Of a stretch of 64,000 nucleotides of DNA, positions 1 to 64,000 are shown piece after piece (position 1 is the stretch's first letter; each line of letters begins with the position of its first letter). Location of the stretch: NCBI RefSeq assembly GCF_024626475.1, contig NZ_JANKHH010000003.1, positions 62,001 through 126,000 on the forward strand, read 5' to 3'. Source of the DNA: Parerythrobacter lacustris. Its GTDB lineage: Bacteria > Pseudomonadota > Alphaproteobacteria > Sphingomonadales > Sphingomonadaceae. The notes beneath the pieces are model-generated. The model did no database searches. It saw only the letters and a list, made by a program, of their open reading frames with translations, and was not told the origin of the DNA. The translations under genes and the position numbers were made by a program.

Positions 1-481
1 CAACTACTCGAACGCCTTCACCCGCTTCCTCTACGATGGCGACGCGATGGTGGCGGAGTACGATGTGAATGGCATCATGCTGCGGCGCTACATCCATGGC
101 ACCAATGCCGACGCCGACGATCCGCTGATCTGGTACGAGGGCAGCGGCGTAATCCCCGGCGCGCGGCGGTTCCTGCTGGCGAACCACCAGGGCTCGATCG
201 TCGCGGTGACCGATCACACCGGTACGCTGCTGGCGGCGAACAGCTACGACGAGTACGGCATGCAGGGCTGCGGCGCCTGCAACGACATCCCGACCCGCGG
301 GCGGTTCCGCTACACCGGGCAGGCGTGGCTGGCAGAACTGGGGCTCTACTACTACAAGGCCCGCATCTACTCGCCGAGGCTCGGGCGGTTCCTGCAGGTC
401 GACCCCATAGGCTACGAGGACCAGTTCAACCTCTACGCCTATGTCGGGAACGATCCGGTCAATGCGGTCGATCCGACGGGG
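1..481 (+). repeat. Direct repeat of Rhs core, copy 1
   Basis: Bases 1-481 match 2498-2978 with only scattered, mostly third-position differences, ending exactly at the DPTG codons. Beyond that point the two copies share nothing. The repeat could let a new C-terminal domain recombine onto the main gene. Confidence 0.9.
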
Positions 482-1048
482 ATGTATGAATGCAAAACTA
501 AGGGTGACTGTGCTGCTGCAGCGGAAGCGGTCAAGCAGATCGGGGAAGCGCGAGATTCCTATCGCTCGGCAGCCGACAACAAGCAGTTGAGCGAGAAATC
601 TAGGCTCGCAGCAGGAAAAGCCGCCGATACGATAGACGGCGTACTCGCAGATATTGGTACAAAGAACGACAACAACGGCCTAACGATTGCGACTGCAGAC
701 CTACCAGGCCGGGCTGGCGGCGATTATGATAAGAAAACTAGAACGATTAGATTGGATACCGATTACGCCGCTCGAAGTGGAGAGCCATTGGAGCTCGGCG
801 CTGTGCTAGCGCATGAAGTCCAACATGATCGGCAACGAAACGATGGCTTGGGTCGGTTGGAGGGCGAAGTTCGTCCTTACCTGATGCAGTTCTTAGTGGG
901 GATTGCGGGGCCCGGACCATACAAAGGCTACTCCTCTGCGGCTGACTATACTCGCGCACACCTGAATGAGGTTTGTGGATTGCACGCTCGGCACTGTGCA
1001 GGGCCTGTTGGTCGAGCGATGGCACGGGAAGGAAGGAGGGGATTTTGA
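2..1048 (+). CDS. Rhs-family polymorphic toxin, C-terminal part (partial)
   Basis: The reading frame is open from the window edge, so this is the 3' end of a larger gene. The first ~160 codons are the RHS repeat-associated core: [15 protein letters not shown], then [19 protein letters not shown], ending in the DPTG signature near base 480 that normally marks the core/toxin border. After it the sequence changes to a ~190-residue variable domain with lower GC. That domain contains HEVQH at bases 812-826, an HExxH zinc-metalloprotease motif followed by acidic and basic residues. In Rhs proteins the core forms a shell and the C-terminal domain is the delivered toxin; a peptidase toxin is therefore likely but unproven. 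The core is repeated almost exactly at 2498-2978. A lipoprotein gene overlaps its stop codon. Confidence 0.9.
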
Positions 1049-1524
1049 AAATTCCATTTGTACTTCTGTTAGCCGCTGCAACGCTTTGTGCATGTACAGA
1101 TGAAGCGGTGCAAGTTGAGACGACTTTGGAGTATGTCGGCAATCCAAAGTGCTGGGGTGGCAGTACGAAGGTTCGCAATGGATACCTAATTCTTTTGTAT
1201 CAGAAGGATGAGCCCTACGTTTACATTCTATCGAAAAATTGTATCGTTAAACGCTATGCCGGACAGGGGAGCGCAATCGAGCATATAGGTGTTCTCGAAA
1301 TTAACGGATCAAGTAAAGCCGTTGATGATCAATTAGGAATTGATCGCCCTTTAGGAGCAAATTATATAACCTCCCGAAAATTTCCATCACTAAATACACC
1401 TGTCTACGAGGTTCAGTTTGCCTTGGAAGAAAGAGAGAATAACGGCTTTAGGTACTTTAGGCTTTCGGAGTTGAAAAAGCTTGATCGACCACCAGGCAAG
1501 TTCGAGGATTTGCTCGCCCAGTGA
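1045..1524 (+). CDS. Small lipoprotein, candidate immunity protein for the HExxH Rhs toxin
   Basis: A 159-residue protein. I choose the TTG at 1045 because it overlaps the toxin stop (TTGA), has a GGAAGGAGG ribosome site just upstream, and gives a clean lipoprotein signal: [16 protein letters not shown], with lipobox LCAC near residue 18. An upstream ATG at 973 would bury this signal. The mature part is mixed, with two further Cys residues, and no recognised family. Position directly behind a variable Rhs C-terminal domain and translational overlap are typical of the cognate immunity gene. A lipoprotein would place protection in the periplasm, fitting a toxin that acts there. Function is inferred from context only. 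Confidence 0.7.
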
Positions 1525-1821
1525 AACTGCGAAACGAGACGAAAGAATTTGATTCCGTTGCAGGTTGATGACGTTTACCAGCGAGCGTCGGCTGTTCAAT
1601 TTTGAGGTGCTCAAGCGTAGGCAAGTGCCTTCTTGGAAAAGCTCGCCTTTATAACCGGATCGCCGCTCGCATTTTGGGACGCCAAGGCGCACACGGTACG
1701 CAGCCGGAGCCGCTAGAAGATGTCGGTATTCTGCCAAAAACTGGGTGTGTCCTTTTCTGTGCCAGTCGTGACCCGGTAGCAAATCTGCAGCACCGGAGTG
1801 GTCCGGTGGCGCTTAGAGCCG
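1525..1821. other. Gene-poor gap between the two Rhs modules
   Basis: About 300 bases between the lipoprotein stop and the start of Rhs homology. I see no credible gene, RNA or transposon end. An open frame crosses part of it but its residues resemble no Rhs sequence. It may be the remnant of an older C-terminal domain or a recombination junction. Confidence 0.5.
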
Positions 1822-3521
1822 TTGTGCTTTCCGAAATGCAGAACACCGACGGGGTCAGCCGCACGGTCAGCTCGCTCTATGATCTGGATGGCAATCGTAC
1901 GCAGATTACGCATCCCGACGGTGCCTATTGGCAAATGGACTATGACGGGCTCAACCGCGCGACCGCGATGCGCGAATGGGCCACGCCTATCGGCGCGATG
2001 GAATATACCAATCGCGGCCAGGTGAAGTAACGCGACTGGCTCTATTACAGCCTCAAAACCACCACAACGCCGACCTACGATCCGGTGAGCCGCACCGCCT
2101 CGCTGGCGCACGACCTGCGCAATACGGCGGGCGATGTCACCTACGGCTACAGCTATATCCCCTCGGGCCAGCTCGGCTCGGTGTCGCGCAGCAATGACGC
2201 CTACGCCTACACCGGCTCGGACGACATCACCCGCAGCTACCTCACCAACGGCCTCAACCAGTATGAGAACGATGGCGAGGTGGGGTTCTGCTACGACCCC
2301 AACGGCAACCTCACCGCCGACGGGCAGTATGTCTATCTGTATGACCTCGAGAACCGGCTGGTCGAGATGCGGGTGCAGGGCAGCGGCAATGCCAATTGCG
2401 CCGCACTGAGCTACGCCGGGGACAAGCGGGCGGAGCTGCGATACGATCCGCTCGGCCGGCTCTACCGGGTCGAGAACTTCATCACCAGCGGCGGGACCAA
2501 CTACTCCAACGCCTTCACCCGCTTCCTCTACGACGGCGATGCGATGGTGGCGGAGTACGACGTCAACGGCACCATGCTGCGGCGCTACATCCACGGCACC
2601 AACGCCGACGCGGACGATCCGCTGATCTGGTACGAGGGCAGCGGGGTGATCCCCGGCGCGCGGCGGTTCCTGCTGGCGAACCACCAGGGCTCGATCGTCG
2701 CGGTGACCGATCACACCGGCACGCTGCTGGCAGCGAACAGCTACGACGAATACGGCATGCAGGGCTGCGGCGCCTGCAACGACATCCCGACCCGCGGCCG
2801 GTTCCGCTACACCGGCCAGGCGTGGCTGGCGGAGCTGGGGCTCTACTACTACAAGGCCCGCGTCTACTCGCCGAGGCTGGGCCGGTTCCTGCAGGTCGAC
2901 CCGATCGGCTACGAGGACCAGTTCAACCTCTACGCCTATGTCGGAAACGATCCGGTCAACGGGGTCGATCCGACGGGGAAACGAGCGCGGACGGGGGCCG
3001 TTGCGGTTGCAGAGGCATGTGTTGCTAGCCGTTGGGGAGCATTGGCGTGCGCAGCAGGCGTTGCCGTGGTTGGCGGTGCAGCCGCGACGGTGAGTCGACA
3101 AAATGCTGTAACAGCAAACAGGCCAAGGCTTGTGTCGACACCTTTGCCTCCGCGAGAGAAAAGAAGCCAAGCCGCAAGGGAAACAGCGCGGGAGGAAAGC
3201 AGTGAGAACAAGCCGAACGAGGTTGTCTTTCACCGACTACAGTCTGCTGCTGATTCAGCTATCATGGCTTCGTCAGGCATGTTGGCTGGAAAGGCGCCAC
3301 GTGGTAGCAACATTCCGACAGCACAAGCTTATGTTGGCCCCCTTCCTCCCAACGCGAGGGGAATTGAGTTTACTACAGTAGTGCCTCCTGCTGCGGGCAC
3401 TCCTCCACATGAAGCAAGATGGAGGCTCGGGCAACCGGGAGTGTCGGAAATGGAGATACAAGGAGAGGAATACGCTGTTATCCCAATTAAAGTTGTGCGA
3501 ATTGGAGTAAAGGTTGATTAA
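1822..3521 (+). pseudogene. Orphan Rhs core plus variable C-terminal domain, interrupted by an in-frame stop
   Basis: Rhs homology begins abruptly near 1822 with YD-repeat sequence (SSLYDLDGNRTQITHPDG) and runs in one frame to 3521, except for a TAA at 2028-2030. The frame continues unchanged on both sides (GQVK, stop, RDWLYYSL), so a single base change is enough to explain it. A GTG at 2085 could restart a 478-residue product. The core ends at DPTG near 2978. The following ~180 residues (starting [15 protein letters not shown]) differ completely from the first module and end in an Ile/Val-rich strand pattern ([14 protein letters not shown]). I do not recognise this toxin domain. There is no N-terminal delivery region, so it fits an orphan Rhs tip used as a reservoir. 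Confidence 0.8.
2498..2978 (+). repeat. Direct repeat of Rhs core, copy 2
   Basis: Near-identical partner of bases 1-481, ending at the same DPTG boundary. Confidence 0.9.
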
Positions 3522-3642
3522 TCATAATGTTATAAGATAGCGCCCTAACAGAATGCCTCTCATGGTATTTTTATCAATCACTACATATCCTTGCTTATTC
3601 ATGTTAAATAAATAGTTAATATTATGATAAAGTTCAAAATAT

Positions 3643-4002
3643 ATGGAATGCATCCCTGATCTCTGGGAAAGATTGACCGGAATCGCAAGAGGTATATATA
3701 TGCATCGTGAATGGCCAATGGGGGTTGAGGATCAGGCAGCTCTAATTGATATCGAAAGAGACAGAGTTGAAGAAATTTGCCAATCAAAATTGATATTTGA
3801 TAGAGATGATTTCGACGATATTATATATGGGATAGTTGAAGATTTCGAAATTCCGGCTGTCCTTTATCAACGCCCGAATTCATCTTACTCTGGGTTTTGT
3901 CTGGTATTTGACTCGCAGGGGGGTGGCGATATTAAAGGTCTCACTGACAAATTTTTGAAGCTTTATAAGATACCAAGAGACTTAGTGAGTTGGGAACCTT
4001 AA
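3643..4002 (+). CDS. Small acidic protein, candidate immunity protein of the second Rhs module
   Basis: A 119-residue acidic protein (RDDFDDIIYGIVEDFEI) with no signal peptide or membrane segment, 121 bases behind the orphan Rhs frame. Its DNA is clearly richer in A and T than the genes that follow, as is its upstream gap (3522-3642), pointing to recent transfer. I recognise no family. Size, acidity and position match the small cytosolic immunity proteins that follow Rhs C-terminal domains. The ATG at 3643 has only a weak ribosome site, and the ATG at 3703 is an alternative that would remove 20 residues. Confidence 0.65.
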   Translation: MECIPDLWERLTGIARGIYMHREWPMGVEDQAALIDIERDRVEEICQSKLIFDRDDFDDIIYGIVEDFEIPAVLYQRPNSSYSGFCLVFDSQGGGDIKGLTDKFLKLYKIPRDLVSWEP

Positions 4003-4200
4003 AGATGAGCATTTAAAAGACTATTGCTCGGCGCAGAGGGTCCTGTCCAAGCAAACGCACCCGCTGGCGTGGGTGCCGCAATCAGTTAGGGGCAGGAAAT
4101 TGCAGGGACAGTATACTCAATTAGCCGTCAGCTCTGTTGCTCCTGCTGATGTGCGCAGATGAGGTGACGGACCGCTTGGTCACCTCCGGTTCAACCTGTG

Positions 4201-4347
4201 CAACCTCACCGCCGACGGGCAATATGTCTATCTCGTAGCCTGTGCTGAACTTGTTTCAGTAATGTCGAGAACCGGCTGGTCGAGATGCGGGTGCAGGGCA
4301 GCGGCAACGCCAACTGCACGGCGCTGAGCTACGCCGGGGACAAGCGG
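4201..4347 (+). pseudogene. Rhs core fragment, third copy, decayed
   Basis: Bases 4201-4232 and about 4263-4347 match the orphan core at 2306-2429 closely, including the stretch encoding [14 protein letters not shown]. The match is split by about 30 unrelated bases. There is no usable start or continuation on either side. It shows that the array once held at least one further Rhs unit. Confidence 0.85.
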
Positions 4348-4358
4348 TGGGCGAACAA

Positions 4359-4523
4359 ATTCCCTGTTACTGGGAATTGAATTCCCTGCTATTGAATGCG
4401 GAAATTTCCTCCTGAATTGCACAAAAGCCTCTGAACTATCCTGTTAAATATGCGTAAGGAGCCGAGGCAAGGGGCCTGAAAAATGCGATTTCCCCTGTAA
4501 ATTCCCTGTTAAACAGGGAAAAC
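4359..4523. repeat. TTCCCTGTT short palindromic repeats
   Basis: The word TTCCCTGTT, or a close variant, recurs at 4360-4368, 4382-4390 and 4502-4510. The last copy pairs with AACAGGGAA at 4512-4520 across one base, a perfect 9-base-arm inverted repeat, and is followed by two more half-copies. The rest of the gap 4003-4749 holds only the Rhs scrap and no gene I can support. Confidence 0.6.
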
Positions 4524-4749
4524 AGGGAAAACAGAGAAGAGAGCGGTTCACTCCTGACTGCGTCATCCGCCACCCGGCTCATTCCCGCGCATTGAGTTGC
4601 ACAAGTGCGCATCCGCATGATCGCCTTGCCGCTCCTTTGCTCCGATTCACAACCGTCCGCAGGAAAGCCCTGCCAATCGGCGGAGAGTTGCATTAGAGCG
4701 GCCACCAATTTCCAAGCCGGGCGCGGTCCGGCATCGCGAAACGGGTTTT

Positions 4750-6792
4750 ATGATCGATACGATATCTTGCGCCAAGGCGCTGGGGACGCTCGCCATCGGC
4801 GTGCTCGCTCTTGCCTCCCCTCCCGTCTCGGCTCAGGATGACCTGCCGGGCGAACCGGAAACGCGCCCGATTATCGTAACCGGTACCGGGCTCGAAGAGA
4901 CCCCTGCAAGCCCGGCCTACGACACGCAGGTGATCGAGCGTGAACAGCTGCTCGCGACGGGATCGGGCCGGATCGAGGATGCGCTCTCCTCCGTCGCGGG
5001 GTTTCAGCAGTTTCGCCGGTCGGACAGCCGCTCGGCCAATCCTTCGGCGCAAGGGGCAACGCTGCGCGCGCTCGGCGGCAATGCGACCAGCCGCGCGCTG
5101 GTGCTGCTCGACGGGGTGCCGATGAGCGATCCGTTCTTCGGCTATATCCCGTTCAGTGCCATCGCGCCCGAACGGCTGGCGGAAGCGCGGGTGACGCGCG
5201 GCGGCGGCTCGGGGCCGTTCGGCGCGGGCGCGCTGGCGGGCACGATCGAGCTGACCAGCGCCGATGCCGATACCCTTGGCACCTTCAGCGGTGAAGCGCT
5301 GGTCGACAACCGGGGCGAGACGGCGATCGGCGGCACGCTCGCCAGCAAGCTGGGGAGCGGGTTCGGGACCATCTCGGGCCGGTGGGACCGGGGCAGGGGC
5401 TTCGACACCACGCCGCTGGCCGAGCGGGTTCCGGCCACCGCGCGCGCCGCCTACGAGAGCTGGTCGGTGCAGCTGCGCGGGGTCGCACCGCTCAGCGATA
5501 CGGTGGAGCTGCAAGCACGCGGCCTGGCGTTCGACGACCGGCGCACTCTGCGGTTCGACGGCGCGGACTCGACCAGCGAAGGGCAGGATGCCAGCCTGCG
5601 CATCGTCGGGCGCGGAGAATGGCAGTTCGATGCGTTGGGGTACGTTCAGGCACGCAAGTTTACCAATTTGGTTATCAGTTCGACCCGCTTCGTCCCCGTG
5701 CTCGACCAGCGCAACACGCCATCGACCGGGCTCGGCGGAAAGTTCGAACTGCGTCCGCCGACCGGCGCGAACAACGTGCTGCGGCTGGGCGTGGACTACC
5801 GCAAGTCGGATGGCGAGCTGTTCGAAACCGCGCTCAGCGCGTTCACCGGGGCTGTCACCGCACGGCGCAATGCGGGCGGGGCCAACACCGACCTCGGGCT
5901 GTTTGCGGAGAACGACCTAACACTGGGCGCGCTCACGGTGACGGCGGGAGTGCGCGCCGATCGCTACTCGATTGCCGACGGATTCTTCATCGAACGCAGC
6001 GGCAGCGGAGCGGTGATTGCCGAGGACCGCTTCGCCGATCGCGCGGGCTGGGTGGCATCGCTGCGCGGCGGAGCGCTGCTGCGCCTCGGCGACGGATTGC
6101 GGCTGCGTGCAGCGGGATACAGCGGGCTACGCCTGCCGACCCTCAACGAGCTGTATCGCCCTTTCGTGGTCTTCCCGGTCACCACCCAGGCCAATCCCGC
6201 GCTCGAAAACGAGCGACTGGAGGGATTCGAGGCGGGCATCGATTTCGCCCCGGACGAGGCGGTCGACCTGTCGCTCACGGTGTTCGACAACAGGGTGAAG
6301 AATGCGATCGCCAATGTCACCGTCGGTACCAATCTGCGCCAGCGGCAGAACATCCATGCGATCGGTGCGCGCGGGATCGAGGCGAGCCTGGGGCTGGCGC
6401 TGGGTCCGGTACGGTTCGACGGATCGCTCGCCTATACCGATGCCGAAGCGCGCGGGGCCGGCTTCGCAGCGGCGCTCGACGGAAACCGTCCCGCGCAAAC
6501 GCCGCGCTGGGCGGGCAGCGCGACGGTGAGCTATCGGACCGACGACGGTATAGTTCTCGCAGCGACGCTGCGCCATATCGGCGCACAGTTCGAGGACGAT
6601 CTCGAGACCGATGTCCTGCCTGCGGCCACCACCATCGACGCCTATGTCGAGCTACCGCTCTCGGGCCCGTTCGCGCTGGTCTTGCGCGGCGAGAATCTGG
6701 CGGACGAGACCATCGTCACCCGCAACCAGGGCGGATCGATCGACCTGGGCATGCCGCGCACGGTCTGGGCCGGGGTCAAAATCCAGCTTTGA
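4750..6792 (+). CDS. TonB-dependent outer-membrane receptor
   Basis: A 680-residue receptor. Residues 1-28 are a signal peptide (cut after VSA). The plug follows, from a TonB-box-like IIVTGTGLEET near residue 40 through LRALGGNATSRALVLLDGVP, typical of BtuB/FecA-type plugs. The remainder is an antiparallel beta-barrel that ends in a Leu (VKIQL). It would import a large or scarce ligand using TonB-ExbBD energy. Length is usual for a siderophore or cobalamin-type receptor, but no riboswitch or Fur-like site is evident upstream and the ligand cannot be read from sequence. It stands alone and converges on dctD with 5 bases between the stops. Confidence 0.9.
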   Translation: MIDTISCAKALGTLAIGVLALASPPVSAQDDLPGEPETRPIIVTGTGLEETPASPAYDTQVIEREQLLATGSGRIEDALSSVAGFQQFRRSDSRSANPSAQGATLRALGGNATSRALVLLDGVPMSDPFFGYIPFSAIAPERLAEARVTRGGGSGPFGAGALAGTIELTSADADTLGTFSGEALVDNRGETAIGGTLASKLGSGFGTISGRWDRGRGFDTTPLAERVPATARAAYESWSVQLRGVAPLSDTVELQARGLAFDDRRTLRFDGADSTSEGQDASLRIVGRGEWQFDALGYVQARKFTNLVISSTRFVPVLDQRNTPSTGLGGKFELRPPTGANNVLRLGVDYRKSDGELFETALSAFTGAVTARRNAGGANTDLGLFAENDLTLGALTVTAGVRADRYSIADGFFIERSGSGAVIAEDRFADRAGWVASLRGGALLRLGDGLRLRAAGYSGLRLPTLNELYRPFVVFPVTTQANPALENERLEGFEAGIDFAPDEAVDLSLTVFDNRVKNAIANVTVGTNLRQRQNIHAIGARGIEASLGLALGPVRFDGSLAYTDAEARGAGFAAALDGNRPAQTPRWAGSATVSYRTDDGIVLAATLRHIGAQFEDDLETDVLPAATTIDAYVELPLSGPFALVLRGENLADETIVTRNQGGSIDLGMPRTVWAGVKIQL

Positions 6793-6797
6793 ACGCC

Positions 6798-8084
6798 TCA
6801 GCGATAATCGCGCGGTTTGAGGTCGTGGCGCGCAAGCTTGTCATAAAGCGTCTTGCGCGGGACGCTGAGCTTCGCGGCGACTGCGTCGACATTGCCCTTC
6901 GCCCTGCGCAAGGCTTCGTCGAGCACCGTCCGTTCGAATTCCGCAACGATATCCGACAGGGCTCCGCTGCCCGCGCTGCGCGGGTTGCCTGAGGTCAGCT
7001 CGGACAGCCCGAGCGCAAAGGCACGCGCGAAGGCGCGCAATTCGCGCAGGTTCCCCGGCCAGTCGTGCGACATGACATGCTGCCACACGGCTTCGCCGAT
7101 GTCGGGTGCGCGCGAGCCAATTTTGCGCTCCTCATCGATCACGAAATGCCTGAACAACTCGGGAATATCCTCGCGGCGAGCCGACAACCGGGGCAGTACA
7201 ATGCGCACCGCTCCCATCCGGTGATCGAGGCCGAAGCCCGTGCCGCTCGAAGTCGCCAGGATGGTCAGGTCGAGCTTGCGCGGGCGCTCGGCACCCTGCG
7301 GGTGGATGGTCCGGTTCTCGAGCAAGGACAGAAGCCGCGCTTCTATCGGTCCCGGCACCCCGGTCAGATCGTCGAGCAGCAGCGTGCCGCCGTTCGCGCG
7401 TTCGATCATGCCGGTGCGTGACAGCCCGGCGGAAGGATCGCGGCCGAACAGCAGGAGCTCGGCATCCTGATGCGCGATCATGGCGCGATCGATTGTGACG
7501 AAAGGTCGCCGGGCGCGGGGACCGGTCTCGTGCAGCAACCGCGCCACGAAGCTCTTCCCCGTCCCCTCGGCCCCTTCGACCAGCGCATCGACATTCGAAC
7601 CGGCGACAGCGGCAATGACACTGCGCAAGGTCTCGGCGGCTTGCGAGGAGCCGATAATCCGGCTCTCGCTGCGGGCATTGAGAGCGCTGCGTAACCGGCG
7701 GTTTTCGATCACCAGCGTGCGCTTCTCCGCTGCGGCGGCAACCGCGCGCAGCAGCTGGTCGGTCGCATAGGGCTTGGTGAAGAAGTCCGCCGCTCCCTTT
7801 TTGAGCATTTCCACCGCCATCGGCACATCGCCGTGACCGGTGGTGAAGATGACCGGCAATTTGGCATCGATCTGCTGCAACCGCTCGAAGAAGGCGATCC
7901 CGTCGAGCCCGGGCAGACGGACATCGCTGACGACCACTCCGGGAAAATCCGCATCGAGAGCCGACAGGGCATCGCGCGCATCGCCAAAAAGCATCGCATC
8001 ATAGCCTTCGAGCCGCATCGCTTGCAGCACCGCCTGGCCGAGCGCTTCGTCGTCTTCGACCAGCACGACTTGCACATTCGTCAT
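6798..8084 (-). CDS. dctD: DctD-like response regulator with AAA+ and Fis-type HTH domains
   Basis: A 428-residue regulator. Receiver at ~1-120 with the acidic pair D11/D12, phosphoacceptor D54 and K104. AAA+ domain at ~140-360 with Walker A EGAEGTGKS and a Walker B-like GGTLLLDDL, in which the usual Glu is Asp. Fis-type helix-turn-helix at ~385-428 (AKLSVPRKTLYDKLARH). The GAFTGA loop that touches sigma-54 is missing; its place reads AGLSRTG. It overlaps dctB by 4 bases (ATGA), so the two are co-translated. With DctB it should sense C4-dicarboxylates and control the divergent dctA. Loss of GAFTGA suggests action through the sigma-70 enzyme. Confidence 0.9.
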   Translation of the reverse strand: MTNVQVVLVEDDEALGQAVLQAMRLEGYDAMLFGDARDALSALDADFPGVVVSDVRLPGLDGIAFFERLQQIDAKLPVIFTTGHGDVPMAVEMLKKGAADFFTKPYATDQLLRAVAAAAEKRTLVIENRRLRSALNARSESRIIGSSQAAETLRSVIAAVAGSNVDALVEGAEGTGKSFVARLLHETGPRARRPFVTIDRAMIAHQDAELLLFGRDPSAGLSRTGMIERANGGTLLLDDLTGVPGPIEARLLSLLENRTIHPQGAERPRKLDLTILATSSGTGFGLDHRMGAVRIVLPRLSARREDIPELFRHFVIDEERKIGSRAPDIGEAVWQHVMSHDWPGNLRELRAFARAFALGLSELTSGNPRSAGSGALSDIVAEFERTVLDEALRRAKGNVDAVAAKLSVPRKTLYDKLARHDLKPRDYR

Positions 8085-9775
8085 GCCAGCGGCACCGCCA
8101 TGACGAAGCAGGCACCGCCTCCATCGGCGCGTGCGAGGACAAGGTCACCGCCAAGACTGCGCATGATGTCCTGCGAGATGACGAGCCCGAGCCCGAGCCC
8201 ATCCTCCTTGGTGGTGGCGAAAGGCTGGAACAGCGAGTCGCGCTGCTCCGCGTCGAGACCAGGCCCATTGTCGCGCACCGAGAGCAGGCATTTCTCGCCG
8301 TCGCGTGTGATCGACAGCACGATCCTGCCATCGCCGCCCACCGCATCGAGCGCATTTTGCAGCAGGTTGACCAGCACCTGCTCCAGACCGACGTGCTCAC
8401 CGCGGACGCGGATCGCAAGATCTTCGCCCGGTGGCAGGACGACGCCCGCACCCGATTGCGCGATCCTGTCGCCGAGCAGCAGCATGGCCCCCTCGACCAC
8501 TTCGCGCAGCGCCACATCGCGCGGTTGCGCGGTGCCCCGGCGGCTGAACCTTCGCAGCTCGTCGGTGATCTTGCCGATCCGGTCGGTCAGCGAGACGATG
8601 GTACCGAAATTCTCTTTCGCCGTCGCGGCGTCACCGGCCGAAAGCAGCTTGCCTCCGTTCTCTGCAAGTACCCGCATTGCCGCCACCGGCTGGCGAATCT
8701 CGTGCCCAACCCCTGCGGTAACCTGGCCCAGCGTGGCGAGCCGGTTCGCCTGCTGCAACTGGTCGCGCAGTTTGGCTGTGCGTTCGGCCACCTCTGCCTC
8801 GGCCCTCGCCTCGCGCCGGCGCTGGCCGAGGAACAGGGCGGCTCCAGCCAGGGCGACGGCGACCAGCCCAAGCAGCAGCACCAGTTGCGCATTGGCGCGC
8901 GCGGCCGCAACGCGGGGCGATGGATCGGCCAGCAAATGAAGATCCCATCCGTTGGGAGCGATCGGCTGCTCGGTCTCGATCAAGGAGGTTCCAACCAGCG
9001 AGGAAGGCGAGGTGAGGTCCGGCATGGTCGGAAGGCTTGCCAGGCCGAATTGGCGCGCGTCGGCTGCCCGGTCGCGTTTGGCGGCGTTCTCGGGGCGCAG
9101 GGTGTTGAACCGCCATGCGGGGTTGCTGGTGACCAGCACCACCCCTTCGGCATCGGTCACGAAGACTCCCGAGGTCGCCTTGCGCCAGCTGGCTTCGAGA
9201 GCATCGAACTCGACCTTGACCGCAACGATCCCGAGTTTGCTTTCGCCATCGTCGACCCGCTGCGCAATATAGAGACCCGGCCGGCGGCTGACCGTGCCGA
9301 GCGCGAACTGGGTTGCGCTGCCGCTGTCCATCGCTTGGATGAAGTAGCGCCGGAAACCGTAGTTGGAATCGACGAAGCTGGTCGGCAGCCGCCAATTGCT
9401 CGCCGCCAGTGTGGTGCCCCGGGCATCGGTCAGATAGATCGCTGCCGCTCCGGTTTGTTGGGCGAGCTCTTCGAGCCGGCGGTTGAGCGTGGCCACATCG
9501 CCGCTGTCGCCCGAGACCAGTCCGCGCACCTGCGGATCCTCGGCCAGCACCAGTGGCACGAGCGAGAACTTCTCCAGCTCGCTTTGCAGACCCTCTGCAA
9601 GGATCGCGGCATCGGCTGCCGCAACCGACCGGGCTTCGTCCATGGCCGCGTTCCGCATCGCACGGTCGAGCGCGACATAGGCCAGCAGGGACAGGATGAT
9701 TATGGCTCCGCCGACGATGGCTACCAGCGTCAGCCGGCTGCGCGGGATCGCCTCACTGTCGCTCCGCGTAGTCAT
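8081..9775 (-). CDS. dctB: DctB-like C4-dicarboxylate sensor histidine kinase
   Basis: A 564-residue membrane kinase. Transmembrane segments at ~16-36 and ~297-317 enclose a periplasmic double-PAS sensor domain. This carries NYGFRRYF at 138-145, close to the NYxFRPYF ligand-loop motif of DctB sensors. After a short coiled linker come the H-box (GVGHEIRQP, phosphoacceptor H358), the N-box (LLQNALDA), and the G1 (DNGPGL) and G2 (GLGLGL) loops of the ATPase domain. It should autophosphorylate on external succinate, fumarate or malate and pass phosphate to DctD D54. It is divergent from dctA across a 195-base gap. Confidence 0.92.
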   Translation of the reverse strand: MTTRSDSEAIPRSRLTLVAIVGGAIIILSLLAYVALDRAMRNAAMDEARSVAAADAAILAEGLQSELEKFSLVPLVLAEDPQVRGLVSGDSGDVATLNRRLEELAQQTGAAAIYLTDARGTTLAASNWRLPTSFVDSNYGFRRYFIQAMDSGSATQFALGTVSRRPGLYIAQRVDDGESKLGIVAVKVEFDALEASWRKATSGVFVTDAEGVVLVTSNPAWRFNTLRPENAAKRDRAADARQFGLASLPTMPDLTSPSSLVGTSLIETEQPIAPNGWDLHLLADPSPRVAAARANAQLVLLLGLVAVALAGAALFLGQRRREARAEAEVAERTAKLRDQLQQANRLATLGQVTAGVGHEIRQPVAAMRVLAENGGKLLSAGDAATAKENFGTIVSLTDRIGKITDELRRFSRRGTAQPRDVALREVVEGAMLLLGDRIAQSGAGVVLPPGEDLAIRVRGEHVGLEQVLVNLLQNALDAVGGDGRIVLSITRDGEKCLLSVRDNGPGLDAEQRDSLFQPFATTKEDGLGLGLVISQDIMRSLGGDLVLARADGGGACFVMAVPLA

Positions 9776-9782
9776 GCACCCG

Positions 9783-9901
9783 TTGTGCGGAATTTCGCAA
9801 TCCGGTCAACGAATTTGTGCGGAAAGTCGGACAAATTTGGCGTTGACCAAATCTACACCACTGAAAAAATGTCAGAACATTCTCTCGCTCAACAGATTTG
9901 G
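9783..9901. promoter_or_regulatory. Candidate DctD-binding region between dctB and dctA
   Basis: TTGTGCGGAA occurs twice as a direct repeat (9783-9792 and 9815-9824), 32 bases apart or about three helical turns. CCAAATCT (9847-9854) and AGATTTGG (9894-9901) form a perfect inverted pair around an AT-richer stretch. The gap separates divergent dctB and dctA, so it must hold both promoters. Which repeat the regulator binds is not known. Confidence 0.45.
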
Positions 9902-9970
9902 TCTACGCGCGCCCTGGTCTAGGATCGGCTACGGAACGCCGGCAGCGACCGGCATGGGAGGGGGAATTCG

Positions 9971-11356
9971 ATGGCGACCGGACGCGCAGTCACGGCCGAT
10001 CCGAAGAGCGACGGGCGCACACCGTTCTACCGCGTGCTGTATGTCCAGGTGCTGGCGGCGATCGTGGCGGGGGCGACACTCGGCCATTTCTTCCCCGACT
10101 TCGGCGCGAATCTCAAACCGCTCGGCGATGGCTTTGTTGCGCTTGTCAAAATGATCATCGCCCCGGTGATCTTCGTAACCGTCGCCACCGGTATCGCCGG
10201 CGTGAAGGATATGTCCGCCGTCGGCAGCGTGGCGTGGAAGGCTATGGCATACTTCCTGTTCTTTTCGACCCTGGCGCTGGTGATCGGCCTGGTCATCGCC
10301 AATGTCGTCCAGCCCGGTGCCGGTCTGAATATCGATCCGGAGACCCTCGATGCATCGGCGGTTGCGACCTACACCGAAACCGCCAAGGACCATACGCTGA
10401 CCGGCTTCCTGCTTGGTATCATCCCGACAACCCTGTTCAGCGCCGTGACCAGCGGCTCGATCCTGCAGGTGCTGCTGGTCGCCATTCTTTCCGGCGTGGC
10501 GATCGCTGCCACCCGCCCGCGTAGCGATCTGGTGTTCGATGTGCTTGCCTCGTTCAGCGAGGTGATCTTCAAGCTGGTGCATATGCTGATGAAGCTGGCG
10601 CCGATCGGGGCCTTCGGCGCGATCGCTTTTACCATCGGCGAATTCGGGATCGGTTCGCTGGCCAATCTGGCGGCGCTCATCGCCACCTTCTACCTCACAT
10701 CTTTGCTCTTCGTGCTCGGTGTGCTCGGGATCGTCGCATGGCTCTCCGGCTTCTCGATCTTCGCGCTGATCAAGTATCTGAAGGAAGAACTGCTGCTGGT
10801 CCTCGGCACGTCGTCGTCCGAAGCCGCGCTGCCGAGCCTGATGGAGAAAATGGAGATCGCCGGCTGCCGCAAGACGGTGGTCGGGCTGGTCGTGCCGACC
10901 GGCTACTCTTTCAATCTCGACGGCACCAATATCTACATGACGCTTGCCGCGCTGTTCATCGCGCAGGCGGTCGGGGTCGAACTGAGCTGGGGCGAGCAGC
11001 TGATGCTGGTGCTGGTGGCGATGGTAAGCTCCAAAGGTGCGGCCGGGGTGACCGGCTCGGGCTTCGTGATCCTCGCCGCCACGCTCTCGGTCGTGCCTTC
11101 GGTGCCGGTTGCGGGCATGGCGCTGATCCTCGGGATCGACCGGTTCATGAGCGAATGCCGCGCGCTGACCAATTTCATTGGTAACGCGGTTGCCACCATC
11201 GTCGTCGCCAAGTGGGAGCGGGCGCTCGATACCGATCGCCTCGCTGCCGCGATGGCAGGGCAGGCGATGCCGCTACCCGAAGAAGATATCGAACGGCACG
11301 AGCGTTCGGGTCCGCACAGCGAAGCGCTGGCACAAGCCTTGGGAGACGCCCGATGA
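9971..11356 (+). CDS. dctA: C4-dicarboxylate:cation symporter
   Basis: A 461-residue member of the DAACS (glutamate/dicarboxylate) carrier family at its normal length. Family signatures are visible: the serine-rich re-entrant loop [14 protein letters not shown] around residues 278-291, then [14 protein letters not shown] and the [13 protein letters not shown] loop, with about eight hydrophobic spans. It imports succinate, fumarate, malate and usually aspartate or orotate across the inner membrane. A GGGAGGGGG ribosome site precedes the ATG. The divergent dctB/dctD pair is its likely regulator. Its stop overlaps the ATG of the following esterase (ATGA), so the two are translationally coupled. 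Confidence 0.95.
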
Positions 11357-12297
11357 TAACGCGGCGCTCCCTGATCGGCTCGGCTGCTGCCGTCGGCTCC
11401 GCTGCCCTACTCTTGCCCGGTGCCGCCCTGGCATCCGAGGCATGGAGCGAGGAGATTGCCCTGTGGCCCGGAAGGCCGCCGGGCCAGGGTGGACCGACCG
11501 GTCCGGAAAAGATCGGCGAGGAGGGTGCGGGCTTCGGTGCGGTGTCGAATATCTCGACGCCGCGGATGCGCGTCTATCGACCTTCCGAGCCCAATGGTCG
11601 CGCGGTGCTGGTCGCGGGCGGCGGGGGCTATTTCCGTATCCAGCTGTGGAAGGAATCGACCCCGATCGCGCTCTGGCTGCAGGCGCGCGGCTACACGGTA
11701 TTCGAATTGATCTACCGCCTTCCGAATGACGGGTGGGATTCGAGCGCACCCTTTGCCGATGCACAGCGCGCGATGAAGATTATCCGCACCCGTGCCGCCG
11801 AGTTTTCGCTCCGGACCGACCGGATCGGGATCATGGGCTTTTCCGCCGGGGGGCACCTTGCCGGCTTCACCGCGCTCCAGCCCGCGCGCGAACTCTATGC
11901 CGGAGCCGACCGCTACGAAGCGGCGAGCGCGCGGCCGGACTTCTCGGTCCTGCTGTTCCCGGTGGTGTCGCTGCGCAAGCAGTACGACACCACCCGCACA
12001 AGGCGCGAAATCATCGGGACCAAGCCGAGCAGCGCCGCCGAGGAGGAGTGGTCGCTCGACACCTACGCTGCGAAGGATGCGCCGCCGACGATCATCTTCG
12101 CATCGGCAGACGATCTCACCACACCGCCGGGGCATGGGATTTCGCTATTCCAGTCTCTGCACGCCAAGGGCGCGGCGGCGGAACTGCATATCTTCGAAGA
12201 TGGCGGGCACGGCTGGGGCCTCGGCAAGGAGGACCAGATCCTCAGCCATTGGCCGGCCATGTTCGAAAACTGGATAACCAAACGAAAATTCGACTGA
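11353..12297 (+). CDS. Exported alpha/beta-hydrolase (esterase/acetylesterase-like)
   Basis: A 314-residue hydrolase. The start at 11353 overlaps the dctA stop and gives a twin-Arg-type signal ([11 protein letters not shown]) cut after ALAS. Longer starts would run into dctA. The mature enzyme has the oxyanion region VAGGGGYF and the nucleophile elbow GFSAGG (S164). The acid is probably in ASADD and the base in EDGGHGWG. This is the layout of BD-FAE/acetylxylan-esterase-like enzymes that remove small acyl groups from sugars or other carriers. Export suggests a periplasmic site. Coupling to dctA suggests that it releases, or accompanies uptake of, an organic acid; that is inference. Confidence 0.85.
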
Positions 12298-12321
12298 TGG
12301 GATGAGGGAAGGAAATACACC

Positions 12322-15300
12322 ATGCGCATGAACACTATCGGCCGACTGGTCCTGCTGAGCAGCTGCAGCCTGATCGCCGCGACGAGCGCCGCACAGGCGC
12401 AAGAGATTGCCGACCCGGCGCAGCCCGTCGCCAACCCGGACGAGGAAATCCTCGTCGTCGGGTCGCAGATCCAGGGCGCACAGATCAACGACGTGCTGCC
12501 GGTCACGGTAGTCGACGAGCAGCAGATCGAGAACACCGGCGCTGCATCGGGCGACGAACTGTTCCGTTCGATCCCGCAAGTGGGCACCGTCGCCTTCAAT
12601 GAGCAGAACGCCACCACCTCCAACAACGTGCGCGGCGATGTCGGATCGGTCAATCTGCGCGACCTCGGCACCGGCAACACGCTGCTGCTGCTCAACGGGC
12701 GGCGGATGAACCTCCACCCCGGCTTCCAGACCGAATTGCTGGTCCCGGTTGTCAGCGCCGACACCAACGAGATCGCTCCCGGCAGCGTCCGGCGGGTCGA
12801 GGTCCTGCGTGACGGGGCTTCGGCGATCTACGGCGCGGATGCGGTTGCGGGTGTCATCAACACCGTGCTCAAGGGCGGAATGAACGGCGGCTTCCTGGAG
12901 GCCGATTACCGCGATTCCGACGGGACTGGCCTCTACAACTATACGATCAGCGGCGGGTTCGGGTTCGACTTCGGCGGCGGGCGCGGCAACTTGACGGTCT
13001 ATGGCGGCTATTTCCATGAGAACGGCTTGCTGGCATCGGCGCGCCCCTATTCCGCCGACGACAACAAGCTTCCTCTGGTAGTCGGCACCGACTTCGAAGA
13101 CGATGCCTCGTTCAACAACCGCAACACCTTCGGGCCGTTCGGCCAATTCGACATCCAGGCAGCATCCAATCGCACCCCGATCGGGGATGACGATTTCTAC
13201 CTTCAGCCGAGCTCGTTTCCCGGCTGTGATATGGATTTCGGCAACGGATTGTGCGCCAACGCCGGGACCACTCCGACCACGGCGGTCCGCTACAACACCA
13301 TTTTCGGCAACAAGTTGATCAGCGAGAAGGATCGCTACAACGCGATGGCGCTGCTCAGCTACGAGCTGAGCGACAGCGTCGAGGCCTATTTCGAAGGCAG
13401 CTACTACCGCTCGGAGAACGCCCGCAACAACGATGCCTCGGCGATCCTCAGCGCGGTGCCAGTGGGAATTTCGCGCAACGCCTACTGGAACCCGTTCGGG
13501 CCGGTTACCTTCCCCAACGGCACGCCCAATCCCAACCGTCTGCCGGGAACCACCATTCCCTCGGGCGGCGCGGATATCATCATGGAGCGGTACCGCTTCG
13601 TCGATGCCGGCAATCGCGGGGTCTTCGTTGACAAGGATTCCTATCGCATGGTCGCCGGGCTGCGCGGCAACTTCGGCGCGTGGGAATTCGACACCGGCTT
13701 CGTCTATTCCGAAGCGCGGGTGACCGACAAGGAAACCAACCGCGTTTCGCTGACCCTGCTTCAGCAGTCGATCAACAAGTCGACGCCCGATGCCTACAAC
13801 CCGTTCAACGGCGGCTGCGTCACCGGCGATCCGGGCCAGGGGGATTGCACCCCCAACCCGGACTCTGTGATCGATGACTTCCGCATCGATGTCTTCCGTA
13901 AGGGCGGCACCAGCCTCGCCTTGGCCGATTTCAAGATCAGCCGCGACGATTTGCTCAGCCTGCCCGGCGGCAATCTGGGTATCGCAGGCGGGATCGAATG
14001 GCGGCGCGAGACCTTCTTCGATGATCGCGATCCGCGGCTCGACGGCACCATCACCTGGACCGACAGCGTGATCGCTGGCGTGACCAACGGATCGGATGTT
14101 GCAGGCACCAGCCCGTCGCCCGACACCAATGGCAGCCGTGTGGTCTTCTCCGCCTTTGCCGAATTGTTCGTTCCGGTGGTTAGCCCCGAATTGGACATTC
14201 CGCTGGTGGAGGAATTCAACGTCCAGCTGGCGGGTAGGGTCGAGCGATTCGAAGACATCGACCAGACCGCCGTCGTCCCGCGCGTCGCGGCATCGTGGAC
14301 CACCTTCCCCGGCGTGACCTTCCGCGGCGCATGGTCGCAAGGGTTCCGCGCCCCCAACCTGGTGCAGGTCAACGATGCGGGTACGACGCGGTCCAACACC
14401 CGCGACGACTTCGTGACCTGTCAGGCGCGGGTCGAGAAGGGGACTTTGTCGGGCCTCGATAACTGCCCGGGTGAAGGTGTGATCAGCTTCCGTTCGGGGT
14501 CCGACCAACTGGAACCCGAAGACAGCACCAGCATTAATCTCGGCATTGTGCTCGAACCGGGCTTCATTCCGGGTTTGACCCTGACGGCAGACTACTGGCG
14601 CGTGAAGCAAACCGGGCTGGTCGGCACCTTCGGCGACGATAATGCGATCGCGCTCGACCTGCTGCGCCGCCTCAATGGCAGCACCAACCCGGCCGTCATC
14701 CGCGCCGCGCCGACGGCCGACGATATCGCGCTGTTCACCGGCACCAGCCTCGCCCCCGCAGGCGAGATTCTGCAGGTGCTCGATCCCTACATCAACCTCG
14801 ACAGCCGCGTGTCGAAGGGGTGGGACTTCGGGCTGAACTACCGCGTACCCGATTTCGGGCTCGGCAAATTCCGCCTGCGGCTCAATGCGGCGCGGCTCAA
14901 GAGCTTCGTCCAGTCGGCCGGGCCGGAGAGCGACGAACTGCTGACCGGGATCGCCGACGGCACGCTGCCGGAAGACGTCAACATCGACGGGCTGGGCGAG
15001 CTGCTCGAAATCGAAGGCCGGCCGAAGTGGCGCCTGAGCGGTTCGGTCAACTGGGAAAGCGGCCCCGTCGAGATCGGGCTCTATGGCCAGTATGTCGGCG
15101 CGGTGTGGGACACCAGCGTGGTGCGCGACGTGCTGCTGGTGTCGGACGATCCCAACGCCAATTTCTACCGCGTCGACGATCAGTTCGTGACCAATGTCTC
15201 GCTCGCCTACAATTTCGACAACGGCGGCCCGCTCGACGGCACGCGCATCCGGCTTGCGGTCAACAATCTGTTCGACAAGGATCCGCCGCTGGCCGACGAG

Positions 15301-15375
15301 ACCTACGGCTACTTCAGTGAGCTGCATTCGCCGCGCGGGCGCGTCTTCCATGTCGAACTGCGCAAGAAGTTCTGA
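12322..15375 (+). CDS. Large TonB-dependent receptor
   Basis: A 1017-residue receptor that starts 24 bases after the esterase stop. Signal peptide 1-28 (cut after AQA). A TonB-box-like EEILVVGSQ near residue 40 leads to the plug with NVRGDVGSVNLRDLG, LLLLNGRRM and VLRDGASAIYGADAVAGVIN. The remainder is a barrel ending in a C-terminal Phe (ELRKKF), the normal outer-membrane insertion signal. The size and plug wording are those of the large receptors common in sphingomonads that take oligomers or peptides. Placement between the esterase and the carboxypeptidase, probably in one transcript with dctA, suggests a conjugate or peptide ligand. Confidence 0.92.
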   Translation: MRMNTIGRLVLLSSCSLIAATSAAQAQEIADPAQPVANPDEEILVVGSQIQGAQINDVLPVTVVDEQQIENTGAASGDELFRSIPQVGTVAFNEQNATTSNNVRGDVGSVNLRDLGTGNTLLLLNGRRMNLHPGFQTELLVPVVSADTNEIAPGSVRRVEVLRDGASAIYGADAVAGVINTVLKGGMNGGFLEADYRDSDGTGLYNYTISGGFGFDFGGGRGNLTVYGGYFHENGLLASARPYSADDNKLPLVVGTDFEDDASFNNRNTFGPFGQFDIQAASNRTPIGDDDFYLQPSSFPGCDMDFGNGLCANAGTTPTTAVRYNTIFGNKLISEKDRYNAMALLSYELSDSVEAYFEGSYYRSENARNNDASAILSAVPVGISRNAYWNPFGPVTFPNGTPNPNRLPGTTIPSGGADIIMERYRFVDAGNRGVFVDKDSYRMVAGLRGNFGAWEFDTGFVYSEARVTDKETNRVSLTLLQQSINKSTPDAYNPFNGGCVTGDPGQGDCTPNPDSVIDDFRIDVFRKGGTSLALADFKISRDDLLSLPGGNLGIAGGIEWRRETFFDDRDPRLDGTITWTDSVIAGVTNGSDVAGTSPSPDTNGSRVVFSAFAELFVPVVSPELDIPLVEEFNVQLAGRVERFEDIDQTAVVPRVAASWTTFPGVTFRGAWSQGFRAPNLVQVNDAGTTRSNTRDDFVTCQARVEKGTLSGLDNCPGEGVISFRSGSDQLEPEDSTSINLGIVLEPGFIPGLTLTADYWRVKQTGLVGTFGDDNAIALDLLRRLNGSTNPAVIRAAPTADDIALFTGTSLAPAGEILQVLDPYINLDSRVSKGWDFGLNYRVPDFGLGKFRLRLNAARLKSFVQSAGPESDELLTGIADGTLPEDVNIDGLGELLEIEGRPKWRLSGSVNWESGPVEIGLYGQYVGAVWDTSVVRDVLLVSDDPNANFYRVDDQFVTNVSLAYNFDNGGPLDGTRIRLAVNNLFDKDPPLADETYGYFSELHSPRGRVFHVELRKKF

Positions 15376-15387
15376 CATAGCGGGCGG

Positions 15388-16572
15388 ATGAAGAACCTGA
15401 CGCGCTATGGGCTGATAGCCGTCGCGCTGGCGGCAGGGGCGGGAGTGCGGGCGGAAACGCCCGCCCCCTTGCCCCCGTCGCCAGAGACGGCTTGCACGAC
15501 TGCCAGCGCAGAGATTGCGTTCGACTTCGAAGGGGCCTCACAATCGCGCTGCGTGATCGAGGGGGATCGCGAGTTCTCGATCCTCGTTGCGCCCGAGCAC
15601 GCGCCGCCGATCAATCCCAGCCCATGGTACGCGTTCCGTTACGCTTCCCAGCCGGGGGCGGACCTCACGGTCCATGTCCGCTATCTCGAAGCGAAGCATC
15701 GCTATCCGCCCAAATGGCGCGGACGGGGCGATGCCGGATCGCTTGCTGCCGCCGTCGCGGAAGACGGCAAATCGGTCACCATCACGCTTCCGGCAGGCAA
15801 CGGGATCGTCAGCAGCCAGGAAATCTTTGACGGCACGCGCCATGCCCGCTTGCTCGACGAGCTGGCGGCAAAGGAGGGTGTCGAGCGATTGAGCTTGGGA
15901 GCCTCGCACGATGGCCGCCCGATCGAAGCGCTGCGTATCGGTAGGCCCGATGCGCCGCGGCTGGTGATCCTTCTCGGACGTGCGCATCCGCCCGAAGTCA
16001 GCGGTGCGGTTGCGATGGAAGCTTTCCTCCGCCGGATCGCCTCCGAAGCCGGAAGTCTGGGAGACACCCAGGTGATCGCCATCCCGCTGCTCAACCCCGA
16101 CGGGGTCGCGCGCGGCCACTGGCGCGCCAATCGTGGAGGGCTGGACCTCAACCGCGACTGGGGGGAGTTCACCCAGCCCGAAACGCGCGCGGTGGGCGAT
16201 TGGCTTGCCGCGCTCCCGCCGACCATCCGCCCCGTTGCTATGGTCGATTTTCACTCGACCGAGCGCAACCTGTTCTACGTCCAGGGCGAGAAGGAGACCG
16301 ATCGAGCGCAGGAACGCTTCCTCGCCGAATGGCTCGGCGGGCAGGAGCAGGCGATCGAGGGCTACCCCTTCACCATCGAGCGGCGCAATGCCAACCCTGG
16401 CTCGGGCACGTCGAAGAACTGGTTCAATGTGACCTATGGCATTCCGGCCTATACCTACGAGGTTGGCGACGAGACCGACCGTTCGGCAATCGCGCGGGCA
16501 GCGAGTGTGCTCGCCGAGCGGTTCCTAACGGCGATTGCGGAACCGGATAGGGTGCCTTCTTCGCCCGAATAG
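15388..16572 (+). CDS. Secreted M14-family zinc carboxypeptidase
   Basis: A 394-residue protein with a signal peptide (residues 1-22, cut near VRA). An N-terminal beta-sandwich-like region (~30-150) precedes the M14 catalytic domain. Zinc ligands are visible as H and E in GRAHPPEVSG (HxxE) and H in MVDFHST. The substrate-carboxylate region reads LNRDWGEF, and the catalytic Glu is probably in YTYEVGDET. This architecture is that of the M14 peptidases that remove C-terminal residues from peptides or cell-wall fragments. It follows the large receptor by 12 bases, so it is probably co-transcribed and acts on material imported by that receptor. Confidence 0.88.
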   Translation: MKNLTRYGLIAVALAAGAGVRAETPAPLPPSPETACTTASAEIAFDFEGASQSRCVIEGDREFSILVAPEHAPPINPSPWYAFRYASQPGADLTVHVRYLEAKHRYPPKWRGRGDAGSLAAAVAEDGKSVTITLPAGNGIVSSQEIFDGTRHARLLDELAAKEGVERLSLGASHDGRPIEALRIGRPDAPRLVILLGRAHPPEVSGAVAMEAFLRRIASEAGSLGDTQVIAIPLLNPDGVARGHWRANRGGLDLNRDWGEFTQPETRAVGDWLAALPPTIRPVAMVDFHSTERNLFYVQGEKETDRAQERFLAEWLGGQEQAIEGYPFTIERRNANPGSGTSKNWFNVTYGIPAYTYEVGDETDRSAIARAASVLAERFLTAIAEPDRVPSSPE

Positions 16573-16622
16573 CCTGCGTCCCGGCATTGGCAACAGCGCC
16601 TCGCCGCACTAAGGGCCGGTTG

Positions 16623-17348
16623 ATGGACGCAACCCTTTCCGAACGCAGCAGCAACTTTTGCCAGGCCTGCGCGATCCGCAATCGCGCGATCTGCGCCGAT
16701 CTCGCGAATGACGAGATCGACCTGCTCAACGCGATCGGCAGGCGGCGCAAGCTGGAAGCAGGCGAGCAGATCCTGTGGGAAGGCGACGATGCGGTGCTGG
16801 TCGCCAATGTCATCGAAGGGGTGATGAAGCTCTCGACCCAGACGAGCGATGGCAAGGAACAGATCCTTGGTCTCGCATATCCGTCGGATTTCCTCGGCCG
16901 ACCGTTCGGGCAGACCACGCCTTACGGGGTCGAGGCGCTGACCGATGCCCATGTCTGCGTGTTCCAGCGCAGCGATTTCGACCGCTTCGCGCGCGAGCAT
17001 CCGCGGCTGGAGCACAAGCTGCTCGAGCGAACACTGATGGAACTCGACCGCACCCGCCGCTGGATGCTGCTGCTGGGCCGAATGAACGCGGAACAGAAGC
17101 TCGCCAGCTTCCTGCTCGAGACCGCCGACCGAATGGCCCCGGCCGATTGCAGCTTTCTCGGCGATGACGTGCCGATTACCTTCACCCTGCCGCTCGCGCG
17201 CCAGCAGATCGCCGATGTGCTGGGGCTGACCATCGAAACGGTCAGCCGCCAGTTCACCCGAATGAAGAAGGAAGGGCTGATCGACCTTCCCTCGCGGCGC
17301 GAGGTCACCCTGCTGGATCGCGGCGCGCTCGAGGATCGCGCCGTCTAG
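16623..17348 (+). CDS. fnrL: FnrL-type oxygen-sensing Crp/Fnr regulator
   Basis: A 241-residue regulator. The start at 16623 has AAGGG upstream. The N-terminus has C13-x2-C16-x7-C24, and C112 lies in the sensor barrel; these are the four ligands expected for an oxygen-labile [4Fe-4S] cluster in alphaproteobacterial Fnr proteins. The C-terminal winged helix carries IETVSRQFTRMKKEG, with the Glu, Ser and Arg that read TTGAT half-sites. Under low oxygen it should activate the adjacent cbb3 oxidase genes and ompW, both of which face FNR-type boxes. Its stop overlaps the ompW stop on the other strand by 4 bases. Confidence 0.93.
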   Translation: MDATLSERSSNFCQACAIRNRAICADLANDEIDLLNAIGRRRKLEAGEQILWEGDDAVLVANVIEGVMKLSTQTSDGKEQILGLAYPSDFLGRPFGQTTPYGVEALTDAHVCVFQRSDFDRFAREHPRLEHKLLERTLMELDRTRRWMLLLGRMNAEQKLASFLLETADRMAPADCSFLGDDVPITFTLPLARQQIADVLGLTIETVSRQFTRMKKEGLIDLPSRREVTLLDRGALEDRAV

Positions 17349-18019
17349 AAGCGATACGATAGACCCGCGCTGAGCACCCAGGGGTCGAGCTTGTGCTCGG
17401 TCTGGATCGCCAGCGTATTGCCCGCATACCAGCGCGCCGTGGTGTCGACGAAATAGCGCTTGGCATCGAAACTGACGCCCAGACCCTTGTCGTTGACCGG
17501 AATATCGACGCCGGCTTGCAGCACGAAACCGAACTCGTCCGACAGGTCGGTGTCGGTCACCCCCAGCGGGATGGTCGCCGCGCCCGGCTTGTCGCTGATC
17601 CACAGGAAATAGGTCGCGCCTGCGCCGACGTAGGGTTTGATGGCGCCTGCATCGAAGTGATACTTCGCGGTAAAGGTTGCCGGAATGAGCCTGGCGTTCG
17701 ACACCAGCTCTGCGCCAGCCAGTCCGGCGGTCGCGTCAACGTCATGCTGGGTCACGCAGCAGATCGTCTCGATCGAGAAATTGTCGGTGAAGAAATACTC
17801 GATCGCGATCGTGGGCACGACATTTTCGCTGGCTTCGGTTTGCGTGGTCGCCGGAATGCCTGCGACATTGACGTCGAGGCTGGTGATCTTGCCGTCGGGC
17901 AGCACGGCGGTGCCGAGCAGCTTGATCTGCAGCGGGCCGTCCGATTCGGCGGCCATCGCAGTTGCGGGAAGGGCGAAGCCCGACAGCAGGGTTGCTGCGA
18001 GGGCGATAGTCTTGGTCAT
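17345..18019 (-). CDS. ompW: OmpW-family outer-membrane protein
   Basis: A 224-residue protein with a signal peptide (1-23, cut after AMAA). It is an eight-strand barrel in the OmpW pattern: a middle segment AKYHFDAGAIKPYVGAGATYF and a closing strand ending SYRF, with terminal Phe. OmpW proteins form narrow hydrophobic channels and are often induced by low oxygen through FNR. That fits its place between fnrL and ccoNOQP and the FNR-type box at 18115-18128, 96 bases before its start. The ribosome site is weak. A CC pair (TICCVTQ) in a predicted loop is unusual but not diagnostic. Confidence 0.9.
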   Translation of the reverse strand: MTKTIALAATLLSGFALPATAMAAESDGPLQIKLLGTAVLPDGKITSLDVNVAGIPATTQTEASENVVPTIAIEYFFTDNFSIETICCVTQHDVDATAGLAGAELVSNARLIPATFTAKYHFDAGAIKPYVGAGATYFLWISDKPGAATIPLGVTDTDLSDEFGFVLQAGVDIPVNDKGLGVSFDAKRYFVDTTARWYAGNTLAIQTEHKLDPWVLSAGLSYRF

Positions 18020-18114
18020 TGTTCACTGTCCCGGCGCTGCAGTGACCGCCCTGTGCGGTCGAGGATTGTTGCAGCGCTCGTGGCGTCCAGTGGCGCGCGG
18101 AAGCCGGCGGTTCA

Positions 18115-18128
18115 TTGATCCCGGTCAA
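18115..18128. promoter_or_regulatory. FNR-type box, ompW side
   Basis: TTGATCCCGGTCAA, against consensus TTGAT-N4-ATCAA, differs at one base. It lies 96 bases upstream of ompW and 124 upstream of ccoN. A class II position would put the ompW transcript start near 18080. Confidence 0.75.
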
Positions 18129-18185
18129 ACTTCCGGGCCTCGCTTGTCGTTGCTAACAAAAGAAAGTTTCACAGCCGCCCGCAAT

Positions 18186-18199
18186 TTGCGCTGGATCAA
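18186..18199. promoter_or_regulatory. FNR-type box, ccoN side
   Basis: TTGCGCTGGATCAA has a perfect right half (ATCAA) and a relaxed left half (TTGCG). It ends 53 bases before the ccoN ATG, so a -41.5 position would place the transcript start near 18234, just ahead of the ribosome site. Confidence 0.7.
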
Positions 18200-18251
18200 A
18201 GTCCGTTCGCCCTGCCGCCCCTAAGGGCCGGTCGGAGAAACGGAGAATCTG

Positions 18252-19919
18252 ATGCAAGCTGAAGCTGCAATGGGCCGGGCAGGCCTGTGGTTCGGAGTGA
18301 TGCTGCTGGCGCTCGCCGCAGCGGTGATGGCGCATGACACGGGCTTCGCTTTCCACGCCGGGCTGGTCGCATTCGTGGCCTTCTGCCTGATGTGGATGTC
18401 GGCCAGTCGGTTCGACCCGGCCGGCAAGGCGGAAGGCTTTTTCCGTATGCCCGAGGGGCCATCGAAATACGATGATGCGCCGGTGCGCTGGGGCGTCATC
18501 GCAACGCTGTTCTGGGGCACGGCAGGCTTCCTCGCCGGACTTTACATTGCCTTGCAGCTGGCGTTTCCGGTGCTCAATTTCGAGCCCTACCTCAACTTCG
18601 GCCGGTTGCGCCCGCTGCACACCAGCGCGGTGATCTTTGCCTTCGGGGGCAATGCGCTGATCGCGACCAGCTTCTACATCGTTCAGCGCACATGCCGCAC
18701 GCAACTCGCTTTTCCTGGCCTCGCCCGGTTCGTGTTCTGGGGCTACCAGATGTTCATCGTTCTGGCGGCGAGCGGCTACCTCCTCGGTGTCACCCAGTCG
18801 AAGGAATATGCCGAACCCGAGTGGTATGTCGACCTGTGGTTGACCGCAGTCTGGCTCGCCTATCTCGCGGTGTTCGTCGGCACGATCGTCAAGCGGAAGG
18901 AGCCGCATATCTATGTGGCCAACTGGTTCTTCCTCGCCTTCATCGTCACCGTCGCGATGCTGCATGTGGTCAACAACCTGGCGATCCCGGTCAGTTTCCT
19001 CGGGTCGCGCAGCTACAGTGTGTTCGCCGGGGTGCAGGATGCGCTGACCCAGTGGTGGTACGGCCACAACGCGGTCGGCTTCTTCCTCACCGCCGGCTTC
19101 CTCGCGATGATGTATTACTTCGTGCCCAAGCAGGCCGAGCGGCCGGTCTACTCCTATCGCCTTTCCATCATCCACTTCTGGTCGCTGATCTTCCTCTACA
19201 TCTGGGCGGGTCCGCACCACCTGCATTACACCGCGCTGCCCGACTGGGCACAGACACTGGGCATGGTGTTCTCGATCATGCTGTGGATGCCCAGCTGGGG
19301 CGGGATGATCAACGGGCTGATGACGCTCAACGGTGCGTGGGACAAGATCCGCACCGACCCGATCATCCGGATGATGGTGATGGCGCTGGCCTTCTATGGC
19401 ATGAGCACCTTCGAAGGCCCGATGATGAGCATCAAGGCGGTCAACAGCCTGAGCCATTACACCGACTGGACCATCGGCCACGTCCATTCCGGCGCGCTGG
19501 GCTGGAACGGCATGATCACCTTCGCTTGCATCTACTACCTCGTCCCGCGGCTGTGGAAACGGACACGGATGTATTCGCTGCGGATGATCAACTGGCACTT
19601 CTGGCTCGCGACGCTGGGGATTGTTTTCTACGCCGCCAGCATGTGGGTGGCGGGGATCACCCAGGGCCTGATGTGGCGCGAGTACGGAGCCGACGGTTAT
19701 CTGGTGAACAGCTTCGCCGACACCGTCGCTGCTTTGCACCCGATGTATGTGCTGCGCGCATTCGGCGGCGGGCTCTATCTCGCCGGTTTCGTGGTGATGC
19801 TGTGGAACGTGGCCCAGACGCTGGCCGGCAGGCTGCGCAGCGAAGCGCCGATGACCGAGACCCCCTACGACCCCGATGCCGACCGTCCGCTCCCCGCCGA
19901 CGCCGTCCCAGCCGAATAG
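18252..19919 (+). CDS. ccoN: cbb3-type cytochrome c oxidase subunit I
   Basis: A 555-residue, 12-plus-helix catalytic subunit. Haem and CuB ligands are visible: His in [37 protein letters not shown], and the paired His of [13 protein letters not shown]. It reduces oxygen to water at the low-spin haem b / haem b3-CuB centre with high affinity. It is preceded by GGAGA and an FNR-type box. It is first of a run in which most neighbours overlap by a few bases. Confidence 0.97.
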
Positions 19920-19929
19920 GAACCGACCG

Positions 19930-20691
19930 ATGACCGATACCGGCAAGCAACCGTTCGAGCGGCACAAGAAGCTTGAGAAGAACGTCACCCTGCTGGCGGC
20001 GGCGACCTTCCTGACCGTCGCGGTGGGCGGGATAGTGGAAATCGCTCCGCTGTTCTGGATCGACAACACGATCGAGAAGGTCGACGGCATGCGGCCCTAC
20101 AGCCCGCTCGAACTCGCGGGGCGCGACATCTACATTCGCGAGGGCTGTTACACCTGCCACAGCCAGATGATCCGCCCGTTCCGCGACGAGGTCGAGCGCT
20201 ACGGCCACTACAGCCTGGCGGCGGAATCGATGTACGATCATCCGTTCCAGTGGGGCTCCAAGCGGACCGGGCCGGACCTCGCGCGGGTCGGTGGGCGCTA
20301 TTCCGACGCGTGGCACGTCCAGCACCTGCGCGACCCGCAAAGCGTGGTGCCCGAAAGCGTGATGCCGCAATACGGCTTCCTTGCCGACACGCCGCTCAAC
20401 GTCGCCGACCCCTCGGCCAACCTTGCCGCCCTGCGCAATATCGGCGTGCCCTACACCAAGGACGACGTCGCCAAGGCACCCGCCGACCTCGCAGCGCAGG
20501 CCGATCCCGAAGCCGACCCGGGCGATCTCGCAGCGCGCTATCCCAAGGCGCAGATCCGCGACTTCGACGGCGATCCGGCACGGGTGACGGAGATGGATGC
20601 GCTGGTCGCCTATCTCCAGATGCTTGGCACGCTGGTCGATGTGAACAGCGCGGCGGCGCAGGAAGAACTCGCGACGGAGAAGGGCCGATGA
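19930..20691 (+). CDS. ccoO: cbb3-type cytochrome c oxidase subunit II (monohaem)
   Basis: A 253-residue subunit starting 10 bases after ccoN. One N-terminal membrane anchor (~20-40) is followed by the haem c site CYTCHSQ and an axial Met probably in ESVMPQYG. It passes electrons from CcoP to CcoN. An earlier in-frame ATG at 19876 lies inside ccoN; I prefer 19930, which gives the standard N-terminus. Confidence 0.96.
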
Positions 20692-20852
20692 GCGTCTACG
20701 AGACCCTGCGGCATTTCGCCGACAGCTACGGCCTCGCGGCGATGATGCTGGTTTTTGTGGTGCTCTGCGCCTGGCCCTTCCTACCCGGCCCGCGCGCCCG
20801 CGCGGACGAAGCGGCGAATTCCATTTTCGAAGGACAAGACGATGGCGAATGA
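20688..20852 (+). CDS. ccoQ: cbb3-type oxidase small subunit
   Basis: A 54-residue single-span protein (hydrophobic ~16-33, [19 protein letters not shown]) with an acidic tail. It overlaps the ccoO stop by 4 bases (ATGA). CcoQ stabilises the CcoNOP complex. It is a typical length and in its usual place between ccoO and ccoP. Confidence 0.93.
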
Positions 20853-21780
20853 GCGCCCCGACACAAAGCGCATCGACGAAGCGACCGGAACCGGCTTCGT
20901 CGGTCACGAGTGGGACGGGATCGAGGAACTCGATACCCCGATGCCGCGCTGGTGGCTGTGGACCTTCTACCTGACCATCGCATGGGCGCTGGTCTACGTC
21001 GTGCTCTATCCGGCTTGGCCGCTGATCGCGAAAGGAACGGAAGGCACGCTCGGCTGGACCAGCCGCGGCCAGCTCGCCGCGGAAATGGGCGATGCCGAAA
21101 AGGCGCGCGCCGAGTTGAACCGGCAGATTGCGACCGTCTCGCTCGCCGACCTTCAGGCCGACCCCGAGCTTATGAGCAAGGCGGTGGCCGGCGGCGCGGC
21201 GGCGTTCAAGGTCAACTGCATCCAGTGCCACGGGACGGGAGCTGCGGGCAGCCAAGGTCTCGGCTATCCCAACCTTGCTGACGACGACTGGCTGTGGGGC
21301 GGCGATCTCGCCGCGATCGAAATCACGCTCAAACACGGGATCCGCGATGCGGGCGACGGCGAAACGCGGATCAGCGCAATGCCGCCGTTCGCCGGGGTCT
21401 TCGACCAGAGCCAGCTAAGCGCGCTGGCCGACCATGTGCTGTCGTTCAGCGGCAAGGCGAAATCCAGTCCGGTCGGCGCGCAGATATATGCCGACAACTG
21501 CGTCGCGTGCCATGGCGAGAAAGGTCAGGGCGACCGGGTGCAAGGCGCGCCGCGCCTGTCCGACGCGATCTGGCTTTATGGCGGGACGAGGGAAGAGATC
21601 ATCCGCCAGGTGCTCGATCCGCACATGGGGATGATGCCGGCGTGGGGCAAACGGCTCGATCCGGTGACCATCAGAATGCTGGCAGCCTATGTCCATTCGC
21701 TCGGGGGCGGCGAAGACTTCGCGACGGTCGAAGCGAAGGGTGAGCAGACCCCGGCGGTGGACGGCGATGAACAGCCCTAG
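20842..21780 (+). CDS. ccoP: cbb3-type cytochrome c oxidase subunit III (dihaem)
   Basis: A 312-residue subunit starting inside ccoQ (11-base overlap). One membrane span at ~36-55 (WWLWTFYLTIAWALVYVVL) is followed by two class I cytochrome domains, with haem sites CIQCH and CVACH and axial-Met loops AMPPFAG and GMMPAWG. It accepts electrons from soluble or membrane cytochrome c. The earlier in-frame start at 20755 is rejected because it lies within ccoQ. Confidence 0.96.
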   Translation: MANERPDTKRIDEATGTGFVGHEWDGIEELDTPMPRWWLWTFYLTIAWALVYVVLYPAWPLIAKGTEGTLGWTSRGQLAAEMGDAEKARAELNRQIATVSLADLQADPELMSKAVAGGAAAFKVNCIQCHGTGAAGSQGLGYPNLADDDWLWGGDLAAIEITLKHGIRDAGDGETRISAMPPFAGVFDQSQLSALADHVLSFSGKAKSSPVGAQIYADNCVACHGEKGQGDRVQGAPRLSDAIWLYGGTREEIIRQVLDPHMGMMPAWGKRLDPVTIRMLAAYVHSLGGGEDFATVEAKGEQTPAVDGDEQP

Positions 21781-23218
21781 CCACATTCCCCACCTTCCTG
21801 GAGCGGGCCTCTACGAGAGTAGCCGGACGGTCCACAACAAGCGGATCGACGGGCCGTTCCGCCGGTTCAAGTGGCTGGTCATGTTGGTCACGCTGGCGAT
21901 CTACTACGGCACGCCGTGGCTCCGGTGGGATCGCGGCCCCTATGCGCCGGACCAGGCGGTGCTGGTCGATCTTGCCAACCGGCGGTTCTACATGTTCGGG
22001 ATCGAGATCTGGCCGCACGAATTCTATTTCGTCGCGGGACTGCTGATCATGGCGGGGATCGGGTTGTTCCTCGTCACCAGCGCGGTCGGCCGGGCATGGT
22101 GCGGCTATTCCTGCCCGCAGACGGTGTGGACCGACCTGTTCCAGCATGTCGACCGCTTGATCGACGGGGACCGCAATGCCCGCATCCGGCTGGACAATGC
22201 GCCCTGGACCTGGGGCAAGGTTATGCGCCGCGCCTTCAAGTGGGCGATCTACCTCGTCATCGGCTTCTGGACCGGCGGCGCGTGGATCATGTATTTCGCC
22301 GATGCACCAACACTGGTGTACGAATTCTGGCGCGGCGAGGCCGCCCCGGCCGCCTACATTACAGTCGCCGTGCTGACGCTCACCACCGTCACGCTCGGCG
22401 GTTTCATGCGCGAGCAGGTGTGCATCTACATGTGCCCATGGCCGCGCATCCAGACCGCGATGATGGACGAGAAATCGCTCCTGGTGACCTACAAGGACTG
22501 GCGCGGCGAGCCGCGCGGCAGCCTCAAGAAGGCGGAGAAGAACCCCGGCGCTTTCGGCGACTGCATCGATTGCCAGCAATGCGTGGCGGTGTGCCCGACC
22601 GGCTGGGATATCCGCAAGGGGCCGGATATCTCCTGCATCACCTGCGCGCTGTGCATCGATGCCTGCGATAGGGTGATGAAGGATATCGGCCGCCCGCGCG
22701 GCTTGATCGACTATGCCACACTGGAGGATTGCGCGCGCGAGCAGTCGGGTGAGGCACCGCGTCCCGCGTGGAAGGCGCTGCTGCGCCCGCGCACGCTGGC
22801 CTATCTGCTGATCTGGAGCAGCATCGGGCTTGCCCTGCTGTTTGCGCTCGGCACCCGCAGCCGGACCGACCTCACCGTGTCGCCCGATCGCAACCCGCCC
22901 TTCATGCTGATGAGCGATGGATCGGTACGCAATTCCTATACGCTCAAGCTGCGCAATATGGAGAACCGCCCGCGCACGATGGACGTCGCGCTGGAGCGCC
23001 TGCCCGGTGCCACCATGTGGACCGGGACGCAGGGCAAGGACAGCGCGGCAGCGCGGCAGCGGGTCGAAGTCCCGGCCGACCAGACCCTGACCCTGCGCGC
23101 CTATGTCCAGGCACCCCAAGGAACCCGCCCGACCGAGCTCGCCTTCCGCCTGACGGCGCTCGACGAAAAGGGCGAAAGCGACGTCGGCGAAACCACGTTC
23201 GACGCACCGGAGCAATGA
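21767..23218 (+). CDS. ccoG: Cytochrome oxidase assembly protein / Cu(II) reductase
   Basis: A 483-residue membrane iron-sulfur protein overlapping ccoP by 14 bases. Hydrophobic spans alternate with the CGYSCPQTVW motif and two clustered Cys sets: CIDCQQCVAVCP and CITCALCIDACD, for two [4Fe-4S] centres. The C-terminal ~130 residues form an Ig-like periplasmic domain after a last span. CcoG is known to reduce copper for insertion into the CuB site. The start at 21767 is chosen over 21689, which lies in ccoP. Confidence 0.94.
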   Translation: MNSPSHIPHLPGAGLYESSRTVHNKRIDGPFRRFKWLVMLVTLAIYYGTPWLRWDRGPYAPDQAVLVDLANRRFYMFGIEIWPHEFYFVAGLLIMAGIGLFLVTSAVGRAWCGYSCPQTVWTDLFQHVDRLIDGDRNARIRLDNAPWTWGKVMRRAFKWAIYLVIGFWTGGAWIMYFADAPTLVYEFWRGEAAPAAYITVAVLTLTTVTLGGFMREQVCIYMCPWPRIQTAMMDEKSLLVTYKDWRGEPRGSLKKAEKNPGAFGDCIDCQQCVAVCPTGWDIRKGPDISCITCALCIDACDRVMKDIGRPRGLIDYATLEDCAREQSGEAPRPAWKALLRPRTLAYLLIWSSIGLALLFALGTRSRTDLTVSPDRNPPFMLMSDGSVRNSYTLKLRNMENRPRTMDVALERLPGATMWTGTQGKDSAAARQRVEVPADQTLTLRAYVQAPQGTRPTELAFRLTALDEKGESDVGETTFDAPEQ

Positions 23219-23667
23219 GCATGACAAGGAACTTCACCGGCTGGCATTTCGCCGCGATCATGGTCACAGGATTTGGCATCGTGGTGGCGGTCAATCTGTT
23301 GATGGCCTCGCTCGCGGTGGGCAGCTTCGGCGGGGTGGTGGTCGAGAACTCCTATGTCGCGAGTCAGAACTTCAACACCTGGCTCGCCGCAGCCGCGCGC
23401 GCCAACACCTTGGGATGGCGGGCCGACGTCGTCCGCTCGGGCAGCGGACGGCTGGAGGTTCAGACCGACGGGCTGCCCGAAGGCGCCCAGGTGACCGCAG
23501 AACTGCGCCATCCGCTGGGCCGGGAGCTGCCACTCGAATGGGACCTCAGGCCTTTGGGCGGAGGCCTTTTCGCAAGCACCGAACGCCTCCCCGAAGGACG
23601 CTGGATTGCCCGTATCGTGATGACGGCGGGTGACCGGGAAATGCGCATCGAGAAGCCGCTCGAATGA
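23215..23667 (+). CDS. ccoH: cbb3 oxidase assembly protein FixH family
   Basis: A 150-residue protein with one N-terminal membrane span (WHFAAIMVTGFGIVVAVNLLMA) and a periplasmic domain, the FixH/CcoH layout. Starts at 23215 (overlapping the ccoG stop, ATGA) or two codons later. It assists assembly of the oxidase complex between CcoG and the CcoI copper pump. Confidence 0.92.
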   Translation: MSMTRNFTGWHFAAIMVTGFGIVVAVNLLMASLAVGSFGGVVVENSYVASQNFNTWLAAAARANTLGWRADVVRSGSGRLEVQTDGLPEGAQVTAELRHPLGRELPLEWDLRPLGGGLFASTERLPEGRWIARIVMTAGDREMRIEKPLE

Positions 23668-25787
23668 ATGCTCCTTTCCCAATCGAGCAGGTTGCGACGC
23701 CCGATCTGGTCGACACGCGCTTCACCGTGCCGGGCATGCGCTGCGCCGGGTGCATCGCCAAGATCGAGCGCGGACTGGGCGAGGTCGAGGGGGTCGAGGC
23801 CGCGCGGGTCAATTTCTCCGCCAGGCGGGTAGCAGTGCGGCACCATGCCGCGCTGGACGAGGATGCGCTGCTGTCCGCGATCGGGAAACTTGGTTTCGAA
23901 GCGCAGATTGCGGCAGCCAATCCGTTGGGGGAGGACGACCGGGAAAGCCGCAAGCTGGTGACTGCGCTGGCGGTGGCGGGCTTCGGCATGATGAACATCA
24001 TGCTGTTATCGGTTGGCGTGTGGTCGGGCGCGGGCGGGGTGACCCGCGAGATGTTTCATTGGCTTTCGGCGCTGATCGCCCTGCCGGTGGTCGCATACTC
24101 GGGCCGCCCGTTCTTTTCCTCGGCGCTGATGGCGCTGCGCTACGGGCGGACCAATATGGATGTGCCGATCTCGATCGGCGTCCTGCTGGCGACCGGCCTC
24201 AGCCTCTACGAAACGCTGACCGGCGGCGAGCACGCCTATTTCGACGGCGCGGTGATGCTGCTGTTCTTCCTGCTCGCAGGGCGCGCGCTCGATGCCGCGA
24301 TGCGCAGCCGCACCCGCGCGGGAATCGGAGCGTTGCTGAGCCGGATGGGCAAAAGTGCGAGCGTGATCCAGACCGATGGCGGCACCCGGAGGATGCTGGC
24401 GGAAGACCTGTTCCCAGGGATGGTGATGCTGGTCGCGGCAGGCGAGGCGCTGGCAGCGGACGGCGAGGTTATCGAGGGATCGGGCGCGGTCGACAATGCC
24501 ATGCTGACGGGCGAGAGCGCGCCCGAACCGGTCACCATCGGTGATGCGGTCCACGCCGGGGCGATCAACCTGACAGCCGCGCTCAAGGTGCGGATCACCG
24601 CGACGCAAGGCGACACCGCGATTGCCGAAATTGCCCGGTTGATGGACGAGGCAGGGCAATCGCGCAGCAGCTATGTCCGGATCGCGGACCGCGCCGCGCG
24701 GCTCTATGCTCCAGCGGTACATACGCTGGCCTTGCTGGCGTTTGCCGGGTGGATGATTGCCGGGGCAGGCTGGTACCAATCGCTGGTGATCGCCATCGCG
24801 GTGCTGATCATCACCTGCCCCTGCGCGATGGGGCTGGCGGTGCCGGCAGCGCAAGTCGTGGCGAGCAATGCGCTGCTAAAGCACGGCCTGCTGGTGAAGG
24901 ACGGCAGCGCGCTCGAGCGGCTGGCCGAAGTCGATTGCGCGCTGTTCGACAAGACGGGGACGCTGACCCTGGGCGAACCGCGGCCGGAGATCGGCGCGCT
25001 CGGCCAGACCCAGTGCAGCGTCGCGCTGGGTCTGGCCGAGCACAGCCGTCACCCGCTCAGCCGCGGGCTTGCGACGGCTTTGCGCGAGGCCGGCGTCGTT
25101 CCCTCGCAAATCTCCGAGGTGCACGAGGTCGCCGGCCATGGCCTTTCCGGCTGCTGGGACGGCAAAGATGTAGCCTTCGAACGCGTCGAAGGTGGTGACG
25201 AGGGACTCGCTACCCGGTTTCGCATCGCCGACCGGGCAATCACGATCCCTTTCGCCGATCCGGTGCGCCGCGATGCGGGCGCGGTGATCGAGGCGTTGCG
25301 CCGCGATGGAATCGACAGCCGCATCATCTCGGGTGACCGCATCGAAACTGTCGAGGCGGTTGCCCGCCGGCTGGGTGTCGCGGGGCAGGGCGGTGTTACT
25401 CCGGCCGAGAAGCTGGACATTCTCGAGCAGGCCAAGGCCGAGGGGCGCAAGCCGTTGATGGTGGGCGACGGGCTCAACGACGGGCCTGCGCTGGCGGCCG
25501 CGCATGCCTCGATCGCTCCCGGAACCGCGAGCGACGCCAGCCAGCAGGCGGCCGATGCGGTGTTCGTCGGTGCAGCGCTGATGCCGGTCGCGCTGGCGGT
25601 ACAGGTGGCCAGGGCAACAATGCGCATCGTGCGGCAGAACTTCGCCTTCGCGATCCTCTACAATCTCTGCGCTGTACCGCTGGCGCTGGCAGGACTGGTC
25701 ACGCCGATGATAGCCGCGATCGCCATGTCGACCAGCTCGCTGGTGGTGGTCGCCAATTCGCTGCGGCTCGCAAGGGCGGCACGATGA
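23664..25787 (+). CDS. ccoI: Copper-exporting P1B-type ATPase for cbb3 assembly
   Basis: A 707-residue P-type ATPase overlapping ccoH by 4 bases. An N-terminal heavy-metal domain with MRCAGC near residue 27 is followed by membrane helices, the actuator TGES, the ion-site CPC (ITCPCAMG), the phosphorylation motif DKTGTLTLG and the hinge VGDGLNDGPAL. CcoI/FixI pumps deliver Cu(I) to the periplasm for oxidase maturation rather than for resistance. Its location in the cco run supports that role. Confidence 0.95.
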   Translation: MNAPFPIEQVATPDLVDTRFTVPGMRCAGCIAKIERGLGEVEGVEAARVNFSARRVAVRHHAALDEDALLSAIGKLGFEAQIAAANPLGEDDRESRKLVTALAVAGFGMMNIMLLSVGVWSGAGGVTREMFHWLSALIALPVVAYSGRPFFSSALMALRYGRTNMDVPISIGVLLATGLSLYETLTGGEHAYFDGAVMLLFFLLAGRALDAAMRSRTRAGIGALLSRMGKSASVIQTDGGTRRMLAEDLFPGMVMLVAAGEALAADGEVIEGSGAVDNAMLTGESAPEPVTIGDAVHAGAINLTAALKVRITATQGDTAIAEIARLMDEAGQSRSSYVRIADRAARLYAPAVHTLALLAFAGWMIAGAGWYQSLVIAIAVLIITCPCAMGLAVPAAQVVASNALLKHGLLVKDGSALERLAEVDCALFDKTGTLTLGEPRPEIGALGQTQCSVALGLAEHSRHPLSRGLATALREAGVVPSQISEVHEVAGHGLSGCWDGKDVAFERVEGGDEGLATRFRIADRAITIPFADPVRRDAGAVIEALRRDGIDSRIISGDRIETVEAVARRLGVAGQGGVTPAEKLDILEQAKAEGRKPLMVGDGLNDGPALAAAHASIAPGTASDASQQAADAVFVGAALMPVALAVQVARATMRIVRQNFAFAILYNLCAVPLALAGLVTPMIAAIAMSTSSLVVVANSLRLARAAR

Positions 25788-25930
25788 GCGGCCTTGTTCT
25801 CCTCATCCCCATCGCGCTCGGCATGGGCGGGCTCGGGCTTGCGGTGTTCTTCTGGGCGATGCGCAACGGCCAGTTCGAGGACCTCGACGGAGCCGCCAAC
25901 CGCATCCTGATCGAGGACGAGGAACAATGA
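25784..25930 (+). CDS. ccoS: cbb3 oxidase maturation protein, small membrane protein
   Basis: A 48-residue protein, one span (LVLLIPIALGMGGLGLAVFFW) and the tail FEDLDGAANRIL, the family signature. It overlaps ccoI by 4 bases. CcoS is needed for haem and copper insertion. Confidence 0.93.
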   Translation: MSGLVLLIPIALGMGGLGLAVFFWAMRNGQFEDLDGAANRILIEDEEQ

Positions 25931-26136
25931 AGGATGCGCTGTTCACTCTGGCGGCGATGATCCCCGCAGCGATCGGGCCGCTCCCGGTTGACCAAAAGCC
26001 GATTTCCGCCGGGCTGTGCGGCGGCGGCTCGATCGAATTCGACATCCCGCAGCGCCAGCCCCGTCAAAAGGAACCCTGCCATGCAGTGGGCTGCCATACG
26101 GGCGGTTGCCGCAAGCGGTTTGATCCAGCGCAATGA
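25927..26136 (+). CDS. Small Cys-rich exported protein in the cco operon, function unknown
   Basis: A 69-residue protein wedged between ccoS and hemN, overlapping both by 4 bases (ATGA each), so it is almost certainly translated with them. The N-terminus is a hydrophobic stretch (ALFTLAAMIPAAIG) that could be a signal peptide or anchor. The C-terminal half carries four Cys, three of them in CHAVGCHTGGC (Cys-His-x3-Cys-His-x3-Cys), a plausible soft-metal site. I recognise no family. Its place beside a copper pump and copper reductase suggests copper handling or oxidase maturation. Confidence 0.75.
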   Translation: MKDALFTLAAMIPAAIGPLPVDQKPISAGLCGGGSIEFDIPQRQPRQKEPCHAVGCHTGGCRKRFDPAQ

Positions 26137-27482
26137 CACTGCCGGCCATCACCCCCATTACGCAGGGCATGTGGCCCTATCATCCCGATCTGCTCGCGAC
26201 CCCGGTGCCGCGCTACACCAGCTATCCGACCGCAGCCGAGTTCGGCGCGCTGCCAACCGATGCCTATCGCATCGCGCTCGAAGGGGCAGCGGGCGATGTC
26301 TCGCTCTATGTCCACATCCCTTTCTGCGAGAGGATCTGCTATTACTGCGGGTGCAACACGGGCCATGCGGGGCGCAGGCAGCGGCTCGACTCCTATCTCG
26401 CGGCATTGCACCGCGAGATCGAAACGGTCGCCTCGCTGCTGCCCCGCAACACCCGTGTGCGGCGCGTTTCCTTCGGCGGCGGCAGCCCCAATGCCATCAC
26501 GCCGGTCGACTTCGTCCGCCTGATCGACAGCCTGACGGTCAATTTCCATCTTGCCTCGCCGGTGCTGTCGATCGAACTCGACCCGCGCACCATGACTGCC
26601 GACTGGGGCGAGGTGATCGGCAAGGTCGGGATCGAGCGCGCGAGCATGGGGGTGCAGACCTTCGCCGGTCATTGCCAGCAAGCGATCGGGCGCGAGCAGA
26701 GCGAGGATTGCATCGTCCGCGCGGTCGACTGGCTGCGCCAGGCGGGCGTTTCATCGCTCAACTTCGACCTGATGTACGGGCTGCCCGGCCAGTCGGGCGA
26801 CGACCTGCTCGACAGCCTGCACCGCAGCCGCGTGCTGGGTGCGGACCGGATCGCGCTGTTCGGCTATGCCCATGTGCCGCATCTCGTGCCGCGCCAGAAG
26901 GTGATCGATGCCAGTGCATTACCCGGGCAGGAGGAACGCTTTGCCATGGCCGCTCTGGGATATGCCTATCTGTGCACCCATGGCTATGTCCCGGTCGGCT
27001 TCGACCACTTCGCGCGGCCCGGCGGTGACCCGCTGGCGCGGGCAGCCATCGACGGGACACTGCATCGCAACTTTCAGGGCTTCACCGACGACGGTGCGCC
27101 GGTGCTGATCGGGCTCGGCAGTTCGGCGATCAGCAGCTTCCCGCAACTGCTCGCCCAGAACGAAAAGAACAGTGGGCGCTATCGCATGCTGGCGGGGGAG
27201 GGCCGGCTGGCCGCATCGCACGGCATAGTTCGCTCGCCGCAGGACCGCCTGCGCGGAGAAATCATCGAGCATCTGCTATGTCGCGGGTCGGCCCTGCTGC
27301 CTCCCTGCGTTCTGGCACACCTGCCTGCGGGGCTGCCGGAGTTCCTCGCGCGTGGGCTGGCGTCGCTCGACGGGGCGCGGCTGTCGATCCTGCCCGAGGG
27401 ATTGCCCTATTCGCGCACCATTGCCGCGCTGTTCGATCCCTATCGTCAGCAGTCGCCTCGCCGCTTCAGTTCGGCTGTCTGA
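26133..27482 (+). CDS. hemN: Oxygen-independent coproporphyrinogen III oxidase (radical SAM)
   Basis: A 449-residue radical-SAM enzyme with CERICYYCGC (C65-x3-C69-x2-C72, then C74) binding the [4Fe-4S] cluster, the GGGSPN SAM loop and a HemN C-terminal domain. It decarboxylates coproporphyrinogen III to protoporphyrinogen IX without oxygen, supplying haem when oxygen is low. It overlaps the Cys-rich gene by 4 bases and closes the FNR-controlled run. Length is standard. Confidence 0.95.
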   Translation: MTLPAITPITQGMWPYHPDLLATPVPRYTSYPTAAEFGALPTDAYRIALEGAAGDVSLYVHIPFCERICYYCGCNTGHAGRRQRLDSYLAALHREIETVASLLPRNTRVRRVSFGGGSPNAITPVDFVRLIDSLTVNFHLASPVLSIELDPRTMTADWGEVIGKVGIERASMGVQTFAGHCQQAIGREQSEDCIVRAVDWLRQAGVSSLNFDLMYGLPGQSGDDLLDSLHRSRVLGADRIALFGYAHVPHLVPRQKVIDASALPGQEERFAMAALGYAYLCTHGYVPVGFDHFARPGGDPLARAAIDGTLHRNFQGFTDDGAPVLIGLGSSAISSFPQLLAQNEKNSGRYRMLAGEGRLAASHGIVRSPQDRLRGEIIEHLLCRGSALLPPCVLAHLPAGLPEFLARGLASLDGARLSILPEGLPYSRTIAALFDPYRQQSPRRFSSAV

Positions 27483-27486
27483 TCGC

Positions 27487-28989
27487 TCAGCAGCCGGCCC
27501 AGAGCGACAACTCGCTCTCCTCGCCGCGCACGATCGTCCCTGCGGTGCCAACCGGCTCGCGCTGCCCATCGGTAAGGAAAGCAATCGTCGCGCCATCGCC
27601 GGGCCGGACCGCCGCCAGCGTGCGCCCGCCTTCCGGCGTCCGCGCCACGATCACGCCCGAGCGGGGCGAACCGTCGCGGTCGTAGTGCACGGTGTAGCTT
27701 TCGATGGTGGCAGGGCCGGCGTAGTCTTCGGCAATCTCGGGCACTTCCCCGCGCGCGGCATCGGCCATCGCTTGCCGGTCGAAGTCCTGCGGGAAGGCGA
27801 GGCCGAGCGGCTGCGATGAGAGCAGCACCGCATGGTTGTGGGTCGCATAGCCGCCGTTGGCGAACAGCAGACCTTTCCCACCGCCGCGCCGCAGCGCCTC
27901 GACCATGCTCGCCACCGCATGGCTCATGTAATTGCCGATTGGTCCGCCGCCGAAGGTCAGCCCGCCGAACACGCTGGCGGGCTTCTCGACCGGCCAGCCG
28001 AGCACGCGCCGCGCCATCTTGGGGACGCAGGGGAAGCACGAATAGAGCTCGACGAAGTCGAGATCGTCTGCGGCCACGCTGTTGGCCGTCATAGCTTCGG
28101 TGATGGTCACTTCGAGGCTGGGCGACCGGTCGTAGCGGTCGCGCCGGAGGAAGTTCCTGTCTTCCTCCGCCGCTGCGCCGTGGCCGATGAAGACGATCCG
28201 TTCGTCCGGCACCCCGCGCCGCTGCGCCTCGGCGAGGCTGGTGACGATGAAGCCCGCACCCTGGTTCACGCTGGCGTTGGCAACTTGCAGCTTGGTGTAG
28301 GGGAAGGCGATCGGGCGATTGGAATCGTTCGGTGTCACGACCTCCGCCGCGCTTACCGGCTTGCGGATCCACGCCGCCTCGTTCTGGGCTGCAACCTCGG
28401 AGAAGCGCGACCAGATCGCTCCGCTCTCCGCCTGACCCTCCGCAAGCGTCTGGCCGTAAGCAGCGCGGCCCGCGTTCTCGTAGAGCGGATAGACATCGGT
28501 CGGGACGACGAGGCCGTAGCTTTGCGCATAACCCGTGCGTACCCGGTGGGTCGCATCGCGCAGCGCATCGGGCTTGGGTGCTTCCGCAGCGGCCTGCGCT
28601 GCCTTGAGCTGGCCCGCGGTGCGCAGCGCCTCGCCGCCGACGATAGCGCAGATCGCTGCCTCGCCGCGCGCGATGCGGTTGGCCGCCTCGCTCATCAGCC
28701 GGGTCGGGCTGTCGCCATGCGGCGGGGTTTCGACGGTGTGCTGCGGCGCGATGCCGAGCGCTTCCGCAAGCTTCCCGATGACCGGGTTGAGCTGCGGCCA
28801 GGCGATCTGCCCGACTACCGAGAGGCTGTCGCAATCCGCTAGCCAGCCGCCCCCTGCATCGGTATCCGCCCGGCGCAGCGCCTCGGCCATCAGCCCGACC
28901 GGATCGAGCCCCTGGTCCGGCGTTGCGGGGCGGTCGTTGACCTGCCCGACGCCGACGATCACCGGGGTTTTCGCGGGGTCGGTCGTCAC
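27487..28989 (-). CDS. Thiolase-like protein (TLP1-type), probably not a thiolase
   Basis: A 500-residue thiolase-fold protein with a C-terminal extra domain (~415-500), as in mycobacterial TLP1-type proteins. The catalytic set is gone: the usual CASG nucleophile region reads PHGDSP, the GHPIG region reads GGGPIGNYMSH, and the CxGGG region reads ANGGYAT. It is therefore unlikely to make or cleave acetoacetyl-CoA. It may bind acyl-CoA or serve as a partner subunit. It converges on hemN and is 2 bases from the upstream hydrolase, so it is co-transcribed with the two following acyl-CoA genes. Confidence 0.85.
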   Translation of the reverse strand: MTTDPAKTPVIVGVGQVNDRPATPDQGLDPVGLMAEALRRADTDAGGGWLADCDSLSVVGQIAWPQLNPVIGKLAEALGIAPQHTVETPPHGDSPTRLMSEAANRIARGEAAICAIVGGEALRTAGQLKAAQAAAEAPKPDALRDATHRVRTGYAQSYGLVVPTDVYPLYENAGRAAYGQTLAEGQAESGAIWSRFSEVAAQNEAAWIRKPVSAAEVVTPNDSNRPIAFPYTKLQVANASVNQGAGFIVTSLAEAQRRGVPDERIVFIGHGAAAEEDRNFLRRDRYDRSPSLEVTITEAMTANSVAADDLDFVELYSCFPCVPKMARRVLGWPVEKPASVFGGLTFGGGPIGNYMSHAVASMVEALRRGGGKGLLFANGGYATHNHAVLLSSQPLGLAFPQDFDRQAMADAARGEVPEIAEDYAGPATIESYTVHYDRDGSPRSGVIVARTPEGGRTLAAVRPGDGATIAFLTDGQREPVGTAGTIVRGEESELSLWAGC

Positions 28990-28991
28990 GC

Positions 28992-30227
28992 TCAGGCCCG
29001 GCTCTCGCTCAGCGCAGAGTAGATCAACGTCTTCAGCTGCCGCCGGATCGGATAGGCGCTCGACGGATAGACCTGGGTCATGAACACCATCGTGATCCCT
29101 TCGAGCGGATCGACGAAGAAGGCGGTCGAATAGGCACCGCCCCAGTAGAACTCGCCCTTGCTAGCGGGCATCAGCGTCTTGGCCGGGTCGATCACGCAGG
29201 CGAAGCCGAGCCCGAAGCCGACGCCGGCATTCTGGCTCTCGGAGAACATGCTCTGCGACAGCTGGGTAAGGTCCGCGCCGCCCGGCAGGTGGTTGGCGGT
29301 CATCAGGTCGAGCGTCTTGGGCGAGACGATCCGCACGCCGCCTGACGCACCGCGCCCCACCAGCATGGCGGCGAAGCGGTGGTAATCCGCCAGCGTGCCG
29401 ACCAGCCCGCCGCCGCCGCTGTCGAAACGCCCGGGCTTGATCAGCCCGCTGGTCGGCCCGGCATCGAGCAATTTCGCCGCCGCTCCGGGCTGGTATTGAT
29501 AGGCATCGACCAGCCGCGCATGGTTGTCCTCGGTGGTGCCGAAGGCGGTGTCCACCATGCCCAGCGGCGCGAAGATATGCTGCGCGAAATAGTCGCCCAG
29601 CCGCTGGCCCGAAATCCGCTCCACCGCGATCCCCAGAACATCGGTCGAAACCGAGTAGTTCCACCGCGTGCCGGGATCGAATTCCAGCGGGAGCTTCGAG
29701 AGGCGATCGACAAACTCGTCCGAATCGAGATGCCGCCGCGCGAAATCGAAATTGTGCTCGCGGTAAAGCGCGTCGATGTTGTTGCGGTTCTGCAGCCCGT
29801 AGGTGAAGCCCGACATATGCGTCAGCAGGTCGACGAAGCGCATCGGTGCGGCCTTGCGACCCGGCATGAAGGGAATCGATCCCCCGCCGCCGGCATAGAT
29901 GGTGAGATCGGCGAATTCGGGGAAGACCTTGGTCACCGGGTCTTCGAGCGCGACCTTGCACTGCTCGACCAGCTGCATGAAGGCGATCGAGGTGACCGGC
30001 TTGGTCATGCTGGCGATGCGGAACAGCGCATCCTCGCGCAAGCCCTCGCGCCCTTCGCCCATGGTGCCTAGATTGACGTGATGCACCGGCTTGCCGTCGC
30101 GCGCGACCAGCAGCTGCACCATCGGCAGCTTGCCTGGGCCGACATAGGCCTCGGTCAGGAAGGGCGCGATCCGGGACAGCCGGTCGGCGTCGAAGCCCAG
30201 CGATGCCGGGTCGTGAAGGTCGAACAT
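28992..30227 (-). CDS. Beta-lactamase-fold serine hydrolase (class C-like esterase)
   Basis: A 411-residue member of the serine beta-lactamase-like family without a signal peptide. S73-M-T-K76 is the SxxK catalytic motif, and WNYSVS near residue 190 supplies the Tyr of the YxN-type motif. WGGAYST near the end takes the place of the KTG box. Cytosolic members are mostly esterases (EstB type) rather than drug-resistance enzymes. Between two acyl-CoA genes it may hydrolyse an ester intermediate. Confidence 0.85.
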   Translation of the reverse strand: MFDLHDPASLGFDADRLSRIAPFLTEAYVGPGKLPMVQLLVARDGKPVHHVNLGTMGEGREGLREDALFRIASMTKPVTSIAFMQLVEQCKVALEDPVTKVFPEFADLTIYAGGGGSIPFMPGRKAAPMRFVDLLTHMSGFTYGLQNRNNIDALYREHNFDFARRHLDSDEFVDRLSKLPLEFDPGTRWNYSVSTDVLGIAVERISGQRLGDYFAQHIFAPLGMVDTAFGTTEDNHARLVDAYQYQPGAAAKLLDAGPTSGLIKPGRFDSGGGGLVGTLADYHRFAAMLVGRGASGGVRIVSPKTLDLMTANHLPGGADLTQLSQSMFSESQNAGVGFGLGFACVIDPAKTLMPASKGEFYWGGAYSTAFFVDPLEGITMVFMTQVYPSSAYPIRRQLKTLIYSALSESRA

Positions 30228-30237
30228 GCCAGCGCGC

Positions 30238-31506
30238 TCAGTCGAGGTAGTCGTCGACGCGCTCGACGATGATCGCCGGGGCCATCCCGCCCGCCGCGCA
30301 CATCGTCACCAGCCCGCGCTTCTTGCCTTGCCGTTCGAGCTCGTCGACCACCGTGCCGATCAGGATCGAACCGGTCGCGCCGATCGGATGGCCGAGCGCG
30401 ATCGAGCCGCCGTTGACGTTGACCTTGTCCCAGTCGAGATCGAGATCGCGCACGAATTTGGCAGCGACCACGGCGAAGGCCTCGTTGATCTCCCAAAGGT
30501 CGATATCGTCCTTGGTCAGGCCGGCCTTTTCGAGCACCTTCTTCGCCGCCGGGACCGGGGCGTTGAGCATCAGCGTGGGATCGTCGCCCATATTGGCCGT
30601 CGCGACGATGCGGGCGCGGGGTTTGAGCCCGTGCTTACGGCCATAGTCCGCGCTGGTCACCAGCACCGCCGCCGCGCCGTCGACCACGCCCGAGCTGTTG
30701 CCCGCATGGTGGAAGTTCCGGATTTCCAGGTCGGGATACTTCTGGTTGACCAGCTTGCGGAAGGTGGTTCCGTTCGCGTCGAGCGGAACATCGGCGATCT
30801 TGGTGAAGGCGGGCTCGAGCTCGGCCAGCCCCTCACGCGTGGTTTGCGGGCGGGGGTACTCGTCCTTGTCGAGCAGCACGGTGCCTTCATCGTCGACCAC
30901 CGGCACCACCGACTTGTCGAACCGCCCCTCCGCCATCGCGGCGGCGGCGCGCTGCTGGCTGCGGTAGCCGACCTCGTCGAGTTCCTCGCGGGTGAAGCCT
31001 TCCATGCTGGCGATCGCATCGCCGCAGATGCCCTGGTGGCTCTGCGGATGGACCTTCTGGAGGCGTTCGTTGTAGCTGCCCATCATCGGCGGCTTGAGCC
31101 CGGCGCGCATCTTCTCCTGCGTCTGCGCGGCGGTCAGGCTCATCATCTCGGTCCCGCCGGCGACCACGCAATCGGCCATCCCGCTCATCACCTGCGCTGC
31201 GGCGAGGTTGACCGAGGTGATGCCGCCACCGCAAAACCGGTCGAGCGTCATGCCGCTGCTGGTGACATCGTAACCTGCGTCGAGCGAGGCCATCCGGCCC
31301 ATGTCGCCCGCCTGCAAACCGTCCTGGGTCGAGACGGACCAGATCACGTCGTCGACCGTGGTGGTGTCGAGATTGTTGCGGTCCTTGATCGCCTTGAGCA
31401 CGGTTGCGGCGAGATGCTGCGGATGCTGCGCGGCAAGCGCACCCTTGCCCTGCTTGCCGATGCCGCGCGGGGTGCGGGCTGCGTCGATGATATAGGCTTC
31501 GGCCAA
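30238..31506 (-). CDS. Acetyl-CoA C-acyltransferase (thiolase)
   Basis: A 422-residue thiolase with complete catalytic residues: nucleophile C92 in RFCGGGITS, His in GHPIGATGS and the second Cys in CAAGGMAPA. It cleaves 3-ketoacyl-CoA in beta-oxidation (or condenses acetyl-CoA). It is first in a minus-strand run with the hydrolase and the TLP1-like gene, and divergent from an enoyl-CoA hydratase across 99 bases that must hold both promoters. Confidence 0.93.
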   Translation of the reverse strand: MAEAYIIDAARTPRGIGKQGKGALAAQHPQHLAATVLKAIKDRNNLDTTTVDDVIWSVSTQDGLQAGDMGRMASLDAGYDVTSSGMTLDRFCGGGITSVNLAAAQVMSGMADCVVAGGTEMMSLTAAQTQEKMRAGLKPPMMGSYNERLQKVHPQSHQGICGDAIASMEGFTREELDEVGYRSQQRAAAAMAEGRFDKSVVPVVDDEGTVLLDKDEYPRPQTTREGLAELEPAFTKIADVPLDANGTTFRKLVNQKYPDLEIRNFHHAGNSSGVVDGAAAVLVTSADYGRKHGLKPRARIVATANMGDDPTLMLNAPVPAAKKVLEKAGLTKDDIDLWEINEAFAVVAAKFVRDLDLDWDKVNVNGGSIALGHPIGATGSILIGTVVDELERQGKKRGLVTMCAAGGMAPAIIVERVDDYLD

Positions 31507-31605
31507 GGCAATTTCCTCTCACATTCGGGTTAGCGGTTGACGTTTCCGTAAAGCTTGGCCAGCAACGCCGCAAGGAAAGTTTCAATCAGAAATGGGAGTG
31601 GAGCG

Positions 31606-32367
31606 ATGTCCGAGGAAGTCCTCACCGAAGTGCGCGACGGGATCCTGATCGTCACGATCAACCGGCCCGAGGCGAAGAACGCGATGAACCAGGCTGCGGC
31701 CGAGGGGATCGCGGCGGCGATGGACCGGCTCGATGCCGAGGACGATCTGCGGGTCGCGATCCTGACCGGCGCGGGCGGGACCTTCTGCTCGGGCATGGAC
31801 CTCAAGGGCTTCCTGCGCGGCGAACGGCCGAGCATCGATGGGCGCGGTTTCGGCGGGATTACCGAGAAAGGCCCGGTCAAGCCGCTGATCGCTGCGGTCG
31901 AAGGGTACGCGCTGGCGGGCGGGTTCGAGCTGATGATCAGTTGCGATCTGGTGGTCGCCAATTCGGGCGCGAAGTTCGGTATTCCCGAAGCCAAGCGCGG
32001 GCTCGCTGCAGCCGCCGGCGGGCTGGTCAAGCTGCCGCAGATGATCGCGCCCAAGATCGCGATGGAACTGGCGCTGACCGGCGACTTCATCGACGCGCAG
32101 CGCGCCTACGATCTCGGCCTCGTCAACCGCGTGACCGATGGGCCTGCGCTCGATGCCGCGCTCGAACTGGCGGGCAAGGTCACGGCCAACGGGCCGGTCG
32201 CGGTGCGGGTGTCGAAGCAGGTAATCGTCGAGTCGCCCGGCTGGTCGTACGAAGAGCGCTGGCAGAAACAGGGCGCGCTGATGCCGCAGGTGTTCATGAG
32301 CGAGGACGCGCGCGAAGGCTCGCTCGCCTTCGCCGAAAAGCGCGCGCCGAACTGGAAGGGCAAGTAA
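31606..32367 (+). CDS. Enoyl-CoA hydratase/isomerase family protein
   Basis: A 253-residue crotonase-fold enzyme. The oxyanion segments FCSGMDLK and GYALAGGFEL are present, and both catalytic Glu positions are kept (E of GGFELM and E of FGIPEAKRG), as expected for a true hydratase. The start at 31606 has GGGAGTGGAG upstream and gives the usual N-terminus; an ATG 17 codons earlier is less likely. The stop overlaps the racemase start (TAATG), so the two are coupled. Confidence 0.92.
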   Translation: MSEEVLTEVRDGILIVTINRPEAKNAMNQAAAEGIAAAMDRLDAEDDLRVAILTGAGGTFCSGMDLKGFLRGERPSIDGRGFGGITEKGPVKPLIAAVEGYALAGGFELMISCDLVVANSGAKFGIPEAKRGLAAAAGGLVKLPQMIAPKIAMELALTGDFIDAQRAYDLGLVNRVTDGPALDAALELAGKVTANGPVAVRVSKQVIVESPGWSYEERWQKQGALMPQVFMSEDAREGSLAFAEKRAPNWKGK

Positions 32368-33515
32368 TGAGCGGCCCGCTCTCCGGGCTGCGCATCGTCG
32401 AATTCGCCGGGATCGGACCGGGTCCGTTCTGCGGCATGATGCTGGCGGACCACGGGGCGGAGGTGATCCGCATCGACCGCGCGAGCGGCAGCCGCGGCGG
32501 CTCGCAGCCGGTGACGAGCAAGGACGTGCTGGCGCGCGGGCGCAAGTCGATCGCACTCGACCTGAAGAGCGCCGAGGGCGTGGCGCTCGCGCGCAAGCTG
32601 TGCGCCAGTGCCGACGGGATCATCGAGGGCTTCCGCCCCGGGGTGATGGAACGGCTGGGGTTGGGGCCGGAGGAATTGCTCAAGGACAATCCCAAGCTGG
32701 TCTATGGCCGGATGACCGGATGGGGCCAGACCGGCCCCTATGCGCCCTGGGCCGGGCACGACATCAATTACATCGCGCTCGGCGGCGCGCTGGCGCATTT
32801 CGGGCGCGCAGGCGGCAAGCCGACCCCGCCGATCAATCTGATCGGGGACTTCGGCGGCGGCGGGATGATGCTCGCCTTCGGCATGGCATCGGCCCTGCTC
32901 AACGTCGCGCGCGGCGGAGCCGGCCAGGTGATTGACTGCGCCATGACCGACGGCACCGCGGTGCTGATGGCCATGCTCCACGGGATGAAGAACATGGGCG
33001 TGTGGTCGGAAGACCTCGGCGCCAACATGCTCGATACCGGCGCGCATTTCTACGATACTTACGAGACCGCCGACGGCAAGTTCGTCAGCATCGGCAGCAT
33101 CGAACCGCAGTTCTACGCCGAGCTGCGGCGACTGACGGGGCTGCAGGACGATGCGCAGTTCGACGCCCAGCACGACCGCCGCCAGTGGGGCGCAATGAAG
33201 GACAAGCTCACCGCGCTGTTCAGGAGCAAGACCCGCGATGAGTGGAACGCGATCATGGAGCATACCGACGTCTGCTACGCCCCGGTGCTGACGATGAGCG
33301 AGGCCGCCGCGCATCCGCACAATGTCGCGCGGCAGACCTTCGTCGAAGTCGGCGGCGACACCCAGCCGGCCCCCGCGCCGCGCTATTCCGCCACCACAAC
33401 CTCCACTCCGCAACCCGCCCCGATGCCGGGCGACGACACCGATGCGATCCTCGCCTCGCTGGGGATCGACGCCACCGAAGCCGCCGCCCTGCGCGATGCA
33501 GGGACGGTAGCCTGA
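32367..33515 (+). CDS. Alpha-methylacyl-CoA racemase (CaiB/BaiF family)
   Basis: A 382-residue family III CoA-transferase-fold protein. The wording AGHDINYIALGG and LIGDFGGGGM carries the His and Asp pair used by alpha-methylacyl-CoA racemases to move the alpha proton, and the length equals that of the animal enzyme. It should interconvert (2R)- and (2S)-methyl-branched acyl-CoAs so that acyl-CoA dehydrogenases can act. Neighbours (hydratase before, dehydrogenase 13 bases after) fit oxidation of branched or sterol-like side chains. A CoA-transferase role is a weaker alternative. Confidence 0.88.
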   Translation: MSGPLSGLRIVEFAGIGPGPFCGMMLADHGAEVIRIDRASGSRGGSQPVTSKDVLARGRKSIALDLKSAEGVALARKLCASADGIIEGFRPGVMERLGLGPEELLKDNPKLVYGRMTGWGQTGPYAPWAGHDINYIALGGALAHFGRAGGKPTPPINLIGDFGGGGMMLAFGMASALLNVARGGAGQVIDCAMTDGTAVLMAMLHGMKNMGVWSEDLGANMLDTGAHFYDTYETADGKFVSIGSIEPQFYAELRRLTGLQDDAQFDAQHDRRQWGAMKDKLTALFRSKTRDEWNAIMEHTDVCYAPVLTMSEAAAHPHNVARQTFVEVGGDTQPAPAPRYSATTTSTPQPAPMPGDDTDAILASLGIDATEAAALRDAGTVA

Positions 33516-33528
33516 CAGGACGACAGAC

Positions 33529-34671
33529 ATGCTCGATACCGCCCACCGCTTCGCCTACAACGAAGACCACGCGATGTTCCGCGACACCGTGCGCAAGGTC
33601 TTCGCGCAGCATCTCGAACCTTACCTGGACGAGCACGAAGCCAACGGCATCGTCCCGCGCGAGACGTGGAAGGCGGTCGGCGAGGCGGGGCTGCTGTGCC
33701 CCACGGTCAAGGAAGAGAACGGCGGGCTCGGGCTCGACTTCGGCTATTGCGCGATCGTTTCCGAAGAACTGACCTATCTCGGTTCCTCCGCCGGCTTCAC
33801 CCTGCAGAACGACATCACCGCCAACTATGTCGAGCGGCTGGGGACCGAAGAACAGCGCCGGAAGTACCTGCCCAGCATGATCAGCGGCGACATCATCACC
33901 GCTATCGCGATGACCGAACCCGGCGCGGGCAGCGACCTGCAGGGCATCCGCACCACCGCGCGCGAGGATGGCGACGACTATATCGTCAACGGCTCCAAGA
34001 CCTACATCACCAACGGCCAGAACGCCGACATGGTGATCGTGGTCGCCAAGACCGACCCGGCGATGGGCGCCAAGGGCACCACGCTGATCTGCGTCGAGGA
34101 CGGGATGCCCGGCTTCGAGAAGGGCCGCAACCTCGACAAAATCGGCCAGCACAGCGCGGATACCAGCGAGCTGTTCTTCGAGGATGTGCGGGTGCCCAAG
34201 GCAAACGTGCTCGGCGGGGTGGGCAGCGGCTTCGTCCATTTGATGGAGGAGCTGCCGCAGGAACGCCTCGGCATCGCGGTCGGCGCGCAGGCGGCGGCGC
34301 AAAAGGCGTTCGACCTCGCGGTGGAATTCACCAAGGACCGCAAGGCCTTCGGCAAAGCCGTGTTCGAGTTCCAGAACACCAAGTTCACCCTCGCCGATCT
34401 CAAGGCCAAGCTGCAGGTCGGCTGGGCGCATCTCGACTGGGCGCTGCTGCGGCACTTCGAGAAAAAGCTGACCACCGACGAGGCCAGCGCGGCCAAGCTT
34501 TGGCACACCGACCTGCAGTGGGAAGCGGTCGACACCGCGCTCCAGCTGCATGGCGGCGCGGGCTACATGAACGAATACCCGATCGCCCGCCTGTGGCGCG
34601 ACGCCCGCGTGACCCGCATCTTCGGCGGCACCAACGAGATCATGAAGGAAGTGATTTCGCGCTCGATCTGA
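33529..34671 (+). CDS. Acyl-CoA dehydrogenase
   Basis: A 380-residue FAD enzyme of the usual three-domain fold (TEPGAGSDLQGI, FGKAVFEFQNTKF, LHGGAGYMNEYPIARLWRD). The MCAD-type catalytic Glu site near the C-terminus is Gly here (FGGTNEI), so the base is probably a Glu in helix G (LAVEFTKDRKAFGK), as in long-chain and isovaleryl types. It introduces the 2,3 double bond into acyl-CoA. It closes a three-gene run, followed by a hairpin. Confidence 0.92.
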   Translation: MLDTAHRFAYNEDHAMFRDTVRKVFAQHLEPYLDEHEANGIVPRETWKAVGEAGLLCPTVKEENGGLGLDFGYCAIVSEELTYLGSSAGFTLQNDITANYVERLGTEEQRRKYLPSMISGDIITAIAMTEPGAGSDLQGIRTTAREDGDDYIVNGSKTYITNGQNADMVIVVAKTDPAMGAKGTTLICVEDGMPGFEKGRNLDKIGQHSADTSELFFEDVRVPKANVLGGVGSGFVHLMEELPQERLGIAVGAQAAAQKAFDLAVEFTKDRKAFGKAVFEFQNTKFTLADLKAKLQVGWAHLDWALLRHFEKKLTTDEASAAKLWHTDLQWEAVDTALQLHGGAGYMNEYPIARLWRDARVTRIFGGTNEIMKEVISRSI

Positions 34672-34673
34672 TT

Positions 34674-34692
34674 CCTCCCCGGCACGGGGAGG
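34674..34692 (+). terminator. Hairpin after the acyl-CoA dehydrogenase
   Basis: CCTCCCC (34674-34680) and GGGGAGG (34686-34692) pair over a 5-base loop just after the stop, without a T-run. A second small hairpin (ACCAGC/GCTGGT) follows. The same CCTCCCC hairpin core recurs at 38790-38812. Confidence 0.5.
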
Positions 34693-34738
34693 GGGACCAG
34701 CGTAGCTGGTGGAGGGGCACGCTCACTCCGGGCGCTGC

Positions 34739-34830
34739 CGTCACCCCGGGCTTGACCCGGGGTCCCGCTTCCTTTGGGCCTCGGCGCTTGCCTCAAGCAA
34801 GCGGGACCCCGGCTCGAGGCCGGGGTGACG
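34739..34830. repeat. Palindromic repeat with 32-base arms
   Basis: The left arm (34739-34770, beginning CGTCACCCCGG) pairs almost fully with the right arm (34799-34830, ending CGGGGTGACG) over a 28-base loop. The gap 34672-34977 otherwise holds GTGACGGG-rich tails and no gene. Confidence 0.75.
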
Positions 34831-34977
34831 GGGAGGGGGTGACGGGAAGGGAGTGACGTGGGTCGGGGTGACGGGAGGGCGGACAATCGTTTCCGGCTAG
34901 GTCAGGCGACACCCTGGCGACGAAAGCGACACTGTGTCGCCTTCACCGCGTCAGACTAAAGCACTGAAATTGAACAG

Positions 34978-35604
34978 TCATTCCCCGTTTTCCAGCAAAG
35001 GCGATGCGAGGGGAGCCCCCGCCCCCTGTTCAAATTCGCCGCGTGCTTCGAGTTCGTCGTCCTTGTACTCCAGCCAGCGCTCCGGCCCATGCTCGACCCG
35101 TGCGATCAGCGCGCCGATCTCTTCGGACTCGAAAGCGCTGGCGGGATCGAAGGGCGAGGGATCGGGCCGCTCCAGCCCGCCGCGCATGGCGAGCAGCGCC
35201 AGCGTCAGCCGCTCGTCATACTTGCGCGACGTGCCGATCAATTCGCCATTGTAGTAATGCGGGACCTCGACCCCGTTGAGCGCGCGGTCGAGCGCCGCTT
35301 CGGCCAGCACGTCGAACCGGGTCAGGAACGCAGCCTCCCACGCCTTGTCGAACGGCTGGCCGTTCAGCCGCGCGCGCAGCTTGTAGGCCGACTGCCGCCC
35401 CATCCCGACCGCCCGCGCGGCAGCGGCGACATTGTGCGTCGCCGCAAGCTCGCGCAGGAACGCGGCCTGCCGGGCAGGGGTCCAGCCGTCGTGGCGGCCG
35501 GGTTCGGGGGTGATGTCAGGGGTTGCGGGGGTTGAATGGGCTTTAGGGGCGGCGGTGGTGTCACCGGCGCCCTCGAACGAACGGGGATCGGGATGAGTCG
35601 TCAT
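34978..35604 (-). CDS. Helix-turn-helix protein of unknown role
   Basis: A 208-residue protein. I start it at the ATG at 35604 (MTTHPDP); the open frame extends further upstream but that part reads through a dispersed repeat (35679-35900). The first ~45 residues are Pro/Thr-rich and probably disordered. Then WTPARQAAFLRELAATHNVAAAARAVGMGRQSAYKLR, residues ~58-95, is a helix-turn-helix resembling those of resolvase or small-terminase type. The C-terminal part is acidic and helical. There is no operon partner, and it sits among repeats. Confidence 0.7.
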   Translation of the reverse strand: MTTHPDPRSFEGAGDTTAAPKAHSTPATPDITPEPGRHDGWTPARQAAFLRELAATHNVAAAARAVGMGRQSAYKLRARLNGQPFDKAWEAAFLTRFDVLAEAALDRALNGVEVPHYYNGELIGTSRKYDERLTLALLAMRGGLERPDPSPFDPASAFESEEIGALIARVEHGPERWLEYKDDELEARGEFEQGAGAPLASPLLENGE

Positions 35605-35678
35605 CCGCGAGCATAAGGCAGAATTTGCGCGTGTAGGAAAATGGTTTTGGTCGCGTGAGCCCGAACACTCGCATTCAT

Positions 35679-35764
35679 CGTCATTGCGAGGAGCCGCAGG
35701 CGACGCGGCAATCCAGAGCCGTAGTGCGTTCCGCCTGGATTGCTTCGCTGCGCTCGCATTGACG
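35679..35764. repeat. Dispersed hairpin repeat, copy 1
   Basis: Begins CGTCATTGCGAGGAGC and ends CGCTCGCATTGACG; the inner halves GGCAATCCA / TGGATTGC also pair, giving one long imperfect hairpin. Confidence 0.85.
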
Positions 35765-35811
35765 GGGAAGGGGGAGGGATCGGGTGTGCCGCGCTCCTGG
35801 CCCGCAAATCT

Positions 35812-35900
35812 CGTCATTGCGAGGAGCGCAGCGACGCGGCAATCCAGTGTGGTGCCGTGCAGCTCTGGATTGCCGCGCGGCTTCGCCGCTCGCAATGACC
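35812..35900. repeat. Dispersed hairpin repeat, copy 2
   Basis: Same ends and the same inner GGCAATCCA / TGGATTGCC pairing as the other copies, with a different centre (GTGTGGTGCCGTGCAGC). Confidence 0.85.
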
Positions 35901-35953
35901 GAGAGGGGAATTGACGACTTGCGCGAGGTGGCATTACCCGCCAGTTTCCCGAA

Positions 35954-36256
35954 ATGCCTCGCGACATCCAGCCTGCCGCCTATATCATGGCGAACAGGCG
36001 CAACGGTACGCTCTACGTCGGCGTCACGTCGGATCTGCCGCAGCGCGCGTGGCAGCACCGCGAAGGCGTCATCGACGGCTTTACCAATCGGTACGGTTGC
36101 AAACTGCTGGTGTGGTATGAATTGTGCGGCACGATGGAGCACGCCATTCTGCGCGAGAAGCAGATTAAGGCCGGATCACGAGCGAAGAAGCTGGCGCTGA
36201 TCGAGGCCGGCAATCCGCAGTGGCGCGACCTCTACCCCGACATTAGCGCGCCTTAG
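35954..36256 (+). CDS. GIY-YIG domain endonuclease-like protein
   Basis: A 100-residue single-domain protein of the small GIY-YIG family (YhbQ/UPF0213 type). AAYIMANRRNGTLYVGVTSDL supplies the paired Tyr signature (AYI...LYVG), followed by the conserved Arg/His region QRAWQHREG and a Glu in EKQIKAGSRAKK. The family cuts or processes nucleic acid with a single metal ion. Biological roles are poorly known. The gene lies between pairs of hairpin repeats on both sides and has no other close neighbour. Confidence 0.88.
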   Translation: MPRDIQPAAYIMANRRNGTLYVGVTSDLPQRAWQHREGVIDGFTNRYGCKLLVWYELCGTMEHAILREKQIKAGSRAKKLALIEAGNPQWRDLYPDISAP

Positions 36257-36265
36257 CCTTACCCT

Positions 36266-36360
36266 CGTAATTGCGAGGAGCCAGAGGCGACGCGGCAATC
36301 CAGAGCGGTGGTGCGTTCCGCCCTGGATTGCCACGCCGACTGCGTCGGCTCGCAATGACG
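36266..36360. repeat. Dispersed hairpin repeat, copy 3
   Basis: Starts CGTAATTGCGAGGAGCC and ends GGCTCGCAATGACG. It has a more diverged inner stem than copies 2 and 4 and lies 9 bases after the GIY-YIG stop. Confidence 0.85.
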
Positions 36361-36406
36361 GGAAAAGGGACAAGGTGTCTCGTTTCTCTGTATGTACCTC
36401 CACCTC

Positions 36407-36495
36407 CGTCATTGCGAGGAGCGCAGCGACGCGGCAATCCAGGGTGGTACCGTGCAGCTCTGGATTGCCGCGCGGCTTCGCCGCTCGCAATGACG
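36407..36495. repeat. Dispersed hairpin repeat, copy 4
   Basis: Nearly the same sequence as copy 2, including the CCGTGCAGCTCTGGATTGCC segment. Confidence 0.85.
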
Positions 36496-36540
36496 GGCGA
36501 AGGGGAAGGGGAGGCTGAAGCAAATACCGCTGCGGCAATC

Positions 36541-36624
36541 TACCGTTCGTCATTGCGAGGAGCCGCAGGCGACGCGGCAATCTACCGTTCGTCATTGCGA
36601 GGAGCCGCAGGCGACGCGGCAATC
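36541..36624. repeat. Tandem 42-base duplication of half-repeats
   Basis: Bases 36541-36582 and 36583-36624 are identical. Each is a left half of the dispersed hairpin (TACCGTTCGTCATTGCGAGG onward to GGCAATC) without the right half. Confidence 0.9.
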
Positions 36625-36634
36625 CATTGCCCCC

Positions 36635-37510
36635 TCACCCGATAAACCCCCGCACCTCCGCCACGAAATCATCGAACCGGTCGTGGTGCACCCAGTGGCC
36701 CGCGCGGTCGTAGGCGCTGACTTTCACATTGTCGCCGAAGTGCGCGATGCGGCCGTCCTTCTCCGGATTGCTCGCCCAGCTGTCGTTGCCGTAGATCATC
36801 AGGGCGGGGCAGGTGATCCGGCCCCATAGCTCTTCCAGCTGGTCCATGGTGATGTCGTCGGGCGGCCAAGCGTGGAGGTGGGGGTCGAACTTCCAGCTCC
36901 AGGTGCCGTCCTCGTTGCGGATCGCGCCGTGGCGGGTGAGGTGTTCGGCCTGCGCGCGGCTCAAGTAGCTGTTCGCCTCGTGCATCCGGTCGAGCGCTTC
37001 GGCGAAACTGGCGTAGCGGCGCACCTGCCGTGCGGAGGCCTCGCGCTTCTTGTCGATCCATTGCTTGCGGTGATCGTACCACGGCGTCGCGGCCATCTTT
37101 TCCTGCACCCTGGGGCTGGGGCCGAGCCCTTCGATGGCGACAATCTTGCGCACCTTCTCGGGATACATCCCGGCATAGCGCAGGCTGACATTGCCGCCGA
37201 GCGAGTGCGCGACGATGGTGACGGGGGCGAGTTCGAGCTGGTGGATCAGCTGCGCCAGATCATAGACATAGGAACTGACGGTATAGACCCCGGTGTTGGT
37301 CCATTCGCTGTCGCCGTGGCCGCGCAGGTCGGGGCAGATCACGTGCCAGTCCTTGCGCAGCTCCTCCGCCACCCAGTCCCAGCTGCGGCAATGGTCGCGC
37401 CCGCCGTGCTGCAGGATCAGCGGCGGCGCGCCTTCGTTGCCCCAGTCGGCATAGTGCAGCTTGGTGCGCTGGCTGATGAAGCTCTGGCTGGTGGGGCCGA
37501 TGAGATCCAA
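36635..37510 (-). CDS. Alpha/beta-fold hydrolase
   Basis: A 291-residue cytosolic hydrolase. LQHGGRDH forms the oxyanion region, VAHSLGGN holds nucleophile S103, and DRAGHWVHHD holds the likely catalytic His. It is a standard length for this family, which includes lactonases, esterases and C-C hydrolases. It is divergent from an acyl-CoA dehydrogenase across 96 bases, suggesting a shared control region and an acyl ester or lactone substrate. Confidence 0.88.
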   Translation of the reverse strand: MDLIGPTSQSFISQRTKLHYADWGNEGAPPLILQHGGRDHCRSWDWVAEELRKDWHVICPDLRGHGDSEWTNTGVYTVSSYVYDLAQLIHQLELAPVTIVAHSLGGNVSLRYAGMYPEKVRKIVAIEGLGPSPRVQEKMAATPWYDHRKQWIDKKREASARQVRRYASFAEALDRMHEANSYLSRAQAEHLTRHGAIRNEDGTWSWKFDPHLHAWPPDDITMDQLEELWGRITCPALMIYGNDSWASNPEKDGRIAHFGDNVKVSAYDRAGHWVHHDRFDDFVAEVRGFIG

Positions 37511-37606
37511 GCGGGTTTCCCTTCACGTAAGCGTAAATTTGCGTTGCGGTTCGCTACCGATAGGATAGGCTGCCAGGCAACCAAAAAGCGAGAGAGGATT
37601 GCCACC

Positions 37607-38770
37607 ATGCCCGCACTCGACGTGCCGCCGCCCGCCTTCATGGAAGACGAGGAGATCTCGATCTTCGCAGATGCGGTGGGCAAGTTCTACCAGCAGCATG
37701 CGCCCGAAAAGCGCGTCCTCCAGTGGCGCGAGAACGGCCAGGTCGAGCGCGATTTCTGGCGCGAGGCGGGCGAGGCGGGGCTGCTCGGCGTGTCGGTCCC
37801 GACCGAATACGGCGGCCACGGCGGCGATTTCCGGCACGACATGGTGGTGATCGACCAGCAGGCGAAGCACGGGGTCGAGGGCTTTGCCGCTTCACTCCAC
37901 AACACCGTGATCCTGCCCTATCTGGTCCGCCACGGGACCGAGGAGCAGAAGGCGAAATACTTGCCCAAGCTGGTCACCGGCGAGCTGGTCAGCGCGATCG
38001 CCATGACCGAGCCGGGCGTGGGGTCGGACCTGCAGAGCATCACCACCACCGCGCTGAAGGACGGCAACGGTTACCGCATCAACGGGGCCAAAACCTATAT
38101 CTCCAACGGCCAGACGGCGGATTTCATCATCGTCGTCGCCAAGACCGACCCGAACGAGCGGGCCAAGGGCATTTCGCTGATGCTGCTGGAGACCGATGGG
38201 GCGGAAGGGTTCCAGCGCGGCAAGAAGCTCGACAAGATCGGGCTCGATGCGGCGGACACCAGCGAGCTGTTCTTCGACGATGTCTTCGTGCCGGCGGAGA
38301 ATGTCCTCGGCGGGGTCGAGGGCAAGGGCTTCTACCAGCTGATGGGCGAGCTGCCGCAGGAACGGCTGATCATCGCCATGGGCGCGATGACGGGGATCGA
38401 AAAGGCGCTCGAAACCACGCTCGAATACACCAAGAGCCGCAAGGCCTTCGGCAAGACGATCTGGGATTTCCAGAACACCCAGTTCGTGATGGCCGACCTC
38501 AAGGCGCGCTCGACCGCCGCCAAGGTGTTCGTCAACGATTGCATCGCGCGCCACCTCAAGGGCGAGCTCGACGTCGCGACCGCCTGCATGGCGAAATACT
38601 GGGTCACCGAGCTGCAGGGTGAAGTGGTCGACAAGTGCCTGCAGTTCCACGGCGGCGCGGGCTTCATCAACGATTACCCGATCGCCCGCATGTATCGCGA
38701 TTGCCGCGTGACCCGCATCTTCGGCGGCTCGAACGAGGTGATGAAGATGGTGATCGCCAGAGGAATGTAA
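37607..38770 (+). CDS. Acyl-CoA dehydrogenase
   Basis: A 387-residue FAD enzyme, similar throughout to the one at 33529-34671 (TEPGVGSDLQSI, FGKTIWDFQNTQF, FHGGAGFINDYPIARMYRD, FGGSNEVMKMV). As there, the MCAD Glu position is replaced (FGGSNEV), so a Glu in helix G (TTLEYTKSRKAFGK) is the likely base. The start at 37607 is chosen because it follows a GAGAGAGGATT ribosome site; the frame is open far upstream only by composition. It is a separate unit from the other beta-oxidation genes. Confidence 0.92.
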   Translation: MPALDVPPPAFMEDEEISIFADAVGKFYQQHAPEKRVLQWRENGQVERDFWREAGEAGLLGVSVPTEYGGHGGDFRHDMVVIDQQAKHGVEGFAASLHNTVILPYLVRHGTEEQKAKYLPKLVTGELVSAIAMTEPGVGSDLQSITTTALKDGNGYRINGAKTYISNGQTADFIIVVAKTDPNERAKGISLMLLETDGAEGFQRGKKLDKIGLDAADTSELFFDDVFVPAENVLGGVEGKGFYQLMGELPQERLIIAMGAMTGIEKALETTLEYTKSRKAFGKTIWDFQNTQFVMADLKARSTAAKVFVNDCIARHLKGELDVATACMAKYWVTELQGEVVDKCLQFHGGAGFINDYPIARMYRDCRVTRIFGGSNEVMKMVIARGM

Positions 38771-38789
38771 GAGGCGGGATGTGAGCGGG

Positions 38790-38812
38790 TTCCTCCCCCG
38801 GTGGGGGAGGAA
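38790..38812. terminator. Bidirectional hairpin terminator
   Basis: TTCCTCCCCC (38790-38799) pairs perfectly with GGGGGAGGAA (38803-38812) across a GGT loop. It lies between the convergent acyl-CoA dehydrogenase and halogenase stops and has A/T flanks on both sides. Confidence 0.7.
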
Positions 38813-40309
38813 TTAGAGCGGCGCGTACTCCGCGAAATTCCGCGCGCAGGCTTCCAGCATGCCTTGCACCCCGTCGAAGTCGGCCACCCGGGCCTCCGGC
38901 GGGGCGGGCTGGAGTTTGCCAGCGGGGGGAAAGGTGCCGTAGCCCGCGAACAGGCAGTGCCAGCTCGCATTGGCGTAGTAACGCTTTCCGCCATAGGCCG
39001 CGTCGTTGGCGGCGAGCAGGTCCTGCTGGCGGAACCACGCGGTCATCATCGCCTTGAGCCCGTCGGACAGCTTCGGGTTCGCTGCATTGTCGTGCCAGTA
39101 TGGCGTGTCGGTCCGCTGGTTGAGCCGGTAATGCGCCACGATATAGTCGCGAATCCCTTCGTAGCGCGCGGCGATCGAGGTGTTGAACGCCTCGCGGTGC
39201 TGCGGTCCGAAACCGCCCGCCTCGTAGGCTTGGGCAAACTCCAGCGCGGTGGCGATGACGATATGCAGCGCGGTCGCCTCGAGCGGTTCGAGGAAGCCCT
39301 GCGACAGGCCGACCGCGAGGCAATTGCGGTGCCAGGTCTCCGCCACCCGCCCGACCTTCATCCTGAGGAAGCGCGCTTCCGGCCCGCCCTCACCCAGCCC
39401 CAGCGCGGCGCGCAGTTCGGCCTCGGCGTCTTCGTCGGAGATGTAGTTCGAGGAATAGACGTAGCCGTTGCCGACCCGATTGGTCTGCGGGATGGTCCAG
39501 CGCCAGCCGGCTGTCATCGCGGTGGCATCGGTCTGCGGCCGGAACGGCGCGGCGTGCCCGGTCGGCATCACAACGGCGCGGTCGTTGAACAGGTTCTCGG
39601 CGAAGGGGAGGAAGGGCACCCCCAGTTCCTGCTGCGCTAGCAGCGAGCGGAAGCCCGAACAGTCGACGAACAGCGTGCCTGCGACCCTCTCCCCGCCCTC
39701 GCACAGCAGCGCGGCGATATCGCCGTCACCCGTCCGTTCGACCGCGGAAACCTTGAGCGGCAAGTGCCGCACTCCCCGTTCAACCGCCCAGTCGCGCAGG
39801 AAGGCGCCGATGGCGTGGGCGTCGAAATGATAGCCATACCTGGGGGCGAAGGGGAAGCTTTCATCCGGATGCGGCCCGAGTCCGTGCTCGCTCAGCAGGG
39901 TGGCGAGGAACCACGGATCGGGATGCGCAGGGACGTCCATCCCGTGCCGCGCGAGCAGGCAGTTCTGGAGGAAGTGCGGCTCGCTGTGCAGGTCCACCGG
40001 GCCGGGGAAGGGGTGGTAATAGCTTTCGAACCCCGCCCGCTCGCTCCAGCCGTTGAAGCGGATGCCGAGTTTGAAAGTGGCGTTGCACGCGGGCATCCAC
40101 GCGCCTTCCTCCACGCCGAGCATGTCGAAAAAGGCCTTGAGCTGCGGGGTCGAGCCTTCGCCCACCCCGATGATGCCGATCTCGGGGCTTTCGACGACAG
40201 TGACCGAGCCACCTTTGTGCGCCCATTCCCGGTGCAGCAGGCAGGCGGTGATCCACCCCGCGCTGCCCCCGCCGAGGATGACTACATCGGGCGGTGTCGC
40301 TTCGCTCAT
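38813..40309 (-). CDS. Tryptophan-halogenase-like flavoprotein, second copy in the maltodextrin locus
   Basis: A 498-residue FAD-dependent protein. N-terminal Rossmann loop GGGSAGW (13-19), the GVGEGSTP segment that normally holds the FAD-side loop, FKLGIRFNGW, and GWRWTIPQTNRVGNGY, the WxWxIP motif of flavin-dependent halogenases. It has no export signal. Family members halogenate indoles, but many proteobacterial copies sit in sugar-uptake loci and have no known substrate. It overlaps the esterase gene by 4 bases and is the last gene of the minus-strand run. Confidence 0.88.
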   Translation of the reverse strand: MSEATPPDVVILGGGSAGWITACLLHREWAHKGGSVTVVESPEIGIIGVGEGSTPQLKAFFDMLGVEEGAWMPACNATFKLGIRFNGWSERAGFESYYHPFPGPVDLHSEPHFLQNCLLARHGMDVPAHPDPWFLATLLSEHGLGPHPDESFPFAPRYGYHFDAHAIGAFLRDWAVERGVRHLPLKVSAVERTGDGDIAALLCEGGERVAGTLFVDCSGFRSLLAQQELGVPFLPFAENLFNDRAVVMPTGHAAPFRPQTDATAMTAGWRWTIPQTNRVGNGYVYSSNYISDEDAEAELRAALGLGEGGPEARFLRMKVGRVAETWHRNCLAVGLSQGFLEPLEATALHIVIATALEFAQAYEAGGFGPQHREAFNTSIAARYEGIRDYIVAHYRLNQRTDTPYWHDNAANPKLSDGLKAMMTAWFRQQDLLAANDAAYGGKRYYANASWHCLFAGYGTFPPAGKLQPAPPEARVADFDGVQGMLEACARNFAEYAPL

Positions 40310-41220
40310 CGCTCCGACAGTAGCCAGCCGAAAATTTCCGGCAAGCGCTGCGCCCAGGCGTTTTCCTCATGCTCGGCGCCCTCATAGACCTCGGAGCGGT
40401 AGTCTTTCCCCTCGGCCCAGCCTTGGGCGGCAAAACGGGCGTCGATCGCCTGCTGGTACGGCGCGTAATACTGGTCGAGCGTGGCGGTGCCGTGGTCCAT
40501 CCACAGGCGGCGGCCATCGGGCTTGCCCAGCCGCGCGGCGAACCAGCCGTCCCACAGCGCAATCAGCTCGGGATTGGCCTCGCCCACCGCGCGCGGATCG
40601 GCGGCGGGCCAGTGCGAGGAGACGCAGCCGGCGCGGCCATAGACCTCGGGTCGTTCGAGGAAGGCATAGCACGACATCAGCCCGCCCATGCTCGATCCCA
40701 TGATCGTTGTGCTTTCGCGGCCCGGCTGGGTTCGATAGTCGCGATCGATCCGCTGCTTGAGCGGACCCGCCAGCCAGTCGAGATAGGCCCGGCTCATCAC
40801 CGGCCCGCCGGTCATCGCCTCCATTGCCGCGCGCGGGGTGCCCTCTGCCGCATCATAGATCGATTGCGGCAGATACTGGCGATAGCGGTCCGCCCCCGGA
40901 GCCCAGATCCCGACGATGATATGCGGCTGCACCTTGCCACTCGCCATCGCCGCCAGCATCGCCCTGTCCGCCGCCCACACCTTGTTGAAGTTGGACTTGG
41001 CCGGATCGAACAGATTGTGCCCGTCGTGCATATAGAGCACCGGATAGCGCCGCGTGCCGCTGTCGTAGCCGGGCGGAAGCCAGATGCTCAGCCGCTGGTC
41101 CGGCAGACCGGCGGCGGCTACCTGCTCCAATTCGACGAAGCGGCCCATATCAGCCTTGGTGCCTTGCGAGGTCACGCACCCCGCCAAGAACACCGCCAGC
41201 AGGACCGCGAGCCACCTCAC
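40306..41220 (-). CDS. Lipoprotein esterase (esterase-D-like alpha/beta hydrolase)
   Basis: A 304-residue protein with a lipoprotein signal (lipobox LAGC, C15). The PF00756-type fold shows LYMHDGHNLFD and the nucleophile elbow GSSMGG (S177), with a catalytic His near EGAEHEENAW. Relatives hydrolyse acyl-sugar or feruloyl-type esters. As a membrane-anchored lipoprotein it could strip acyl groups from maltodextrin on entry. It overlaps the GH97 gene by 4 bases. Confidence 0.88.
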   Translation of the reverse strand: MRWLAVLLAVFLAGCVTSQGTKADMGRFVELEQVAAAGLPDQRLSIWLPPGYDSGTRRYPVLYMHDGHNLFDPAKSNFNKVWAADRAMLAAMASGKVQPHIIVGIWAPGADRYRQYLPQSIYDAAEGTPRAAMEAMTGGPVMSRAYLDWLAGPLKQRIDRDYRTQPGRESTTIMGSSMGGLMSCYAFLERPEVYGRAGCVSSHWPAADPRAVGEANPELIALWDGWFAARLGKPDGRRLWMDHGTATLDQYYAPYQQAIDARFAAQGWAEGKDYRSEVYEGAEHEENAWAQRLPEIFGWLLSER

Positions 41221-43250
41221 TTGCCGGCCTTGAGCTGCATCGCCAGCCCGCCGCCGGGGGCGAGGCGCACGGTGTAGCTGTCGCCCTTCTGCACCGTCAG
41301 TGTCTCATAGGCGATGTCATGGCGCTTTTCGGTCAGGTAGGTCGCTTCGGGACCGTCCTTCCACACCTTGACCTGATAGCTCTTGCCTTCGTCGAGGAAG
41401 TCGAAGGTCAGCGTCACCGTCCGCTCGGTCGCGTCGTTGACCCCGCCGGCATACCAGTCTTCGCTGCCCCGATCCTTGCGCGCGAAGATCGCGTAGTCGC
41501 CCACCGCACCTTCGAGCAGCTTGCTTTCCGCCCAGTCCGCCGGGACCGCCTTGATAAACTCCAGCTCTTTCGGGTGCGCCGCGAGGCTTTCGACGAAATC
41601 GGCCGCCATCTGGATCGGCGAATAGATCGCGAGATAGAGCCCGAGCTGCTTCGCCTTGGTCGAGGCGATGGGGTAATTGTTGTCGCCGACCAGCCCCAGC
41701 ACGCCCGGCGTATAATCCATCGGGCCGGACAGCATGCGGGTGTAGACCAGCGTCGGCTCGTGGTCCGGCCCGTTGGCGAAGGCACCCCAGGCGTTGTATT
41801 CCTGCCCGCGCGCGCCTTCGCGGGCGACCCAGTTGGGGTAGGTGCGGCGAAGCCCGGTGTCCTTCACCGGCTCGTGCGGATTGATGGCGATTTTCCGCTC
41901 CGCAGCCTCGGTCACCACCTTGAGGTGATGCTGCACCTGCCGCTGGCCGTCATGCCATTCGAACACCTCGTCCCCGCACGGATCGGCAATATCGGCGTTG
42001 CACGAGATGATCCCGCCCGCATCGGCGACATAGCCGGTCTTGATCACATCGACCCCGTTGGCGGCGTAGAGGTCGAGCGCGTCTTCGAGTTGCGCCTCGT
42101 AGACCTCGATATTCCCGCCGGTCTCGTGATGGCCGATGATATGGACGCCCTTCTTCTTGGCGTAGGCGGTCACTTCCTTGAAATCGAAATCGGGATAGGC
42201 CTCGGTGAAGCTGTAATCGCGCCCGTTGCCGAACCAGTTGCCGTCCCACCCGACGTTCCAGCCTTCGATCAGGACCCCGCGAAAGCCATGCTTGGCGGCG
42301 AAGTCGATATATTGCTTGGCCCGCTCGGTGGTCGCGCCGTGGCGCTCGCCTTGCGCCCAGGTCCAGCGGTTGGAGATCATCCCCCACCAGATGCCGATAT
42401 ATTTGGCCGGCTTGAAATAGCTGACGTCGCCCAGCGCGTTGGGTTCGTTGAGATTGAGCTCGAGATCATTCTCGACCAGCCCGGCGGCGTCTTGCGCGAT
42501 GCGGATGCTGCGCCACGGCGTGGTGAAGGCTCCAGTGCGCACCACCTTCGGCCCCCGGCTGGAGGGCGAGAGCGTGGCGCGGAACCGCTGCCCGTCGAAC
42601 CGCTTGAGCCACATCGCCGAATAATCGACCAGTGCTGCCTCATGGAAGGAAAGATGCGTCCCATCCTCCAGCCGGATGGTCATCGGCGTATGCGCGGTGG
42701 AAACGGCGTCGATCGGGGTCTGATTGTAGAGATATTCGTAGCGGTTGAACGCGCCGGCGTTGATCCACCACGCGGTCCCCTTGGGCGCGATGACGAATTC
42801 GGTCTGCTCGTCGGCGATGTTGGTCACCTGGCCCGCCGGACGGTCGAATTCGTAGCGGAAGCCGATCCCGTCGTCGAACACCCGCATCCGCACGGTCAGC
42901 GCCCGCTTGGCGTTCTCGCGGTTTTCGCGGAAGGTGATGAGCAGTTCGTTGTGGTTGTCGCGGACAAACCGGCGCTCGCCCCACGGCTGTTCCCAGGTCG
43001 CATTCGCGCTCGAGGTGCTTTCGCTCTCGACCGTGAAGTTGCGCCGCATCGGCTCTTCGTCGGTGAACAGGAAGCCGAGGTCGCTCTCGGCGATCAGCTC
43101 CTTGCCGTCGCGCTCGACCCGGTAGAACGGCACCCCGTCGCCATCGACATTCATTTCGACCGTAATGCGTCCGTCCGGCGACGAGACCTCGGCGGCGGAC
43201 AGCGGGGCCGCGAGGGCGAGGGTGGAAGCGGCGGCGAGCAGCAGGCGCAT
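41217..43250 (-). CDS. GH97 alpha-glucosidase (SusB-like)
   Basis: A 677-residue enzyme with a signal peptide (1-19). An N-terminal beta-sandwich is followed by the GH97 barrel. HHETG, INPHEP and GQEYNAW provide the Glu residues of the inverting, SusB-type branch. Acting in the periplasm it would release glucose from the ends of maltodextrins and dextrins. The start overlaps nothing upstream but lies 3 bases after the GH13 stop, so it is co-transcribed. Confidence 0.93.
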   Translation of the reverse strand: MRLLLAAASTLALAAPLSAAEVSSPDGRITVEMNVDGDGVPFYRVERDGKELIAESDLGFLFTDEEPMRRNFTVESESTSSANATWEQPWGERRFVRDNHNELLITFRENRENAKRALTVRMRVFDDGIGFRYEFDRPAGQVTNIADEQTEFVIAPKGTAWWINAGAFNRYEYLYNQTPIDAVSTAHTPMTIRLEDGTHLSFHEAALVDYSAMWLKRFDGQRFRATLSPSSRGPKVVRTGAFTTPWRSIRIAQDAAGLVENDLELNLNEPNALGDVSYFKPAKYIGIWWGMISNRWTWAQGERHGATTERAKQYIDFAAKHGFRGVLIEGWNVGWDGNWFGNGRDYSFTEAYPDFDFKEVTAYAKKKGVHIIGHHETGGNIEVYEAQLEDALDLYAANGVDVIKTGYVADAGGIISCNADIADPCGDEVFEWHDGQRQVQHHLKVVTEAAERKIAINPHEPVKDTGLRRTYPNWVAREGARGQEYNAWGAFANGPDHEPTLVYTRMLSGPMDYTPGVLGLVGDNNYPIASTKAKQLGLYLAIYSPIQMAADFVESLAAHPKELEFIKAVPADWAESKLLEGAVGDYAIFARKDRGSEDWYAGGVNDATERTVTLTFDFLDEGKSYQVKVWKDGPEATYLTEKRHDIAYETLTVQKGDSYTVRLAPGGGLAMQLKAGK

Positions 43251-43253
43251 GGG

Positions 43254-44861
43254 TCAGATCTCCAGGATGAGCGCGCCGTAGGGCGGCAGGGTGTCGGGGG
43301 TGGCGGAATTGACGGCGAGCAGGACCTTGCCGCGCGCATCGGACAGCGGCAACGGGTCGGGGCCGAGGTTGAACAGGCAGCGAACCCGCTGGCCATCGCC
43401 GGCGCGGGTCAGATCGAGCAGGCTTCCCTTGGCGATGCAGGACGTCACACTGCCATGATGCAGCGCGGGGTTGGCGTTGCGCAGCGCGAGCGCTTCGCGG
43501 GTGAACGCCAGCATCGCTTCGCTGTCCGCCGCCTGCCGGTCCGCCGCGCGGGCGAGGTTGGCTTCGCTCAGCGGGAGCCACGGGGTGCCGGTAGTGAAGC
43601 CGCCGAATTCGTCCTGCGCGGTCCACGGCATCGGGGTGCGCACCCCGTCGCGCGACAGGGTCAGCGGCCAGTTGGCGATGGCTTCGGGGTCCTGCAGCTG
43701 GTCGAACGGGATATCGTCCTGTTCCAGCCCCAGTTCCTCGCCCTGGAACAGGATGATGTTGCCCCGCAGGCAGGCGAGCAGCGCCATCTTGAGCCGCGCG
43801 AACGGCTCGATATGCTCGGGCGCACACCAGCGCGAAACCGCGCGCGGCGCATCGTGGTTCTCGAACGCCCAGCTCGGCCAGCCGGTGCCGCCTGCATCCG
43901 GCCATTCGCCCAGAGCCGCGCATACCAGCTCGGGCGTCAGCCGGTCGGCGTAAAGGAAGTTGAAGCCATAAGCCGAATTGAGATGGGTCTCGCCGTCGGT
44001 GAAGGCTTTCATCTCCGCCCCGGCATCGGCACCGCCGACTTCGGCCACGGTGAACACCGCGTCGTAGCGATCGGTCAGCATCCGGATGCGTTCGATGAAG
44101 CGCGGTATGTCGGGGTGCGACATATTGTGCGACTGGAGCTGGAAATCGAACGGGCGGCTGCGCGGCTTGCCGCTGTCGGGCGCGGGGGGATTGTCGCGCA
44201 ATTGCGGATCGTGCATCGCGAAGTTGAGCGCATCGATGCGGAAGCCGTCGACCCCGCGGTCGAGCCAGAACTGCATCACCGCCAGCATCGCATCCTGCAC
44301 CGCCGGCTTGTGCAGGTTGAGCTGCGGCTGGCTGCTGAGGAAATTGTGCATGTAATATTGGCCGCGCCTGGCATCCCATGTCCAGGCGGGCCCACCGAAT
44401 ACCGATTGCCAGTTCGAAGGTGGCGACCCGTCGGGCTTGGCATCGGCCCACACATACCAGTCGGCCTTGTCGTTATGTTTCGACGACCGGCATTCGGCGA
44501 ACCATGGGTGCTCGTCCGAAGTGTGCGAATAAACCTGGTCGATCAGGACCTTGAGGCCCAGCCCATGTGCGCGGGTGACCAGCGTATCGAAATCGGCCAG
44601 CGTACCGAAGATCGGATCGACGCCGCAGTAGTCGGCGACGTCGTAACCGAAATCCTTCATCGGGCTGGTGAAGAAGGGCGAAATCCAGATCGCATCGACG
44701 CCCAGCTCGGCAACGTAATCGAGCCGCGATGCGATGCCCGGCAGATCGCCGATCCCGTCGCCGTTCGAATCCTGGAAACTGCGCGGATAGATCTGGTAGA
44801 TCGATGCGCCCTTCCACCACGGGCGCGCGGGATCGATCGCGGGTTGCGGAGCGGTGGCCAC
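43254..44861 (-). CDS. GH13 alpha-glucosidase, cytoplasmic
   Basis: A 535-residue enzyme. I use the GTG at 44861, one base downstream of the amylase stop, which has GGAGAA about 8 bases upstream. An ATG at 44900 would lie inside the amylase gene. Catalytic residues: nucleophile D210 (DGFRIDALNF), acid/base E274 (FTVAEVGG) and D337 (FENHDAP). The oligo-1,6-glucosidase-like start (WWKGASIYQIYPRSFQDSNGDG) and lack of a signal peptide point to cytosolic hydrolysis of maltose and short maltodextrins, presumably imported by the MFS carrier. Confidence 0.93.
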   Translation of the reverse strand: MATAPQPAIDPARPWWKGASIYQIYPRSFQDSNGDGIGDLPGIASRLDYVAELGVDAIWISPFFTSPMKDFGYDVADYCGVDPIFGTLADFDTLVTRAHGLGLKVLIDQVYSHTSDEHPWFAECRSSKHNDKADWYVWADAKPDGSPPSNWQSVFGGPAWTWDARRGQYYMHNFLSSQPQLNLHKPAVQDAMLAVMQFWLDRGVDGFRIDALNFAMHDPQLRDNPPAPDSGKPRSRPFDFQLQSHNMSHPDIPRFIERIRMLTDRYDAVFTVAEVGGADAGAEMKAFTDGETHLNSAYGFNFLYADRLTPELVCAALGEWPDAGGTGWPSWAFENHDAPRAVSRWCAPEHIEPFARLKMALLACLRGNIILFQGEELGLEQDDIPFDQLQDPEAIANWPLTLSRDGVRTPMPWTAQDEFGGFTTGTPWLPLSEANLARAADRQAADSEAMLAFTREALALRNANPALHHGSVTSCIAKGSLLDLTRAGDGQRVRCLFNLGPDPLPLSDARGKVLLAVNSATPDTLPPYGALILEI

Positions 44862-44862
44862 G

Positions 44863-46692
44863 TCAGTCGTTCTCCGTCGTGTGCAGGGCGCAGGCCGCAT
44901 AGCCGTATGGCGGCAGGGTCAGGGTGATTGTTCCCGGCGCGGCGGGTGCGGCGGGGCAGTCGCCGAGCAGCGTCGACACGCTGGTCGCGCGATAATCGAT
45001 CTCTACATTGCGGGTGATCGCTTTGCCGCTGGTGTTGTAAGCGAGCAGGACTCGCTCCCCGCTGTCGGCATCGTGGCGTTCGACCGCGAGCAGGCCCGGG
45101 CCTTCGTGATCGAAATTGCGGATCGTCGTCAATCCGCGCCGCAGCGCCGCGCTGCCGGTGCGCGCCTTCGAGAGCTCGGCGATCTGGCGGTAGAGCGGAT
45201 GGCTGGTATCGAAATTGCTCTCCGCCGTAGTCGCATCGGTGCCGAGCAGGGTGTTATCGTTGTAGACCGCGACCTTACTCGGGAACATATCCTCGCGCGC
45301 GAGCTGGTCGTTGCCGTCGGAAACGAAGCCCTGTTCGTCGCCGTAATAGACCGTCGGCACGCCGCGCAGGGTGAACATCATCGCATGGCCGAGCATCACC
45401 CGCGCGAGCAGTTCGTCGGCATCGGCATCGGGCGCATTCTGCTTCACGAACATCGAGAAGCGCCCGAAATCGTGATTGCCGAGGAAGGTCGGAAGGCCCG
45501 TCGCGGTCTTTGCGCCGCCGGGATAGATCGCGTCCTGCTCGAGGAACTCGGCCATCACCCGCGGCGATTGCTTGCCGCTCGCGACCTGCTGCGCCGCTGC
45601 CGCGAAACCCATGTCGAGCGCATAGGGCAGCCCGCTTTCGGCCATCACCCGCGCGTTGATGATTGCATCGGGGCTCTGGTAGGCGATCTCGCCGAAGATG
45701 TGGAAATTGGGGATGCCCTTCGCTTCGGCCCGTTCGAGCATGGCGGGGACGAAGGCCTGCCAGAATTCCGGGTTCACATGCTTGGCGGTGTCGATGCGGA
45801 AGCCGTCGATCCCGTAGCGGTCGATCCAGTCGCCGAAGATTTCGATCATGCCCGAAACCACGCGCGGGTGTTCGGTCGCAAGATCGTCCAGCCCGACGAA
45901 ATCGCCGTAAACGCTGCTCTCGCCGATCCAGAAGCTGTCGCCCCGATTGTGGTAATAGATCGGATCGTTGAGCCAGGCGGGGACCTTGACGTCTTTCTCT
46001 GACGCCGGAACCACCGGGGTGTAGGCGAAGGACGGATCGGTCAGCTTCGCCCAGTTTTCCGCGCTCGGGTCCTTGTCACCTGCAAAGCCCGAATTGATCG
46101 GCGCCCCATCCGGCCCGCCGCGGGTCGAGTAGGGATAGTCCGCCTTGCTGCGATACTGGTACTGGTCCTCGGCATAACGGATCACGTCGGCGGTGTGGTT
46201 GGTGATGATGTCCATATAGACCTTGATCCCGCGCGCATGCGCCGCGTCGACGAAGGTGCGGAAATCGTCATTGGTCCCGAAATGCGGGTCGACCTGGGTG
46301 AAATCGGTCACCCAATATCCGTGATAGCCCGAGCTTTCGTCGCCCTTCGGGCCTTGCACCGGCTTGTTCTTGAAGATCGGCGCGAACCAGATCGCGGTGA
46401 CGCCCATGCCCTGGATGTAGTCGAGCCGCGCGATCAGCCCCTTGAGGTCGCCGCCGTGGTAGAACCCCTTATGCGCGGGGTCGAACCCGCTCTTTAGCCG
46501 GTCCGCCGGGAGGCCGCCGAGATCGTTCGATGGATCGCCGTTCTCGAACCGGTCGGGGAGGACGAAATAGACCACCTCGTCCTGCGGCAGGCGCTCGCGC
46601 AGCGTATCGGCCCCGTCGTGATGCTCGGCCCATGCCGGAGCGGCGGTGGAGATCGCCAGGAGGGAGGCGGCGAGGGCAAGGAACGGTTTCAT
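44863..46692 (-). CDS. Secreted GH13 alpha-amylase / cyclomaltodextrinase-like enzyme
   Basis: A 609-residue enzyme with a signal peptide (1-22, cut after AWA). GH13 residues: D301 (DGFRIDTAKHV), E335 (HIFGEIAY) and D408 (FLGNHDFGR), with an all-beta C-domain at the end (PPYGYAACAL). Periplasmic or outer-surface hydrolysis of alpha-1,4 glucans to maltodextrins is the likely role. The ATG at 46692 overlaps the upstream halogenase stop (TGATG). An in-frame extension upstream lies in the halogenase and is rejected. Confidence 0.93.
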   Translation of the reverse strand: MKPFLALAASLLAISTAAPAWAEHHDGADTLRERLPQDEVVYFVLPDRFENGDPSNDLGGLPADRLKSGFDPAHKGFYHGGDLKGLIARLDYIQGMGVTAIWFAPIFKNKPVQGPKGDESSGYHGYWVTDFTQVDPHFGTNDDFRTFVDAAHARGIKVYMDIITNHTADVIRYAEDQYQYRSKADYPYSTRGGPDGAPINSGFAGDKDPSAENWAKLTDPSFAYTPVVPASEKDVKVPAWLNDPIYYHNRGDSFWIGESSVYGDFVGLDDLATEHPRVVSGMIEIFGDWIDRYGIDGFRIDTAKHVNPEFWQAFVPAMLERAEAKGIPNFHIFGEIAYQSPDAIINARVMAESGLPYALDMGFAAAAQQVASGKQSPRVMAEFLEQDAIYPGGAKTATGLPTFLGNHDFGRFSMFVKQNAPDADADELLARVMLGHAMMFTLRGVPTVYYGDEQGFVSDGNDQLAREDMFPSKVAVYNDNTLLGTDATTAESNFDTSHPLYRQIAELSKARTGSAALRRGLTTIRNFDHEGPGLLAVERHDADSGERVLLAYNTSGKAITRNVEIDYRATSVSTLLGDCPAAPAAPGTITLTLPPYGYAACALHTTEND

Positions 46693-48206
46693 CAGGCAGA
46701 CTTCCTCTGGTCCGGGGGCATGCAATAGGCGCGCAAGAATTCGACGTGGGGCGGCAGGGTGGCGGCGATGCGTTCGACACCCTGTTCGATCCGGAGCATC
46801 ATCGCGGCGAGCTGTTCGTCGGGTAGTCCGTCGGCGATCGGGTTCCAGCTTTCGGGCATCACGTCCTGCCCGGCGAAGACCTGCAGCCAGCCTTCCGGCG
46901 TGAACAGTTCTTCGTGTTCGCGATGGATGAAGCCGGTGGCGCGGAATTGTGCGATCTTGGCCTCCAGCGTATCGGGCAAGGCCATCGCACGGCAATGGTC
47001 CCAGAACGGCTCGCCGGTGCGGCCGTTGGCATGGTAGTGCAGGATCAGGAAGTCGCGGATCCGCTCCCACTCGAAGCGTGCGTGGCGGTTGAACTCGGCA
47101 GCGATGGCGGGGTCGATCCGTGCCCCGGGCAGCATCTGGAGGAAGCGCGCGATCGACGACTGGATCAGGTGGATGCTGGTCGATTCGAGCGGCTCCATGA
47201 ACCCGGCGGCGAGCCCGATGCCGAGGCAATTGCCGCGCCACTGCTCGGCGCGCATGCCGGTGGTGAAGCGCAGCGTGTTGGGTTCGGCCTGCTGTTCGCC
47301 ATCGAGATGGGCGAGCAGGATGTCGAGCGCCTCCTGCTGCTCCATGAAGGCGCTGCAGAACACATGGCCGTTGCCGATCCGGTGTTGCAGCGGGATTCGC
47401 CATTGCCAGCCCGCCTTGCGCGCGGTGCTCTTCGTATAGGGGGTGAAATCGCCCTTGGCCGCGCAGGGCACCGCGATCGCGCGGTCGCACGGCAGCCAGT
47501 GGGTCCAGTCGAGGAAGGCGCTCCCCATCGCTTCGCCGAGCAGCAGGCTGCGGAAGCCGGTGCAGTCGATGAAGAAATCGCCGGTTACCGTCTCGCCGCC
47601 CTGCAAGGCAATCGAGGCGATATCCCCGCTCTCACCATCGCGCACGACGTCGCCGACCAGCCCTTCGATCCGCGCCACGCCGCGCGCTTCGCAATAGCGG
47701 CGGAGATAGGCGGCATAGAGGCCGGCATCGAAGTGATAGGCCCACGGCATGTCGGGCGCGGGCTGGCCCGGTTCGCTGCGCCAGATCTGCATTGCATTGC
47801 GGCGCGCCGCCGCTTCGTTGAGCGAATAGGCGGCGAGGTCCTTCGCCTTGCCTGCGGCGCGCGCGCGCAGCCAGTAGTGGTGGAACGGCAGCAGGCCATG
47901 CGGCTGGCCGATATTGCCGAAGGCGTGCATGTAACTGCGGCCTTCGCCCGCCCATCCGGCGAATTCGATCCCGAGTTTGAAGCTGCCGCGTGTCTCGCGC
48001 AGGAACTCGGCTTCGTCGATCCCCAGCCCGGCATTGAACAGGCGGATTTGCGGGATCGTCGCCTCGCCCACGCCGATGGTTCCGATCGCATCGGACTCGA
48101 CCAGCGTGACGCTGGCCTGCGTGAAGCGGGCGAGGGCCGCCGCCGTCATCCAGCCAGCCGTTCCCCCGCCGACGATGACGATTCTCATTGCCGACTGCTT
48201 GGTCAT
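46692..48206 (-). CDS. Tryptophan-halogenase-like flavoprotein, first copy in the maltodextrin locus
   Basis: A 504-residue protein. GGGTAGW near residue 13, IGVGEATIPQIR, FKLGIEFAGW and GWQWRIPLQHRIGNGH (WxWxIP) place it in the flavin-dependent halogenase family. GEATIP is closer to authentic tryptophan halogenases than the second copy. It lies directly behind the MalA-like receptor and is coupled to the amylase (TGATG). Start could also be Met7 (MRIVIVGGG). No evidence identifies the substrate, and a flavin-dependent oxidative role on an imported ligand is equally possible. Confidence 0.88.
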   Translation of the reverse strand: MTKQSAMRIVIVGGGTAGWMTAAALARFTQASVTLVESDAIGTIGVGEATIPQIRLFNAGLGIDEAEFLRETRGSFKLGIEFAGWAGEGRSYMHAFGNIGQPHGLLPFHHYWLRARAAGKAKDLAAYSLNEAAARRNAMQIWRSEPGQPAPDMPWAYHFDAGLYAAYLRRYCEARGVARIEGLVGDVVRDGESGDIASIALQGGETVTGDFFIDCTGFRSLLLGEAMGSAFLDWTHWLPCDRAIAVPCAAKGDFTPYTKSTARKAGWQWRIPLQHRIGNGHVFCSAFMEQQEALDILLAHLDGEQQAEPNTLRFTTGMRAEQWRGNCLGIGLAAGFMEPLESTSIHLIQSSIARFLQMLPGARIDPAIAAEFNRHARFEWERIRDFLILHYHANGRTGEPFWDHCRAMALPDTLEAKIAQFRATGFIHREHEELFTPEGWLQVFAGQDVMPESWNPIADGLPDEQLAAMMLRIEQGVERIAATLPPHVEFLRAYCMPPDQRKSA

Positions 48207-48234
48207 TCGTGCCTCTCTTGCGGATGAGGCTGGC

Positions 48235-48259
48235 GGGCCCCGGCGCGGTGCCGGGGCCC
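48235..48259 (-). terminator. Intercistronic hairpin after the receptor gene
   Basis: GGGCCCCGGC (48235-48244) and GCCGGGGCCC (48250-48259) form a perfect 10-base stem with a 5-base loop, starting 8 bases after the receptor stop. There is no T-run, so it may act as a partial terminator or protect the receptor mRNA. Confidence 0.65.
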
Positions 48260-48267
48260 GTTATGCG

Positions 48268-51015
48268 TCAACGGAACTTGTAGGTGAAGCCTGCAAGGAA
48301 CCGGCGGCCGTAGATCTGGTAATCGACGACCTGGTTGCGGTTGCCGCCGATCGAAGCGAAGCGTTCGTCGGTCAGGTTCTGGCCCTGGAGGTAGAGCGAG
48401 AGGCCGTTGAGCGCGCTGTCGTCGGGGAAATCATACCCGATCTGCGCATCGATGATCGTCTCGCCCAGCGCGATCCTGCGGGTCGGCGAACCGCCGAAGC
48501 CGGTGAAGTCACCGAGGAAGGTCGACCGGTAGCGAGCGCTGGCGCGGGCGTTGAAACCGCTCTTCTCGAAATAGGCCGTGCCGTTGACCACCCACTTCGA
48601 ATAGCCGGGGATCTGCGTCTCGTTGCCGCCCGCATCCTCGACATTGGTCTTGGTGTAACCCGCACCACCAGTGATGCCGAACCCGTCGAGCGCCTCGCTG
48701 AAGGTGGCGAAGGGCAGGGTGACCGCCAGTTCGCCGCCGTACAGATCGCCGCCACCGGTGTTGATCGGCGCATCGAGCGTGCCCACCGTCGGAAGGTTGG
48801 GGAAGCCCGCCGCGCCGGTCGGTTCGGGGAAGCCCGCATAGTCGAACGCAAAGCGGCCGTTGAAGATGAAGCTCTTGATGTCCTTGTAGAACAGCTGGAC
48901 CGCGACCACGCCCCCGCGTCCGAAATACTGCTCGATGTTGAAGTCGACCGCATTCGCACGATAGGGCCGCAGGAACGGGTTGCCCCCGCCGCCGCGGATA
49001 ATCCCGCCGGGGACCGAATTGTCGATCCCGTAGCCGATCGACAGGCGGGTGTCGTCGAGCCGCGGACGCATGATCTCGCGCGCGGCGGCAAGGCGGATCA
49101 CCGTGTCGCTGTCGAGGCGGAGCGAGAGGTTGAGGCTCGGCAGCACATCCCAGAAGTCATCGCCGAAGGTCCGCTCTTGCGGGCCCGTCGGGGTGAAGAT
49201 GAAGCCGGTCGATTTCTGGTTGGTGTTGACCGCCTGGACCCCGATGTTCCCGGTCAGCGTGCCGCCGCCCAGCTCCTGCTCGATATTTGCCTGGAGATAG
49301 GCGGTCATCAGGTCTTCGTTGACGGTGTAGCCCTTGCCCAGCACGTCGGCGGCGGCGTTCGGGCCGGTCGCGACGCGGGGCTCGAGAACGAGCACACCCG
49401 CATCGATCAGGTCGCGCGCGTCGTAGCTCACGATCGGGCCAAGGCCGAGGTAGCTAAGGTCGGTCGAACGCAGCAGGAACTGGCTCGGCACGGTAGCGGT
49501 GAGCGCACCGTTCGGCAGGCGAACGAAGGCCTCGTCGGGGGTCAGGCTCTTCTCGCGCGTCGTGTAGTTCATGCCGTACTGCACGCTGCGGATGAAGCCG
49601 CCTTCGAATTCCTTCTCGACCTCGGCGCGGAACTGCAGCAGCTCGTCGTCGATGATGCGGTTGTTGAAGTAACCCGCCTGCGGCACGGTGCCGCCACCCC
49701 AGCCGAGCGGGTCGGTGAGGAAGATCTGCGCCGGGTTGGAATAGTCGAGCGAGGGGTTGAACACCGTGCCGGTCGGGCCAGACTGGAAGCCGATCGTCGC
49801 CGATGCGCCATTGCCCGTGTCGTCACCGTTGAACCCGGTGCCGGCATAGCTTTCGAGGCTCAGCTCGTTGCGGTCGGTGCGCGAATAGCCGAAGTCGAAG
49901 AAGGCGTTCCAGCCGTCGTCACCTTCGTGATCGACGTTGAAGCCGAACGAATAGAGGTCGGCCTTGCGCTGGAAGATGTCGTTGCGCACCACGCCGCGCA
50001 CATTGTTGAATGTGCCCGAGGTGGCGAAGCCGTCTTCGACATTGCCGATCGTGGTGGTGGTGCCGAACGCGCCGAAGCCGAGCGGCAGTTCGATCCCGCG
50101 CTTCGACTGGTCGTCGTTGAAGTTCGAATAGAACCCGTCGAGCGTCACCATGATGGTCGGCGCGGCCTGGTATTGCAGCGTGCCGTTCACACCGAAGCGC
50201 TTGAGTTCGGTCGAGGTGACGAAGCTCTTCGATCCGCCGATCACGCTCGGCGATGCTGCGGTGCCCGAACCGGCGTAGCCCCAGGCGTTGAATTCCTGCA
50301 GCTGGTAGGGCTCGCTGACGTAAGAGGCGGCCAGCGAGAGGCCGACCGTATCTTCGGCGAACTGGTCGACGAAGGCCGCGTTGAGCCGATAGCCGATATC
50401 CTTCGAACCGGCATTGAGTTTGCCGAGGTCGGCATAGGAAGCGCGCGCGCCGACCGCGAGCACCTGCTTGCTGGTTTCGAGCGGGCGGACGGTGCGGATA
50501 TCGACCGTACCGACCAGGCCCTGGCCGACCAGCGAGGCGGTGGGCGATTTGTACACCACCACCTGATTGACGATTTCAGAGGGATACTGGTCAAGCTCGA
50601 CCGAGCGGTTGTCGCTGGTGGTGGTCTGTTCGCGGCCGTTGAGCAGGGTCTGCGAGAAATCGGGGCCGAAACCGCGGATAGCGATCACGTTGGCGCGGCC
50701 GTTGAGGCGCTGCGAGGTCAGGCCGGGCAGGCGGGCGATCGACTCGCCGATCGACGAGTCGGGCAGCTTGCCGATGTCTTCCGCCGTCACCGACTCGAGG
50801 ATCTGGTCGCTGTTGCGCTTTTCGGCGACCGCGCTTTCGAGCGAGGCGCGGAAACCGCTGACGATGATGACATCGTCCTCGTTCTCGCCGGCCTCGGCGG
50901 TTTCTTCGTCGTCGGCGTCCTGCGCCAGCGCGGCTTGCGGTGCGAATCCGCCGACGAGCGCGAGGGCGAGTGCCGGCGCGCTGATTCCCGACGTGAGGAA
51001 ATTGCGTTTGATCAC
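48268..51015 (-). CDS. MalA-like TonB-dependent maltodextrin receptor
   Basis: A 915-residue receptor, first gene of the maltodextrin run. I use GTG at 51015, which has GGGAGAAG upstream and yields a clean signal peptide (NFLTSGISAPALALALVGGF..., cut after ALA). A TonB-box-like DDVIIVSGFRASL is followed by plug motifs AIRGFGPDFSQTLLNGREQ and the barrel ending FTYKFR. This is the wording of the sugar receptors of Caulobacter MalA type. A candidate LacI operator lies 127 bases upstream. Confidence 0.92.
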   Translation of the reverse strand: MIKRNFLTSGISAPALALALVGGFAPQAALAQDADDEETAEAGENEDDVIIVSGFRASLESAVAEKRNSDQILESVTAEDIGKLPDSSIGESIARLPGLTSQRLNGRANVIAIRGFGPDFSQTLLNGREQTTTSDNRSVELDQYPSEIVNQVVVYKSPTASLVGQGLVGTVDIRTVRPLETSKQVLAVGARASYADLGKLNAGSKDIGYRLNAAFVDQFAEDTVGLSLAASYVSEPYQLQEFNAWGYAGSGTAASPSVIGGSKSFVTSTELKRFGVNGTLQYQAAPTIMVTLDGFYSNFNDDQSKRGIELPLGFGAFGTTTTIGNVEDGFATSGTFNNVRGVVRNDIFQRKADLYSFGFNVDHEGDDGWNAFFDFGYSRTDRNELSLESYAGTGFNGDDTGNGASATIGFQSGPTGTVFNPSLDYSNPAQIFLTDPLGWGGGTVPQAGYFNNRIIDDELLQFRAEVEKEFEGGFIRSVQYGMNYTTREKSLTPDEAFVRLPNGALTATVPSQFLLRSTDLSYLGLGPIVSYDARDLIDAGVLVLEPRVATGPNAAADVLGKGYTVNEDLMTAYLQANIEQELGGGTLTGNIGVQAVNTNQKSTGFIFTPTGPQERTFGDDFWDVLPSLNLSLRLDSDTVIRLAAAREIMRPRLDDTRLSIGYGIDNSVPGGIIRGGGGNPFLRPYRANAVDFNIEQYFGRGGVVAVQLFYKDIKSFIFNGRFAFDYAGFPEPTGAAGFPNLPTVGTLDAPINTGGGDLYGGELAVTLPFATFSEALDGFGITGGAGYTKTNVEDAGGNETQIPGYSKWVVNGTAYFEKSGFNARASARYRSTFLGDFTGFGGSPTRRIALGETIIDAQIGYDFPDDSALNGLSLYLQGQNLTDERFASIGGNRNQVVDYQIYGRRFLAGFTYKFR

Positions 51016-51141
51016 AGTGTCTTCTCCCAGTCCCGCCGCACCCCTGCGGCGATAGTCACAAATCTTTTGGGGTGCCGAACCAAGTAATTCGGGCCCCTCG
51101 ATTGTGCCTTTCGGCCAAGAACACTGCCTTCGCATAGTCAG

Positions 51142-51151
51142 CATACGTATG
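51142..51151. promoter_or_regulatory. Candidate LacI-family operator, receptor side
   Basis: CATACGTATG is a perfect 10-base palindrome in the gap between the receptor and the divergent LacI gene. It matches the site before the MFS gene in 9 of 10 positions. Confidence 0.6.
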
Positions 51152-51284
51152 TTTGTGCGGCGCACAACGGAGCGGTGTTGCGCGATTGCATCAAATTGTC
51201 ACACTGGCCTGAAACGCGCGGTGCCGCTCAGCGCGCTCATTGCGCGGCGCGCGTGCGAGGGATAGGTCTGCTCCCAAGGGAGAG

Positions 51285-52355
51285 ATGATGGGCCGCCAAC
51301 CCACAGGGAAGCCGACGAGCTTCGACATCGCCTATCGCGCCGGGGTCTCGCAGCCCACGGTCAGCCGGGCCTTGCGCGGCGACAAGGCGGTCAGCGCGGC
51401 GACCCGCGAGAAAATCGAGGCGATCGCGCGCGAGCTCAACTACACGGTGGACAAGAACGCTTCATCGCTGCGCTCGCAACGCGCCAACACCATCGCGCTA
51501 TTGTTCTTCGAGGACCCGACGGCGGACGATTCCAACATCAACCCGTTCTTCCTCTCGATGCTCGGCTCGATCACCCGCGAATGCGCCAACCGCGGGCTCG
51601 ACCTGCTGATCTCGTTCCAGCGGATGGAAGACGACTGGCACGTCAAATACCAGGACAGCCACCGCGCCGACGGGCTGATCCTGCTCGGCTATGGCGACTA
51701 TACCGCCTATGCCCAGAAGCTGGAAAAGCTGGTCGAGCAGGGCACGCATTTCGTTCGCTGGGGATCGGTGCGCGAAGACAATATCGGGCCGACGGTGGGT
51801 TCGGACAATTTCGGTGCGGGGAAGCTGGCGGGCGAGCACCTCCTGTCGCTGGGCCGGCGGAGAATTGCCTTCCTCGGTGATGCCGACGAGGGCTATCCCG
51901 AATTCGCCGACCGCTACGCCGGGTGCTGCGCGGCGATGCGCGAAGCCGGGATCGAGCCGGATAGCAGGCTGCGCAAGGATGCGCTGACCAACGAGGCCGA
52001 CGGCTATATCGCGGCCAAGTCCCTGATCGCCGACGGGCGACCGTTCGATGCGATATTCGCCGCGAGCGACCTGATCGCGATCGGCGCGATGCAGGCGCTG
52101 GCCGAAGCCGGGCTACGCGTGCCGGGCGATGTCGCGATCGTCGGCTTCGACGATATTCCGGCGGCGAACCACACCAGCCCGCCGCTGACCACGCTGATGC
52201 AGGACCTGCGCGGCGCGGGCGGGGCCTTGCTCGACGTGCTGACCGAAGCGATCGAAGGGGATGCAATCACCCGGTGCGAACTGCCCGCACGGCTGGTGAT
52301 CCGGGCCAGCACGGTCGGCCAGCCCACGCCTGCCGCAGTGCGCCCAGCCGCCTGA
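51285..52355 (+). CDS. LacI-family transcription regulator
   Basis: A 356-residue regulator. The N-terminal helix-turn-helix (FDIAYRAGVSQPTVSRALRGDKAVSAATREKI, ~12-44) is followed by the hinge and a periplasmic-binding-fold effector domain (FDAIFAASDLIAIGAMQALAEAGLRVPGDVAIVGFDD). ATG at 51285 has AAGGGAGAG upstream; a second ATG follows. It most likely represses the divergent receptor operon and the downstream MFS gene when maltodextrin-derived ligand is absent. Confidence 0.9.
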   Translation: MMGRQPTGKPTSFDIAYRAGVSQPTVSRALRGDKAVSAATREKIEAIARELNYTVDKNASSLRSQRANTIALLFFEDPTADDSNINPFFLSMLGSITRECANRGLDLLISFQRMEDDWHVKYQDSHRADGLILLGYGDYTAYAQKLEKLVEQGTHFVRWGSVREDNIGPTVGSDNFGAGKLAGEHLLSLGRRRIAFLGDADEGYPEFADRYAGCCAAMREAGIEPDSRLRKDALTNEADGYIAAKSLIADGRPFDAIFAASDLIAIGAMQALAEAGLRVPGDVAIVGFDDIPAANHTSPPLTTLMQDLRGAGGALLDVLTEAIEGDAITRCELPARLVIRASTVGQPTPAAVRPAA

Positions 52356-52379
52356 GCGGACGCGAAATCACCGGCAATA

Positions 52380-52389
52380 CATTCGTATG
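52380..52389. promoter_or_regulatory. Candidate LacI-family operator, MFS side
   Basis: CATTCGTATG, one base from the palindrome at 51142-51151, located 85 bases before the MFS start and 25 bases after the regulator stop. Confidence 0.55.
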
Positions 52390-52473
52390 CGTGTTGTCGG
52401 CCCGGCGTTTTGCTGCCAGCCGTCGAAGGTGCCAGCGCGGCGAGAGCCCGCGCGCACCGATTGGGAGACGGAA

Positions 52474-53991
52474 ATGACCGGACGCGAAAAGCCGCGCCAG
52501 AACTGGGCTGGGCTATTCAACATCAGCTTCGGCTTCTTCGGAATCCAGATCGGCTTCGTCCTTCAGAACTCGAACATGAGCCGCATTTTCCAGACTCTGG
52601 GCGCGAGCATGGACGACCTGCCCGTCCTGTGGATCGCGGCTCCGTTGACCGGTCTGATCGTCCAGCCGATCATCGGATATCTGTCCGACCGGACCTGGAA
52701 CGTGCTTGGTCGCAGGCGCCCCTATTTCCTGACCGGCGCGGTTTTCGCAGCCTTGTCGCTCTTCCTGATGCCTCTCGCGCCGACCTTTGCAGCGCCGTTG
52801 GTCTTTGCTGCTTTGTTGCTGTGGGTCCTCGACGCGTCGCTCAACATCTCGATGGAGCCGTTCCGCGCTTTCGTCGGCGATATGCTCGACAGGTCGCAGC
52901 ACGCCACCGGCTATGCCGTGCAGACGGCCTTCATCGGTGCCGGTGCCGTAGCCGCAGCGATCTTCCCCTGGTTGCTCGAACAATTCGGCGTCAGCAATGT
53001 CGCGGCGACCGGGGAGATACCCGAAACCGTGCGTTGGAGTTTCTGGGCCGGAGCTGTCGCCCTGTTCGCGGCAATCGGATGGACGGTCTTGACCACGCAG
53101 GAGTACTCGCCCGAGCAGTTGGCCGAGTTCGAGGCCGAGCGCGAAGTGCAAGACAGCGCCGGTGTAGCTGCGTTGGCGCAGAAGGGCTACGTCGGGCCGC
53201 TCGCGTGGATCGCTGCCGGTGGCGGAGTAGCCTTGCTGGTTGCGCCGTTGGGTCTCGAGAAAGAAATCTACCTCCTCGGCGGGCTTCTCGCCACTTACGG
53301 CGTGCTGTCCGCCATCGGGATCATGCTGGCGAAGCAGGGCAAGAGCGCCAACATGCTCTCCAGCATTGTCGGAGACTTCTCCGGCATGCCGGAAACCATG
53401 AAGCGTTTGGCGCTGGTCCAGTTCTTCAGCTGGTCGGCGCTGTTCATCATGTGGATCTATTCCGGGCCGATCGTCTCGCAATACTTCTTCGGCAGTGCCG
53501 ACCCGACCACCGCAGCCTACAACGAAGGAGCCAACTGGTGGAACCTGATCTACACCATCCAGAACGGCGTGGCCGCTATCGCGGCGCTGGCCTTGCTCCC
53601 AGTTCTCGCTAGGCGCTTCGGCAAGGCAATGACCCACACCATCTGTCTCATGCTCGGCGCGGCGGGGTTCCTTGGCTTTTTCGTGCTGCGCGACCCGAAC
53701 CTATTGATCGTGTGCGAAGTCCTGAAGGGAATCGCCTGGGCCTCGATCTTGGCGATGCCCTATGCCATTCTCGCCAGCAGCCTGCCGCAGGCCAAGCTCG
53801 GGATATACATGGGGCTCTTCAACGTCTTTATCGTGGTGCCGCAGCTGCTGGTGGCGACGGTGATGGGATCGATCATGAAGGCCTTCTTCCCGACCGAGCC
53901 GATCTGGACGATGGCTTTCGCGGCCGGGACGCTGGTTGTGGCCGCGCTGGCCATGCTGCGCGTCAGGGTGCCCGCCGACAACCCGGCCTGA
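52474..53991 (+). CDS. MFS transporter of the sugar/cation (SLC45-like) group
   Basis: A 505-residue, ~12-span permease. The loop DRTWNVLGRRRPYFL after helix 2 and the SISMEPFRAF-type helix 4/5 region are typical of GPH/SLC45-like sugar transporters, related to the MalY carrier of Caulobacter. It should carry maltose or short maltodextrins into the cytosol for the GH13 enzyme. The GGGAGACGG ribosome site precedes ATG 52474. It converges on ribB with 16 bases between the stops. Confidence 0.9.
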   Translation: MTGREKPRQNWAGLFNISFGFFGIQIGFVLQNSNMSRIFQTLGASMDDLPVLWIAAPLTGLIVQPIIGYLSDRTWNVLGRRRPYFLTGAVFAALSLFLMPLAPTFAAPLVFAALLLWVLDASLNISMEPFRAFVGDMLDRSQHATGYAVQTAFIGAGAVAAAIFPWLLEQFGVSNVAATGEIPETVRWSFWAGAVALFAAIGWTVLTTQEYSPEQLAEFEAEREVQDSAGVAALAQKGYVGPLAWIAAGGGVALLVAPLGLEKEIYLLGGLLATYGVLSAIGIMLAKQGKSANMLSSIVGDFSGMPETMKRLALVQFFSWSALFIMWIYSGPIVSQYFFGSADPTTAAYNEGANWWNLIYTIQNGVAAIAALALLPVLARRFGKAMTHTICLMLGAAGFLGFFVLRDPNLLIVCEVLKGIAWASILAMPYAILASSLPQAKLGIYMGLFNVFIVVPQLLVATVMGSIMKAFFPTEPIWTMAFAAGTLVVAALAMLRVRVPADNPA

Positions 53992-54007
53992 CCGGGCGCG
54001 CCGGCGC

Positions 54008-55294
54008 TCAATCCAGATCGATCGCCCTCTTGCCGACGATCGACACCCCGTACCCGTCGAGCGCGACGAGCGAGCGGTCGGAGTTGGTCAGCAGTTCCAT
54101 CTCGTGCACGCCGAGTTCGTTGAGGATTTGCGCGCCCACGCCGTAATCGCGCAGCGCATCCATCGGCTCGGTCGGCTCGCCTTTCAGCTTGCGCACCTGG
54201 TCGGCGATGAAGCCGCCCGAGGCGCGCGGGATCATCACGATGATGCCCGCCCCTTCGCGCCCGATGATCTCCATCGACTTGGCGAGCACGCGGTCGTCGG
54301 GGCTGTCCTTGCCGAAGATGTCGTTGAACATGTCGAGCGCATGCATCCGCACCAGCGTCGGCCTGGCAGGGTCGACATGGCCCTTCCTCAGCACGATCTG
54401 TTCGGTTCCGGTCGCGCTGTTGTAGAAGGCGAGCGCGGTCCAGTCGCCGCCCCAACGGCTGGAGAACCGCGCTTCGGCGCGCATTTCGGCGAAATGGTCG
54501 TGGCGCAGGCGGTAGGCGATGAGGTCGCGGATGGTGCCGATCTTGAGATCGTGCCTGCGCGCGAAGCCGACCAGATCGTCGAGCCGCGCCATCGTGCCGT
54601 CCTCGTTCATGATCTCGCAGATCACGCCCGAGGGGTTGAGGCCGGCGAGCCGCGAGATATCGACCGCCGCCTCGGTATGGCCGGCGCGCACCAGCACCCC
54701 GCCGTCGCGCGCGACCAGCGGGAAGACGTGGCCGGGGGTGACGATGTCGTCCGGCCCCTTGGAACTGTCGATCGCGACGCTGACGGTGCGCGCGCGGTCG
54801 GCCGCGCTGATCCCGGTGGTCACGCCCTCGCGTGCCTCGATGCTGGTGGTGAAAGCAGTCTGCATCAACTCGCGGTTGTTGCGGCTCATCGGTTCGAGCC
54901 CGAGCTGGTCGCAGCGCGCGCGGGTGAGCGAGAGGCAGATCAGCCCGCGTCCGTGCATCGCCATGAAATTGATCGCCGCCGGGGTGGCCATCTGCGCCGG
55001 GATGATCAGGTCGCCTTCGTTCTCGCGATCCTCGTCGTCGACCAGGATATACATCCGCCCGTTGCGCGCCTCGTCGATGATTTCCTCGATGCTCGCGAGG
55101 ACCGGGCGGTCGTCATTGGCCTCGAGGAAGGCTTCGAGCTTGCCGAGCGTTTCGGCGGTCGGGTTCCACTGCGGCTCGGTGCAGTCGCGCAGCGAATTGG
55201 CATGCAGCCCGGCGGCGCGGGCGATGGCGGATCGCGACATCTTGCCCGCGTCGACGAGGGTGCGGATGCGCTGCTGGATGGTGAGTTCGCTCAT
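54008..55294 (-). CDS. ribB: 3,4-dihydroxy-2-butanone-4-phosphate synthase with N-terminal HTH and degenerate GTP cyclohydrolase II domain
   Basis: A 428-residue fusion. Residues ~18-58 ([20 protein letters not shown]) form a helix-turn-helix of XRE type not found in standard RibB. The DHBP synthase domain (~68-270) has the [11 protein letters not shown] acidic loop and the GHTEAAVD region. The C-terminal GTP-cyclohydrolase-II-like part (~275-428) reads [14 protein letters not shown] and lacks the Cys set that binds zinc, so cyclohydrolase activity is unlikely. It makes the four-carbon precursor of riboflavin. The HTH may regulate a flavin-linked promoter. Confidence 0.92.
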
Positions 55295-55318
55295 GGATGG
55301 CAGGAATATTCAGTCGAC

Positions 55319-55344
55319 TGTGATTCGTCAAACCGGGAATCACA
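55319..55344. promoter_or_regulatory. Inverted repeat upstream of ribB
   Basis: TGTGATTC (55319-55326) and GAATCACA (55337-55344) are perfect 8-base arms around a 10-base centre, 25 bases upstream of the ribB start. A candidate site for the protein's own HTH domain. Confidence 0.45.
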
Positions 55345-55362
55345 TTACAATGTGAAACCGCG

Positions 55363-55971
55363 TCAGGAGATCTGCCGCAGCGTCCCGTGGTAGGCCAGCG
55401 ATTCGCGCACCCGCGCCAGCGCGCTGCCCAGCGGATCGGGTTCGTCGAGCAGGGCGAAGCTGCCCGAGACGACATAGCTGCAATGGCCGTGGACCGAAGC
55501 AATGAGCGAGCGGGCGAAACGCGCGACGTCGAGCTCCGTATCTGCCGGCAACACAAGTGCAACCTCGTCCTCGACAATGCCTGTCAGTTCGGCGCGGTGC
55601 GCGAGGTCTTCCTCCGCCAGCGAAGCCCCGTCGGGAAGTCGATGCTCGTAGATCGCCGACCACAGTTGGGGATGGGCGAGGGCGAAGTCGAAATAGCCGC
55701 GCACCAGGCTGGCGATGCGGTCCTCTCCGCCGCGTTCGAGTGCGTCGCGCAACCATTCGGCCCACAGCGCGAAGGTGCGGGTGTTGATCGCCGCCACCAG
55801 CCCGTCGAGCGAGCCGAAGACATTGTAGATCGTCCCGACCGTGTAGCCCGCGCGCCGGGCAACCAGCCGGCCCGAGAAGCCGGCATAGCCGACCTCCGCC
55901 ATCAACCGGTGCCCTTCGCCGAGCAACAGCGCGCGCAATTGCGCCGGAGTATGATCGGATCGCCGCCCCAT
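55363..55971 (-). CDS. TetR-family regulator
   Basis: A 202-residue regulator. The N-terminal HTH (AEVGYAGFSGRLVARRAGYTVGTIYNVFGSLDGL, ~25-58) is standard TetR; the C-terminal ligand domain is typical in size. I choose the ATG at 55971, which has AGGA at correct spacing; an ATG 3 codons earlier and a TTG at 55992 are alternatives. It faces the DUF2339 gene and two TetR-type half-palindromes in the gap, so it likely represses itself and perhaps that gene. Confidence 0.88.
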   Translation of the reverse strand: MGRRSDHTPAQLRALLLGEGHRLMAEVGYAGFSGRLVARRAGYTVGTIYNVFGSLDGLVAAINTRTFALWAEWLRDALERGGEDRIASLVRGYFDFALAHPQLWSAIYEHRLPDGASLAEEDLAHRAELTGIVEDEVALVLPADTELDVARFARSLIASVHGHCSYVVSGSFALLDEPDPLGSALARVRESLAYHGTLRQIS

Positions 55972-55991
55972 GGGCAGCATCCTAGCACCCA

Positions 55992-56031
55992 ATTGAACAC
56001 TGTCTAATATTTATATTGAACATCGTTCAAT
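55992..56031. promoter_or_regulatory. Candidate TetR operators
   Basis: ATTGAAC-ATC-GTTCAAT at 56015-56031 is a perfect 7-base-arm palindrome. A looser copy, ATTGAAC-ACT-GTCTAAT, lies at 55992-56008. They are 23 bases apart in the gap between the TetR and DUF2339 genes. Confidence 0.75.
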
Positions 56032-56075
56032 TGTGCGATAAACCGTGTCCAGTTTGCGACCGGGGAGGTTTGCGC

Positions 56076-59069
56076 ATGACGGGCTTGGTGATTCTCGTGC
56101 TGGGTTTGGCAACGGTCGTCCTGTGGACCCGCGCGGATCGGCTCGACCGGCGGCTGCGCGTGATCGAACCGCGGCTCGACATGCTCGAATTTGCGCTTAG
56201 CGGATCGCGGCAAGCCGAAGCGGGCAGCGCTGTGCCCGTGCCGCAAGCGAGCGAGGCAGTCTCTGCTGCCGAGCCTGTGGCACCGCCGCCTGCGGAGCGT
56301 GACGAGGAACCTCGCCGCGCTACCATAATTCCGGCCATGCGCGAGGAGCCCGTCGTGCGCTCCGAGCCGATTGAGGAAGCTGCGGCACCGAGCGAGGAGC
56401 TCGCCGCCGAACTCGCCGAGCCCGCCGAACTGCCCAACCACCGCCGCCCGCGCTTCGATTTCGAGGACCTGTTCGGCCGCTTGCTGCCGATCTGGGCGGG
56501 CGGCGTCGCGCTCGCGGTCGCGGGGTTCTTCCTCGTGCGCTATTCGATCGAGCAGGGCCTGCTCGGCCCGACCGTCCGCACGGCGCTCGGCTTCCTGTTC
56601 GGCACCGGGCTGATCGCCGGGGCCGAACTGGCCTATCGGCAGGAACACCGGATTGCCGACCCGCGCGTGCGGCAGGCGCTCGCCGGGGCGGGCCTCGCGA
56701 CGCTCTATGCCAGCTTCTACATGGCCGGCAGCCTGTACGGGCTGATCGGACCCGGCGCGGCATTCGTCGGGCTGGCGCTGGTCACTGCGGCGGCCATCGG
56801 CCTGTCGTTCCGCTTCGGCCTGCCGAGCGCCATCCTCGGACTGGTCGGCGGATTTGCCGCGCCGGTGCTGGTCAGCAGCGACGAAACCAACCTGCCGCTG
56901 CTCGCGCTCTATCTTGCGCTCGTCACCGGGGGGCTGAGCTTCGCGGGCCAGCGGCAGGGGCGCAGCTGGCTCGCGCTCGCCGCGCTGGCGGGCGGGCTGG
57001 GCTGGGGCGTGCTGATGCTGCTGTCGGGCGTGACCGGATCGGCCGATATCGTCGCGCTCGGCGGCTACATCGTTCTGCTTGGCGCGGTCATTCCGGCCTT
57101 TACCGGAGGGCCATCCGCACCGCCGCTGCTGCGCGCCGCCATCGCTGCCATTGCCGCGTTGCAGCTGGCCGCGCTGGTCTCGATCGCGGGCTACGACCCG
57201 ACCGCTTGGTCGCTTTACCTGCTGCTCGCGGCGGCGCTCGCCTTCTTTGCATGGCGCGAACCGCGCATGCGCGAGGCGAGCGGCTTCGCTGCGCTGCTCG
57301 CGCTGTGGATGCTGGGAATGTGGAGCGATGCGCCGACGCAGGGGTTCGTCGCGGTCACCGCCGGGCTGACGGCGGTTTTCGCGCTGGTTCCGCTGGCGCA
57401 TGTCTGGCGGCGCAGCGAACGGATCACCGATGTCGCCCAGATCGTGCTTGTCCCGCTCGGCCTCGCCGCGCTGGTGTGCTTCCAGTTCTGGCGCGAGCTG
57501 GGCGAGAACGGCCTTGCATTCACCGCGCTCGGCTTTGCGGCCATCCCGACGGCCGCGTGCTGGCGCAGGTGGAAGCCCTTGGCCGAGCGGCTCGACTACG
57601 TCGCCCTGGCCCCGCTCGCCGCATCGGCAATACTGATCATCGCCGCCGGATGGTTCGTGGTGCCGCCGTGGGCGGCGCCGCTTCCGCCTGCCTTGGTAGC
57701 GGCGGGGGTCGTCGGTTTGGCCTTCCGCCGCGAACAGGGGGCCGTCTCGACCCTTGCCTGGATCGGCATCGCGCTGGCTGGCCTTGCGCTGATTGCCACC
57801 GGGATGGACGGGCAGGAGTTCGACCGGCTGGCGGCAATTCGCGAGCCGGCGATCGAAGGACAGACGCTGTTGCGCTGGTTCGCGTTGCTGCTGGCTCCTG
57901 TCCTGCTCGCGCTGCGGCCTGCCCGCACCCCGAGCCGGTTTGTCGGCGAGGTGGTCGGCACAGGAATCGCTTATGGACTTGCTGCGCAATTTTTGCCCGG
58001 CGTCGCGCTCGGCTGGTTGATGGCGGTGGCGGCGGTCGGGCTGGCTTTGCTGCCGCAGCGGCGCATGGCGGCAGCCTCGACCGCGCTGGCGATCAGCCTT
58101 GGCTGGGCGGTCGAGCCGCTCTTCATGTGGCTCACATATGCGGGCCAGTCGCTCGGGGGCGAGGCGATGCTGATGGCCGGAGAGCTGGGCTGGCGCGACA
58201 TCGCCCTGCGCATCGCGCCGCCGTTGGTGGCCCTGGGGGCGATGGCGAGGTCAGCCGATTCCGACAGCCGGGAAACCCGTGCCGCGCTGCTGGCGGGGTT
58301 CGGAATTCTGGCGGCGGTGGCGGGCCACATCGCCTTCAAGCAGGTCTTCGCCATTTCAACGCCAGAGCAGTTCATGACCTATGGCTTGGCCGAGCGGACG
58401 GTGTGGCAGGCGATCCTGATCGTCGCAGCGGCAGCGATGTATCGGTTCGCCGATCGCGTGCCCGGATTGAAGCTGGCCGCAGCACTGACCGTTGGAGCAT
58501 CGCTAGCGCACTTCACCCTCTATTCTCTGCTGCTGCACAATCCGATGGTCGTTGCCCAAGCCGTTGGTCCATGGCCGCTCGCGAACCTTGTCCTTGCGGG
58601 TTTTGCGGTTGCGCTCGGCGGTGTTGCACTGCTCCGGCAACTGGCACCGGAAGAAATGCCTCTGGCGCGCCGCGCCTGCGATGTCGCCACCATGGGGCTG
58701 ATCGTGCTGGGTGCGCTGCTGCTGCTGCGGCAGGCCTTCGCGGGCACGATCTTGCTCGATCCGCCGGTGGGCGGGACCGAGGACTTGCTGCGCTCGCTGC
58801 TCGGCATCGTGCTCGCGATCGGCTTCCTCGGGTGGGGCGCCTATCGCCAGAGCCGCAGCTGGCGTATCGGTTCGCTGGTGTTGATGCTGGTCGCGGTGCT
58901 CAAGGTCTTCCTGCTCGATGCAGCAGGACTCGAGGGGCTGGCAAGGATCGCCTCGTTCATGGCGCTCGGCTTCAGCCTGATCGGGATCGGCTGGTTCTAC
59001 ACCCGCCAGTTGTCGGGCGGGGCAGGCGAAAATCGCGGGGAGGCCAAAAAGAACGAAATGCCGTCATGA
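56076..59069 (+). CDS. DUF2339-family polytopic membrane protein
   Basis: A 997-residue protein. One span at the N-terminus (~1-20) leads to an Ala/Pro/Glu-rich linker (~50-130), and then over twenty hydrophobic helices fill the rest. This is the layout of the large DUF2339 family, whose function is unknown. The start at 56076 has CGGGGAGG upstream; an earlier in-frame start would fall in the TetR operator. It is under probable TetR control from the divergent regulator. Confidence 0.88.
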   Translation: MTGLVILVLGLATVVLWTRADRLDRRLRVIEPRLDMLEFALSGSRQAEAGSAVPVPQASEAVSAAEPVAPPPAERDEEPRRATIIPAMREEPVVRSEPIEEAAAPSEELAAELAEPAELPNHRRPRFDFEDLFGRLLPIWAGGVALAVAGFFLVRYSIEQGLLGPTVRTALGFLFGTGLIAGAELAYRQEHRIADPRVRQALAGAGLATLYASFYMAGSLYGLIGPGAAFVGLALVTAAAIGLSFRFGLPSAILGLVGGFAAPVLVSSDETNLPLLALYLALVTGGLSFAGQRQGRSWLALAALAGGLGWGVLMLLSGVTGSADIVALGGYIVLLGAVIPAFTGGPSAPPLLRAAIAAIAALQLAALVSIAGYDPTAWSLYLLLAAALAFFAWREPRMREASGFAALLALWMLGMWSDAPTQGFVAVTAGLTAVFALVPLAHVWRRSERITDVAQIVLVPLGLAALVCFQFWRELGENGLAFTALGFAAIPTAACWRRWKPLAERLDYVALAPLAASAILIIAAGWFVVPPWAAPLPPALVAAGVVGLAFRREQGAVSTLAWIGIALAGLALIATGMDGQEFDRLAAIREPAIEGQTLLRWFALLLAPVLLALRPARTPSRFVGEVVGTGIAYGLAAQFLPGVALGWLMAVAAVGLALLPQRRMAAASTALAISLGWAVEPLFMWLTYAGQSLGGEAMLMAGELGWRDIALRIAPPLVALGAMARSADSDSRETRAALLAGFGILAAVAGHIAFKQVFAISTPEQFMTYGLAERTVWQAILIVAAAAMYRFADRVPGLKLAAALTVGASLAHFTLYSLLLHNPMVVAQAVGPWPLANLVLAGFAVALGGVALLRQLAPEEMPLARRACDVATMGLIVLGALLLLRQAFAGTILLDPPVGGTEDLLRSLLGIVLAIGFLGWGAYRQSRSWRIGSLVLMLVAVLKVFLLDAAGLEGLARIASFMALGFSLIGIGWFYTRQLSGGAGENRGEAKKNEMPS

Positions 59070-59118
59070 GCGTGTCACATCACCTCGCCAATCCCCGTCG
59101 CGAAAGGGGCATGGCGCA

Positions 59119-59796
59119 GTGGAAATCGTCTCGATCTTCCTCACCGGGGAAATGGCCGACAGTCTCGACGATTTCGACAGCGGATCGAGCCGGTTCGTCT
59201 TCGCACGCCTGACACCCAAGGGGCCCAACCGGCTGGTCGAAGGGACCATGTGGGCCTTCGTCGACTGGGTGATGGACGATCTCTCGGGCCTCGAAATGGT
59301 GCGCCGTTTGCGCGCCGACCCGCGAACCAGCGACGCGCATGTGACCATGGTGCTCGAACAGGACGACGCGGAGGATCGCCGCCGTGCGCTGCGCGCCGGG
59401 GCGGACGATTATATCGTCGGGCCGCTCAATCGCACCATCGTGCTCGACCGGGTGATGGCGCTCCAGTCTAAACACCAGCGCAGCTCGACCTCGCGGATCG
59501 AGATCGGGCCGCTGTGCATCGATATGGCGGCACTGCGCGCCAGCTGGAACGACACGATTATCGATCTGCGCCCGAACGAATTCCGCCTGCTGCGCTTCTT
59601 CGTCGAGAATTCGGACAAGGTGCTCACGCGCAGCGAACTGATCGAAGGGCTGGGCAAGCAGGAACCCCCGATCGACGAGCGCACGGTCGATGTGTGGATC
59701 GGACGCCTGCGCCGCGCGCTCAAGGCGGCGGGGGCGGGCAATCCGCTGCGCACCGTCCGCTCGCTCGGCTACGTCTTCGACTCCCCGCGCGGCTGA
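59119..59796 (+). CDS. OmpR-type winged-helix regulator with degenerate receiver domain
   Basis: A 225-residue protein starting at GTG 59119. The N-terminal ~115 residues have the receiver fold, with D49 near the phosphorylation site (FVDWVMDDLSGLE), but the paired acids near residue 10 are missing (SIFLTGEMAD) and the usual Lys-Pro is replaced (VGPLNR). A canonical winged helix (~130-220, LRPNEFRLLRFFVEN...RTVDVWIGRLRRAL) follows. It likely acts without phosphorylation or through another signal. No histidine kinase is nearby. Confidence 0.88.
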   Translation: MEIVSIFLTGEMADSLDDFDSGSSRFVFARLTPKGPNRLVEGTMWAFVDWVMDDLSGLEMVRRLRADPRTSDAHVTMVLEQDDAEDRRRALRAGADDYIVGPLNRTIVLDRVMALQSKHQRSSTSRIEIGPLCIDMAALRASWNDTIIDLRPNEFRLLRFFVENSDKVLTRSELIEGLGKQEPPIDERTVDVWIGRLRRALKAAGAGNPLRTVRSLGYVFDSPRG

Positions 59797-59804
59797 TACC
59801 GACG

Positions 59805-59885
59805 CGGCACCGGCCCGCACCCCCACCCGGCCTCCCAAGACATTATGCTTTTTGGGTGGCCGGGTGGGGGTGCGGGCCGGTGCCG
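59805..59885. terminator. Long perfect inverted repeat between convergent genes
   Basis: Bases 59805-59832 and 59858-59885 are perfect 28-base complements (GGCACCGGCCC... / ...GGGCCGGTGCC) around a 25-base loop that can itself pair (CCCAA/TTGGG). It lies between the regulator and the receptor stops and probably terminates both transcripts. Confidence 0.8.
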
Positions 59886-59922
59886 TTTCCACGCAAGTGG
59901 AAGAATCGCGACACCAATGAAA

Positions 59923-59950
59923 AATGGCCGCCCCTTGCGGAGCGGCCATT
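59923..59950 (-). terminator. Rho-independent-like terminator of the last receptor
   Basis: On the minus strand AATGGCCGC (59950-59942) and GCGGCCATT (59931-59923) form a 9-base stem over a 10-base loop followed by TTTC, 22 bases after the receptor stop. Confidence 0.75.
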
Positions 59951-59971
59951 CTTCGTACCCTGGGAGAGGGA

Positions 59972-62623
59972 TCAGAATTCAGCCGAGACCGAGAAGGCGA
60001 AGCTCTGCCCGACCTTGTAGCTGTTGATGTCGATCCGGGTGGTGCCGTTGTCCTGGAATTCGAAATTGTCGCGCCCGAAGATGTTGCGCGCTTCGAATTT
60101 CAGCTCGAACGGCTGCTTCCACAGCGAGACTTCCTGCCGCACCACGAAGTCGATCGTCAGGCCCGGATCCTCGATGATGTCGGGCAGGTTGGCGGTGCCG
60201 CGGCTGGTCACCCGCTCGCTCGAGTAATTGACCAGGATGGTCGCCTGCTGGAGCTTGTCGGTGTTTTCGAGGCCCAGCTGCAGGTTTGCCATGTGGTCCG
60301 ACTGTCCGGTCAGCGCGACGCCGTCACGGAAGAAGTTGGTCGCCGGCTGCTCGGCAAACGGGAACACCCGCGCGATATCGCCCGCACCGACATTCAGCTG
60401 CGACTGGGTGTAGGTGTAGTTCGCCACCGTGACGAGGCGCTTGTTCTCCCACCAGCCGCCCCAGTCATAGAGGTCGAGCCCGTACTGCAGGTCGAACTCC
60501 GCGCCGTACAGCGTCGCTTCGGGCGCGTTGGCGAAGCCCGAAATCCGGTCGTTGTCGGAGAAGCTCGAGAACACTTCGATCGGGTTGTCGATCTTCTTGT
60601 AGAAGCCGGCCAGCGACACCCGGTTGCCGCGCCCGAAGTAATACTCCGCGCGCGCTTCCGCATTGAACAGCTCGCTGTCGACCAACGCCGGGTTGCCGTT
60701 GAACTGGCGGTTGGTTTCCGGATCGTAATAGGTCTGGAAGATCAGCTCGCGGAACTGCGGGCGGGCGATCGTCTTCGACGCGTTGACCCGGATCTGAAGC
60801 GAGTCGGTGGCTTCCCATGTGATGGTCGCCGCCGGCAGCCAGTAGTCATTGGCGAGGAAAGTCGAGCTGCCGGAATTGGACGGCACGGCGAAAACTTCGA
60901 CCGGGACGACCGATTGTTCGGCATCCTCGTAGCGCACGCCGATGTCGATCATGACCCCGCCAACCGGCTCGACCTGCCCCTTGAGGTATGCCCCGTGGAT
61001 GGTCAGCCCAGCCTGGAACGCAGGATCGGACTCGGTGCTTTCGATCAGCCCGATATCGTAGAAATCGATCACTGCATCGCCCAGCAGCAGGTCGGGGCGC
61101 AAGGCACCAACGCCGTCGGGGAAATCGCTGTTGGCGTTGATCAGGAACTGGCGCCGCTCGGAATACCGGTCGGTGTCGGTGTAGGCATAGCCCGTCGTCA
61201 GCCGCAGCCAGTCGGTCACCGGATAGCTGAGGTCGATGCCGCCGTACCACAGTTCTTCCTTGAGCTCCGAGAAGGCGACCGATGCGCTGCCGGTCTGGCG
61301 GTCGAGCACGTTGATGAAGGTATCGCCCAGCGGGTCGTTGGGGTTGTTGGTGCGGACATAGGTGAAGCTGTATTCGTACGGTGCTTCACGCTGGGTCTGC
61401 GCATAGCCGCCACGCAGGTCGACATCGAGGTCGCCAAACACCAGCTCGGCCACAATCTGGCTGTCGATCAGCTGGCGTTCGTGCCAGATCGTGTCCTGCT
61501 GGAATTCGCTGTCATCGTCCTGGAAATCCTCGCCGATCGCGAGGCGCGACTGCTTCAGCGTGTCGCGAATGAACAGGTTGGTCCAGCGGAACAGGTGATC
61601 GCCCGCTTCGAGACCGAAGCCGACCAGCCCGTTCACCAGGATGCGGTTGTCGGTCACGAAATCGGTGAAATCGGTATCGAGATCGAGATCGGCGTTGGCC
61701 GCCGTCTGCGACGTGATCGAGCGGTTGCGCCACTTGTTCGAGATCGACGCGGCGGCGATAACCCCGAAGCGGCTGGAGCCGATATCGAACGAATCGCCCG
61801 CGGTGATGCCGCCCGACCAGTTGACCGGAAGCTCGTCGACGTTTTGCGTCAGGACGAGGTTGGGATTGCCGAGCTGCTTGAGGATCGCAGCCTGGTCCAC
61901 GCCGAGGTCGGTCAGGCGCGCTCCGCTGTCGAAGAAAGCCTGAAGCGCGGGCGGGACATTGCGCGTCCCGTCGTCGAAGCCGAACCAGTCGTAATCCGAC
62001 CCGTAGTAATCGATGCCGCGCGAAAAGGTCGTCTGTTCGTCGCCGCTGATCCCGGCACTGATCTTGATGAAGCCTTCATCGGGCACGGCGCGCGTCGTGA
62101 GGTTGATCACCCCGCCGCCGAATTCGCCCGGGAAGTTGGCCGAATAGGTCTTCTGCACCAGCGAGCTGGCGATGATACTGGTCGGGAAAATGTCCAGCGG
62201 CACCACGCGGCTAAGCGGCTGCGGTGAAGGCAGCGGCAGGCCGTTGAGCAGTGCAAGCGAATAACGGTCGCCGAGGCCGCGCACGAAGACGAAGCCCTGG
62301 CCCTGCACCGAGAGGCCGGTGACACGGCCAAGCGCACCCGCGATGTCGCCCTCGCCGGTGCGGGCGATTTCCTCGCTGGTCAGGACCGAGACCACCTGGG
62401 TCGAGCTGCGGGTGACGTCGCGGTTGCGGCGGCCCGTGACGACGATTTCGCCGCCGCCGCCGGGGATCGAAATCTCCGGCTCTTCGGTCACTTCTTCGTC
62501 GACCGGCTGCTCGTCGGCTACGGCCTCTTCCTCGGGTTCAACGTCCTGAGCGAACGCCGCCACCGGGAAGGTGAGGGCGGTGGTTAGCAGGAGCAGCCCC
62601 GTCAACTGCTTGCCGGTAGACAT
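59972..62623 (-). CDS. TonB-dependent receptor
   Basis: An 883-residue receptor. The start at 62623 gives a signal peptide (1-25, cut after AFA). An acidic linker is followed by GEIVVTGRRNRD, then a plug with VRGLGDRYSLALLNGLPLPSP and FPTSIIASSLVQKTYSANFPGEFGGG, and a barrel ending SVSAEF (C-terminal Phe). This plug wording is typical of a receptor group that travels with a secreted partner protein, as here. The ligand is unknown. Followed by a terminator-like hairpin. Confidence 0.92.
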   Translation of the reverse strand: MSTGKQLTGLLLLTTALTFPVAAFAQDVEPEEEAVADEQPVDEEVTEEPEISIPGGGGEIVVTGRRNRDVTRSSTQVVSVLTSEEIARTGEGDIAGALGRVTGLSVQGQGFVFVRGLGDRYSLALLNGLPLPSPQPLSRVVPLDIFPTSIIASSLVQKTYSANFPGEFGGGVINLTTRAVPDEGFIKISAGISGDEQTTFSRGIDYYGSDYDWFGFDDGTRNVPPALQAFFDSGARLTDLGVDQAAILKQLGNPNLVLTQNVDELPVNWSGGITAGDSFDIGSSRFGVIAAASISNKWRNRSITSQTAANADLDLDTDFTDFVTDNRILVNGLVGFGLEAGDHLFRWTNLFIRDTLKQSRLAIGEDFQDDDSEFQQDTIWHERQLIDSQIVAELVFGDLDVDLRGGYAQTQREAPYEYSFTYVRTNNPNDPLGDTFINVLDRQTGSASVAFSELKEELWYGGIDLSYPVTDWLRLTTGYAYTDTDRYSERRQFLINANSDFPDGVGALRPDLLLGDAVIDFYDIGLIESTESDPAFQAGLTIHGAYLKGQVEPVGGVMIDIGVRYEDAEQSVVPVEVFAVPSNSGSSTFLANDYWLPAATITWEATDSLQIRVNASKTIARPQFRELIFQTYYDPETNRQFNGNPALVDSELFNAEARAEYYFGRGNRVSLAGFYKKIDNPIEVFSSFSDNDRISGFANAPEATLYGAEFDLQYGLDLYDWGGWWENKRLVTVANYTYTQSQLNVGAGDIARVFPFAEQPATNFFRDGVALTGQSDHMANLQLGLENTDKLQQATILVNYSSERVTSRGTANLPDIIEDPGLTIDFVVRQEVSLWKQPFELKFEARNIFGRDNFEFQDNGTTRIDINSYKVGQSFAFSVSAEF

Positions 62624-62688
62624 GGTCGATGACCCCTTCGTCACGATGAATTCCATTCGGTTCCCGGCTGTGCCGGTTGAGTGCAGCA

Positions 62689-62717
62689 GAGGCCCCGGCA
62701 CCGCGTGCCGGGGCCTC
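62689..62717 (-). terminator. Intercistronic hairpin before the last receptor
   Basis: GAGGCCCCGGCA (62689-62700) pairs perfectly with TGCCGGGGCCTC (62706-62717) over CCGCG, beginning 10 bases after the upstream gene's stop. It shares the GGCCCCGGC stem with the hairpin at 48235-48259. Confidence 0.65.
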
Positions 62718-62726
62718 CCATGCCGA

Positions 62727-64000
62727 TTACGAAGTGTAGACCGGCAGCGACGTGCAGGCGCCGACGTTGCTACCGAAGGTCAGCGTGCTGCTGTCACAGG
62801 TCCAGCCCTGGAAACGGCTGGCGTTCTGCGCCGCACCGATGAAGGTCGGAACATCGAAGAAGCTCGACAGTGCGGTGGGGTTGAACACCGGGACCGCGTT
62901 CTCGCTGGCTCCATTGATGAAGCCGCCGGTCAGCGTCGCAGTGAAGTTGCTGTTGTTGTTCGTTCCTGCGGCAAAGAATGCCTGCAGGTTCGCAATCGTC
63001 GCCCCGCCGTTGCTGCCGTTGCGGAACGGGGTGTCGCAATCCATCACGAACGACTGGAAGCGCGGTGCACCCAGTTCGTCCAGCGCAGCGTTGGGGCCCT
63101 GGATGGTCTGCGCATCGTCGACCCGGATACAGGCCGTGCCCGCAGATCCGTCGACCAGCACCGAGTTGACGATCGTGTAGTCGGTGCCGCCACGGATGCG
63201 GATCGACTGGTCGTTGGTGCGGCGCTGGATGAAGGTCGCGTTGGAGATTTGCGTGTTCTGGCGCGGGGTCGAGTCGTTGAAGGCGTTCGAAGAGTCGGCT
63301 TCGATGACGCCGTCGCCCACGCCGCTGCGTTGGGCCACAACGACATACTGCAGATTGGTCTTCACGCCGGTGTCGGTATCGATCGAGTCGTCTTCCGAGC
63401 CAACCACGACCAGGCCCTTCATGTTGACGAAGCCGCCGAAGAACTCGACGCCGTCATCCGAACTGTTGAAGCTCATGATGTTGTTGAACACCGTACCAGT
63501 GCCGGTGCCGCCGGTGGTCAGCGACTGGAGTTCGTTGTCGCCCGAAAGGACGAAGCCCGAATAACGGATCTGGACGAATTCCATGCGGCCGGAGTTGTCG
63601 GCATTGGTCGCGCCGCCGTAAACGGCGGGCTGCGCCGCGCCTTCGACCTGGCGTTCGCAGTTCACGCTGCCCGGGGTCGCGCCCGGTGCGATACAGTCGG
63701 TCACCGGCGCGCGGCCGGCGAGGACGACGCCGCCCCACTGCCCCGAGGAGCTGTCGGTGTTGAGGCCGAGCACGTTGTCGCGGCTGGTGAACACGATCGG
63801 GCGGGCCGAAGTGCCGACCGCGTTGATGCGGTTGCCGCGGTTGACCATCAGGAAGGACGAGCCGCTGGCATAGATCATTGCGCCGGGCGAGATGGTGAGG
63901 GTCACGTTGGTGTCGCTCAGGCCGTCCGAAGCATCGGGGGCGGGGCCGCCATCGGTGCCGACATCGACGCGGCCGGGCATGCGGTACAGCAGACCGCGGA
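62727..64000 (-). CDS. Secreted or surface repeat-like protein, function unknown (partial)
   Basis: The frame is open to the window edge, so the N-terminus lies outside. About 424 residues are visible. The sequence is rich in Gly, Asn, Asp, Ser and Thr with short beta-strand turns (ISPGAMIYASGSSFLMV, GGVVLAGRAPVT, EFFGGFVNMKGLVVVGSEDDSIDTDTG), resembling a right-handed beta-helix, with Cys residues in pairs near the C-terminus. It precedes a TonB receptor in the same direction, 103 bases away, suggesting a surface or periplasmic partner that collects ligand. Confidence 0.75.
   Translation of the reverse strand, partial: RGLLYRMPGRVDVGTDGGPAPDASDGLSDTNVTLTISPGAMIYASGSSFLMVNRGNRINAVGTSARPIVFTSRDNVLGLNTDSSSGQWGGVVLAGRAPVTDCIAPGATPGSVNCERQVEGAAQPAVYGGATNADNSGRMEFVQIRYSGFVLSGDNELQSLTTGGTGTGTVFNNIMSFNSSDDGVEFFGGFVNMKGLVVVGSEDDSIDTDTGVKTNLQYVVVAQRSGVGDGVIEADSSNAFNDSTPRQNTQISNATFIQRRTNDQSIRIRGGTDYTIVNSVLVDGSAGTACIRVDDAQTIQGPNAALDELGAPRFQSFVMDCDTPFRNGSNGGATIANLQAFFAAGTNNNSNFTATLTGGFINGASENAVPVFNPTALSSFFDVPTFIGAAQNASRFQGWTCDSSTLTFGSNVGACTSLPVYTS

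Follow-up and report, generated by a model that had tools for sequence, protein, structure and literature searches.

Crystal structures exist for the flavin-dependent halogenases (FDHs) Xcc4156 of Xanthomonas campestris (PDB 6y1w) and BrvH of a Brevundimonas-like metagenome (PDB 6frl), yet the Xcc4156 study states that the native substrates of both are unknown (PMC7336383). In the same study, indole and compounds derived from it serve as substrates of Xcc4156 (PMC7336383), and excerpts of the BrvH study report low-activity bromination of free indole at C3 and none of free tryptophan, a second FDH gene upstream of BrvH, and a WxWxIP motif that may keep the enzyme from working as a monooxygenase (PMC5945002). 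In these excerpts, the short loops of both enzymes leave an open site that could fit larger substrates (PMC7336383, PMC5945002), which for Xcc4156 are possibly peptides (PMC7336383). Here we find that this enzyme family travels with outer-membrane receptors, and that two of its members, FDH-A and FDH-B, are encoded in a maltodextrin uptake operon of a Sphingomonadales bacterium. We take the MalA maltodextrin system of Caulobacter to be a close known counterpart of this operon. A Caulobacter locus in our comparison (L086) is like it in having a TIGR01782-like receptor, LacI, MFS and GH13 genes, but its receptor has no FDH within eight genes.

The window, which is the whole 64-kb stretch of DNA that was analysed, carries the operon on the minus strand at 38813-51015. 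Its first gene encodes a MalA-type TonB-dependent receptor (48268..51015; 915 aa) that matches TIGR01782 with 540 (539.9) bits (cut-off 310) and contains a Plug domain (PF07715). In the 5' to 3' direction, it is followed by FDH-A (46692..48206; 504 aa), a GH13 alpha-amylase-like protein (44863..46692; PF00128, 215 bits), a GH13 alpha-glucosidase-like protein (43254..44861; PF00128, 386 bits; alternative start at 44900), a GH97 glycosidase (41217..43250; PF10566, PF14508 and PF14509), a putative esterase with an N-terminal lipobox LAGC (40306..41220; PF00756, 90 bits) and FDH-B (38813..40309; 498 aa), all on the minus strand. Judged by eye, the N-termini of the receptor, the alpha-amylase-like protein and the GH97 glycosidase are signal peptide-like, and no signal peptide was seen in the alpha-glucosidase-like protein, FDH-A or FDH-B. 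A divergent LacI-family regulator (51285..52355, plus strand; PF00356, PF13377) and an MFS sugar transporter (52474..53991, plus strand; PF07690, PF13347) also belong to the locus. The initial annotation had described a MalA-like receptor, three glycosidases, a lipoprotein esterase and two WxWxIP flavoproteins, all tightly coupled; these assignments were borne out. Three gene junctions overlap at stop and start (by 4, 4 and 1 bases), two are separated by just 3 and 1 bases, and the receptor and FDH-A lie 61 bases apart. Its placement of the flavoproteins and the esterase between receptor and glycosidases is correct for FDH-A, but the esterase and FDH-B lie 3' of the glycosidases.

A palindrome, CATACGTATG, lies between the receptor and the divergent lacI (51142..51151; no strand assigned) and is a candidate LacI-type operator. 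The sequence ATACGTAT has one copy in the whole window (51143). Of 108 maltodextrin-type loci, 85 carry it ahead of their receptor, where mononucleotide shuffles give an expectation of 0.56. The operon is probably LacI-controlled, and separate transcription of the FDHs appears unlikely, because the genes overlap and the operator-like palindrome is single-copy in the window. Promoter scans gave results near chance and terminator scans below chance.

Both FDHs give full-length matches to PF04820 (608 bits for FDH-A and 411 bits for FDH-B; cut-off 21), although such a match alone is unspecific, since PF04820 also scores in control genomes of E. coli and archaea. FDH-A contains the FAD motif GGGTAG (GxGxxG), K77, E341, S342, GEATIP and WQWRIP, and FDH-B contains GGGSAG (GxGxxG), K80, E344, Ala345, GEGSTP and WRWTIP. 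With K83 and E349 of BrvH as the reference positions, comparison with biochemically characterized halogenases showed that the catalytic Lys and Glu are both kept in all 88 A-type and all 40 B-type sequences. The GEATIP/GEGSTP difference pointed out in the initial annotation holds across these sequences (GEATIP in 81 and GEASIP in 7 of the 88 A-type sequences; GEGSTP in 40/40 of the B-type; this loop, like the region counts below, was placed by sequence or alignment), and the residue beside the catalytic Glu is Ser in 87/88 A-type and Ala in 40/40 B-type sequences. FDH-B represents a clade separate from FDH-A, with the GEATIP/GEGSTP loop as a fixed difference between the two clades.

The PDB sequences closest to FDH-A are 6y1w (Xcc4156; 494 bits), 9luq (484 bits; 44% identity) and 6frl (BrvH; 456 bits). 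The FDH-A model (pLDDT 88.9) matches 9luq, a Pseudoalteromonas tryptophan halogenase structure of 2026 that was compared by its title and aligned sequence, with Z 56.9, and BrvH with Z 55.5. Xcc4156 resembles FDH-A in its catalytic residues and short loops and groups with the A-type in the tree; BrvH (K83, E349) has the catalytic Lys and Glu and the WxWxIP motif in common with FDH-A, and its position in the tree relative to FDH-A is poorly supported. Loop 1 of FDH-A has 15 residues, as in BrvH, and region 2 has 26 residues in 88/88 A-type sequences, again as in BrvH, so that FDH-A has the short loops of the Xcc4156/BrvH open site at both substrate-loop positions. The FDH-B model (pLDDT 90.5) has its top nine structure matches at Z 41-43, and its best sequence matches are SttH (5hy5) and Th-Hal (5lv9), at 294 bits. 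FDH-B groups with these two rather than with Xcc4156, in one clade with support 1.0 that also includes other FDHs, and has a WMPACNAT-K stretch similar to theirs. However, loop 1 of SttH and Th-Hal spans 35 residues and their motifs are GEATF and Glu-Ser, whereas FDH-B has 12 residues, GEGSTP and Glu-Ala; the 35-residue loop 1 of free-tryptophan halogenases is found in neither FDH-A nor FDH-B. With region 2 at 31-32 residues in 40/40 B-type sequences, compared with 26 in BrvH, FDH-B departs from the open-site pattern despite its short loop 1. MibH (5uao), a lanthipeptide halogenase of Trp inside a peptide as its PDB title indicates, shares the fold of FDH-A (Z 41.3) but is distant in sequence (216 bits), and, unlike in the MibH system, no lanthipeptide genes were noticed at the window locus.

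We compared gene neighbourhoods using a simple ORF caller of our own. An FDH is the next gene downstream, counted on either strand, in 60 of 79 loci fetched by the receptor alone; this set held 84 receptors, five second receptors not being counted as loci, and 80 loci, from which L145 (receptor cut at the contig end) was dropped, and L084 and L008 are seemingly the same contig. When genomes were sampled by FDH, an Xcc4156-like FDH was found beside a TonB-dependent receptor in 44 of 52 Pseudomonadota genomes, often together with SapC and Cupin_8, where a genome counts as linked if any FDH in the stretch has a receptor no more than three genes away. These 52 came from 60 genomes, with at most three candidates scored per genome and one match taken from each (the top match, but the second for the L268 genome); eight were left out (the window's own family; seven with loci already fetched). 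L278 was counted as linked with two genes in between, and L288 on a Pfam match to the TonB-dependent-receptor barrel; the loci without a receptor were L294 (a 6-kb contig with SapC present), L255, L266-L268 and L279-L281. Across five genomes, 23 of 46 FDHs had a TIGR01782 receptor no more than 2 kb away, where 1.4 were expected, in a count that merges split matches by hand (three FDHs, two receptors) and omits two very weak FDH matches and every receptor match below the cut-off. The association of receptor, FDH-A and FDH-B is not due to chance, because all 27 other loci chosen for FDH-B also contain the receptor, immediately followed by FDH-A.

The nearest relatives of Xcc4156 in the sampled genomes (69, 66 and 62% identity) lie in receptor-SapC-Cupin_8-FDH cassettes, unlike the window operon, where a scan of the nine genes at 38813-53991 gave neither SapC nor Cupin_8; the single SapC of the genome is located on contig C9. 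Elsewhere, FDHs are accompanied by oxygenase-like genes (Cupin_8; TPR with 2OG-FeII). The coupling of FDHs is general to sugar receptors and not tied to starch, and the partner that stays the same across loci is the receptor rather than a glycosidase. No FDH occurs within eight genes on either side of 13 of the 114 maltodextrin-type receptors, some of which are near contig ends, and the FDH is therefore dispensable, although such a genome may carry FDHs elsewhere, as the Caulobacter genome of L086 does (six).

Of the 114 receptors, seven were excluded from the alignment on account of their score or length; another five, whose FDH-A is near but not adjacent, were set aside. No Trp column was enriched in the 88 receptors with an FDH behind them relative to the 14 without FDH-A, one of which (L074) has FDH-B. 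A dedicated receptor Trp target in its simple form was rejected, as W245 is invariant and W439 almost invariant whether or not FDH-A is present, and receptors that lack FDH-A have W314 and W359 more often. No Trp column was common to maltodextrin and other FDH-linked receptors. One column, absent from maltodextrin receptors, has Trp in 93% of 29 linked non-maltodextrin receptors compared with 14% of 35 unlinked ones, and may mark only a subfamily. G117 and Y685 track FDH-B within two receptor types (0.53 and 0.49; permutation 95% limit 0.39), and position 685 is Tyr in 34/36 full operons with FDH-B versus 9/22 without it. We treated this as a lineage effect, because descent was uncontrolled and L058 and L068, which lack FDH-B, retain Tyr. 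Once the three glycosidases are removed, the distances of FDH-A correlate with those of the receptor (partial r 0.36, p 0.002, 48 loci) and not with those of the adjacent GH13a (partial r 0.03, p 0.32), but the value for GH13g (0.36) equals that of the receptor. FDH-B tracks FDH-A (0.37, p 0.002, 34 loci) but not the receptor (0.12, p 0.13).

We tentatively propose, with well below even confidence, that the maltodextrin receptor is served by two cytosolic FDHs whose target is a receptor-linked polypeptide. FDH-A and FDH-B would both be active with reduced FAD, O2 and halide, for FDH-A more likely bromide than chloride by analogy with Xcc4156 and BrvH. The open site of FDH-A could accept indole or another aromatic side chain of the target polypeptide, most simply the receptor precursor ahead of Sec export, and FDH-B might work on the same target or on the product of FDH-A. 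Such a modification could tune receptor folding, ligand binding or resistance to attack. The suggestion in the initial annotation that a modification is tied to receptor function is backed by gene linkage (60/79, 23/46 and 44/52) and not by any receptor Trp that tracks the FDHs. A broader version, which we consider unlikely, is that dissimilar FDH pairs (A with GEATIP and Glu-Ser, B with GEG-x-x-P and mostly Glu-Ala) form a modular proteobacterial kit, often with SapC and Cupin_8, that halogenates or oxidises receptor aromatics before export.

It is possible, though doubtful, that the FDHs instead act on a small diffusible cytosolic aromatic, which may be indole, a signal molecule or an aglycone of plant or algal origin, and that receptor linkage reflects only co-induction by sugar. 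The bromination of free indole by BrvH in vitro and the indole substrates of Xcc4156, as given in the cited excerpts (PMC5945002, PMC7336383), are consistent with this, as is the kinship of FDH-B to the tryptophan halogenases SttH and Th-Hal, its nearest solved sequence relatives. However, this enzyme type is also found behind receptors whose loci have other glycosidases or none that is recognised, the up to four FDH-like genes beside one receptor (L037, L065) would be superfluous for a single small substrate that they share, and loop 1 is short in both enzymes (15 and 12 residues versus 35 in SttH and Th-Hal). The oxidation or halogenation of an imported aglycone, raised in the initial annotation, was rejected as a general explanation: glycosidases vary around related FDHs, or none is recognised, and such chemistry is unlikely because the common partner is the receptor. 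That the FDHs modify another exported envelope protein (a glycosidase, TonB or a surface protein) and not the receptor seems rather improbable; lacking signal peptides by eye, they could reach secreted proteins before export, and FDH-A tracks GH13g, itself without a signal peptide by eye, but the linked loci share a receptor and no common glycosidase recognised by our reference set.

We likewise judge it quite unlikely that these proteins are halogenase relatives with another flavin reaction, such as hydroxylation, oxidation, or peroxide or hypohalite release. The Ala that replaces Ser in FDH-B, its changed FAD loop and the unspecific nature of PF04820 would fit this reading, and 17 FDH relatives from other loci lack the catalytic Lys, 15 of them also the Glu. 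Against it, FDH-A and FDH-B retain Lys, Glu and WxWxIP, the last suggested to suppress monooxygenase activity (PMC5945002). We consider it very unlikely that the FDHs are simply passed on with the operon as hitchhikers and have no receptor-specific job: FDH-B and the esterase are optional (by gene order, the esterase occurs in 7/28 FDH-B loci, window included) and loci without any FDH exist, but the linkage recurs with different gene sets, for several FDH clades, and not only in the window's class but also in further classes of its phylum.

Among the open-access full-text matches listed, we found no paper that joins FDHs to TonB-dependent sugar receptors and none on post-translational modification of receptors by an FDH kit; the portion consulted of one paper speculates about a halogenase in the interaction of virus and host receptor and does not extend this to sugar receptors (PMC11337851), and in a word search 'halogenase' was absent from PMC1790865 and PMC4052901. 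The linkage narrows the substrate question to a short list, namely the receptor, exported proteins encoded in the operon and a receptor-linked small molecule. If receptors are halogenated or oxidised, this would be a new layer in the uptake of nutrients and might also yield enzymes for labelling proteins.

Because the genes on the minus strand match known families, we regard the long ORFs on the plus strand across from the operon (e.g., 41319-44927) as artefacts of high GC content.

The operon at 38813-51015 (minus strand) comprises, in gene order, the MalA-type TonB-dependent receptor (48268-51015), FDH-A, two GH13 glycosidases, a GH97 glycosidase, a lipobox esterase and FDH-B, where FDH-A and FDH-B are the two PF04820 flavin-dependent halogenase (FDH)-like proteins of the window. 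The receptor scores 540 bits against the TIGR01782 model (cut-off 310). Consecutive genes either share bases (4, 4 and 1) or are separated by gaps of 1 or 3 bases, the sole wider spacing being the 61 bases between the receptor and FDH-A. The initial annotation had described two flavoproteins and an esterase in a tightly coupled starch locus; the genes and their packing stand, but the order does not, as the esterase and FDH-B lie 3' of the glycosidases. With the gene order corrected, the observation is real. Inspection of N-termini by eye, without a prediction program, found signal peptide-like sequences in the receptor, one GH13 and GH97, and a lipobox in the esterase; by the same means, no signal peptide was seen in FDH-A, FDH-B or the other GH13. 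The adjoining region (30238-38770) encodes, from translations read by eye, thiolase-, enoyl-CoA hydratase- and CoA-transferase-like proteins and two acyl-CoA dehydrogenase-like proteins, with a tRNA-Ser at 34737.

Divergent from the operon, on the plus strand beside it, are the genes of a LacI-type regulator and of an MFS transporter. Within the 64-kb window there is a single copy of the palindrome ATACGTAT, at 51143-51150, between the receptor and lacI. Of 108 maltodextrin-type loci, 85 have it 5' of the receptor (mononucleotide shuffles predict 0.56), with 52 more copies in the remaining 2.2 Mb of these loci. We read ATACGTAT as a candidate LacI operator, in which case the FDH genes would probably be induced along with the receptor.

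A PF04820 match is by itself unspecific, since E. coli and archaeal control genomes match too. FDH-A matches Xcc4156 (6y1w, 494 bits), 9luq (484), BrvH (6frl, 456) and PrnA (288), while FDH-B scores highest in the PDB against two tryptophan halogenases, SttH and Th-Hal (294 bits), with BrvH at 247. The proposed comparison of the catalytic residues with an assayed halogenase found Lys83 and Glu349 (BrvH numbering) retained in all 88 A-type and all 40 B-type sequences. Position 350, Ser in BrvH, is Ser in 87/88 A-type and Ala in 40/40 B-type proteins. The previously noted GEATIP/GEGSTP difference in the FAD loop extends to their relatives (A-type: GEATIP in 81, GEASIP in 7; B-type: GEGSTP in 40/40). 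In tryptophan halogenases of the SttH/Th-Hal type, loop 1 shuts the active site. This loop has 35 residues in SttH and Th-Hal, 15 in FDH-A and BrvH, 12 in FDH-B and 9 in Xcc4156. Region 2 has 26 residues in 88/88 A-type proteins, as in BrvH, and 31-32 in 40/40 B-type proteins. AlphaFold2 models (mean pLDDT 88.9 for FDH-A, 90.5 for FDH-B) fit the halogenase fold along their full length. The FDH-A model best fits 9luq (Z 56.9, rmsd 1.7, 482 aligned) and 6frl (Z 55.5, rmsd 1.8, 484 aligned); that of FDH-B fits many structures about equally (top nine rows: Z 41-43, rmsd 2.6-3.1, 468-473 aligned). Another PDB structure, 9ltb (released in 2026), shows a putative tryptophan halogenase from Altererythrobacter.

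A phylogeny built from 249 sequences places the A-type proteins with Xcc4156 and 9luq; support for the position of BrvH is poor. All 40 B-type proteins fall into a single clade (support 1.0), nested in a group (support 1.0) with SttH, Th-Hal and GEGTWP-type FDHs from other receptor loci. By motif, 174 sequences are A-type, 53 GEG-type (48 Glu-Ala, 5 Glu-Ser) and 17 degenerate. A occurs alone in 72 loci, with a GEG-type protein in 47 and with a second A in 5; 6 loci have only a GEG-type protein, and 17 combine a degenerate protein with one to three A. These tallies should not be taken as population frequencies, because FDH-B partly guided the fetching. The degenerate FDHs, which have lost Lys in 17/17 and Glu in 15/17, form one clade (support 0.998). 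They co-occur with intact FDHs (L046:7155-8621, L036:6457-7914 and 15 more loci), nearly always with a receptor adjacent; none was seen in L046 and L059.

FDH-B relatives of at least 50% identity occur in 28/149 family genomes, the window's own included, and further matches listed have at most 44% identity. All 27 other FDH-B loci fetched carry a receptor with FDH-A directly downstream. The esterase is present in 7/28 FDH-B loci (window included), and in loci such as L058 and L063 the receptor, A and glycosidases are found without B.

The link between FDH and receptor extends well beyond this operon. A receptor-alignment scan returned at least 80 named loci, 79 of them usable, the nearest among the matches listed being that of Tsuneonella troitsensis (80% identity), which places the window probably in Erythrobacteraceae. 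An FDH is the next gene 3' of the receptor in 60 of these 79 receptor-selected loci, among them loci of Sphingomonadales, Pseudoalteromonas, Shewanella and Alishewanella. In five family genomes, a TIGR01782 receptor scoring above the cut-off is no more than 2 kb away from 23/46 FDHs (random placement predicts 1.4) and no more than 10 kb away from 36/46; conversely, 20/55 of these receptors have an FDH in that 10-kb range and 35 have none. Relatives of Xcc4156 (E 1e-60 or better) were found in 60 of 398 sampled Pseudomonadota genomes. Taking one match each from 52 of these 60, a receptor lies within three genes of an FDH in 43 by our own gene caller (16/20 and 27/32) and in one more by Pfam (44/52); six of the other eight are distant relatives (at most 38% identity). 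Receptor-linked FDHs are commonly accompanied by SapC (PF07277), Cupin_8 (PF13621) and another FDH bearing GEGTWP, and the closest relatives of Xcc4156 (62-69% identity) are located in receptor cassettes of this SapC/Cupin_8 kind. B-like FDHs also adjoin receptors outside the window's class (L118, L142, L283, L284, L298). FDHs of the open-site kind, in many cases paired with a dissimilar FDH, are linked to sugar receptors; this regularity is strong, and the starch setting of the window's pair is incidental.

Cassettes of receptor, SapC, Cupin_8 and FDH (L249, L252, L253, L254, L257, L261, L270, L272, L273 and others) often have a GEGTWP-type FDH behind the receptor and are found both in the class to which the window belongs and in further classes of its phylum. 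The window's own genome has one SapC gene (G000:C9:54021-54680, L269), whose contig has no FDH match. Elsewhere in this genome, an FDH is flanked on one side by a receptor and on the other by a TPR protein that carries the putative 2OG-Fe(II) oxygenase domain PF13759 (L005/L001, G000:C8:227886), and another is divergent from an adjoining TIGR01782 receptor, with a LacI gene alongside (L006, G000:C1:482857). The window encodes another TonB-dependent receptor-like protein (59972-62656, minus strand), which scores 119 and 70 bits against TIGR01782, below the cut-off; no PF04820 match was found near it.

The activity of BrvH on free indole, which it brominates at C3, is low; the enzyme does not brominate tryptophan and is inactivated by K83A; a second FDH gene adjoins its own, and the WxWxIP motif has been proposed to block monooxygenase activity (PMC5945002). 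Xcc4156 has an open site with short loops, and its authors regard the native substrate as unknown and considered a peptide (PMC7336383). The word TonB is absent from the main text of PMC5945002, PMC7336383 and PMC8269204, as is halogenase from the available text of a carbohydrate-receptor paper (PMC1790865). Among the open-access full texts listed, no paper links FDHs with TonB-dependent receptors, although closed or unlisted ones could; within that set, the association is undescribed.

From this linkage we infer a mechanism in which the FDHs would modify a receptor-linked polypeptide. Tests of the receptor itself as substrate gave a mixed result. In partial Mantel tests across 48 loci, FDH-A correlated with the receptor when the three glycosidases were controlled for (r 0.36, p 0.002) and equally with GH13g, the alpha-glucosidase-like GH13 (r 0.36, p 0.001), and was not correlated with GH13a, its neighbour (r 0.03, p 0.32). 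Across the 34 loci holding B, B correlated with A (r 0.37, p 0.002) and A with the receptor (r 0.20, p 0.04); no significant correlation was found between B and the receptor (r 0.12, p 0.13). Comparing 88 receptors with an FDH behind them and 14 without FDH-A (one of which, L074, does carry FDH-B), no Trp column was enriched and two were depleted. No Trp column is common to maltodextrin-type and other kinds of FDH-linked receptors. An FDH-less locus does not equate to an FDH-less cell, since the Caulobacter genome of L086 holds six FDHs at other places. Trp occurs at five positions of the window receptor (245, 369, 439, 622 and 808), few sites to cover by mass spectrometry. Receptor residues G117 and Y685 (window numbering) follow FDH-B presence in two receptor types more than under label permutation, a comparison that ignores kinship.
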